Assembly (NCBI GenBank): GCA_028869315.1
Contig: JAGWSV010000170.1
Span: forward strand, 1-40,122
Length of the DNA stretch: 40,122 nt
Source: Rhodospirillales bacterium
Lineage (GTDB): Bacteria > Pseudomonadota > Alphaproteobacteria > Acetobacterales > Acetobacteraceae
Direction: 5' to 3'
Below the pieces are notes generated by a model. The model was not told where the DNA came from, did no database searches, and saw only the letters and a program-made list of their open reading frames with translations. Positions 1 through 40,122 of the stretch are shown here, piece after piece (within the stretch, counting starts at the first letter, position 1; every line of letters begins with the position of its first letter). Made by a program: the position numbers and the translations under genes.

Positions 1-1082
1 AGCCGCGCGCGCAGCGCGGCAAGTCCCGCGCCGGTGGCGGCGCTGACCCCGATCGCCCCCGGCGGCACCGCGCCGCCGAGATCGGTCTTGTTCGCGACCA
101 GGACGGTTGCGGCGGCAGCCGTCGTTGCGGATTCGGCGCTTTGTGGGTCCGCAGCCGGCATGTCCGCGCCGGCTTCGCCGACCACGATCACCAGATCGGC
201 CGCCGCCGCGTGGGCCCGGGCGCGGCGCACGCCTTCGGCCTCGATCGGATCGGCGGCGTCGCGCAGCCCGGCGGTGTCGACCAGGGTGACCGGCACGCCG
301 CCCAGCGCCACCCGGGTTTCCAGCGCGTCGCGGGTGGTTCCCGGCGTGGCCGACACGATCGCCACGTCGCGTTCGGCGAGCGCGTTCACCAACGAGGACT
401 TGCCGACATTGGGCGGGCCGGCGACCGCGAACACCAGGCCCTCGCGCAGCCGCTCGCCGCGGCGGTCGTCGGCCAGATGGGCGGCGATGGCGCTGCGGAG
501 CGCCGCGGTTTCGGCGGCGGCGGCAGCGGCGGTCACGGGCGGCAGGTCCTCGTCGGGGAAGTCGATCAGCGCTTCCTGCTGGGCCATCAGGCGGAGCAGG
601 CGGTCGGCCCAGCCGCGATAAAGGTCGCCGAGCGCGCCCTCCAACTGGCGCAGCGCCTGCAGGCGTTGCGCTTCGGTCTCGGCGGCGATCAGGTCGGCGA
701 CCGCTTCCGCCTCGACCAGGTCCATCCGCCCGTTGAGGAAGGCGCGGCGGGTGAATTCGCCGGGCTCGGCGGGGCGGGCGCCGGCGGCGACCAGGGCCGC
801 GGCCACGCCCTCCGTCACCGCCCGTCCGCCGTGCAGGTGAAGCTCGGCGGCGTCTTCCCCGGTGTAGCTGCCGGGGCCGGGCAGCCACAGGACCAGGGCG
901 TGATCGAGCATCGCGCCGTCCGGCCCGCGCAACCGGCGCAACGCCGCCCGGCGCGGCGCCGGCCGCCGCCCGCCGCACAGCGCAAGCAGCAGCACCCCGG
1001 CCGCCGGCCCGCTGATCCGCAGCACCGCGATGGCGGCGCGTCCGGCGCCGGAGGCGGGCGCGAAGATGGTGTCCTCGTCCAT
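1..1082 (-). CDS. mnmE: tRNA modification GTPase MnmE (5' part, cut by window edge)
   Basis: MnmE works with MnmG to place the carboxymethylaminomethyl group on U34 of certain tRNAs; it is a cytosolic, folate-binding, potassium-activated GTPase. About 360 codons are present, starting [12 protein letters not shown] at 1082 and running off the left edge. The N-terminal folate-binding TrmE domain ([13 protein letters not shown], then [10 protein letters not shown] and [14 protein letters not shown]-type motifs) covers roughly residues 1-120. It is followed by a helical region and the G domain with P-loop GPPNVGKSS near residues 220-230, switch motif TPGTTRD, DTAG and NKTD. The rest of the G domain and the C-terminal helical domain with its conserved Cys lie outside the window. 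The 239 bp upstream hold no gene; an AT-rich island at about 1272-1300 could carry its promoter, but no clean -35/-10 pair is visible. Confidence 0.95.
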
Positions 1083-1321
1083 CCCTCCAGCAAGCCCCGC
1101 CGGCGGCGGCGGTCAAGCGGCAAGCGGCGGGCGCGCCGGCACCGCAATGACCGCGTCGATGGCGGGTGCGGCCCGGCGGCGTGTGCCGTTCCGTCCAAGG
1201 CGGCCCGGTTGGACGGACTGCCCGCCGCGCCTGGCCGCCGCCCGGTTCCTTGGCGGCGCCAACGGCAAGGGTTGTACATTACGATATAGCAACAATATGG
1301 ACGCGCGTCTCCCCGCCCCGT

Positions 1322-2020
1322 TCAGGCCCGGACCAGCGGGGTGCCCATCCGCAGCATGAGCAGGAGATCGGCCCGTCGGCTCGGGCGCCACTTGCGCCGG
1401 CGCGGCGGACGTGGGGGGCGCGGCGGACGGGGGCGGCGCGGGCGCGCGGGCGGGTCGCCCGGCAGCACCAGCCCCAGCATCCGGCAGAGCGGGCGCAGCA
1501 TCCGTGCCAGGGAGGGGTTGGCGGCCAGCAGCGCCGCCATTTCCGGATCGTTCAGCAGGGCGGCGAGTTGCGACCCGCTGCCGCGGACCTCGAACCCCAG
1601 GCGCAGCAGCCAGCCGAAGCTTCGGGGCAGGCGGAGCGGCCGCGCGGGCCGATGCGGGGCGACCGGTGCTGCATCCCGCGGCGGTTCGTGGGGCGCGGCC
1701 TGGGCTGCGGCCAGGGTGGTGTCCGGAGTGGCGTCCGGGGCGACGTCGGCGGCGGCGTCCGGGGCGGCGCTTTGTGTCGCGTCCGGCGGGACCTCCGGCT
1801 TGCGGCGGACGGCGGCGGATGCCCCGCGGCCCCCGGGCCCCGCGACGCGCGCGGCCACCGCGGCGAACCGGATCACGAGGCGCCGCAACCGCCACCAGAC
1901 CAGCGCCGTCAGCGGCCTGGCCAGCAGGCCCCGGCCGTCGCAGGCCGCGATGGCGTTGCACAGCCCTTCGATGACGAGGGCGAAACGCGCGACGGAGGGA
2001 TGGGGCGGGGCGTCGGCCAT
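1322..2020 (-). CDS. Hypothetical protein with Ala/Pro-rich linker and Arg/Pro tail
   Basis: I do not recognise a named family. The 232-aa product (start MADAPPHPSV) has a short helical N-terminal part (residues about 8-60, ending in a WWRLRRLVIRF stretch). A low-complexity Ala/Asp/Pro linker follows (about 70-130), then a more ordered helical block (LPRSFGWLLRLGFEV to RMLGLVL, about 140-200) and a basic Pro/Arg tail. No signal peptide or clear membrane span is visible; the basic tail could bind nucleic acid or membrane, which is only a guess. The frame stays open upstream to 2170, but those codons overlap the decayed GxxExxY gene. I prefer the ATG at 2020, directly after an AT-rich stretch (TTCTTATTTTG). 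There is no Shine-Dalgarno there, so a nearly leaderless transcript is possible. Its stop lies 240 bp before mnmE on the same strand. Confidence 0.6.
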   Translation of the reverse strand: MADAPPHPSVARFALVIEGLCNAIAACDGRGLLARPLTALVWWRLRRLVIRFAAVAARVAGPGGRGASAAVRRKPEVPPDATQSAAPDAAADVAPDATPDTTLAAAQAAPHEPPRDAAPVAPHRPARPLRLPRSFGWLLRLGFEVRGSGSQLAALLNDPEMAALLAANPSLARMLRPLCRMLGLVLPGDPPARPRRPRPPRPPRPPRRRKWRPSRRADLLLMLRMGTPLVRA

Positions 2021-2184
2021 GAACAAAATAAGAACACAACTACCCCGCCGAGGCAAGAGAATTCTGTCCCCGCACCGCCATCGCGGCGCGGAAGCCCGGA
2101 GCGGCGGACGCAGCGATGGCCCGCCGCAGGGCGCGGTCTTGCATCGGACCGGCGCGCGAGCGAGAGGCAAACTCTTCCTCTGAT

Positions 2185-2556
2185 GTCCCTTGTCCGGTTG
2201 GCCGAATCATCCGTCCTTATGCCTCGCGCGGTGCGGACAGGCTCCTGCGTCCTGCCGGCTTTCAAGTCGACGACGACCGTTCCCTCAACCACCAGATCAG
2301 CCGAATAGTACCCGACGGCAACGCTGCCGTAGTAGACCGTGATGCCCTTCTGCAGTGCAACCGAAAGCCCTGCCTGGCGCAGTTCATGGGCAAGTGCATT
2401 GTCGTAAACCTTCTTACGAAACCCTGTCTCGAGCGTGTCCCGAATGCGGAACGCGCAAGCGATCATACGCTCCGACAAAGCGGTGGTCCGGATGGCATCT
2501 GCGTGCATCTGCGTGCATCTGCGTGCATCTGCGGCAAAATATACTTCTGGACACAC
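2185..2556 (-). pseudogene. Degenerate GxxExxY protein (PD-(D/E)XK fold) with frameshifted 3' end
   Basis: From 2556 the frame reads a repeat-derived leader (ADARRCTQMHADA) and then a clear match to the GxxExxY family: LSERMIACAFRIRDTLETG, GFRKKVYDNALAHELRQAGL, a hydrophobic strand and DLVVEG-TVVVDLKA (PD-(D/E)XK-type D...DxK core). The name-giving motif is altered: where GxxExxY has Glu, this sequence has Lys (G45-F-R-K48-K-V-Y51). After DLKA (about 2257) the frame loses similarity; another frame briefly resembles the expected 'DxAHxAQ' continuation, so a frameshift is likely. The conserved C-terminal part (cysteine/leucine-rich strand, NFG motif) is missing. The family is small and of unproven function. 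Altered motif, frameshift and truncation together argue for a pseudogene. The repeat-rich 5' end is described separately. Confidence 0.7.
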
Positions 2557-2638
2557 AACACATCCCTTGCACCCGGCGCAGAAACCGAAGCTCGCTTGCT
2601 ATGAATTTGCCGCAGATGCACGCGGATGCACGCAGATG
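2495..2638. repeat. Decamer tandem arrays in inverted orientation
   Basis: Four copies of the decamer GCATCTGCGT (the last ends in G) lie at 2495-2534. About three copies of the complementary form lie at 2610-2639. The arms 2506-2538 and 2606-2638 are reverse complements over 33 nt with one mismatch, separated by 67 nt, so the segment can form a long hairpin in either strand. In the minus-strand reading the array encodes the leader of the neighbouring GxxExxY remnant (ADARRCTQMHADA). From memory, similar 'MHADARR' leaders occur at other GxxExxY genes, so the repeat may travel with this gene type; that is recollection, not something shown here. Confidence 0.85.
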
Positions 2639-2639
2639 G

Positions 2640-3148
2640 ACCGAGTAAGCTCAAAGTTCGTGGGCTACGCGCTGGATGCCGATTCAGATAGATCAATGAA
2701 CGTTGGACCAACGATAAGTGCCATATATTCTTCGATTTCGTTCATTGATACCATTTTCATTGCAGATTTCTATAGCAACAATGGGTGGTTCGGTATTGAC
2801 TGCTTTTCCGCGCCGGAATCCGAAAATCCCCATTCTGTACCAACATTAATTGCGGCAGTCGCATGAACCCAGACGCGACGGCCGCAATCGGCCCCAAGCG
2901 GCGCCCCCAGGGGAACATCCCCCGCCGCCTCGGCACCGGTTTCGCCAATGGTCGAAACCCCTGTGCCTGTATGCCCACGGGCCGCGCCCCCTCGTATCGC
3001 CAGGTTCGCCGGCACGCGCCGGGGCCGGCACGCCGGCGCATGGGCCGCGCCATCCCCGCCTTCCCGCGCCCGCTCCCTGCCGAGATGGGCGCCGCGGCGC
3101 GCGCCCGACCGGCCACCGCGTCGCAGCCCCGCCGTGCCTCCGCGCGCG
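2640..3148. other. Non-coding stretch with AT-richer segment
   Basis: No convincing gene. Positions about 2640-2865 are clearly AT-richer than the rest of the window, with several TA-rich words (CATATATTC, TTCTATAGC). Short open frames exist on both strands; for instance a 31-codon minus-strand frame starting MKMVSMNEIEEYM near 2760. None has a family match I recognise or a ribosome binding site. From about 2866 to 3148 composition returns to the local GC-rich norm. The AT-rich part sits beside the GxxExxY remnant and its repeats and looks like an insertion scar. Confidence 0.5.
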
Positions 3149-3895
3149 CTACCCCAGATACGCACCGCCGTTCACATGGATCGTCTGCCCGGTGATGAAC
3201 CGCGCCGCCGGAGAGCACAGATACGCCACCATCGCCGCCACCTCCTCCGGCCGGCCGCGCCGGCCGAGCAGCGTGCCCGGCAACGCCGCCTTGCCGTGGG
3301 TGCCGCCGGCCGCCGCGCCGCGCACCGTATCGATATCGCCCGGCACCACCGTGTTCACGGTGATCCCGTCGCCGGCCAGTTCCTTCGCCAGCGCCCGGGT
3401 CAGGCCGATGATCCCGGCCTTGGCGGTCAGCGCGTGCACCCGCCCGGTGGCGCCGGCATGGGCGGAGATCCCGCCCAGGTTCACGATCGTCCCGCCGCCT
3501 GCCGCGGCGATCGGCCCCGCCGCCGCCTGCGCGCAGAAGAACGCCCCGTCCAAGGTGGTGCCCAGGATTTCCCGCCATTCCGCCGGGGTGATCGCGGCCA
3601 GCGGCGTCTGCCGCCGGCGGGAGGCGTTGTTGACCAGGATGTCGAGCCGGCCGAACCGCGCCACCGCGGCCTCCACCAGCCCGCGCGCCTGCGCCGGATC
3701 GCTGATGTCGGCAAGATGCACCATCGCCTCGCCGCCCGCCGCCGCGACCAGCCGCGCGGTCTCGGCGCAGGCCTCGGCGGAGTGCAGCGCGTGCACCACC
3801 ACCCGGACGCCGTCGCGGGCCAGGGCCAGCGCGATCGCGCGGCCGATGTTGAGCGCGCTGCCGGTGACGATGGCGGCTCGGCGTAGGTCGGTCAT
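3149..3895 (-). CDS. SDR-family protein lacking the catalytic Tyr
   Basis: A 248-aa Rossmann-fold protein of the short-chain dehydrogenase/reductase family. Seen: nucleotide-binding TG-x5-IG (T11 to G18), DI-x-NNAS at residues 85-92 and a C-terminal GQTIHVNGGAYLG typical of FabG-like SDRs. The expected YxxxK reads V-H-A-L-T-A-K: Lys159 is present but the Tyr position (155) is Ala, and the usual catalytic Ser position is Gly142, with a Ser two residues later. Cofactor binding is therefore likely, but classical Tyr-dependent hydride transfer is doubtful. It may be a reductase using another acid, or a non-catalytic relative; substrate unknown. It starts at the ATG at 3895, with upstream sequence shared with the divergent CNNM-type gene 105 bp away. 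Confidence 0.85.
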   Translation of the reverse strand: MTDLRRAAIVTGSALNIGRAIALALARDGVRVVVHALHSAEACAETARLVAAAGGEAMVHLADISDPAQARGLVEAAVARFGRLDILVNNASRRRQTPLAAITPAEWREILGTTLDGAFFCAQAAAGPIAAAGGGTIVNLGGISAHAGATGRVHALTAKAGIIGLTRALAKELAGDGITVNTVVPGDIDTVRGAAAGGTHGKAALPGTLLGRRGRPEEVAAMVAYLCSPAARFITGQTIHVNGGAYLG

Positions 3896-4000
3896 GGTCG
3901 GTTCCTCACGGCGGGACTCATGTGCCGCGGATGCTATGCTGCGGACGCAACGGGCAGAAGGGGCGGGGCCGGTGTCCCGCCGCCCATATCGGACGAGGCC

Positions 4001-5293
4001 ATGACATTCGCGATCGAGAGCATCGTCATCCTGCTGCTGATCGGGCTCAACGGAGTGTTCGCGTTGAGCGAACTGGCCCTGGTTTCGGCCCGCCGCGCCC
4101 GTCTCGCGGTGCTGGAGCGCAAGCAGGTCCGCGGTGCGGCGCGGGCGCGCTGGCTGGCCGAGGACCCGCAGCGGTTCCTGCCCACCGTGCAGGTGGGGGT
4201 CACTTTGGTCAGCGTGTTCCTCGGCGTGTTCGGCGGCGCCCAGGTGGCGCACCAGGTGGAGGCGTGGCTGCGCGCGGTGGCGGTGCCGGCTTCCGCCGCG
4301 GCGCCGCTGGCGCTGGCGCTGGTGGTGGTGGCGACGACCTACCTGACCCTCGTGCTGGGCGAACTGGTGCCCAAGCAACTGGCGCTGCGCCACCCGGAAG
4401 TGATGGCCGCCCATGTCGCCCGCCCGATCTTCTGGACCGCGCGGCTGACCGCGCCGGCGGTGTGGCTGCTCGGCCGGTCCTCGGCCCTCGTGCTGCGCAT
4501 GTTCGGGCTGGCCCGGCTGCCGGCGCAGACGGTGACGGAGGAGGAGCTGCGCGCGCTGCTCGCCGAAGGCGCCCAGACCGGGGTGCTGGAAATCGAGGAA
4601 CGGGACATGATCGAACGGGTGCTGCGGCTCGCCGACAAGCCTGTGCGCGCGCTGATGACCCCGCGCACCGAGCTGGTCTGGATCGACCGCACCGACCCGG
4701 GGGACGTCGTCGCCACCCTGAAGGCCTCGCCGCATTCGCGCTTCGTCGTCTGCGACCGGGCGGTGGACAACGTGGTCGGCATCGTGCGGGCGAAGGACCT
4801 GCTCGACCGGGTGCTGGGCGGCGAGTCCCTGTCGCTCGCCGCCGCCCTGCGCCAGCCGATGGTGGTGCCGGACACGGTCAACGCGCTCGACGCGCTGGAA
4901 CGGCTGAAGGCCGATCCGCTCGGCATGGCGCTGGTGATGGACGAGTACGGCACGTTCGAAGGCGTCGTGACCGCAGCCGACGTGCTTGCCGCGATCGTCG
5001 GCACGCCGAGCGACTCCGTGCCGCAGGCGGGCGCGCCGGAGGGCGCGGTGGAGCAGGAGCTGACGATGGACGGGCTGATGCCGGTCGACGAGGTCAAGGC
5101 CCGGCTGATGCTGCCGGAGCTGCCGGCGGAGGGCAGCTACCACACCCTGGCCGGCCTGCTGCTGGCGCTGCTCCGGCGCGTGCCGCAGGACGGCGACCGG
5201 ATCGTCTTCGGCGGCTGGCGGTTCGAGGTGTTGGCGATGGACGGGCGCCGGGTGGACAAGGTGCGCGCCAACCGCGAAGCGCCGGTCGCCTGA
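4001..5293 (+). CDS. CNNM / HlyC-CorC (DUF21-CBS) membrane protein
   Basis: A 430-aa inner-membrane protein. Residues about 1-190 form the DUF21/CNNM transmembrane domain: a first helix (IESIVILLLIGLNGVFALSE), FLPTVQVGVTLVSVFLGVFGG, and a long hydrophobic stretch leading to LGELVPKQLALRHPE. Two CBS repeats follow (MTPRTELVWID...VVGIVRAKDLL; then VVPDTVNALDALERL...FEGVVTAADVLAAI), and then a CorC_HlyC transporter-associated domain (about 350-425). Relatives are implicated in magnesium or cobalt efflux and are often annotated as hemolysins, a misleading name. The start is the ATG at 4001; the frame is open upstream to 3920, but that part is not family-like. Its TGA at 5291-5293 abuts the TGA of the convergent epimerase gene (sequence TGATCA). 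Confidence 0.92.
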   Translation: MTFAIESIVILLLIGLNGVFALSELALVSARRARLAVLERKQVRGAARARWLAEDPQRFLPTVQVGVTLVSVFLGVFGGAQVAHQVEAWLRAVAVPASAAAPLALALVVVATTYLTLVLGELVPKQLALRHPEVMAAHVARPIFWTARLTAPAVWLLGRSSALVLRMFGLARLPAQTVTEEELRALLAEGAQTGVLEIEERDMIERVLRLADKPVRALMTPRTELVWIDRTDPGDVVATLKASPHSRFVVCDRAVDNVVGIVRAKDLLDRVLGGESLSLAAALRQPMVVPDTVNALDALERLKADPLGMALVMDEYGTFEGVVTAADVLAAIVGTPSDSVPQAGAPEGAVEQELTMDGLMPVDEVKARLMLPELPAEGSYHTLAGLLLALLRRVPQDGDRIVFGGWRFEVLAMDGRRVDKVRANREAPVA

Positions 5294-6196
5294 TCAGGCG
5301 CCGCGCACCGCGAAGCCGATCTCGCCTTCCAGCGCGCCGCCGGGCGCCAGCACCGCGAGCCCGGTATCGGTGCGGTCGGCGAGGTGATGGATGGCGTCGG
5401 TCATGTGGCTGACCGGCTCGACGCAGAAATATCCGGCGCCGGGTGGGGTATAGATCACCAGGTGGCGGAAGATCGGGCTGGCCGTAAGGGTGATGGTCAC
5501 CGGCTCCGACACCGGGGCAACCGGCGCCAGGGTCACCTCGGCCCGTCCGTCCCAGCCGGTGAACACGTCGTCGAGCGCCACCGTGCCGATCTTCAGCCCG
5601 GCGCGGTGGTCCCATTCGGGCGGAACCGGGACATGTACGGTCGGCAGCCGCTCGGGCGTCGCGCGCCACACGCCGGTTGCGGCGAAGCGCAGGCTGGCGG
5701 CGGCGGTTCGCGGAAAGAACGGGTGCAGCCCCAGTCCGGCGGGGGCCGGGCCGTCGTGCCGGTTGACCAGGCGCAGCCCGATGGAGAGCGTGGTTGCGGT
5801 GAGCGCGACGCGCAGATCGGCGGCGAAGGCGAACGGCCACAGGGCGCGGTCGGCCTCGGTCGCCGGATGAACCAGGCGCAGGTCGGCGGCACGCTCCGAC
5901 ACCGCGGCCAGTTGCCAGGGCCGCACCCAGCCCAGCCCGTGGATCGGGATCGGAAAGGACGTGTCCGCCCGTGCGAGGCGATACTCGCGGCCGCCGAACG
6001 CGAAGCGTCCGCCGGCGATCCGGTTGGAGAACGGCACCAGCGGGAAGGCACCCATGCCGCGGCCGCGGCCGCGCAGCAGCGCCGTGGGATCGGTCGCGCG
6101 CAGCAGCGGCTGCCGCCCGATCCGCCAGCCCAGCACGGCACCGCCGGCTTCCGGCGCCAGCACCACGGAGGCCTCGCCGGCGGACAGGGTGATCAT
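5294..6196 (-). CDS. Aldose 1-epimerase (mutarotase) family protein
   Basis: A 300-aa galactose-mutarotase-like beta-sandwich protein, predicted to interconvert alpha and beta anomers of a sugar. Family motifs visible in order: PFSNRIAGGRF near residue 55, PIHGLGWVRPW with the first active-site His near 90, GLGLHPFF with the second His near 157, and VEPVSHMTDAIHH near 262 with the general-base Glu. No signal peptide, so it is likely cytosolic. There are no sugar catabolic genes beside it, so the substrate is unknown. It converges on the CNNM gene with no spacer; any terminator would lie inside coding sequence. Confidence 0.88.
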   Translation of the reverse strand: MITLSAGEASVVLAPEAGGAVLGWRIGRQPLLRATDPTALLRGRGRGMGAFPLVPFSNRIAGGRFAFGGREYRLARADTSFPIPIHGLGWVRPWQLAAVSERAADLRLVHPATEADRALWPFAFAADLRVALTATTLSIGLRLVNRHDGPAPAGLGLHPFFPRTAAASLRFAATGVWRATPERLPTVHVPVPPEWDHRAGLKIGTVALDDVFTGWDGRAEVTLAPVAPVSEPVTITLTASPIFRHLVIYTPPGAGYFCVEPVSHMTDAIHHLADRTDTGLAVLAPGGALEGEIGFAVRGA

Positions 6197-6531
6197 GGGG
6201 CGGGCCTCCTTCGCGCGTCGCCGCGCGATCGCCGCCGGCGGGCACGCCGGAGGTCGGGATCACGCAGCAAGATCAACCGGCCGGAGCGGGGGCGTGCGCG
6301 CAGGCGAAGGCCGCCCGCCCGCGTGCGCCGGCGGGTTCCGATGGTTCGGCGGGTGTGCGGGCACGCGCGTGATGTGCTGGGCCGGCTCGACCACCGCGCG
6401 GGCGTGCCGGTTGGCATCGGATCACTCGCGTCCCGCCCCTGAGCTCCGCGCCCATTTCAGTGACCGGCAGGCCGCCGGAAGCAACGGTCGCGTGTGCCGC
6501 TGCCTGATGACGATATTCCCGGGCCGGGACA
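6197..6531. other. Intergenic region, nothing identified
   Basis: This 335-bp GC-rich stretch lies between the epimerase start and the stop of a small membrane-protein gene. Open frames here are out-of-register by-products of high GC content. A purine-rich GGAGG segment just before the epimerase ATG is its ribosome binding site. I see no RNA gene, repeat or terminator. Confidence 0.5.
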
Positions 6532-6699
6532 CTAGCGCCCGCCGCCGAGGGTCCGGGTGACGGCCGCGCCGATCGCCGCGCCGGCGCCGAGCGCCATCAC
6601 GCTGGCCGCAATCGTGTTGATCCCGAGGCCCAGCAGTGCGGCCGGAATCCATGGCGTGGTGGGCGGGCGCGATCCGCCCTGGTTCTTGGCACGACGCAT
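6532..6699 (-). CDS. Small predicted membrane protein (55 aa)
   Basis: A 55-residue product beginning MRRAKNQGGSRP, with one long hydrophobic Gly/Ala-rich segment (WIPAALLGLGINTIAASVMALGAG, roughly residues 16-50) and a short Arg/Gly tail. An AAGGAG ribosome binding site lies 9 nt before the ATG at 6699, which is why I start here and not at an upstream in-frame ATG. No family is recognised. It is divergent from the flavin oxidoreductase gene (195 bp between starts). It could be a genuine single-pass or hairpin membrane peptide; low complexity and short length limit certainty. Confidence 0.5.
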   Translation of the reverse strand: MRRAKNQGGSRPPTTPWIPAALLGLGINTIAASVMALGAGAAIGAAVTRTLGGGR

Positions 6700-6894
6700 T
6701 GTCCAGGCTCCTTCTTCGCGAAGTGCAGCACGCCTGCCACGGCCCTGCAACACGGCGCGCGGCGCCGGCGTTCTGTATCAAGAACGAAGACGCCTGGGCT
6801 TCGGCGCGACGACGGGGGTTGCCGCCGCCCGACTCGCCCCATCGGGCGTTCGGGGCCAGAGTGGTTGCCCACGTCACCGGGAGGGAGGTGCGCC

Positions 6895-8061
6895 ATGATC
6901 CGGAAATTCGTCACCGTCTACCCAGGCCATATCGATCTGCCTGATATGGGCCAGGCCGCGACACCCGCCAACGCGCGTCGCTTCTCCAACGAGCAGCTTG
7001 CCGGCGTGTTCGAGAAGACCGAGGCGGTGGCGCGGCAGCTCGACCGCTTCGGCTGGGACACGCTGTGGCTCGCCGAGCACCATTTCCAACACGAGGGCTA
7101 CGAGGTCCTGCCGAACATCCTCATGCTCGCCGTGCATCTCGCCCATGTCACGACGCGGCTGCGCACCGGCTGCGGCTTCAACATCGCGCCGATGTGGCAC
7201 CCGCTGCGGCTGGCCGAGGATTTCGCCGTCGCCGACATCCTGACCAAGGGCCGCACCGTGTTCGGGGTCGGCCGCGGCTACCACACCCGCGAGGTGGAGA
7301 CCTTCGGCGCGCCGATGCAGGACCAGGCCGCCAACCGCGAGCTGTTCGAGGAGCAGGTCGAAATCATCTTCAAGGCGTTCAACGAGGAACGGTTCGCGCA
7401 TCAGGGGAAGCAGTACACCCTGCCGGCGCGGGTGCCGTATCGTGGCTACGAGCTCGAAGACCTCACCCTGGTCCCGCGGCCGGTGCATCGCCCGGTGGAG
7501 TGCTGGCAGCCGATCGTGAGCGCCAATCCGCGCGGGCTCGACTTCATGGTCCGCCACGGCATCAACGGCATGGTGGGCGGCGGTGCCGCGACCATGGCGG
7601 AAGGCCCGATCGTCGGCTACCGCGACGCCGCCGCGCGTGCCGGCAAGGACCTGAAGCTGGGCGAGAACCTCGCGATCGGCATCTTCTTCCACCTCGCCAA
7701 CACCCGCGAGCAGGCGATCCGCGAGATGACACCGTTCTTCGAGGAGCACGTGAAGATGTTCGCCCCGCTCGGCTTCGTGCCCGGCCTGACGCCGCCCCAG
7801 GTGGCGGCGGTCGCCGGCCGCGGCGGCTGGGCGGCGGCCGGCGTGCCGACGGTGGAGCATTTCATGCAGCTTGGCGCCTGGTTTGCCGGCACCCCGGCGC
7901 AGCTGGTGGAGCATCTGCAGGGGATGCAGGAGCGGTTCCCCGGGCTGGAGACGATCAACCTCAGCACCAGCATGGGCACGCCGAAAGCGGTGATGCTGGA
8001 ACAATTCCAGTGGGTGGCGGAGGCGGTCATGCCGTCGTTCCGCGGTCGTGTCGCGGTCTGA
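6895..8061 (+). CDS. LLM-class flavin-dependent oxidoreductase
   Basis: A 388-aa TIM-barrel protein of the bacterial-luciferase/F420-like superfamily, predicted to use FMN (or another flavin) in oxidation of an unknown substrate. Family features: FEKTEAVARQLDRFGWDTLWLAEHHF near residue 40-65, a hydrophobic VHLAHVTTRLRTGCGF strand, and KGRTVFGVGRGYHTREVETFG near 115-135. A W-Q-P-I substrate-side segment follows near 203, and a C-terminal helix closes the barrel. A strong GGGAGGTG site precedes the ATG at 6895. Homologues include alkane, nitrilotriacetate and pyrimidine monooxygenases, but nothing here picks one out. It likely acts alone; no flavin reductase gene is adjacent. Confidence 0.9.
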   Translation: MIRKFVTVYPGHIDLPDMGQAATPANARRFSNEQLAGVFEKTEAVARQLDRFGWDTLWLAEHHFQHEGYEVLPNILMLAVHLAHVTTRLRTGCGFNIAPMWHPLRLAEDFAVADILTKGRTVFGVGRGYHTREVETFGAPMQDQAANRELFEEQVEIIFKAFNEERFAHQGKQYTLPARVPYRGYELEDLTLVPRPVHRPVECWQPIVSANPRGLDFMVRHGINGMVGGGAATMAEGPIVGYRDAAARAGKDLKLGENLAIGIFFHLANTREQAIREMTPFFEEHVKMFAPLGFVPGLTPPQVAAVAGRGGWAAAGVPTVEHFMQLGAWFAGTPAQLVEHLQGMQERFPGLETINLSTSMGTPKAVMLEQFQWVAEAVMPSFRGRVAV

Positions 8062-8221
8062 ACGGCACGTCGGCACCGGCTCCGGTGCCAACCCGGCCGG
8101 ATCGGGCACGAAGCGGGTTGCCTTTGGGACCCCCCGCCGGGCTAAACTGGTACGGCTAACTCCGCCATGGCCCGATCCCCCGCGCCGCCAAGCCCCGGTC
8201 CGGGGCCGCCCGCAACCCGAG

Positions 8222-9496
8222 GTGCTGGTGCTGACACAGCGCGAGACGATCCGCTTCCTTGCCGCTGCCCAGGAACTCTGGCTGCGTCAGTTTCCCGCCC
8301 TGCACCGGCGGGCACAGTGGCACCTGGCCAGCCATCTTGCCGTGCGCGGGCGGGAAGGCGCGGCGTTGGGCGAGCTCTATGGATTGGTCAAGCAGATCTT
8401 CCTGCTCGACGACGCCACGGTGCGGGAGCGGGTGAGCGAGCTGCGCGGCCTGGGCCTGTGCGTTCTCGATCCCGAGGACGGCGCGCTCTCGGCGCGCAGC
8501 GTGGTGCTGCCGACCGCGGCGCTGCTGGAGCGGTACGATGCCTATCTGCGCGACATCGGGGCGCGGCTGCTCGCGCTCGGCACCGCGGTGGCCGGGTTGC
8601 GTTCCGGCCGGGTTGGCCCGGACGACGCGGCGTCCCGCCAGGCCCTGCTGCGCGCGATCGAATCCTGCCAGGAGACCTTGCTGGGCGCAAGCGAGCGGGT
8701 GTTCGACGATTCCGGGCTGTCGCGCGCCCGCCGGCTGGACGCCAGGCGGCATCTGATGTCCGTCTCGCATGGTGGCCTGCTGCTGATCGCGCTCGAGCGG
8801 CAGTACGGGCTCACTGAAGCTCCCGACGAGGGGGAGGGCGTGCTCGCCGATCAGATGGCGGCGTCGTTGCTCGGGCTGATCCGGCAGAACTTCCAGACCA
8901 CGCGCGACCACATCGCCTATCTCGTGCAGATCGGCCTGCTGGAGCGGCGGCCCGGCCGGGCGCTGCGCGTCGCCGTTGCCGAAGGCGCCCTGGCGCATTT
9001 CGACCGGGCGCTGGAGGAAGCCGGCGCGGATCTCGCGCGCCAGGCGACCGAGCTTGCCGTGGCCGAGTCCGTCATGGCCGCGCCTGGCGATCCGTTCGGC
9101 CTTGGGGGCGGAGCGGGAGACGCCGGGTCGGCGCCGCGGCTGCTGATCACCGGGCCGGGGGACGTGCCGTCCGAGATCCTGCTCGGTTCCGAGCCGGTCG
9201 TGATCGGACGGGCCCCTGGCGCCGGGGTGCTGCTGCCGTCCATCGAAGTGTCGCGCGCGCATTGCCGCATTGCGTTCGCCGACGGTGCGGTCAGCATCAC
9301 GGATCTCAACTCGACCAACGGCACGTTCATCGATGGCGAGCGCGTGGACGGCGCGGCGCCGTTGCCGCCCGGCGCGGTGTTGCGGGTCGGCCCATACCGG
9401 CTGACCTATGCCGATCCCGATGCGGTGGACGGGACGATGCGCGCCGACCGGAACAGCGCCACCCTGCGCCAGCGGCCGCCCGGCGCGCCGGAGTGA
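8222..9496 (+). CDS. FHA-domain protein with helical N-terminal region
   Basis: The C-terminal ~90 residues are a forkhead-associated (FHA) domain that would bind phosphothreonine: IGRAPG near residue 324, SRAHCR near 343 and NSTNGTFIDG near 363, all key residues intact. The N-terminal ~280 residues are alpha-helical, with a winged-helix-like section (LGELYGLVKQIFLLDDATVRERVSELRGLGL) resembling MarR-type readers, but I cannot assign a family. The start is uncertain: the frame is open from a GTG at 8048 overlapping the preceding gene. No ATG precedes residue 190, and a GTG at 8222 (or 8228) begins the part that looks structured, so I use 8222. No Ser/Thr kinase gene is nearby. A role as a signalling adaptor is inferred. 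Confidence 0.75.
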   Translation: MLVLTQRETIRFLAAAQELWLRQFPALHRRAQWHLASHLAVRGREGAALGELYGLVKQIFLLDDATVRERVSELRGLGLCVLDPEDGALSARSVVLPTAALLERYDAYLRDIGARLLALGTAVAGLRSGRVGPDDAASRQALLRAIESCQETLLGASERVFDDSGLSRARRLDARRHLMSVSHGGLLLIALERQYGLTEAPDEGEGVLADQMAASLLGLIRQNFQTTRDHIAYLVQIGLLERRPGRALRVAVAEGALAHFDRALEEAGADLARQATELAVAESVMAAPGDPFGLGGGAGDAGSAPRLLITGPGDVPSEILLGSEPVVIGRAPGAGVLLPSIEVSRAHCRIAFADGAVSITDLNSTNGTFIDGERVDGAAPLPPGAVLRVGPYRLTYADPDAVDGTMRADRNSATLRQRPPGAPE

Positions 9497-9966
9497 ACAA
9501 ACCAGGAAATTCGCCGAATTGGGACGATGGAGACTCTGCGATCGTGGCGGGCTGGTTTCGCCGTGTCCGCCCTCCCCAACTTCGCCGGAAACCCGCCGCC
9601 AACCTTTCCGTTTCGCCAGGCCGGCGCGCGGCGCTACTGTCTCGGCGTCCCGGGCTTTGCCGGGCGCTGGCTTCCCCAGGCCAGAGCGAGCAGTGGAGCG
9701 GCCGCCTCGCCCCTCGGGCGGCCGACTCCCTGTGGGCACCGGGCTGCGCCGAGCATGTCCAAGCGCAAGCCAAAACTCGGCGCGCGAATCTCCCCAGGTT
9801 CGCCATGGCGGTCCCGGTGCCGCCCATTGTCTGCCGTAGCCGCTTCGTTGCCGGCAGTGACACACGTCGCTCACGCAGACGTGTTCCCCTTTCGCGCGCG
9901 GCGGACCGCTCAAGATGCTGTCATAGGTGAAACTCTCGCTCAGCTGGGCCATCCTGCCCGCCTCGG

Positions 9967-10083
9967 CCCGGCCCATGCCGGCCCTTCGGCATGGCAGAGA
10001 AAATTCCCGGCCCATGTCGGCCTTTCGGCATGGGAGAGAAAATTCCCGGCCCATGTCGGCCTTTCGGCATGGGAGAGAAAATT
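9967..10083. repeat. Three tandem 39-bp hairpin-forming units
   Basis: Units at 9967-10005, 10006-10044 and 10045-10083 follow each other with an exact 39-bp period. Units 2 and 3 are identical; unit 1 differs at three positions. Each unit contains CCCATG...CATGGG arms around a CGG-rich inner stem, so each can fold into a stem-loop, followed by the constant tail AGAGAAAATT. 39 bp equals 13 codons, but I see no convincing gene across it. The array sits about 65 bp before the hybrid kinase start. It could act in RNA as leader structure, or be a spreading repeat. Confidence 0.85.
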
Positions 10084-10084
10084 C

Positions 10085-10095
10085 ATTGTAACAAT
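10085..10095. promoter_or_regulatory. 11-bp palindrome, candidate operator
   Basis: ATTGTAACAAT is a perfect inverted repeat around a central A, directly after the third 39-bp unit and 53 bp before the kinase start codon, in a small AT-rich pocket. Position and symmetry fit a regulator site or promoter element, but no regulator can be named. Confidence 0.3.
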
Positions 10096-10147
10096 CGCAG
10101 GTGTAGGCCTTGCCGCGACCGACTCCCGACTTGAAGCGAGAGACTGC

Positions 10148-13100
10148 ATGCTTCCATCCCATCGCCGCCGCGCGGGTCGCGTCTTGCGAACCGGTCTGAG
10201 AGCGGCCGGCATCGTCGGCGTGACGGCCGTCGTCGCGCTGCTGGGGCTGCGGAACCTCACGGGCGTCGGGCAGAGCGTGGACCGCCTCGCCCAGGCCCGC
10301 CTCGGCGCGGCGGCGACCGCGGCCGTCCGCACGCTGGACGACGATTTCACGCGTTTCGCGAGCTTCGCCCAAGGCGTCGGCCCCACCGACCTGCGCGGCG
10401 ACCGGCTGGCGCTCACCGCCCGTCTGCTGCGCATCCAGATCGCATTGCCCGGAACCAACGAGGTCTTCGCCGCGACCGCCGCCGGCCGCCTCATCGCAGC
10501 CTCCGACCCGCTGCCGAGCAAGGTGCCCGATCTTGCCGGGCAGGACTGGTTCCTGGCCGCGCTGCGGCCGGCCGTGCCCGGCATGTCGGTCCAGCCGTCT
10601 CCCGCCGGCTGGTTGTCGGCCGCACCGAGCGTGATGCTGACCGAGCAGGTGCGCGATGCGGCGGGGACCGTGGTCGGGCTGATCGGCGCCACCCTGCCGA
10701 CGCAGGAACTGCGCCGGCTGCTGGATCGCGCGCCGCTGCCGCCTGGGGCCGATCTGCGCCTGCTCGGTCCCGGACATGTGGTGCTGGCCGCGGTGACCGC
10801 CGCGCCACCGGCGAGTGAAACGGGCGCGGGCGCGGCCCATCCGGCCCAGATGATCGCGCGGGTCGCGTTGCGCGGCATGCCGGACGAGCTCACCGTCGCC
10901 GCGCCGTCGCAGTTCGCGCCCGTCAGGGCCGTCGCCAGCATGCCGCAATCGGCCGCGTGGGCCACCGGCTGGCCGGCCCTGCGCGGCGACGTGGCGGGGT
11001 TCGCCTTCGAACTGCTGGGCCTCTGGGGCGTGCTGGGGCTGCTCGTGGTCTCGCGCGGATGGCTCGGGCGACCGGCCGGCGGGAAGGTCGCGGGAAGCCG
11101 GACCACGGAAGCGGCTGCGCCCCCGCCACCGGGCGATCCGGATGCGATCGTGGGCTCGGCCGCCCCGGCGGCGGAACCTGCGCGGCCGGCCGGGGATACC
11201 TTGGCACCGAACGCGGCCATGGCGGAGGGCACCGCCCTGGCCGCGTCGGAGCAGCGGAGGGCGGAGGCCGAAGCCGACCTGGACGTGGCCCGGCAGCTGA
11301 TCGAGACGGAACGTCGGGAGCACCGCCTGGCCCTGGCGACGCTCGGACACGACATGCGCACGCCGATGCAAAGCGTGCTCGGGATTTGCGATTTGCTGCT
11401 CGATGGCGCGCTGGAGGATGACCAGCGCCACTGGGTGGAACAGCTGCGGACCAGCGGCGCCTCGCTCCTGGCGCTGCTGAACGGCCTGCTGGCGATCGCC
11501 GGCGGCGACGACCGCCAGGCGGAGGCCACCGATCTCGCGGGCTTGCTGGAAAGCAGCGTCGCCCTGTTCGCGGTCGAGGCCGGGCGGAAGCGCCTGGCCC
11601 TCGTCACCGCGATCGATCCCGCGGTGCGGGGCATCTGGCGGGTGGATGGTCCGCGGGTGCGCCAGATCGTCGTCAACCTGCTGGCCAACGCCGTCAGCCG
11701 TACGCCCGCCGGCCGGGTCGAACTGCGCGCGGTGCCCGAATCCGGCCTGCAGGACGGCAGCACGATGATGCGGATCACGGTGGCCGATACCGGGCCGGGC
11801 GTCCCCGTGGAGGACCAGGAGCGCGTCTTCCTCCCGTTCCAGCGCGGCGACGCGGCGGTGCCCGAGGGCCTCGGCCTCGGGCTGGCGCTGTGCCGGGAGA
11901 ATGCGCGTGCCATCGGCGGGACCTTGACCCTGGACAGCCGGCCCGGAGAAGGGGCCCGCTTCACCTTGCTCTGTCCAGCCGAGCAGGAGGCGCCGGGAAG
12001 TGGCCGGGCGGCGTTCGCCGGCCGGGTGGCGGTGCTTGTCGGCCTCGCGGAGATGCCGCGCGAGGCGCTGCGCGTGCGGCTCGAACAGCTCGGCTTCAGC
12101 GTCGAGACCGCGGCGGACGGGTATCTTGGCCTCGCCCTGGCGGAGCGGACCGTCGCCCAGGCCGGGGTGCTCGACCTGCTGATCGTCGACCTCGCCGTCA
12201 CCGCGATGGCCGCGGAGGCGTTCTGCATGCGCCTGCGCAGTGCCTCGTTCGGCAATTCCCTGGCGCTGATCGGCCTGACGGACGAAACCGCGGGCCCGGC
12301 CTCGTCCGGGCTGGACGCCAGCCTGCCGCGCACGGCATCCACCGCCGACATCGTCGCTGCCGTCACCGCGCTGATGGCCGAACAGCCGGCAATGAACGCC
12401 CTGCTGCCGCCGGGCGCCGGCGTCGGCGGCGGGCGCGTGCTGGTGGTCGAGGATGACGAGACGAACCGGGCCTTGCTCGGCGCCGCGCTGGCGCGCAGCG
12501 GCTTCACCGCCTTCCCGGCGGCGAGCGGCGAGGAGGCCGTGCGCATGGCCGAGCATGACGGGCTCGACGCCGTGCTGCTCGACCTGGTGCTGCCCGGCAT
12601 GTCCGGGCTGGAGACGGCGAGCCGCATCCGCGCCCTGCCGGGCCGGTCGGCCTCGATCCCGATCATCGTGCTGACCGCCCGCGCCGATGCCACGGTGGAG
12701 GCGGAGTGCCGAGCCGCCGGGGTGACGGCGATGGTGGCCAAGCCGGCCGATCTCGACCGGCTGGCACAGCGGATGCGAGCCTGGATTGCGGCCGCCCCCC
12801 GCCCCGCCGCCTCGGGTCCGGGCGCCGATCATGGCGAACCCGCTTCGGCTGTTGCGCAGGTCTCCGGGCCGTTCCTGGAAGCGATGGTGAGCGAGATCGG
12901 GCTGGAGCGGACCCGCGCCTGCGTGCAGGAATTCCTCGACGAAGCCGAAACCAAGGCCGTGCGCCTGGCGGAACTGCTCCCCGGCTGGGAGTCGGGGGCC
13001 ATGTTGCGGCTGTGCGACGACCTGAAAGGGCTGGCCGACCTGTTCGGCGCCGTCGGCTTCAGCGAAGTGGTGGAGGAACTGGCCTCCGCGGTCGAGCGGG

Positions 13101-13231
13101 GCGCCCGCGAACCGGCCGGCGAAGCGATGGCGCGGCTGGAAGGCGGCCTGCCCGCGCTGCCGGAGGCGATCTGGGCCTGCCTGTCCGGCATCGAACGCCA
13201 ACGCGCCGCCCGCGGCCGACGGGCCGCGTAG
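10148..13231 (+). CDS. Hybrid sensor histidine kinase (sensor-HisKA-HATPase-REC-REC-HPt)
   Basis: A 1027-aa inner-membrane signalling protein. TM1 lies near residues 18-38 and TM2 near 280-305, enclosing a ~240-aa periplasmic sensor region (Cache-like in length; the assignment is not certain). HisKA: LGHDMRTPMQ with phospho-acceptor His401. HATPase: N-box NLLANAV (N510, N514), DTGPGV and GLGLGLAL. First receiver: Asp681 is present, but the acidic pair is replaced (VLVGLAE) and the conserved Lys is Arg, so it is probably a pseudo-receiver. Second receiver: VVEDDE (768-771), Asp812, VLTARAD and Lys865, all canonical. The C-terminal region resembles HPt, but the A-H-x-L-K-G motif reads C-D-D-L-K-G, with Asp957 where His should be. 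The ATG at 10148 is chosen because earlier codons run through the repeat array. No partner response regulator is adjacent. A hairpin terminator follows. Confidence 0.92.
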   Translation: MLPSHRRRAGRVLRTGLRAAGIVGVTAVVALLGLRNLTGVGQSVDRLAQARLGAAATAAVRTLDDDFTRFASFAQGVGPTDLRGDRLALTARLLRIQIALPGTNEVFAATAAGRLIAASDPLPSKVPDLAGQDWFLAALRPAVPGMSVQPSPAGWLSAAPSVMLTEQVRDAAGTVVGLIGATLPTQELRRLLDRAPLPPGADLRLLGPGHVVLAAVTAAPPASETGAGAAHPAQMIARVALRGMPDELTVAAPSQFAPVRAVASMPQSAAWATGWPALRGDVAGFAFELLGLWGVLGLLVVSRGWLGRPAGGKVAGSRTTEAAAPPPPGDPDAIVGSAAPAAEPARPAGDTLAPNAAMAEGTALAASEQRRAEAEADLDVARQLIETERREHRLALATLGHDMRTPMQSVLGICDLLLDGALEDDQRHWVEQLRTSGASLLALLNGLLAIAGGDDRQAEATDLAGLLESSVALFAVEAGRKRLALVTAIDPAVRGIWRVDGPRVRQIVVNLLANAVSRTPAGRVELRAVPESGLQDGSTMMRITVADTGPGVPVEDQERVFLPFQRGDAAVPEGLGLGLALCRENARAIGGTLTLDSRPGEGARFTLLCPAEQEAPGSGRAAFAGRVAVLVGLAEMPREALRVRLEQLGFSVETAADGYLGLALAERTVAQAGVLDLLIVDLAVTAMAAEAFCMRLRSASFGNSLALIGLTDETAGPASSGLDASLPRTASTADIVAAVTALMAEQPAMNALLPPGAGVGGGRVLVVEDDETNRALLGAALARSGFTAFPAASGEEAVRMAEHDGLDAVLLDLVLPGMSGLETASRIRALPGRSASIPIIVLTARADATVEAECRAAGVTAMVAKPADLDRLAQRMRAWIAAAPRPAASGPGADHGEPASAVAQVSGPFLEAMVSEIGLERTRACVQEFLDEAETKAVRLAELLPGWESGAMLRLCDDLKGLADLFGAVGFSEVVEELASAVERGAREPAGEAMARLEGGLPALPEAIWACLSGIERQRAARGRRAA

Positions 13232-13277
13232 GCTTGGGAACTGTAGCCGGCGGGCCGCGTCGGCCCGGGAACGGGGG

Positions 13278-13306
13278 CCGGCGGGGCCGGAGCCCCGCCG
13301 GATTTT
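13278..13306 (+). terminator. Rho-independent terminator
   Basis: A perfect 10-bp GC stem (13278-13287 with 13292-13301), a 4-nt loop CGGA, then ATTTT. It lies 47 bp after the hybrid kinase stop and ends transcription of that gene; the stop of the convergent serA lies 23 bp further on. Confidence 0.8.
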
Positions 13307-13328
13307 CAGGTAGCCAGTGTTGGCGCGC

Positions 13329-14915
13329 TCAGAACTCGAGCGCCGTTGCCTGCACGACCAGCTCCAGCTTCCGCACCCGGCCCAGCACGTCCTCGGGCAC
13401 CGGGCCGTCGACCGACACGAGGCAGATCGCGTCGCCGCCCGGCTCGGCGCGGCCAAGATGGAAGGTGGCGATGTTGATGCCCTCGTTGGCCAGGGTGGCG
13501 CCGAAGCGGCCGATGAAGCCCGGCTTGTCCTGGTTGGTGACATAGAGCATGTGCGGCGCGAACTCCGCCTCGATCGGGATGCCCTTGATCTCCACCAGCC
13601 GCGGCCGGGTGCCGGCGATCAGGGTGCCGGAGACGGAACGGGTGAGCTTGTCGGCTGCCACCGTGATCCGCACCAGGGTCTGGTACTCGCTCGGCCGATC
13701 ATGTGCGGTCTCGGCGACCTCGATCCCGCGCTCGCGCGCCACCACCGGGGCGTTCACCATGTTCACGCCTTCCATCATCGGCGCCAGCAGCCCGGCGAGC
13801 GCCGCCGCGGTCAGCGGCCGGTGGTTCAGCCCCGCGGCCTGGCCCTCGTATTCGACGACGATCCGCCGCACCACGCCTTCGCGCGAATGGGTGAGCTGGC
13901 CGGCGAAGGAGCCGAGCAGGCGGCAGAGATCCATGTAGGGCTTGAGCCGCGGCGCATCCTCGGCCGAGACCGAAGGCATGTTGATCGCGTTGGTCACCGC
14001 GCCGCTAAGCAGGAAGTCGCTCATCTGCTCGGCCACCTGGAGCGCCACGTTCTCCTGCGCTTCCGCCGTGGCGGCGCCGAGATGCGGGGTGCAGACCACG
14101 TTCTCCAGCGTGAAGAGCGGGCTGTCCTTCGCCGGTTCCGTCTCGAACACGTCGAGAGCGGCGCCGGCGACGTGACCGGTGGCAAGGGCTTCGGCCAGCG
14201 CGGCCTCGTCCACCAGGCCGCCGCGGGCGCAGTTGATGATCCGCACGCCCTTGCGCGTCTTCGCCAGCGCCTCCCGCGACAGGATGTTGCGGGTCGCGTC
14301 GGTCAGCGGCGTGTGCAGGGTGATGATGTCGGCGCGCGCGAGCAGCGCGTCGAGCTCCACCTTCTCCACCCCCAGTTCCAGCGCGCGCTTCTCGCCCAGG
14401 AACGGGTCGTAGGCGATCACCTTCATCTTCAGCCCGATGGCGCGGTCGGCGACGATCGAGCCGATATTGCCGCAGCCGATCAGGCCGAGGATCTTGCCGG
14501 TCAGCTCCACGCCCATGAACCGGTTCTTTTCCCACTTGCCGGCCTTGGTGGAGGCGGAGGCTTCCGGGATCTGCCGGGCGAGCGCGAACATCATGGCGAT
14601 CGCGTGCTCGGCGGTGGTGATGGTGTTGCCGAACGGCGTGTTCATGACGACGACGCCGTGGGCGGTGGCGGATTTGATGTCGACGTTGTCGACGCCGATG
14701 CCGGCGCGGCCGACCACCTTCAGGCGGGTCGCGGCATCCAGGAGTTCGCGCGTGACCTTCGTGGCCGAGCGGATGGCGAGGCCGTCATAGTCGCCGATGA
14801 TCGCGCGGAGATCGGGCGCCGAGAGGCCGGGCTTCAGATCGACCTCGACGCCGCGGGACCGGAAGATCTCCACCGCGGCGGGGGAGAGTTTGTCGCTGAT
14901 CAGGACTTTGGGCAT
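13329..14915 (-). CDS. serA: D-3-phosphoglycerate dehydrogenase
   Basis: First enzyme of serine synthesis: oxidises 3-phosphoglycerate to 3-phosphohydroxypyruvate with NAD. The 528-aa length marks the long form: substrate domain (GRAGIGVDNVD near residue 75), NAD-binding Rossmann domain (GLIGCGNIGS near 145-155), catalytic Arg region NCARGGLVDE, PHLGAATAEAQ with the catalytic His, then an intervening ASB domain and a C-terminal ACT domain (LYVTNQDKPGFIGRFG) that usually allows serine feedback control. It follows serC on the same strand with a 132-bp gap, so the two are probably co-transcribed. The gap contains GC-rich inverted repeats but no clear terminator. Confidence 0.97.
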   Translation of the reverse strand: MPKVLISDKLSPAAVEIFRSRGVEVDLKPGLSAPDLRAIIGDYDGLAIRSATKVTRELLDAATRLKVVGRAGIGVDNVDIKSATAHGVVVMNTPFGNTITTAEHAIAMMFALARQIPEASASTKAGKWEKNRFMGVELTGKILGLIGCGNIGSIVADRAIGLKMKVIAYDPFLGEKRALELGVEKVELDALLARADIITLHTPLTDATRNILSREALAKTRKGVRIINCARGGLVDEAALAEALATGHVAGAALDVFETEPAKDSPLFTLENVVCTPHLGAATAEAQENVALQVAEQMSDFLLSGAVTNAINMPSVSAEDAPRLKPYMDLCRLLGSFAGQLTHSREGVVRRIVVEYEGQAAGLNHRPLTAAALAGLLAPMMEGVNMVNAPVVARERGIEVAETAHDRPSEYQTLVRITVAADKLTRSVSGTLIAGTRPRLVEIKGIPIEAEFAPHMLYVTNQDKPGFIGRFGATLANEGINIATFHLGRAEPGGDAICLVSVDGPVPEDVLGRVRKLELVVQATALEF

Positions 14916-15047
14916 GGGATGGGTTTCTTCTGGTGCCAGGATGGATCTGGGAACGAGCCTTCCCCGGCCTTCCCGCGCGCGGGGCGGCGGTTTCGGTCCC
15001 CCCGTTTGCGGGAGGGGCCGTGGGAGAGGCTCGCGGTCGGGCTACGC

Positions 15048-16235
<1,188 letters not shown>

Positions 16236-16320
16236 GTAGCTCTCCCTTTCAGAAGAGAAGCGCCCCGGTGGGGGGGCGTGACCCGCGGCGGGCGTAGGCG
16301 ATCGGCCGGGGCGCTGTCAA
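16236..16320 (-). promoter_or_regulatory. serC promoter and candidate serC leader RNA
   Basis: On the minus strand TTGACA (16320-16315) lies 17 bp before a weak -10 CTACGC (16297-16292), giving a likely start near 16285 and a ~50-nt leader. The leader holds a hairpin with stem CGCCCC/GGGGCG (16278-16261, 6-nt loop), a pyrimidine run CTTCTCTTCT, and a second weaker stem (CTCTT with GGGAG) that would cover the ribosome binding site AGGGAGAG. Position and order resemble the alphaproteobacterial serC motif known from Rfam. I match it from memory, not by a covariance search. Confidence 0.6.
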
Positions 16321-16490
16321 TGGCGTTTTCGACCCGCCGGGGGCGCCGTGCGGTGGGCAACCGGCCCGCGGCCATGGACCCTGGCGTCACGTCACGCCCG
16401 CCCCCGCCGCCGCCCGGGCCTTGGTGCCCTTGCGTGGGCGCCGTCTCTGCCTGACCCTGCGGCGATGCCGCACAGCAAGGGACGCCGCCG

Positions 16491-17918
16491 ATGACGAACG
16501 CCGCCGCTGCTTCCGCCACCCGGGCCGGTGCGGTCGCGCGGGCGCTGCAGGATTTCGACTCCGGCGCCTTCCGCGACCAGCTGGCGGCGCTGGTCGCCAT
16601 TCCCTCCACCTCCCAGGAGCCGTCCGGCGCGCCCGAACTGAGCCGCTACCTGACCGGGGCGATTGGTCCTTGGTTGCAACGAATGGGCTTCGCCATGGAG
16701 ATCCACGCCAATCCCGCGCCCGGTTTCGGTCCGATCCTGACCGCGTTCCGGCTGGAAGACCCGGCGCTGCCCACGGTGCTGAGCTATGGCCACGGCGACA
16801 CCGTGCGCGGCCTGGCCGAGCAATGGCACGCAGGCCGCGATCCCTGGCGCCTGTCCGAGGAAGGCGACCCGCGCACCGGCCGCTGGTACGGCCGCGGCAC
16901 CGCCGACAACAAGGGCCAGCACGCGTTGAACCTTGCCGCATTGGATGCCGTGCTGGCGGAGCGCGGCGGCCGGCTCGGTTTCAATCTCAAACTGTTGCTG
17001 GAGACCAGCGAGGAACGCGGCTCGCAAGGGCTGCGCGCGTTCGTCGCCGGCGCGCGGGAGGCGCTGGCGGCCGACGTGCTGATCGGCAGCGACGGCCCGA
17101 GGGTGGCGCCCGGCATGCCGACCGTGGCCACCGGCACCCGCGGCACGTTCCATTTCGATCTCGTGCTGTCGCTGCGTCCGGGCGGGGTGCATTCCGGCCA
17201 TTGGGGCGGCCTGGCGCCCGATCCGGCGGGGATTCTCGCGCACGCGCTGGCCGCGATCATGGATCGCAACGGCCGCATCCTGGTGCGCGACTGGCTGCCG
17301 GCGAACGGCGTGCCGGCGGCGGTGCGCGCGGTGCTGGCCGGCTGCCCCGTGGATGGCGGCGGCGAGGGGGCCGCGATCGATCCGGACTGGGGTGAGCCGG
17401 GACTGAGCGCGGCGGAGAAGATCTATGGCTGGAACAGCTTCATCGTGCTGGCGATGACCTCCGGCCGACCGGAGAACCCGGTGAACGCGCTGGCGCCCGA
17501 TGCCCGCGCGCATTGCCAGATCCGCTACACGGTCGACACGGACCCGGAGGGCTTCGCCCCGGCGCTGCGTCGGCATCTGGATGCGGCGGGCTTCCCCGAG
17601 GTGCGGATCGAGAACGCCGGCGTGCGCATGAAAGCGAGCCGCACCGACCCTGCCGATCCCTGGGTGGGCTTCGCCACCGCCAGCCTGGAACGGACTTTGG
17701 GCAAGCGGGTGCAGGTGATTCCCAATTCCTCCGGCGGGCTGCCGGGGGACGTGTTCGTCGACGAACTGGGGCTGAAACTGGTGTGGATCCCGCACAGCTA
17801 CGCGGGTTGCGGCCAGCACGGGCCGGACGAGCATCTGCTGATCGCCACCGCGCGGGAGGCGATCGCCGGAATGGCGGGGCTGTGGTGGGATCTGGGGGAG
17901 GGCGGCACGCCGCGATAG
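16491..17918 (+). CDS. M20-family metallopeptidase
   Basis: A 475-aa di-zinc hydrolase of the ArgE/DapE/carboxypeptidase type, cytosolic, likely cleaving a dipeptide or N-acyl amino acid. Seen: GHGDTV (metal His101 and catalytic Asp103), GRGTADNKGQ (bridging Asp139), ETSEERGS (catalytic and metal Glu at 174-175), and GPDEHL near the C terminus with the last metal His. A dimerisation domain (GTFHFDLVLSLRPGGVHSGHWGG onward) is inserted in the usual place. AAGGGA precedes the ATG by 9 nt. It diverges from serC. The exact substrate cannot be read from the sequence. Confidence 0.92.
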   Translation: MTNAAAASATRAGAVARALQDFDSGAFRDQLAALVAIPSTSQEPSGAPELSRYLTGAIGPWLQRMGFAMEIHANPAPGFGPILTAFRLEDPALPTVLSYGHGDTVRGLAEQWHAGRDPWRLSEEGDPRTGRWYGRGTADNKGQHALNLAALDAVLAERGGRLGFNLKLLLETSEERGSQGLRAFVAGAREALAADVLIGSDGPRVAPGMPTVATGTRGTFHFDLVLSLRPGGVHSGHWGGLAPDPAGILAHALAAIMDRNGRILVRDWLPANGVPAAVRAVLAGCPVDGGGEGAAIDPDWGEPGLSAAEKIYGWNSFIVLAMTSGRPENPVNALAPDARAHCQIRYTVDTDPEGFAPALRRHLDAAGFPEVRIENAGVRMKASRTDPADPWVGFATASLERTLGKRVQVIPNSSGGLPGDVFVDELGLKLVWIPHSYAGCGQHGPDEHLLIATAREAIAGMAGLWWDLGEGGTPR

Positions 17919-17951
17919 GCTCCCGGTCCCCCGGTCAGGCCTCGCCCCGGG

Positions 17952-18677
17952 TCAGGCGTGCAGCGCGCCGCCGCCGAAGGGATGCATCAGCCCGAGGCCG
18001 ATGCGCTTGGCCGCCAGCGAAACGGCGTGCCGGCGCAGTTCCCGGCGCGCGACCGCGGCGTCGGTCATCCAGTTGAGCATGATGTAGCGCCGCTCCCCCG
18101 CGAACGGCGGATGCCCGTGAAACGAATTCTCCGAGCGGCGGAAGGCGACGAAGGTGCCGGCCAGCGGCGACACCTCGGCGATCATGTCCTCGAGATCGGT
18201 CGGGCTGCGCAACAGGCGCAGCCGTCCGCCGGGCGCCGTCCATTGCTGGTTCAGATACAGCAGCGCCGTGACGACCTTGGTCCTGCTGTCGGTATGGATG
18301 CCGCCGTCGCTTGCCCGGCAGCGTCCCCGCAGGGTGACCATGAGGGTCGCGGGCGAAAGCTGCAGGCCGAAACAGGCCCCTATCGCCGCGCTGAAGGCGC
18401 GGCTGCGGAGGGCGCGCAGCAGATCGCCTATTCCATCCGCGGGTGCGGGGTCCGGGGCCGGCATGATCCCGGCGTGCCGGATTTGCGGGAACGCGGCGAC
18501 CGCCGCCTCCCTTGCCTTCGGACGCAGCAGATCCAGCAGGACGAAATGCGCGAACGGCGTGCGCGCGGCCCGCACCCTGGCGAGCGCGTCCAGATCGAGG
18601 ACGCGCGATACGCTGTCGTCCGCTATGGCCGCGTCACGGTCGGACGGACGAGTGGCGACGGCCAGGGCGACGGACAT
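17952..18677 (-). CDS. 2-oxoglutarate/Fe(II)-dependent oxygenase
   Basis: A 241-aa jelly-roll dioxygenase of the prolyl-4-hydroxylase-like 2OG-FeII group. Iron ligands: His128 and Asp130 in GGIHTDSRTK, distal His187 in ENSFHGHPPF, and the 2-oxoglutarate-binding Arg in AGERRYIMLNW. It needs molecular oxygen; the substrate is unknown (relatives hydroxylate peptides, small molecules or sugars). The start is the ATG at 18677 behind a GAGGGAG ribosome binding site, although the frame is open to 18788. A perfect FNR/FixK-type box lies about 110 bp upstream, suggesting oxygen-linked control. It converges on the M20 peptidase gene with a 33-bp gap. Confidence 0.88.
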   Translation of the reverse strand: MSVALAVATRPSDRDAAIADDSVSRVLDLDALARVRAARTPFAHFVLLDLLRPKAREAAVAAFPQIRHAGIMPAPDPAPADGIGDLLRALRSRAFSAAIGACFGLQLSPATLMVTLRGRCRASDGGIHTDSRTKVVTALLYLNQQWTAPGGRLRLLRSPTDLEDMIAEVSPLAGTFVAFRRSENSFHGHPPFAGERRYIMLNWMTDAAVARRELRRHAVSLAAKRIGLGLMHPFGGGALHA

Positions 18678-18787
18678 GGCGAACTCCCTCGGCTCCCGCT
18701 GGCGCGCCAGGCGCCTGATCGGGTCCGCGCAACGGCAGGACGTGGACAGCGTGCCGAAGCGGATCGCATGCTGGCGTGACCGGAGCA

Positions 18788-18801
18788 TTGATCTGGATCA
18801 A
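18788..18801 (-). promoter_or_regulatory. FNR/FixK-type binding box (perfect)
   Basis: TTGATCTGGATCAA is a perfect match to the TTGAT-N4-ATCAA dyad bound by FNR/FixK/ANR regulators. It sits between the hotdog-protein stop and the 2OG oxygenase start, centred about 117 bp before the oxygenase ATG. A class II promoter would start near 18753. No clear -10 is visible at that spacing. No regulator gene of this family lies in the window. Confidence 0.7.
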
Positions 18802-18830
18802 TGCGTCCCCCTGCCGTTCCGTGCCTGCGG

Positions 18831-19625
18831 CTACGCCCCGCGTGGCCGGTAGATCGCGACGTGGTGGATGCGTGCCACCTTCCGGCCGGCGCCGGCCAGC
18901 GCCAGCGCTTCCAGTTCCACGAAGCGGTGGCCTTTGCGCTCGTAGTTCGCACGGACGCGGGCGCGCACCGACAGCACCTCGCCGACCGCAACCGTACCAA
19001 GATGGCGCACCGTGCTGCCGACATGCATCCAAGGTCCCAGCACCACGTTGTGGCTGAGCGCCCAGTTGCAGGTGCGCAGGATCATGCCTGGATGCGCCAG
19101 GCCCTCGCGCGCATAGAGCGGGTCGGTCTCACGCACGTCGTCCAGGTAGGACGCGGCGAAGGCCGATGTGACGTCCAGCTTGTGCATTCCAAGCAGGGTG
19201 CCGACGGCCAGAGTGGCTTCGTCCGCCGGCGGACGCGCCGCGATGGCGGGCGGGGCGGGCGGCGCGGCGACGTCCGCGATCTCCGGCGCGTCCCCGGCCA
19301 ACCGCGCCTCGCCGGTGGCGCACAGCGCGCCGTGGCTTTCCACCGTGATCGCCAATGCGCCGTCCGCAGCGTCGGCGGCGGCGATCGTCGCCGGGTCGCC
19401 GTGATAGACCGGCTGCACGAAGCGGCAGGTCGCGGTGCCGCCTTCCAGCCAGGCACGGCCCCAGCGCGCCACCGCCGGATGGGTCATGTAGGCATAGACG
19501 TCCACGCCCGGCACCAATCCGCCGGTGAAGCCGAACCGCCGCGCCACCGCGTCGTCGTGGATCTTGTTTTCGGAGTCGCGGGCGCTGTTGAACGCGACCA
19601 CGTGGTACGGTGCGGCGTCGGCCAT
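18831..19625 (-). CDS. MaoC-like hotdog-fold protein
   Basis: A 264-aa protein with two hotdog-like halves. The N-terminal half reads NKIHDDAVARRFGFTGGLVPGVDVYAYM, close to the hydratase motif D-x4-H region of MaoC dehydratases. The second half (PLYAREGLAHPGMILRTCNWALSHNVVLGPWMHVGS...HHVAIY) resembles a second hotdog with a weaker active site. Proteins of this kind are usually annotated as acyl dehydratases or hypothetical proteins. Substrate unknown; no fatty-acid or PHA gene is adjacent. It could be transcribed with the 2OG oxygenase, but that gene has its own box upstream. Confidence 0.7.
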   Translation of the reverse strand: MADAAPYHVVAFNSARDSENKIHDDAVARRFGFTGGLVPGVDVYAYMTHPAVARWGRAWLEGGTATCRFVQPVYHGDPATIAAADAADGALAITVESHGALCATGEARLAGDAPEIADVAAPPAPPAIAARPPADEATLAVGTLLGMHKLDVTSAFAASYLDDVRETDPLYAREGLAHPGMILRTCNWALSHNVVLGPWMHVGSTVRHLGTVAVGEVLSVRARVRANYERKGHRFVELEALALAGAGRKVARIHHVAIYRPRGA

Positions 19626-19680
19626 GGCGGCGGGTCCCTCGTGCTGCTGCCGGCCAGCATGGCATGCCGGGGCGGGAAGT

Positions 19681-22600
19681 CTATTCCGCCGCGCCCGGGA
19701 TCAGGATCGGCGGGCGTTTCTTCCCGGCCAGCCGTTCCAGCGCCAGATAGACCGCCGGCGTGGTATAAAGGGTGAGCGCCTGCGACACGATCAGCCCGCC
19801 GGCGATGGCGATACCGAGCGGACGGCGCAGTTCCGACCCGGTGCCGAAGGCGAGCGCGAGCGGCATCGCGCCCAACAGGGCGGCAAGGGTCGTCATCAGG
19901 ATCGGGCGGAAGCGGGCGAGGCTGGCGGCGTGGATCGCCTCGCGCGGCGTCATGCCGCGGTTCCGTTCCGCTTCCAGCGCGAAATCGACGATCAGGATGC
20001 CGTTCTTCTTCACGATGCCCATCAGCAGAACGATCGCGATCATGCTCATGATGTCGAGCGGCAGCCCGGTCATCCACAAGGCGAGGAGCGCACCGAGACC
20101 GGCCGACGGCAGGGTTGAAAGGATCGTGATCGGATGCAGCAGGCTTTCGTAGAGCACACCGAGCACGATATAGATCGCAGCGAGCGCGGCCAGCAGCAGC
20201 AGGGGTTCGGTCGAGACGCTCTCCTTCAGCCATTTCGCCGTGCCGGCGAAGTCGGTGCGCACCGAATCCGGGATGCGCAGCGCGGCGGCGGCGTCCTGCA
20301 CCGCCTTTTCCGCGGTGCCGAGCGCGGTGTTGCCCTGCAGGTTGAAACTCAAGGTGGTGGCTGGGAACTGGCCCTGGTGGCGCACCTGCAGCGGCGCCCT
20401 GGCGCGCACCACCTTGGTCACGGCGGCCAGCGGCACCTGCGCGCCGCTGCTCGACCCCACGAAGATCCGGTTCAGCACCGCAGGGCTGGTCTGCCAGGCC
20501 GGTCCGTCCTCCACCACCACCTTGTACTGGTTGCGCCCGGCATAGATGGTGGAGACCTGGCGTTGCGCGAACGCATTGTTCAGCGTGCCGTCGATCGCCG
20601 CGGCGGAAACGCCGAGCCGCGACGCGGCGGCGCGGTCGATCTCCACCGTCGCCTGCGGCCCCGCCTTGTCGAGATCGGAGGTGACGTCGGTGATGCCCGG
20701 CGTCTGCTTCAGCCGCTGTTCGAGCTTCTGCGCCCAGAATTCCATTTCGTTCAGATGCTGGGAGACCACCGAGAACTGGTATTCGGCGCCGCCGGTGCGC
20801 CCGCCGCCGTGCAGGTCCTGCGCGGGAACCAGGAAGGACTGGATGCCCGCGAGCGCGCCCAGTTTTGGCCGCAGCCTCGCCACCACGCCGCTGGCGCTGA
20901 TCCCGCGCTCGGCGAGCGGTTTCAGTTGCACCTGCACCCAGCCCCGGTTGAGCGTGCTCCAGCCGACGCTGTCGCCGATATAGGAGGCGACCGAGGCCAC
21001 CGCCGGATCGGCGAGCAGCACCTTCACCGCCGCGCGCTGGCGCGCCTCCATGCCGTTGAACGAGATGTCGGGCGCGGCGACGGTCGAGCCTTGCAGCAGG
21101 CCGGTGTCCTGGGTCGGCATGAAGCCCTTGGGCACGGTGCCGTATAGCCGCACGGTGACGACGATCGTCGCCAGCATCGCCAGCAGCATGACCCCGCCGT
21201 GCCGCAACGACCAGCCGAGGCTGCGCGCGTAGCCGCGCTGCAGGCCGGCGAACAGCCGTTCGATCGCGCGATCGGCGGCGGCGAGCGCGCGGATGCGGGG
21301 CGGCCCGTGCGGCCGCATCCAGCGCCCGCAGATCATCGGCGTCAGGCTGAGCGACACCGCGGCGGAGATCGCGATCGCCATGGTCAGGGTCATGGCGAAT
21401 TCATGGAACAGACGGCCGAGGATGCCGCCCATGAACAGCAGCGGAATGAACACCGCGACCAGGGAAAGGCTGATCGAGACCACGGTGAAGCCGATCTGGC
21501 GCGAGCCGATCAGCGCCGCCCGCAACGGCGGCACGCCGTCCTCGATATGGCGGACGATGTTCTCGATCATGACGATCGCGTCGTCGACCACGAAGCCGAC
21601 CGAGACGGTCAGCGCCATCAGCGAGAAATTGTCGAGGGTGAAGCCGAGCGCCCACATCCCGGCCAGGGTGCCGCAGATCGACAGCGGCACGGTGACGCCG
21701 GCCGCCACGGTCGGCATCAGCCGGCGCATGAACAGCAGTACCACGAGCAGCACGAGCACGATGGTGATGGCGAGCGTGTACTGCACGTCGGCGACGCTGG
21801 CGCGGATCGTCTCCGTGCGGTCGGTGACGACATGCAGATCGATCCCGCCCGGCATCCAGGCTTTCAGCTGCGGCAGCAGCGCGCGGATGCGGTCGACCGT
21901 CTGGATCACGTTGGCGTCGGTGGTCTTGCGGATGGTCAGCAGCACCGCCGGCTGGCGGTCGTACCAGGCGGCCAGCCTGGTGTTGGTGACCGCGTCGGTG
22001 ACGTGCGCGACGTCCCCCAGCCGCAGCACCGCCCCGCCTTTCGTCTTCAGCACGAGGGCGCGGTACTGCACGGCGCGGGAGATCTGGCCGTTCACGCCGA
22101 TGAGGGCGGCGCGCTGCGGGCCTTCGAACCCGCCGGTCGGTTCCAGCACGTTGGCCGCCTTGATCGCATTCACCACGTCCTGCGCCGACAGTCCGGCGGC
22201 GGCCAGCCGGTCCGGTTCCAGATCGACCCGCACGGCCGGCGTCGCCGCCCCGTTCAGGGTGACGTCGGCGACCCCTTCCACCTGCGACAACCGTTGCGCC
22301 AGGATGGTGTCGGCGGCGTCGTAAAGCCGAGGGATCGACAGGGTCTTCGACGTCAGCGCCAGGTTCATGATCGGGATCGAGGCCGGATTGAACTTGCGGT
22401 AGTGCGGCCGCGTCGGCATGTCCGCCGGCAGGTCGGGCGTGGCGGCGTTGATCGCCGCCTGCACGTCGTTCGCCGCGACGTCGATGTTCTTGTCGATATC
22501 GAACTGGATGATGATCGAGGTGTTGCCGGTGGAACTGACCGACGTGATCTCGCTCACCCCCGGGATGTTGCCGAGCCGGCGTTCCAGCGGCGCGGCGACC

Positions 22601-22785
22601 GAGTTGGCCATCGTCTCCGGATCGGCGCCCGGGCGGGCGGCCATCACGACGATGGTGGGGATCGACACGTCGGGCAGCGAGGCGACCGGCAGTTCCTGGT
22701 AGGCGAGCACGCCGGCGAGCAGCAGGCCGAGCGCGAGCAGCACGGTGGCGACCGGGCGGGCGATGAAGGGGGCGGAGAAACCCAT
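19681..22785 (-). CDS. mdtC: RND efflux permease, MdtC-like (second pump of the operon)
   Basis: A 1034-aa inner-membrane proton-driven drug exporter with 12 predicted helices in the RND pattern: TM1 PFIARPVATVLLALGLLLAGVLAYQELP, two large periplasmic loops, and the TM4 motif GFVVDDAIVMIEN carrying the paired proton-relay Asp. TM10 IVLLMGIVKKNGILIVDFALE has the conserved Lys. It starts 11 bp after the preceding pump gene, so it is cotranslated. Paired RND pumps of this type form a heterotrimer in MdtBC (Enterobacteria) and MuxBC (Pseudomonas); the same is likely here. Substrates (bile salts, novobiocin-like compounds in relatives) are inferred only. Confidence 0.93.
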   Translation of the reverse strand: MGFSAPFIARPVATVLLALGLLLAGVLAYQELPVASLPDVSIPTIVVMAARPGADPETMANSVAAPLERRLGNIPGVSEITSVSSTGNTSIIIQFDIDKNIDVAANDVQAAINAATPDLPADMPTRPHYRKFNPASIPIMNLALTSKTLSIPRLYDAADTILAQRLSQVEGVADVTLNGAATPAVRVDLEPDRLAAAGLSAQDVVNAIKAANVLEPTGGFEGPQRAALIGVNGQISRAVQYRALVLKTKGGAVLRLGDVAHVTDAVTNTRLAAWYDRQPAVLLTIRKTTDANVIQTVDRIRALLPQLKAWMPGGIDLHVVTDRTETIRASVADVQYTLAITIVLVLLVVLLFMRRLMPTVAAGVTVPLSICGTLAGMWALGFTLDNFSLMALTVSVGFVVDDAIVMIENIVRHIEDGVPPLRAALIGSRQIGFTVVSISLSLVAVFIPLLFMGGILGRLFHEFAMTLTMAIAISAAVSLSLTPMICGRWMRPHGPPRIRALAAADRAIERLFAGLQRGYARSLGWSLRHGGVMLLAMLATIVVTVRLYGTVPKGFMPTQDTGLLQGSTVAAPDISFNGMEARQRAAVKVLLADPAVASVASYIGDSVGWSTLNRGWVQVQLKPLAERGISASGVVARLRPKLGALAGIQSFLVPAQDLHGGGRTGGAEYQFSVVSQHLNEMEFWAQKLEQRLKQTPGITDVTSDLDKAGPQATVEIDRAAASRLGVSAAAIDGTLNNAFAQRQVSTIYAGRNQYKVVVEDGPAWQTSPAVLNRIFVGSSSGAQVPLAAVTKVVRARAPLQVRHQGQFPATTLSFNLQGNTALGTAEKAVQDAAAALRIPDSVRTDFAGTAKWLKESVSTEPLLLLAALAAIYIVLGVLYESLLHPITILSTLPSAGLGALLALWMTGLPLDIMSMIAIVLLMGIVKKNGILIVDFALEAERNRGMTPREAIHAASLARFRPILMTTLAALLGAMPLALAFGTGSELRRPLGIAIAGGLIVSQALTLYTTPAVYLALERLAGKKRPPILIPGAAE

Positions 22786-22796
22786 CCCGCGCGTGC

Positions 22797-25700
22797 CTAT
22801 TCCGCCGGCTCGGGCGCCGTGCGCGGGCCGGCCAGGCGCAGCCGCAGGCGCTCGAACGCGAGATAGATCGCCGGCGTGGTGTAGAGGGTCAGCACCTGCG
22901 ACAGCAGCAGCCCGCCGATGATGGTGACGCCGAGCGGTACCCGCAGCTCCGACCCGGCGCCGTGCATCACCACCAGCGGCACCGCGCCGAGCAGCGCCGC
23001 CATCGTGGTCATCATGATCGGGCGGAAGCGCAGCAGGCAGGCCTCGGCGATCGCCTGCTCGGCCGACAGGCCGCGGCTCCGCTCCGCCTCGATCGCGAAG
23101 TCGATCATCATGATCGCGTTCTTCTTCACGATGCCCATCAGCAGCACGACGCCGACCAGCGCCACCACGGTCAGGTCGTGCCCGGTGGCGAGCAGCGCGA
23201 GCAGCGCGCCGATGCCGGCCGAGGGCAGGGTGGAGAGGATGGTGACCGGATGGATCCAGCTTTCGTACAGCACGCCCAACACGATGTAGATGACCACCAC
23301 CGCGGCGCCGATCAGCCAGGGTTCGGCGGCGAGCGAGCTCTGGAACTCGGCCGCGGCGCCGGAATAGGAGCCGGAAATGCCCGGCGGCAGGCCGATCGCC
23401 TGCTCGGCGCCCTGCACCGCGGCGACCGCGGCGCCGAGCGAGACGCCGGGCGCGAGGTCGAAGCCGATGGTGGCGGCGGGGAACTGGTCCTGATGCGTCA
23501 CCACCAGCGGCACCGCGCGGCGGGTGATGGTGGCGATCGCCGACAGCGGCACCTGCGCCGTGCCGCTGCCCGGAACATGCAGCAGGCGCAGCACGTCAGG
23601 GTTCTGCTGCCAGGCCGGATTGGCCTCCAGGATCACGCGGTACTGGTTCGACTGTCCGAAGATGGTGGAGATCTGCCGCTGGCCGAACATGTCATACAGC
23701 GTGTCCTCGACCGCCTGCATGCTGACGCCGAGCCGGGTCGCGGCGGCGCGGTCGACCGTGATCGCCATTTCGCTGCCGTTGTCGACCTGGTCGGACGTCA
23801 CGTGCGCGAGCTGCGGCAGGCCGCCCAGCCGGGCGAGCAGCTTCGGCAGCCAGGCATCGAGCTCCGCGGCATCGGTATCCACCACGGTGTACTGGTAGGC
23901 GTTGCGGCTGGTCCGTGCGCCCAGGGTGATGTCCTGCACCGGCTTGAACCAGGCGGTAAGGCCGGGCACCCCGGCGGCATCGGCGCGCAGCGCCGGGATC
24001 ACGGCCTGCACCGGCGGCCGCTGTCCCACCGGCTTCAGCGCGATGGTCAGTTGCCCGGTATTGGGCGTGGCGTTGATCGTGCCGGCGCCGACGAAGGAGA
24101 CCACGCCGGTCACCGCCGGGTTGCGGGCGATCTTCGCCGCCACCGCGTTCTGCATTGCGGCGAGGCGGGGGATCGACACGCCGGGTCCCGCCTCCATGGT
24201 GGCGGCGATCACGCCGGTGTCCTGCTCCGGCAGGAAGCCTTTCGGAACCACGGCATAAAGCGCGATCGTGCCGGCCAGGGTGGCGGCGGCGATCAGCAGC
24301 ATCATCGTCTCGTGCTGCAGGGTCCAGCCGAGCGAGCGGCGGTAGGCGCCGCGCAGCGCCTCGAAGCCGCGTTCGAGGGCGCGGCCGAGCGCGCCTTCCT
24401 CCGCCGCCGATCCCTGGCGCAGCAGCCGCCCGCACAGCATCGGCGTCAGCGTGAGCGAGATGACCGCAGAAACCACCACGGCGACCGAGAGGGTGACGGC
24501 GAATTCGGAAAACAGCCGCCCGACCACCCCGGTCATGAACAGCAGCGGAATGAACACGGCGATCAGCGACACGGTGAGCGAGACGATGGTGAAGCCGATC
24601 TGCCCGGCGCCGCGATAGGCGGCGGTGAGCGGGTGCATGCCTTGTTCGAGGTAGCGCACCACGTTCTCGATCATCACGATCGCGTCGTCGACCACGAAGC
24701 CGGTGGCGATCGTCAGCGCCATCAGCGACAGGTTGTCGAGGCTGTAGCCCAGCTGGTCCATGATCCCGAACGTGCCGATCAGCGACAGCGGCAGCGCGAC
24801 GGCGGGGATGAAGGTGGCGCGCCAGGAGCGGAGGAAGGCGAAGATCACCAGCACCACCAGCACCACGGCGGCGACCAGCGAGAACTGCACGTCGCGCACG
24901 GACGCGCGGATCGTTTCGGTGCGGTCGGTGACGATGCGCAGCCGGATGCCGCCCGGCATCGCCCGTTGCAGCGACGGCAGCGCCGCCTTGATGCGGTTCA
25001 CCGTCTGCACGATGTTCGCGCCCGGCTGACGCTGGATGTCCAGCACCGCCGCCGGCTTCCGCTGGCCGTGGTCGAAATACCAGGCGCCGATGCGGTCGTT
25101 CTCCAGCCCATCCACCACGGTGCCGACCGCCGACAGCCGCACCGGCGCGCCGTTGCGCCAGGCGAGCACGAGGTTGCGGTAGGCGTCGGCGTTCACGAGC
25201 TGGTCGTTGGCGCCGAGCGCCACGGCGAGGCGCGGCCCGTCGAACCCGCCCTTGGCGCCGTTGGCATTGGCGGCGGCGACGGCGGTGCGCACGTCCTCCA
25301 TCGACAGCCCGTAGCCGGCGAGCCGTGCGGGATCGATCCGCACCCGCACCGCCGGGCGCAGCCCACCTTCCACCGTGACCTTGCCGACGCCGGCGATCTG
25401 CGCCAGCTTCGGTTGCAGGATCGTATCCGCCGCGTCGCCCACCTGCTGGATCGGCACCTGATCGGAGGTCAGCGCCACGGTCAGGATCGGCGCGTCGGCC
25501 GGGTTCACCTTGGAATAGACCGGCGGGTAGGGAAGGTTGGCGGGCAGCGTGCCGGCCGCGGCGTTGATCGCCGCCTGCACGTCCTGCGCGGCGGAATCGA
25601 TGTTCCGGCTCAGCACGAATTGCAGGGTGATCTCGCTGGTGCCCTCCGACGAGGCCGAGGTCATGGTGGCGAGCCCCGGGATCTGCCCGAGCTGCCGCTC

Positions 25701-25901
25701 CAGCGACGCCGTGATCAGGGTCGAAACGGTCTGCGGGCTGGCGCCGGGCAGCTGGGTGGTGACCTCGATGGTCGGGAAGTCCACCTCCGGCAGCGCCGAA
25801 ACCGGCAACGCCTGGTAGCCGAGCAGCCCGGCGAGCAGCACCGCCACCGCCAGCAGCGCGGTGGCAACCGGCCGGGCGATGAACGGCGCCGAGATGTTCA
25901 T
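22797..25901 (-). CDS. mdtB: RND efflux permease, MdtB-like (first pump of the operon)
   Basis: A 1034-aa RND permease, clearly paralogous to its downstream neighbour. TM1 PFIARPVATALLAVAVLLAGLLGYQALP, TM4 GFVVDDAIVMIENVVRYLE with both Asp, and TM10 VVLLMGIVKKNAIMMIDFAIE are intact, as are the porter and docking domains by length. Its ATG overlaps the stop of the membrane fusion protein gene by 4 bp (ATGA), a classic translational coupling. It would assemble with MdtC-like, the fusion protein and the outer-membrane factor into an envelope-spanning pump. No repressor gene flanks the operon, so regulation is unknown. Confidence 0.93.
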   Translation of the reverse strand: MNISAPFIARPVATALLAVAVLLAGLLGYQALPVSALPEVDFPTIEVTTQLPGASPQTVSTLITASLERQLGQIPGLATMTSASSEGTSEITLQFVLSRNIDSAAQDVQAAINAAAGTLPANLPYPPVYSKVNPADAPILTVALTSDQVPIQQVGDAADTILQPKLAQIAGVGKVTVEGGLRPAVRVRIDPARLAGYGLSMEDVRTAVAAANANGAKGGFDGPRLAVALGANDQLVNADAYRNLVLAWRNGAPVRLSAVGTVVDGLENDRIGAWYFDHGQRKPAAVLDIQRQPGANIVQTVNRIKAALPSLQRAMPGGIRLRIVTDRTETIRASVRDVQFSLVAAVVLVVLVIFAFLRSWRATFIPAVALPLSLIGTFGIMDQLGYSLDNLSLMALTIATGFVVDDAIVMIENVVRYLEQGMHPLTAAYRGAGQIGFTIVSLTVSLIAVFIPLLFMTGVVGRLFSEFAVTLSVAVVVSAVISLTLTPMLCGRLLRQGSAAEEGALGRALERGFEALRGAYRRSLGWTLQHETMMLLIAAATLAGTIALYAVVPKGFLPEQDTGVIAATMEAGPGVSIPRLAAMQNAVAAKIARNPAVTGVVSFVGAGTINATPNTGQLTIALKPVGQRPPVQAVIPALRADAAGVPGLTAWFKPVQDITLGARTSRNAYQYTVVDTDAAELDAWLPKLLARLGGLPQLAHVTSDQVDNGSEMAITVDRAAATRLGVSMQAVEDTLYDMFGQRQISTIFGQSNQYRVILEANPAWQQNPDVLRLLHVPGSGTAQVPLSAIATITRRAVPLVVTHQDQFPAATIGFDLAPGVSLGAAVAAVQGAEQAIGLPPGISGSYSGAAAEFQSSLAAEPWLIGAAVVVIYIVLGVLYESWIHPVTILSTLPSAGIGALLALLATGHDLTVVALVGVVLLMGIVKKNAIMMIDFAIEAERSRGLSAEQAIAEACLLRFRPIMMTTMAALLGAVPLVVMHGAGSELRVPLGVTIIGGLLLSQVLTLYTTPAIYLAFERLRLRLAGPRTAPEPAE

Positions 25902-27304
25902 CGCGCCGCCTGCTTGCCGCCCGTCCCGGCCGGCTTCCGCGCCGGATTTTGTCGCGGCTTCCCGGGCGGCGCGATCTTTGCCGCCGCGCCAGCCTGGGGC
26001 GCCACCGCGACCCGCGCGCCGTCCGACAGGCGGGACGCGCCGTCGGTCACCACCCGTTCCCCGGCGGCGAGCCCGGTGCCGATCACCGCTGCGTCGGCAT
26101 CCTCATGCGTGACCGTGACCGTCCGCCGCGCCGCTTTGCCGTCGGCGCCGACGACATACACATAGAGCCCGTCCGGCCCCTGCTGCACCGCCGCCGGCGG
26201 CACCACCACCGCGTTGCGGTCGGTTGCGACCTGCAGCCGCACCGCAACGAACCCGCCCGGCCACAGCCGGTCCTGCGGATTGGGGAAGGTCGCCTTCAGC
26301 TTGATGGTGCCGGTGGTGGAGTCCACCGTGTTGTCCAGCACGGACAGGGTGCCGCGGTCGAGCACGTTGGCCGCGGTTTCCGCCGCGCCCTGCGCATAGG
26401 CCAGCACCGGTGCCTTGCCCATCGGCGTCGTGCCCATCGGCGTCGTGCCCATCGGCGTCGTGCTCATCGGCGTCGGGCCGGAGTGCAGCGCCGCCTGCAC
26501 CTGCCCCAGATCCTGCTGCGGCAGCGAGAACACGACCGAGATCGGGTGGATCTGCGCGATCGTCACGATCGCCCCGGTGCTGCCGGGCTGCACGACGTTG
26601 CCCGGGTCGATCAGCCGCAGCCCGCTGCGCCCGGAGATCGGCGCGGTGATGGTGCAGTAGCTAAGCTGGGTGCGCGCGGTGTCGATCTGCGCCTGGTCCA
26701 TCTGCACCTGCGCCGCCAGTTGCGCGACCAGCGCCTTCTGGGTCTCCGCCTGCTGGGCGGAGGTGTAGTTCTTCGCCACCAGCTTCTGGTAGCGAGCCAG
26801 ATCGGCGCGGGCGTTGGCGAGGTTCGCCTCGTCCTGCGCCTTCTTCGCTTCCGCCTGTTCCAGCGCGGCCTGGTAGAGCCGCGGGTCGATGCGGGCGAGC
26901 ACCTGGCCCTTGGTCACGTCCTGGCCCTGGCGGAAGTTCACCGACAGCAGCGGCCCGCCGACCACCGGCGTGACGGTGACCGAGTTGAATGCCTGCACGG
27001 TGCCGAGCCCGTCGAGATAGATCGGCACGTTCGCCACCCGCGCGGGGGCGACCAGAACCGGGATCGCCGCTGCCGGCGGCCCGGCGTGGCGGCCGGACGG
27101 ACCGGTCGGCCACCGCCAGATCGCCGCCGCGATCCCGGCCATCAGCAGCGCCGACAGCACGAGCGAAACCGCGCGGCCACGCCGGGTCGGCGGGCGCGGT
27201 GCGCCGCCGTTCGGTTCGGCTTCGTAGCCGGGACGCGGCTCGTCGCGGATTGCGGGGCCGGGGGGGCGTTCGCGGGGGGTGATGTCCCCGGGGGCGATGT
27301 CCAT
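25898..27304 (-). CDS. mdtA: RND periplasmic membrane fusion protein, MdtA-like
   Basis: The adaptor linking inner-membrane RND pumps to the outer-membrane factor. The 468-aa protein has an N-terminal membrane anchor (VSLVLSALLMAGIAAAIW, about residues 47-65) after a basic Pro-rich cytosolic stretch. A lipoyl half (VRVANVPIYLDGLGTVQAFNSVTVTPVVGG), a coiled-coil hairpin (about 165-225), the second lipoyl half (ISGRSGLRLIDPGNVVQPGS), a beta-barrel and a membrane-proximal domain follow. At about residues 277-297 it carries a Met/Pro/Thr-rich insertion built from a 15-bp repeat, in the loop where homologues have a short linker. The gap to the upstream outer-membrane factor gene is 101 bp; the stop overlaps the next gene by 4 bp. 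Confidence 0.93.
   Translation of the reverse strand: MDIAPGDITPRERPPGPAIRDEPRPGYEAEPNGGAPRPPTRRGRAVSLVLSALLMAGIAAAIWRWPTGPSGRHAGPPAAAIPVLVAPARVANVPIYLDGLGTVQAFNSVTVTPVVGGPLLSVNFRQGQDVTKGQVLARIDPRLYQAALEQAEAKKAQDEANLANARADLARYQKLVAKNYTSAQQAETQKALVAQLAAQVQMDQAQIDTARTQLSYCTITAPISGRSGLRLIDPGNVVQPGSTGAIVTIAQIHPISVVFSLPQQDLGQVQAALHSGPTPMSTTPMGTTPMGTTPMGKAPVLAYAQGAAETAANVLDRGTLSVLDNTVDSTTGTIKLKATFPNPQDRLWPGGFVAVRLQVATDRNAVVVPPAAVQQGPDGLYVYVVGADGKAARRTVTVTHEDADAAVIGTGLAAGERVVTDGASRLSDGARVAVAPQAGAAAKIAPPGKPRQNPARKPAGTGGKQAAR
26416..26475. repeat. 4 x 15-bp in-frame tandem repeat
   Basis: The 15-bp unit TGCCCATCGGCGTCG repeats at 26416, 26431, 26446 and 26461; the last copy has two changes. Being a multiple of three, copy-number change keeps the frame of the fusion-protein gene. 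In protein it reads as a T-x-P-M-G pentad repeated four times. It looks like a recent slippage expansion in a surface loop of the beta-barrel domain. Confidence 0.9.
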
Positions 27305-27405
27305 GGCCTAGGCGACCTCCTGTCGCGTGCGCCGGGGCCCGACGCAGGGCACCAGGGTCGGATGAGGGGCAGATGGGCCGGGCGAAGGGTTCCGGCAACG
27401 TCGCG

Positions 27406-28932
27406 TCATCGCACGTTCTCCCCCACTGGCAGCGCCAGGCCGCCGCCCACCAGCCCCGGATGCAGGCCGGGGAATTGCTGCTGGATCGGTCCGGCCGGCT
27501 CCTTCCAGCCACCGCCCAGCGCCTTGTAGAGATCAAGCAGCGCCACGACCCGCGCGAGCCGCACCTGCGCCAAGGTGTCCTCGTCCCCGTACAGGGTGGC
27601 CTCGGTGCTGAGCACCGTGGTCACGTCCACCGTGCCGGCGCCCAGCTGGGCGCGGGCGATCGCCGCGGCGCGCGCCGCGCTCGCCACCGCCTGGCGTTGC
27701 AGCGCTTCCTGGGTGGTGGCGTAGCGCCAGGCGGCCAGCGCGTTGTCCACGTCGGTGAAGGCCTGCACCACCGCCTTGCGGTAATCGGCGAGCAGCACCT
27801 CGTACTGGGCTTTCGACTGTTCGAGCTGGCCGCGCAGCAGCCCGCCGTCGAACAGCGGCTGCGCCAGGCTGGCCGCCGCGGAGGCGATGATGCCGCCCGG
27901 GGTGAACAGGCTCGCCAGCGCCGCCGACTGGTAGCCGCGCTGGCCGGTGAGATCGACGGTCGGGAAGAACGCCGCCCGTGCCGCCTTGATGTTGAAATTA
28001 GCGGCGACCAGCTGTGCTTCTGCCGCCGCCACGTCGGGACGCCGGCGCAGCAGGGCGGCGGGCAGCCCGGGCGCCACCGGCGGCAGGGACAGGTCGTCCA
28101 GCGTTCCGGGCACGGCGTGCACCTGTTCGGGCGGCCGGCCGGTGAGGATGCCGAGCCCGATCAGCTCCTGCTCGATCTGGTTCCGCAGCGCCGGGATATT
28201 GGCCCGTTCGGCGTTCACCAGCGCTTCCTGCTGGGCGATGTCGAGCGCGGTCGCGGTGCCAGCGTCGAGCCGGCCGCGGATCACCGCCAGGGTCGCTTCG
28301 GCGTCCTTCAGGTTCTGCTCTGCGAAGCGCAGCCGGTCGGCGTCGGCCAGTGCGGTGAACCAGGTCTGCGCCACCGCGGTCACCGCCGTCAGTGCCACGG
28401 TCTGCGCGTTGTAGCGGCTGGCCACCGCGCTGGCTTCCGCGCTGCGCAGCGATGCCAGGTTCCGGCCCCAGAAATCCGCCTGGTAGGAAATATTGAGGCC
28501 CAGGTCATAGGTGTGCTGGGTGAACACGGTGGTGCCGACGCCGCGGCTGGTCAGCGCGGATTGCTGCCACCGTGCCCCGCCGCTGCCGGACAGGCTGGGG
28601 AGCAGCGCGCTGCCGCCGATGCGCACGGCCGCGTCGGCGGCGCGGATCTGCGCCACCGCGGCAGCGATGTCGAAATTATGCCGTTGGGTCTCCGCAACCA
28701 GCCGGTCGAGCTCGGAGGAGCGGAAGCCGCGCCACCAGTCGGGCGACGGCCAGATGCGCGCCGCGGCCGCGTTCGTCCCGGCCGGCGCGGCATCGCGGTA
28801 GCGGCCGGGCACCGCGAGCGCGGGCTGGCTCCAGTCGGGGCCGAGATCGCAGCCGCCGAGCAGCAGCACGGCGGCGAGGCCGGCGGCAAGCGGGGCGAGC
28901 CGCCGGAGCGGGCGGTGGGTCATGGCGGCCAT
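27406..28932 (-). CDS. Outer-membrane efflux lipoprotein, NodT/OprM family
   Basis: A 508-aa TolC-like outer-membrane factor that forms the exit duct. Signal peptide with lipobox LLLGGCDLG (Cys near residue 28) marks it as a lipoprotein. The NodT-type features PDWWRGFRSSELDRLVAETQRHNFDIAAAVAQIRAADA and, in the second half, LLRRRPDVAAAEAQLVAANFNIKAARAAFFPTVDLTG are very clear. It is the first gene of the operon, 101 bp before the fusion protein. In many relatives the outer-membrane gene comes last or is unlinked. The start could be the ATG at 28932 or 28923; neither has a strong ribosome binding site. Confidence 0.93.
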   Translation of the reverse strand: MAAMTHRPLRRLAPLAAGLAAVLLLGGCDLGPDWSQPALAVPGRYRDAAPAGTNAAAARIWPSPDWWRGFRSSELDRLVAETQRHNFDIAAAVAQIRAADAAVRIGGSALLPSLSGSGGARWQQSALTSRGVGTTVFTQHTYDLGLNISYQADFWGRNLASLRSAEASAVASRYNAQTVALTAVTAVAQTWFTALADADRLRFAEQNLKDAEATLAVIRGRLDAGTATALDIAQQEALVNAERANIPALRNQIEQELIGLGILTGRPPEQVHAVPGTLDDLSLPPVAPGLPAALLRRRPDVAAAEAQLVAANFNIKAARAAFFPTVDLTGQRGYQSAALASLFTPGGIIASAAASLAQPLFDGGLLRGQLEQSKAQYEVLLADYRKAVVQAFTDVDNALAAWRYATTQEALQRQAVASAARAAAIARAQLGAGTVDVTTVLSTEATLYGDEDTLAQVRLARVVALLDLYKALGGGWKEPAGPIQQQFPGLHPGLVGGGLALPVGENVR

Positions 28933-28942
28933 ATTGGCAGGA

Positions 28943-28966
28943 ATTGTAACCGCCGTATTGCGGCGG
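28943..28966 (-). promoter_or_regulatory. Candidate efflux-operon promoter with palindromic operator
   Basis: A TACAAT -10-like hexamer on the minus strand (28948-28943) lies 1 bp after a perfect palindrome CCGCCG-N5-CGGCGG (28950-28966). The dyad occupies the space where a repressor could block polymerase. No matching -35 is evident. The region is shared with the divergent cupin gene (123 bp between starts). Confidence 0.4.
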
Positions 28967-29055
28967 ATCGGCGCCGCGCGCCGGGGCTGCTATGTTCCCG
29001 GCGGCGGCCGGAGCGCAAGCGCCGGTGGATGACGCTGCTGCCGAAGGAGGAAGCC

Positions 29056-29388
29056 ATGCAGGAAGGCGTACAGGGCATGCGGCTGGCGATCGCCGGCTAC
29101 GACCGGGTGATGGAAGGGGCGGACATGCGCGCCTCGGTCCTGACCCTGGCGGCCGGGGAATGCGTGCCGTGGCACTATCACTCGACCATCACCGACAGCT
29201 TCGTCTGCCTGGACGGGCCGATGGAGGTGGAAACCCGCGCGCCGCGCGCGGTGCACCGGCTCGGTCCGGGGGAGCGCTGCGAGGTGACGCCGAAGACCGC
29301 GCATACCGTGCGCGGGGTCGACGGCGGGGCCTGCAGGTTCATGCTGCTGCAGGGCGTCGGGGTGTACGACAACGTTCCGGTGGGCTGA
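29056..29388 (+). CDS. Small single-domain cupin protein
   Basis: A 110-aa beta-barrel protein of the cupin superfamily. Motif 1 reads G34-x5-H40-x-H42-x4-D47-x6-G54, with Asp in place of the usual Glu; motif 2 has P79-K-T-A-H83. Three His and the Asp could hold a metal ion. It has an AAGGAGG ribosome binding site and an ATG at 29056; an earlier in-frame ATG at 29029 lacks such a site. Function cannot be assigned: small cupins include dioxygenases, sugar isomerases and metal sensors. It is divergent from the efflux operon, so a regulatory link is possible but unproven. Confidence 0.82.
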   Translation: MQEGVQGMRLAIAGYDRVMEGADMRASVLTLAAGECVPWHYHSTITDSFVCLDGPMEVETRAPRAVHRLGPGERCEVTPKTAHTVRGVDGGACRFMLLQGVGVYDNVPVG

Positions 29389-29460
29389 GGCGATCCGGGT
29401 TCTGCAACGACCCTGGCGCCGAGCCGGCGGTGGAGGGAGCCGGGGACGCCGGCCTGTGAT

Positions 29461-30432
29461 TCAGACAGGGGCGCCGGCTGCTGGCACCTCCGCCGGCGGG
29501 GCATCGGACACGGCGCGGTCGGGTCGTGTCGCGAGATTCCGGTTGAAGCAGAAGATGTTCGCATCTATGGGGACGATGTCGAACCGTTCCCGGGCCATGC
29601 AGAGCCAGAACGGAAGGCTGCTTCCCTGGAACGGGAACAGCCAGTCGTGGGTTTCGATGATGATCAGCTTGGTGCGCTTCACCCAGTCCGTGTTGCCGCT
29701 GAACAGCCCTCGTTCCGCCCCCTCGATATCGATCTTCACGATCAGCGGGTCCCGGCCGCCGGCCATCTCGATGATTTCGGCGATCGCGTAGCAGCGGACC
29801 TGGCGTTCGCCGGACGCGGCGAGCTGCGCCCCCGGCGGGTTGTCGTCGCGGTAGTCGAAGGCCATCATCGCCGGCTCGTGCCAGACGGCGCCGCTGACGA
29901 GGTGGATATCCGCCAGCCCGCGGATGTTCTGCTGCATCAGCGCGACGTTTTCCTGCGCCGGTTCGATCGCATAGATCGCGGCGGTGGGGAACCGGTGCCG
30001 GAACCAGACCGCGGACAGGCCGATATTGGCGCCGCAGTCGATGATCAGCGGCGCGGCCACGCTGCGGGCATAGGCATGAAAGGCCGCGGCCTGCCGGGGT
30101 GCCCGGTCGAGATCATAGTGCCGGCCGAAGAAGACTTCCGTCATCGTTCCCATGTCCGCCGCCCGCAAGGCGAGCGTACGCCCGACCGAAGCGACGAACA
30201 TGTGCCGTTCGCGGCGCGGCGACCGCGTCAGCGAGGCGGTGTAGAACATCGCCAACGAAAACGCGGATCGGAGGCCGAGGGTCGCGGTGCACCACGCCAG
30301 GGTGGCGACGGCGACCCGCAGCCGGGACGCGCCGCGGCGCTCCGCGACGTCGCGTGCGCGTGAACCGGGGTCGGGTGTGCGGGTCACCGGTCGCCTCCAG
30401 GACCCGAAGTTCGGGTCGACATGCCTTGGCAC
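29461..30432 (-). CDS. FkbM-family methyltransferase
   Basis: A 323-aa SAM-dependent methyltransferase of the FkbM type, which methylates hydroxyls on sugars, polyketides or lipids. Seen: IIDCGANIGLSAVWF (SAM-binding motif I, about residues 128-142), AIYAIEPAQENVALM (motif II with the acidic residue), and VKIDIEGAERGLF plus KLIIIETHDW, typical FkbM signatures. Residues 1-95 include a hydrophobic stretch (ATLAWCTATLGLRSAFSLAMFY) that may be a membrane-associated helix. The start used is a GTG at 30432; it is uncertain, since the conserved domain begins much later. It lies downstream of the GT2 gene (147-bp gap) in a probable surface-glycan cluster. Confidence 0.85.
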   Translation of the reverse strand: MPRHVDPNFGSWRRPVTRTPDPGSRARDVAERRGASRLRVAVATLAWCTATLGLRSAFSLAMFYTASLTRSPRRERHMFVASVGRTLALRAADMGTMTEVFFGRHYDLDRAPRQAAAFHAYARSVAAPLIIDCGANIGLSAVWFRHRFPTAAIYAIEPAQENVALMQQNIRGLADIHLVSGAVWHEPAMMAFDYRDDNPPGAQLAASGERQVRCYAIAEIIEMAGGRDPLIVKIDIEGAERGLFSGNTDWVKRTKLIIIETHDWLFPFQGSSLPFWLCMARERFDIVPIDANIFCFNRNLATRPDRAVSDAPPAEVPAAGAPV

Positions 30433-30579
30433 CAGAATCGGCGCGGATCGCGGCGTGCCATCCAGACCGTGACATGATCTGTCTCGGCCGTGCGCCTGGC
30501 TTGCTTCTCGTAGCGCGCGCCGGCGCCCGCCGGTCCGCCCGCGATCGAGCGGGTCCCGCTGTGCTGCGCGGCCGGCCTC

Positions 30580-31710
30580 TCACGGACCATCGCCATGATC
30601 GCCCTCCGGTTGGATCGCTCCCGGATGGATGGCGACCGCGATGCCGCCGCGGCCTGACGCCATGTCCTCGGGCGCGGGGCAGAGCGCGCCGGTGGCCGCC
30701 CGCGCGCGCCAGGCCAGGTTGTTGCAGGAATATCCGCCCCGGGCCGCCTTGGCGGCGACCACCGGCGCCTGCCGGAGACTTTCCAGCAGGATATGGCGCC
30801 AGCTTCCGGGTTCGTCGAACAGCAGGCGCCAGGAAGCGGCGAACGATCCGGCTTTCATCGCGTCGGTGAACGCCCGGTAGTAAAACCGGCGGTCGATGGC
30901 GGCTTTGTGCCGGTGCAGGGCGCGGACCAGGGACGCATTGCCGGCGACAAGCGGCGAGTAGCGCAGCATGCGTCCTTCCGCCTGGCGGATGCGATCGAGA
31001 TCGGCGGCGGTCTGCACCTCCGTCAAGGTTCCCGGCCGGACCCGGTAGCGGTACATCGCCTCCGGCGTGATCCACCACCGGGCGCCGCAGAGCAGGCACC
31101 GCAGCGCCAGGATGTAGTCCTCGCCGAACCGGCTTGCCTCGTGATAGCGGATGTCGTTGACGTCGAGAAACCGCCGGCGGAACATCGGCTGCATGAAGCC
31201 GTAGCTGGTGTGAAGCTGCCGGCGCCGGCGCCGGCGCCGCTTGCCGATGTCGCCGATGATGAACTCCTCGGGCGGCATCCGTCGCGGCGCCGCCAGTCGC
31301 GCCGGCGGGATCAATAGGGACGGCGGCGAGGCATCCGCCTCCGCCCAGATCAGAAGATTGTCGGAGACGATATCGGCGCCGTTCGCTTCGCCGATCGCCA
31401 GCAGCCGGGCAAGGCGCTGCGGTTCGAACAGGTCGTCGGCGTCGAGCAGGGCGATCCAGCTGCCCCGCGCGGCCGCGAGCCCGCGGTTGCGGGCCGCGCC
31501 CGGCCCGAGATTGGTCGGATTTTGCAACAGGCGCACCCGCGCATCCTGCGCGCGCATGCCGGAGACGATGTCGGCGGTGGCATCGGTGGAGGCGTCGTCG
31601 ATCACGATCACCTCGATCCGCTGCTCGGTCTGGCGCAGTGCGGAGGCAACCGCCGGTTCGATGAACGGCTGTGCATTATAGGCCGGAACGATGACCGAAA
31701 CCCTGATCAC
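30580..31710 (-). CDS. Family 2 glycosyltransferase
   Basis: A 376-aa GT-A-fold glycosyltransferase that would transfer a sugar from a nucleotide sugar to a glycan or lipid. Seen: VSVIVPAYNAQPFI at the N terminus, VIVIDDASTDAT, NLGPGAARNRGLAAARG, LLDADD (metal-binding D-x-D, near residue 94) and a later GEDY. No obvious transmembrane segment. A run of seven Arg (residues about 158-164) comes from a CGGCGC repeat at 31218-31240, between the donor domain and the acceptor side. The start is a GTG at 31710, 42 bp after the PIG-L gene. A truncated, frameshifted relative of its 5' end lies upstream of PIG-L. Confidence 0.9.
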   Translation of the reverse strand: MIRVSVIVPAYNAQPFIEPAVASALRQTEQRIEVIVIDDASTDATADIVSGMRAQDARVRLLQNPTNLGPGAARNRGLAAARGSWIALLDADDLFEPQRLARLLAIGEANGADIVSDNLLIWAEADASPPSLLIPPARLAAPRRMPPEEFIIGDIGKRRRRRRRQLHTSYGFMQPMFRRRFLDVNDIRYHEASRFGEDYILALRCLLCGARWWITPEAMYRYRVRPGTLTEVQTAADLDRIRQAEGRMLRYSPLVAGNASLVRALHRHKAAIDRRFYYRAFTDAMKAGSFAASWRLLFDEPGSWRHILLESLRQAPVVAAKAARGGYSCNNLAWRARAATGALCPAPEDMASGRGGIAVAIHPGAIQPEGDHGDGP

Positions 31711-31752
31711 GGCGCCCGCTCAAGCCGCCGCATGCCCAGGCTGCGCCACCGT

Positions 31753-32532
31753 TTACCCGCGGACGAACACTTCATGGGGACCGGAAAACAACGCGAGAAA
31801 CGCCGGTTGGATGCGATAGCCGGTCGGATCGTCCGGGATCAGGTTCGAGACCTGGGACGCATGGCAGGCGATCGCACTGGCCTTGGCCGGCAGGTACGGC
31901 GTGACATCGATCCGCGCGCCGCTGATCGGTGCGGCCGGAAGCCAGGCGGTATCCGGCAGGGTCCATCCCCAGACCGGGTAGCACAGCAGGCCGGTAGCGC
32001 ACCGCTGCGCCGCCAGGCGCGCGGCGCGAAAGGCGGCCAGATGGTCCCGATGCGGATCGTGTTCCCAGGTCGTGCAGATGGTGCCGATCCGGTGGCGCCG
32101 GACATAGTCTTCGACCTGCTGCGCGACCCGGTGCAGCGGGCGCCCGAACAACGGGGCAGCACCGTCGCGGATGCCGAGAAACGTCAACCGTTCCCGACCA
32201 ACACCGAGAACGGCGGCCGCGCGACCTGCCTCCTTCGCCCGCAGGTCGACGAGGCGAGGCCAGGGATAGGCCCGCGAGCGAGGATGCGAGCCGCGTCCGT
32301 CGGTCAGGATCATGACGTGCACGTCCTGGCCCCGTGCGCAGCATTCCGCGATCAGGCCGCCGCAGCCCAGGCTTTCGTCGTCCGGATGCGGGGCGAGGAC
32401 CAGCACCGGTGCCTCGCCGCCCAGCAGCGTGGGGAGAGGCACGACCGGAAGCGCCCGCAAGGTGGCCAGAACCTCGGTGGCCGGTACCATCGGCCGCGCA
32501 TGCCGGAGAAGTCGCCCCGGTATCAGGTGCAT
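31753..32532 (-). CDS. PIG-L family deacetylase
   Basis: A 259-aa zinc-dependent LmbE-like deacetylase. The zinc site is APHPDDESLGCGG near residue 47, completed by the HDPHRDH motif near 158. Known relatives remove acetyl groups from N-acetylglucosaminyl lipids, mycothiol precursors or antibiotic intermediates. With a GT2 and an FkbM methyltransferase next door, removal of an acetyl group from an amino sugar in a surface glycan or glycolipid is the simplest idea. The ATG at 32532 lacks a strong ribosome binding site, and the N terminus overlaps the end of the GT2 remnant by about 10 bp. Confidence 0.88.
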   Translation of the reverse strand: MHLIPGRLLRHARPMVPATEVLATLRALPVVPLPTLLGGEAPVLVLAPHPDDESLGCGGLIAECCARGQDVHVMILTDGRGSHPRSRAYPWPRLVDLRAKEAGRAAAVLGVGRERLTFLGIRDGAAPLFGRPLHRVAQQVEDYVRRHRIGTICTTWEHDPHRDHLAAFRAARLAAQRCATGLLCYPVWGWTLPDTAWLPAAPISGARIDVTPYLPAKASAIACHASQVSNLIPDDPTGYRIQPAFLALFSGPHEVFVRG

Positions 32533-32818
32533 GGCCGAGGCCCGTCACCCGCCAGCGTGCGGGCCAGGGAGGGCCGGTCGGTGGTCCGGGCGGCGGAGGT
32601 CACCGTGCCCGGCCCGTCGTCGCCGGGGCTGCGCAGCAGGCCCACCCGCGTGTCCGCGCCCGCCCGCCCGACGCCGCCTCCGCCGTCGCCTCGGCGGAGG
32701 CGGCGTCGATCACGATCGCCGCGATCCGCGGCACCCTCTGCCGCAGCGCGGAACGGATCGCCGGCTTGACCGATGGAGCGGCGCTCCAGGCGGGAAGGAT
32801 CACGGACGCCCTGATCAT
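32523..32818 (-). pseudogene. Frameshifted fragment of a GT2 glycosyltransferase
   Basis: Starting at the ATG at 32818 the minus strand reads MIRASVILPAWSAAPSVKPA then IRSALRQR-VPRIAAIVIDAASAEATAEAASG. It aligns end to end with the first 50 residues of the intact GT2 (MIRVSVIVPAYNAQPF..., SALRQTEQRIEVIVIDDASTDAT...). It then needs a one-base frame change near 32665, after which TRVGLLRSPGDDGPG matches ARVRLLQNPTNLGPG of the intact copy. Homology ends where the PIG-L gene begins. The D-D nucleotide motif has become D-A-A-S. This is a decayed partial duplicate of the neighbour, or the front of a different GT2 replaced by PIG-L. Confidence 0.75.
32669..32708. repeat. 16-bp perfect inverted repeat
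   Basis: The arms 32669-32684 and 32693-32708 are exact reverse complements with an 8-nt loop. The structure lies inside the GT2 remnant and is absent from the intact copy, so it arose in the remnant. No T-run follows on either strand, so it is not a typical intrinsic terminator. Confidence 0.75.
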
Positions 32819-33347
32819 GGTTCGAGTCCCCGCTCCGTCGCGTATCCCGCGCGAACCGCCTCTGTATCGAACTGCGCCGCTCTGGCGACTGGCAACATGC
32901 GTCAACCGTATCCGTTGCGTTGCCGGATGCGCGTTCCGCCGGCGCGATCTGCGCGTCCGGACACACCGCCTGACGGATCATAAGCCACCATCGGCCCGCA
33001 TTGCTTTCACGTGTCCCGGAGCGGTATGCCAGACATCAGTACAGGCATGACATATGTATCGTGGCCCTGCGGGTGACACGGGAGGCGCGTCGGAGATAAC
33101 CCGATGCGACAGGGTACCGATCCGCGCGGGCCGCACGGCCTGCCGGCAGCCGATCGGGTCCGCCTGGCCGGCGCCCGCCATTGGGGCGCCGGCGCGGCGA
33201 TACCGCGCTCCGAAGCCGCTGCACCCGTCCGCCCGCCTCGCCTTCGCCCGCATCCGGTCGGCCGTCGGGCCCGCCGGTTGATCTGGGTCAACGACCCCCT
33301 TATGGCCATGCTGGACACTGACCCAGCGATCCAACAGGAGGAACCGG
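32819..33347. other. Intergenic region between glycan cluster and CBS-BON gene
   Basis: About 530 bp with no convincing gene on either strand. It serves as the divergent upstream region of the GT2 remnant and the CBS-BON gene. A slightly AT-richer pocket lies near 33040-33062 (ACATATGTATCG). An FNR/FixK-like box lies at 33278-33291 and a strong ribosome binding site AGGAGGAA just before 33348. No RNA gene is visible. Confidence 0.5.
33278..33291 (+). promoter_or_regulatory. FNR/FixK-type binding box (one mismatch)
   Basis: TTGATCTGGGTCAA differs by one base from the dyad at 18788-18801. Its centre is 63 bp before the CBS-BON start codon. If it sits at -41.5, transcription would start near 33326, with a possible -10 around GACACT at 33314-33319. 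This fits oxygen-responsive activation of the CBS-BON/acetate kinase pair. Confidence 0.6.
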
Positions 33348-34103
33348 ATGAAAGCCGGCGATATCATGACCCGCGGCGTCATCGCGGTGCGCGGCGAAGC
33401 GCCGCTCGCGCAGGCGGTGCGGCTGATGATCGACAACCGTATCAGCGGCCTGCCGGTGCTGGACGCCGCCGGCCGCGCGGTCGGCGTGCTGACGGAGGGC
33501 GACCTGCTCCGCCGGGCCGAAACCGGCACCGAAGGCAAGCGCCCCGGCTGGCTGGAGATCATCTTCGTCCCTGGCCGGCTGGCGGACGATTACATCCGCA
33601 CCCATGGCCGCCGGGTATCCGAGGTGATGACCCCGGACGTGCTCACGGTGGACGAGGCGGCCCCGCTCGACGAGGTCGCGCACACGATGCGCAACAAGCG
33701 GGTGAAGCGCCTGCCGGTGACCCGCGACGGCGTCGTGGTCGGCATCATCAGCCGGGCCGATCTCGTGAAGGTGCTGGCCGAGAAGCTGGAAGTGGCCGCC
33801 GAAACCGGCGACGATGCCACCGTGCGCGACCTGATCCTGGCCGAGCTGCGGCGGGAAAGCTGGGTGCCGCTGCGTTCCATCACCGTCTCGGTGACCGACG
33901 GGGTGGTGGCACTCGACGGCGTGGTGTTCGACGAGCGCCAGCGCCAGGCGATCGGGGTCGCGGCGGAAAACGTCGCCGGGGTGAAGGCGCTCGACAACCG
34001 CCTGATCGTGGTGGAGCCGAATACCGGCATCGTGATGGTGGACCCGCTGGCCGAGGCCGAGCAGGCCGCCGCCGCAAAGGGCGGCGCGAACCCGGCGGCC
34101 TGA
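33348..34103 (+). CDS. CBS-domain pair plus BON domain protein
   Basis: A 251-aa soluble protein with two CBS repeats (MTRGVIAVRGEAPLAQAVRLM...VGVLTEGDLL, residues about 7-60; VMTPDVLTVDEAAPLDEVAHTM...VGIISRADLVKVL, about 92-145). A BON domain follows (RDLILAELRRESWVPLRSITVSV...VAGVKALDNRLIVVEP, about 158-222). CBS pairs bind adenosine nucleotides; BON domains are thought to contact membranes or other proteins. Together they suggest an energy-state sensor, possibly envelope-associated. An AGGAGGAA site precedes the ATG. It lies 45 bp ahead of acetate kinase, likely one operon, with an FNR/FixK-like box upstream. Confidence 0.88.
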   Translation: MKAGDIMTRGVIAVRGEAPLAQAVRLMIDNRISGLPVLDAAGRAVGVLTEGDLLRRAETGTEGKRPGWLEIIFVPGRLADDYIRTHGRRVSEVMTPDVLTVDEAAPLDEVAHTMRNKRVKRLPVTRDGVVVGIISRADLVKVLAEKLEVAAETGDDATVRDLILAELRRESWVPLRSITVSVTDGVVALDGVVFDERQRQAIGVAAENVAGVKALDNRLIVVEPNTGIVMVDPLAEAEQAAAAKGGANPAA

Positions 34104-34148
34104 GCCGGCGGGCGGCACGACGGGCCGAGCCGGAGGAGGAAGGCAAGC

Positions 34149-35330
34149 ATGGCGCATGACGCGGTCCTGGCGCTGAACGCCGGGTCCTCCTCGGTGAAGT
34201 TTGCCCTGTTCGCGGTGGCGGCGGGCGAGGGTCTCACCCGCGTTGCGCATGGGCAGATCGAAGGGATCGGCAGCGCCCCGCATTTGCTGGCCCGCGATCC
34301 CGCGGGCGGTGTGCTGGAGGAGCGCCGCTTCGCCGCGGCGGCGACGCATGAGGACCTGCTCGGCATCCTGATCGACTTCGTGACCGGGCATCTGGGCGGG
34401 CGGGCGCTCGCCGCCATTGGCCACCGGGTGGTGCATGGCGGCACGCGGTTTCACCGTCCCGAGCGTGTGACGGCGGAGGTGCTGGAGGCGCTGGATGCGC
34501 TGGCCCCGCTCGCCCCGCTCCATCAGCCGCATAACCTGGCGCCGATCCGCGCGATCGCCGCCACCCGGCCCGCGGTGCCGCAGGTGGCCTGCTTCGACAC
34601 CGGCTTCCATCACACCATGCCGGCGCTCGCCACCAGCTTCGCCCTGCCGCACGCGATGACCGAAGCCGGCATCCGCCGCTACGGGTTCCACGGGCTGTCC
34701 TACGAGTTCATCGCCAGGCGGCTCCGCGTACTGGCGCCCCGGCTTGCGGCGGGGCGGGTGATCGTCGCGCATCTCGGCAACGGCGCCAGTCTCTGCGCCA
34801 TGGCGGGCGGGCGCAGCGTCGACACCACCATGGGGTTCACCGCGCTCGACGGGCTGATGATGGGAACCCGTTCGGGCAGCCTCGATCCCGGGGTGGTGCT
34901 GCATCTCATTGCGCAGCGCGGTATGACGGCGGCGGCGGTGGAGGATCTGCTCTACCACCGCTGCGGCCTGCTCGGCGTGTCCGGCATCTCCAACGACATG
35001 CGCACCCTGCTCGACAGCGACGATCCGCTTGCCGCGGCGGCGGTGGACTTGTTCGTGTTCCGGATCGGCCGCGAGGCCGGCGCGCTCGCCTCCTCCTTGG
35101 GCGGTCTCGACGGATTCGTGTTCACCGCCGGCATCGGCGAGCACGCGGCCCCGGTGCGCGCGGCCGTGTGCGCGCGGCTCGGCTGGCTTGGCGTGCGGCT
35201 CGACCCGGCGGCGAATGCGCGCGGGGAGGGGTTGATCAGCGCCGCGGACAGCCCCGTTGCGGTCTGGGTGGTGCCGACCGACGAGGAAGCGATGATCGCG
35301 CGCCACACGCTGGAAACATTGCAGGGCTGA
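34149..35330 (+). CDS. ackA: Acetate kinase
   Basis: Converts acetyl phosphate and ADP to acetate and ATP (reversible). The 393-aa protein has NAGSSSVKF at the N terminus, GHRVVHGGTRF near residue 95, ACFDTGFHHTMP, GFHGLSYEF, HLGNGASLCAM and MGTRSGSLDPG. Near the C terminus GIGEHAAPVRA carries the last catalytic region; all family blocks are present. A GGAGGA-type ribosome binding site lies before ATG 34149. The usual partner phosphotransacetylase is not next door, so acetyl phosphate may come from a phosphoketolase or Pta elsewhere. Co-location with CBS-BON and the FNR/FixK-like box suggests use under low oxygen. Confidence 0.97.
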   Translation: MAHDAVLALNAGSSSVKFALFAVAAGEGLTRVAHGQIEGIGSAPHLLARDPAGGVLEERRFAAAATHEDLLGILIDFVTGHLGGRALAAIGHRVVHGGTRFHRPERVTAEVLEALDALAPLAPLHQPHNLAPIRAIAATRPAVPQVACFDTGFHHTMPALATSFALPHAMTEAGIRRYGFHGLSYEFIARRLRVLAPRLAAGRVIVAHLGNGASLCAMAGGRSVDTTMGFTALDGLMMGTRSGSLDPGVVLHLIAQRGMTAAAVEDLLYHRCGLLGVSGISNDMRTLLDSDDPLAAAAVDLFVFRIGREAGALASSLGGLDGFVFTAGIGEHAAPVRAAVCARLGWLGVRLDPAANARGEGLISAADSPVAVWVVPTDEEAMIARHTLETLQG

Positions 35331-35663
35331 GCGGGCCGAAGCCGGGCGCGCGGGGCGCGGCGATCACATCGCGGTGACGGCGCCATCGCGGTCCGGTGAG
35401 CCTGCCTTGGAATTCGCGCCGCGCTGATTAGGTCGGATGGACGACGGGCGGCGTGTTCGATTTTTCGGCGCGAAGGACAGGATTCTTGCCGCGAACGAAC
35501 GTGCCGAATTCATACCGGACAGCATAAACAACGAACGCGCGGATGGAACGTATATTCATAGATCCGTCGAAAACGAACTGACCTGCGGCGCTGTCCACGC
35601 GAATAGCCGGCGCCCGCGGGCCCATTTTGGCGGACGGTTGCATTGCAACAGAGAGTACATATA
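35331..35663. other. Intergenic region with AT-richer part and palindrome
   Basis: This 333-bp stretch is upstream of the stress-type gene. Positions about 35445-35580 are AT-richer than their surroundings, with open frames on both strands that look non-coding. A GGAAC-N15-CGTC pair (35545-35568) vaguely resembles a general-stress (EcfG-type) promoter, but spacing and -10 are off. The 13-bp palindrome near the right end is listed separately. Confidence 0.4.
35637..35649. promoter_or_regulatory. 13-bp palindrome before stress-type gene
   Basis: GTTGCATTGCAAC is a perfect inverted repeat around a central T, ending 14 bp before the start codon at 35664. It could be an operator or a small RNA hairpin near the ribosome binding region. 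No regulator can be named. Confidence 0.35.
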
Positions 35664-36317
35664 ATGATCGAAACGAACTATCCCGAGTCCGCGACGAGCT
35701 ATACCGCGCGCGAAGTCGTCGGGGTGCTGCCCAGTCCGGACGCGCTGCAGGCCGGCGTCGACGAACTCCTGATCGCTGGCTTCGATCGGTCCGCGATATC
35801 GGTGCTCGCATCCGACGCTGCGGCGCGGCGGCGCCTGAAGGATCTCTACGGCACGGTGGAGGCAGCCGCCGATGACGACGGCGCGCCGCATGCGGCGTTC
35901 GTCTCGGACGCATCGAAAGCCGAGGGCAAGGCGGCGGCGGTTGCGGTTCCGTTCTACCTCGGGAGCGTCGCCGGCGCCGCAGCGGTGGTGGCATCGGGCG
36001 GCGTCCTCGCCGCGGCGATCGGGGCCGCGGTGGCGAGCGGCGCGGCGGGCGCCGGGCTCGGGGCCTTGCTCGCGAATGCGCTGTCGAAGCGCCATGCCGA
36101 CTCCGTGGCGGACCAGCTTGCGCGCGGCGGCCTGGTGCTCTGGGTCGGCGTGCCGGACCAGGCGGCAGAAGACCGCGCCTGCGCGGTGCTGCAGCGTCTC
36201 GGCGCGACCCAGGTGCATGTGAACGCCGTCGCGCATCGCTGGGGCGCCGAGGACCGGCCGCTGGGCGATGTCCAGCCGGACCCGTTCCTGGTCCGCTCGC
36301 CGGCCAAGCAGCCCTGA
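35664..36317 (+). CDS. General-stress-type (YflT/GSP17M-like) protein with Gly-zipper
   Basis: A 217-aa product. The N-terminal ~50 residues (AREVVGVLPSPDALQAGVDELLIAGFDRSAISVLAS) match the general-stress 17M/YflT-type domain, an alpha-beta fold. The middle (FYLGSVAGAAAVVASGGVLAAAIGAAVASGAAGAGLGALLANALS, about 92-140) is a Gly/Ala zipper able to insert in or coat membranes. The C-terminal part (LARGGLVLWVGVPDQAAEDRACAVLQRLGATQVHVNAVAHRW) looks like a second copy of the N-terminal fold. The start is the ATG at 35664 (ATAATGATCG), with only a weak GAGAG ribosome binding site; an upstream alternative at 35643 lies in the palindrome. Exact function unknown. It converges on glcF with a 16-bp gap. 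Confidence 0.75.
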   Translation: MIETNYPESATSYTAREVVGVLPSPDALQAGVDELLIAGFDRSAISVLASDAAARRRLKDLYGTVEAAADDDGAPHAAFVSDASKAEGKAAAVAVPFYLGSVAGAAAVVASGGVLAAAIGAAVASGAAGAGLGALLANALSKRHADSVADQLARGGLVLWVGVPDQAAEDRACAVLQRLGATQVHVNAVAHRWGAEDRPLGDVQPDPFLVRSPAKQP

Positions 36318-36333
36318 GGGCGGAACTGGCCGG

Positions 36334-37635
36334 TCAGTCCGTGGCGCGCGCGGGCTCCGGCCCGCCGGCCATCCAGTCCAGCAGTTCGATCGTGTGCACC
36401 ACCGGCAGCCCGCCGCCGGCCAACTGGGCGATGCAGCCGATATTGCCGGCCGCGATCAGGTCGGGGCTGGTGGCGCGCAGGGTGTCGAGCTTGCGTTCCC
36501 GCAGCCGGCCGGCAATCTCCGGCTGCATCAGGTTGTAGGTGCCGGCGGAGCCGCAACAAAGATGTGCGTCGGCCGGCTCGACCACGGTGAACCCGGCCTT
36601 GGCCAGCAGCGCTTTCGGTTCGATGGTGACCTGCTGGCCGTGCTGCAGGCTGCAGGCGGAATGATACGCCACGGTGAGGCCCGGCGGCTCCCGCGTCGGC
36701 GCGTAACCGATACGGGTCAGGAACTCGCTGATGTCCACCGCCAGCGCAGAGACCTGTTCCGCGCGGGCGCGCAACGGCTCCGGCGCGGTGCGGAACATGA
36801 ACCCGTAATCCTTCACCGTGGTGCCGCAGCCCGAGGCGTTGATGACGATCGCGTCCAGCCCGTCGCCGTCGATCTCGTGGCCCCAGGCCGCGATATTGGC
36901 CTCTGCGCTGGCGATTGCCGGATCGTGCTTGCCCATGTGATGCGTGAGCGCGCCGCAGCAACCGGCGCCCTCGGCCACCACCACCTCCACGCCCATGCGA
37001 GTGAGCAGCCGGATGGTGGCGTCGTTGATCCCCGGCGCCAGCACCTGCTGGGCACAGCCCGCGAGCAGCGCCACCCGGCCCTTGCGTGCCCCCTCCGCCG
37101 GATGGACGCCCGGCGGGGTGCCGCCTGACGGCAGCGTGTCCGGCGCCAGGGCCAGCATCGCCCGCAGCCGCTTTCCTAGCGGGTGCGACGCCGGCAGCAG
37201 CCAGGCGAACGCCCGCCCGGCCCCGGCCGCCGCCAGCGCGGCGCGGAACCGGCGCGGATACGGCAGCACGGAGGCCAGCACGGCGCGCAGCAGCCGGTCG
37301 TGCCAGGGCCGGCGATAGGTGTTTTCGATATAGGTCCGCGCGTGGTCGACGAGGTGCATGTAGTGCACGCCGGACGGGCAGGTAGTCATGCAGGACAGGC
37401 AGGAGAGGCAGCGGTCGATGTGCAGGACCACGTCCTCGCTGGCCGGTCGGCCGGATTCCAGCATGTCCTTGATCAGGTAGATGCGCCCCCGCGGGCTGTC
37501 CAGCTCGTCGCCCAGCAGCCGGAAGGTCGGGCAGGTCGCGGTGCAGAAGCCGCAATGCACGCAGGTCCGCAACACCTGGTTGGACGCGGCGATATCGGGG
37601 TCGCGCAGCTGCTCGGCGGTGAAATGGGTCTGCAT
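36334..37635 (-). CDS. glcF: Glycolate oxidase iron-sulfur subunit
   Basis: A 433-aa electron-transfer subunit of the membrane-associated glycolate dehydrogenase GlcDEF, which oxidises glycolate to glyoxylate. Two 4Fe-4S motifs lie near the N terminus (CVHCGFCTATCP, about residues 25-36; CLSCLSCMTTCP, about 76-87). Two CCG domains follow (GCCGALTHHMGKHD near 223; CCGSAGTYNLMQPEIAG near 360), as in heterodisulfide-reductase-like proteins. It is last of the operon, starting 3 bp after the small membrane-protein gene. Confidence 0.95.
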   Translation of the reverse strand: MQTHFTAEQLRDPDIAASNQVLRTCVHCGFCTATCPTFRLLGDELDSPRGRIYLIKDMLESGRPASEDVVLHIDRCLSCLSCMTTCPSGVHYMHLVDHARTYIENTYRRPWHDRLLRAVLASVLPYPRRFRAALAAAGAGRAFAWLLPASHPLGKRLRAMLALAPDTLPSGGTPPGVHPAEGARKGRVALLAGCAQQVLAPGINDATIRLLTRMGVEVVVAEGAGCCGALTHHMGKHDPAIASAEANIAAWGHEIDGDGLDAIVINASGCGTTVKDYGFMFRTAPEPLRARAEQVSALAVDISEFLTRIGYAPTREPPGLTVAYHSACSLQHGQQVTIEPKALLAKAGFTVVEPADAHLCCGSAGTYNLMQPEIAGRLRERKLDTLRATSPDLIAAGNIGCIAQLAGGGLPVVHTIELLDWMAGGPEPARATD

Positions 37636-37638
37636 GGC

Positions 37639-37908
37639 TCAGCCCTGCGTCATCTGGCGGCGCAACAGCAGCAGCGCGACGATCAGCCAGACCATCGCCA
37701 GCGGGAAGCAGACCCGCGACACCATCGGGTAGCTGCCGGCGAAGATGATCTGCGTGAACATCAGCAGGATCGCCCCGGTCATCATCAGGAAGCGAATATC
37801 GAGCAGGTGGTTCGCCGGGTTGCTGCGCCAGTGCAGGAAGGCGAGCACGGCGAACGCGACCAGCAGCGGCGGAACCACGAGATAGGTGGGAAAGACGACG
37901 GTGCTCAC
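37639..37908 (-). CDS. Small three-helix membrane protein inside glc operon
   Basis: An 89-aa product with three hydrophobic segments: YLVVPPLLVAFAVLAFLHW (about 9-27), FLMMTGAILLMFTQIIFAG (about 41-59) and VCFPLAMVWLIVALLLLRR (about 67-85). It has few charged residues and no recognised domain. It lies between glcE (10 bp gap) and glcF (3 bp gap) on the same strand, so translation must be coupled; codon use is like its neighbours. It could anchor the soluble GlcDEF complex to the membrane or hand electrons toward quinone, but it shows no heme or quinone motif. I do not recall this gene in the standard E. coli operon. Confidence 0.8.
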   Translation of the reverse strand: MSTVVFPTYLVVPPLLVAFAVLAFLHWRSNPANHLLDIRFLMMTGAILLMFTQIIFAGSYPMVSRVCFPLAMVWLIVALLLLRRQMTQG

Positions 37909-37918
37909 GTGCGGCCCC

Positions 37919-39115
37919 TCACAGCCCGGCGTACAGGCGGCCGGGGTTGAGGATACCGCGCGGGTCGAACGCCGCCTTCACCTGCCTCGTGATGCGCGCC
38001 AGCGCCGCCGGCTCCGGCGGCACCACCGCCACCGCGGCGCGCAGCGGCTCCGGGCCGCGCAGCAGGGTCCAGGTTCCGCCCCGTGCCGTGGCGGCGTCGC
38101 AAACCGCCTGGTGCACCGCCTCGCTCGCCGGGCCGGCCAGCCAGGCGAGCCCGCCGCCCCAGTCGAGGAACCCGCTCACGCCGGCTGTCCGCGCGGCCTC
38201 CAGCACCGCCGGGCCGGCGGAGGGGCGCACGGAAACCCGCCACACCGTGTCCTCCGGTGCCGCCGGCAGCGGCGTCGCGTCGCGCACCGCGCGCCACAGC
38301 GTGCGGGAGGCGGCTTCGTCGAGCGTGTCGGCAGCGCCGAACCCGGCCAGGTCGGCGCGCAGCCGCGCGATGCGATAGGTCACCGAGGACGCGAAATCCT
38401 CGATCCGGGCGATTGCGACGGCGCCCGGGAAGCCCGCTCGCGCGGCCGCGGCCGGCGGCAGGTACGCCGCGCCGGAGACGCCGTAGGGCGAGCCGAGCGC
38501 GGCGGAAAGCGCCGCCACGCCGGCTTTCGCGTCCAGCCCGGACACCACCACCGTGCCCACGGACTCGGGCGCCGGCAGGACCTTCAGGGTGATCTCGGTC
38601 ATGACGGCAAGAGTGCCGTGGCTGCCGGTCAGCAGCTTGCACAGGTCGAGCCCGGTGACGTTCTTCAGCACACGCCCGCCGGAGCGGATGATCTCGCCGC
38701 TGCCGTTCACCGCCCGCACGCCCAGCACGTGGTCCCGCATCGCGCCCCAGACGACCCGGCGCGGCCCGGACAGGTTGGCAGCCACGATCCCGCCCAGGGT
38801 GGACGGCTGGGTGGCGCCGAACAGCGCCGAAACGTCGGGCGGCTCGGCGATCAGGTGCTGGCCCTGCGCGGCGAGCGCCGACTCGATCTCCGGCAGGGGC
38901 GTGCCGGCGCGGGCGCGCAGCACGAGTTCCTTCGGCGAATAGAGGGTGATGCCGCGCAGCCCGGCGGTGGACAGCGCGCGCGCCGCCTGCACGGGGCGCA
39001 GCATCGCCGCCTTGGTGGCGTTGCCCTGGATCGCCAGCGGCTCACCGGCCGCGGCGGCGGCGGCCACCGCCGCGGCGAGCGCGGTCTCCTCGGTCGGAGC
39101 GGTAAGGGACGTCAT
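37919..39115 (-). CDS. glcE: Glycolate oxidase FAD-binding subunit
   Basis: A 398-aa FAD-binding type 4 (PCMH/VAO fold) subunit, smaller partner of GlcD. The family fold is seen in GEPLAIQGNATKAAMLRP at the N terminus, STAGLRGITLYSPKELVLRARAGT, and QPSTLGGIVAANLSGPRRVVWGAMRDHVLGVRAVNG (FAD contact region). The C terminus ends FDPRGILNPGRLYAGL, as usual. The ATG at 39113-39115 overlaps the glcD TGA (4-bp ATGA overlap). Together with GlcD and GlcF it oxidises glycolate, feeding electrons to the respiratory chain. Confidence 0.94.
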   Translation of the reverse strand: MTSLTAPTEETALAAAVAAAAAAGEPLAIQGNATKAAMLRPVQAARALSTAGLRGITLYSPKELVLRARAGTPLPEIESALAAQGQHLIAEPPDVSALFGATQPSTLGGIVAANLSGPRRVVWGAMRDHVLGVRAVNGSGEIIRSGGRVLKNVTGLDLCKLLTGSHGTLAVMTEITLKVLPAPESVGTVVVSGLDAKAGVAALSAALGSPYGVSGAAYLPPAAAARAGFPGAVAIARIEDFASSVTYRIARLRADLAGFGAADTLDEAASRTLWRAVRDATPLPAAPEDTVWRVSVRPSAGPAVLEAARTAGVSGFLDWGGGLAWLAGPASEAVHQAVCDAATARGGTWTLLRGPEPLRAAVAVVPPEPAALARITRQVKAAFDPRGILNPGRLYAGL

Positions 39116-40122
39116 GTCGCGAGGGGGAAGACTTTGTGCGGATTGAGCAACCAGCCGGGGTCGAACGCGGCCTTGATCCGCCGCTGCTGGTCAAGCTCCG
39201 TCGCGGTGAACTGCGAGGGCATGAGGTCGCGCTTCTCCACTCCCACGCCATGCTCGCCGGTGAGGCAGCCGTCCACCTCGACGCAGAGCTTCAGGATGTC
39301 GGCGCCGAACGCCTCCGCCTTGTGGAAGCTGGCCGGATCGTTGGCGTCGAACATGATGAGCGGGTGGAGGTTGCCGTCGCCGGCGTGGAAGATATTGGCG
39401 ACCTGCAGGCCGTACGCCTCCGACATTTCGCCGATGCGGCGCAGCACGTCGGGCAGGCGGGAGGTGGGGATGGTGCCGTCCATGCAGAGATAGTCGGGGC
39501 TGATCCGCCCGACGGCGCCGAACGCGCCCTTGCGGCCCTTCCAGATCGCCGCCGACTCGGCGGCCGATTGCGACACTTTCAGGCTGATCGGATCGTGGCG
39601 TTCGCAGATGGCGCGGATGCGTCCCAGCAGGTCGTCCTGCTCCGCGGTGCTGCCTTCCACTTCGATGATCAGCATCGCCTCCGCGTCGAGCGGGTAGCCG
39701 GCATGGGCGAAGGCCTCGCAGGCGTGGATCGCCGGGCGGTCCATGAATTCCAGCGCCACGGGGATGATGCCGGAGCCGATGATGGCATCGACGCAGGCGC
39801 CGGCGATCTCGTTCGACTTGAACGCCGCCAGCATGGCGCGCGCGCCTTCCGGCCCGCGCAGGATGCGCACCGTCACCTCGGTGACGATGCCGAGCTGGCC
39901 CTCGCTGCCGGTCAAGAGGCCGAGCCAGTCGTAGCCCGCGGCATCGAGATGCGCGCCGCCGATGTCGAGGATCTCGCCCTCGATCGTGACCAGCTTCAGG
40001 CCGAGCAGGTTGTTGGCGGTGACGCCGTATTTCAGGCAGTGCGCGCCGCCCGAGTTCATGTTGACGTTGCCGCCGATCATGCAGGCGAGCTGGGAGGAGG
40101 GATCGGGCGCGTAGAAGAACCC
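39112..40122 (-). CDS. glcD: Glycolate oxidase catalytic subunit GlcD (3' part, cut by window edge)
   Basis: About the last 336 codons of the FAD-dependent catalytic subunit. The edge falls in the FAD-binding region, right at FYAPDPSSQLACMIGGNVNMNSGGAHCLKYG; the sequence continues upstream beyond the window, so the ATG at 40080 is internal. The C-terminal FAD-linked oxidase domain follows, with HAGDGNLHPLIMFD (metal or substrate His), LTGEHGVGVEKRDL and the end FDPGWLLNPHKVFPLAT. glcD is first of the glc genes in the window; its promoter is not included. Confidence 0.95.
   Translation of the reverse strand, partial: GFFYAPDPSSQLACMIGGNVNMNSGGAHCLKYGVTANNLLGLKLVTIEGEILDIGGAHLDAAGYDWLGLLTGSEGQLGIVTEVTVRILRGPEGARAMLAAFKSNEIAGACVDAIIGSGIIPVALEFMDRPAIHACEAFAHAGYPLDAEAMLIIEVEGSTAEQDDLLGRIRAICERHDPISLKVSQSAAESAAIWKGRKGAFGAVGRISPDYLCMDGTIPTSRLPDVLRRIGEMSEAYGLQVANIFHAGDGNLHPLIMFDANDPASFHKAEAFGADILKLCVEVDGCLTGEHGVGVEKRDLMPSQFTATELDQQRRIKAAFDPGWLLNPHKVFPLAT

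Follow-up and report, generated by a model that had tools for sequence, protein, structure and literature searches.

The window analysed here, the whole 40,122-nucleotide stretch of contig JAGWSV010000170.1 from an Acetobacteraceae member of the Rhodospirillales, carries between glcE and glcF a gene for an 89-aa membrane protein. We propose, with moderate confidence, that this protein is a lineage-specific and optional membrane partner of the peripheral glycolate oxidase GlcDEF, probably acting as a tether or stabiliser. It is absent from most glc operons and is thus not a standard, obligatory subunit of GlcDEF. The initial annotation had presented it as a candidate for the missing membrane anchor or electron conduit of the enzyme; it is better described as an optional accessory membrane partner.

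The glc genes of the window, and the gene between glcE and glcF (the slot gene hereafter), were placed as follows.

39112-40122, reverse strand: glcD, truncated by the contig end, with the C-terminal part present (ORF list, NCBIfam; 351 bits against an NCBIfam cut-off of 568 over the part present)
37919-39115, reverse strand: glcE, FAD-binding subunit, 398 aa (NF008439, 287 bits against a cut-off of 284)
37915-37920, reverse strand: ribosome-binding-like GAGGGG, 6 nt 5' of the slot-gene GTG, overlapping the glcE stop codon
37639-37908, reverse strand: slot gene, 89-aa three-transmembrane protein of group A (ORF list, hydropathy, AlphaFold2 model)
36334-37635, reverse strand: glcF, 433-aa iron-sulfur subunit carrying two CCG domains (NF008434, 446 bits against a cut-off of 333)

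With GlcF and GlcE over their cut-offs and the partial GlcD adjoining glcE, this is a GlcDEF glycolate oxidase operon. The listed ATG reading frame of glcD begins at 40080 and the frame is open past there. The named relatives of GlcF, from which the host family was judged to be Acetobacteraceae, are mainly from Roseomonas, Falsiroseomonas, Humitalea and Acetobacteraceae MAGs. The slot gene has a GTG start; the glcE stop ends at 37919, leaving a gap of 10 bp, and the ATG of glcF at 37635 leaves one of 3 bp, so that the 89-aa three-helix frame is present exactly as the initial annotation had described it. The families and order of GlcD, GlcE and GlcF are those of the E. coli glcDEFGBA operon, whereas the membrane protein is an insertion relative to E. 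coli K-12, in which glcE and glcF are separated by 10 bp with no gene between them.

Elsewhere, the window contains a 1795-aa open frame (8156-13543, reverse strand) with no Pfam match at E 1e-5, and a tandem RND efflux operon (19681-27304, reverse strand), whose HlyD-like membrane fusion protein precedes a pair of adjoining AcrB-type pump subunits of 1034 aa each. Genes for a CBS-BON protein and then acetate kinase (33348-35330, forward strand), and after these one for a YflT-like protein (35643-36317), are convergent with the glc operon.

Hydropathy, on which the transmembrane (TM) calls throughout this work are based, peaks at residues 4, 40 and 63 of the slot protein, giving three TM segments, and a single-sequence AlphaFold2 model (mean pLDDT 76) has helices at residues 5-29, 31-59 and 61-88. 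The N-terminus is predicted to lie outside, and the TM1-TM2 loop and the C-terminus in the cytoplasm. This N-out topology was considered as a distinguishing mark and rejected, since all 35 of 35 slot proteins are N-out by charge, but so are 9 of 12 other small multi-TM ORFs. An alignment of 12 homologues of the window type (group A) has P7 as its sole invariant residue, with F40, S64 and L75 nearly invariant and no conserved polar residue within the helices. The group does preserve its length, the number of helices (three) and the basic character of both the tail and the loop that follows helix 1, which are the properties required of a tether or stabiliser at the membrane. No His or Cys is conserved across the 12 homologues, the counts of these residues varying from 0 to 3 within the group, and the protein is therefore not recognisable as a heme or Fe-S conduit. 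The initial annotation had also offered an electron conduit as an option; this found no support, and a conduit of the HdrE, DsrM or SdhC type was rejected, as the helices have no conserved His pairs or Cys ligands. Searches returned no curated family for the slot protein (best Pfam E 0.1, best NCBIfam E 0.24), an unconvincing best PHROG match (E 0.007 over 30 residues, to a family of unknown function) and no homologue in the plasmid collection searched. Comparison with solved structures, by sequence and by fold, gave nothing significant, with no detectable relation of either kind.

Among 60 relatives searched, two congeners encode homologues of 70% and 69% identity, a third encodes one of 68% that is truncated by a contig end, and slot-protein homologues in three other genera show 28-39% identity; the homologues found in these relatives all adjoin glcE and/or glcF in the same slot. 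A profile built from 12 slot homologues was then searched across 200 genomes of the family (Acetobacteraceae). The 12 strongest matches were all in the slot, adjoining glcE and/or glcF; below them came the slot proteins of G183 and of G086, the latter from group F, together with off-slot copies. Family genomes without glcEF gave no comparable profile match. A single genus accounts for the off-slot paralogues, with one in each of three genomes (G127, G183 and G225). They are distant relatives of 85-110 aa with three TM segments (L222:2980-3237 and L223:2989-3246, forward strand; L224:2995-3327, reverse strand), and in two of the three genomes the relative lies near a CoA-transferase family III gene. 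Since homologues sit in the glcE-glcF slot, save for these paralogues in a single genus, the slot gene is a real gene, encoding a fast-evolving small membrane protein.

The dN/dS of the slot gene between the window and its congeners was 0.66 and 0.76, compared with 0.13-0.34 for GlcE and GlcF. Taken singly, these window pairs have confidence intervals that include 1, while pooling of three congeneric pairs gave 0.52 (95% CI 0.38-0.72), and the value in the group C slot gene was 0.34; on the pooled pairs, the slot gene is under purifying selection overall. One slot ORF of the window type, that of G122 (L294), is still open at 90 aa with a second helix that is no longer hydrophobic, and may represent a decaying gene or a frameshift that was later compensated. 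It could be envisaged that the slot proteins are young or near-neutral orphans, small hydrophobic ORFs that arise or insert at the junction and are tolerated there, hardly affecting GlcDEF. The high ratios of the window pairs, with intervals including 1, would suit such an origin, as would the degraded look of the G122 helix, the narrow taxonomic range of the occupants and their lack of sequence relation to one another. However, the pooled and group C ratios, the preservation of frame and helices across deep branches of the GlcE+GlcF tree and the specificity of the slot argue against it, and we consider it quite unlikely.

How often the slot is filled was surveyed in the 200 family genomes, mostly draft MAGs, of which 111 had GlcE and GlcF matches on the same contig and strand. 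Among 94 family operons with a glcE-glcF gap of 0-700 bp, 51 gaps were of 30 bp or less and ten, of 31-200 bp, were empty, giving an empty gap in 61 of the 94; the other 33 gaps were of 201-700 bp, and a small TM ORF was present in 28 of these. In several further family genomes (G123, G076, G155, G189, G065 and others) the gap is ~1-12 kb, and those read contain other open frames, so that this junction seems to have been opened more often than glcD-glcE. A one-genome-per-family draw across the Alphaproteobacteria (about one genome each) placed 57 of 63 glcE-glcF pairs no more than 60 bp apart, and no small multi-TM protein was encoded in the six longer gaps read from these 63 pairs; closest to one was a 186-aa ORF of G228, which has a hydrophobic stretch at its N-terminus. 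The two genes nearly touch in a Paracoccus plasmid operon. Small multi-TM ORFs occupy the slot in ten of 42 named loci of Rhodobacteraceae-like type, in a sample that may overlap in genomes with the genome-based ones. Isolates of Tateyamaria, Gemmobacter and Frigidibacter are among the carriers of a slot gene.

These counts bear directly on the strong form of the initial annotation, in which the protein would be the obligatory missing anchor or electron conduit of GlcDEF. Its position in the operon, and the established expectation that the enzyme passes electrons to quinone, speak for such a subunit. Yet the slot is empty in most family operons (61 of 94), no small multi-TM slot gene was found in the 63 class-wide operons, the E. 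coli gap is of 10 bp, and no His or Cys is conserved even inside group A; this makes an obligatory role very improbable and, as a general statement, largely refutes it. Of the missing-anchor candidate there stands a real membrane protein that tracks the glcE-glcF slot, but not a general GlcDEF subunit, as most family operons are without the gene. Absence from nearly all related glc operons, one part of the annotation's own grounds for refutation, largely holds for the sequence family. The slot itself is repeatedly filled by small polytopic proteins.

The glcD-glcE junction served as a control. It measures 133 bp or less in 24 of 24 family loci and 200 bp or more in only 1 of 55 named loci, whereas a TM ORF lies between glcE and glcF in 11 of these 55. 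Two or more TM peaks were present in 1 of 529 ORFs of 80-180 aa elsewhere in operon DNA, as against 27 of 28 slot ORFs. The contention that the placement of the slot gene is beyond accident is thus borne out, both by homologues that share the slot and by the rarity of multi-TM ORFs elsewhere in operon DNA. The same specificity counts against an alternative in which the gene encodes an independent small membrane protein, acting for instance in glycolate or glyoxylate uptake or release or in membrane stress, and shares the operon solely for co-expression. A transport-related gene would not be odd there, since the E. coli glc operon has the permease GlcA, and same-family homologues do lie away from glc, two of them near CoA-transferase family III genes. 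A transport helper could, however, be placed anywhere in the operon, whereas it is the glcE-glcF junction that is filled and not glcD-glcE; moreover, 89 residues with no conserved polar residue in the helices are poor material for a carrier, and this explanation is in our view unlikely. The off-operon paralogues in three genomes nevertheless indicate a family that is not confined to GlcDEF, which counts against the reading of the slot protein as a GlcDEF partner.

By sequence, the 28 family occupants fall into groups A (12), F (3), B (3), C (6), D (2) and E (2). Group A is the window type and includes the partly degraded G122 protein; G122 and G183 were placed in it by position and resemblance, G122 without a BLAST link. 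Profile-profile comparison linked G183 to group A at 96% and group F more weakly, at 84%. A single common family for all slot proteins was tried and rejected, all pairs outside A, F and G183 having a profile-profile probability below 4% in a test that the small alignments make weak. The family occupants thus comprise at least five groups between which no sequence relation is detectable. Group E proteins have four helices, and those of group F a TM part and a soluble tail. The group F ORFs (L098, L101 and L102, from G086, G209 and G161) are of about 171 aa, with three helices and then a conserved tail (RALLPESILELSPxEMRALLPARFQ...) that would make a natural extra contact domain. The Rhodobacteraceae occupants form about four further groups, sorted by eye, with no profile relation to the others, and representatives of the slot-occupant groups reached no Pfam family; 'unrelated' denotes here no detectable similarity, as judged from small alignments.

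A tree of GlcE+GlcF from 92 family members was obtained by a quick method (LG+G4); it is unrooted, with some weak internal branches and a warning on one pairing of long branches. Groups B, C, D, E and F each lie on one side of a branch, while group A occupies two regions, one of them shared with F, with slot-empty lineages between. The slot gene is retained in every sampled member of two clades, and its presence or absence on this unrooted tree involves at least six changes. The pattern fits several independent recruitments, or fewer origins combined with many losses and extreme divergence. We tentatively suggest, while thinking it somewhat more probably wrong than right, that the junction is a docking-subunit slot, for which unrelated proteins of three to four helices were recruited independently in several alphaproteobacterial lineages and then inherited with the operon, as membrane partners of GlcDEF. 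The alternative is one ancestral protein that diverged past recognition and was lost many times.

As an optional partner of GlcDEF, the 89-aa protein would be translated together with glcE and glcF and would insert its three helices in the membrane, where the short basic cytoplasmic loop and tail could form a docking face for the peripheral enzyme, most likely for GlcF. GlcDEF docked in this manner would be held near the quinone pool, or stabilised, by a protein that is itself presumed cofactor-free, with electrons passing directly from GlcF to quinone. In bacteria without the slot gene, which are the majority, GlcF presumably reaches the membrane unaided, perhaps via amphipathic segments such as GlcF residues 113-131; that most lineages have no slot gene indicates that GlcDEF can do so without this protein. 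The repeated presence of small polytopic occupants in the slot is consistent with a link to GlcDEF, either physical or functional. In succinate dehydrogenase the C-terminal part of SdhB contacts the membrane anchor, and since the N-terminal ferredoxin domain of GlcF resembles that part of SdhB, GlcF would be the natural docking partner. A protein that diverges fast while keeping its hydropathy, and in which no His or Cys is conserved, is more in keeping with a tether than with a redox subunit. GlcE and GlcF show no difference, whether in length or in peak hydropathy, between slot-filled and slot-empty operons. A compensating anchor in GlcE or GlcF of the slot-empty operons was rejected on this ground, and there is thus no visible trade-off that would mark dependence on an anchor.

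The arrangement resembles that of HdrDE, DsrMK and SdhB-SdhCD, in which a small polytopic protein is likewise encoded beside an iron-sulfur subunit, and GlcF has CCG and ferredoxin domains in common with HdrB/HdrD and SdhB. In contrast, the anchors HdrE, DsrM and SdhCD bear heme or conserved quinone-site residues, while the slot protein is without conserved His or Cys. Accessory subunits of the CydX type may offer another parallel, as they too are small, hydrophobic, encoded in the operon of a respiratory enzyme, little conserved in sequence and without cofactor. CydX, however, has a single helix as against three or four in the slot proteins, whose place is filled by unrelated families.

As judged by titles and abstracts, the papers found on GlcDEF and on CCG-domain proteins describe no such protein, and those on GlcDEF describe neither a repeated filling of the glcE-glcF junction by small membrane proteins nor the way in which GlcDEF meets the membrane. 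GlcDEF is the standard bacterial glycolate-oxidising enzyme, acting in photorespiratory salvage, on algal exudates and in glycol degradation. An optional partner that is present in some lineages and missing in close relatives offers a natural comparison for the tethering of GlcDEF. The repeated filling of the junction is a more interesting finding than the single slot gene, and, if true, such occupation of one junction by membrane proteins that are unrelated to each other would offer a clean example of an accessory subunit recruited by convergence.
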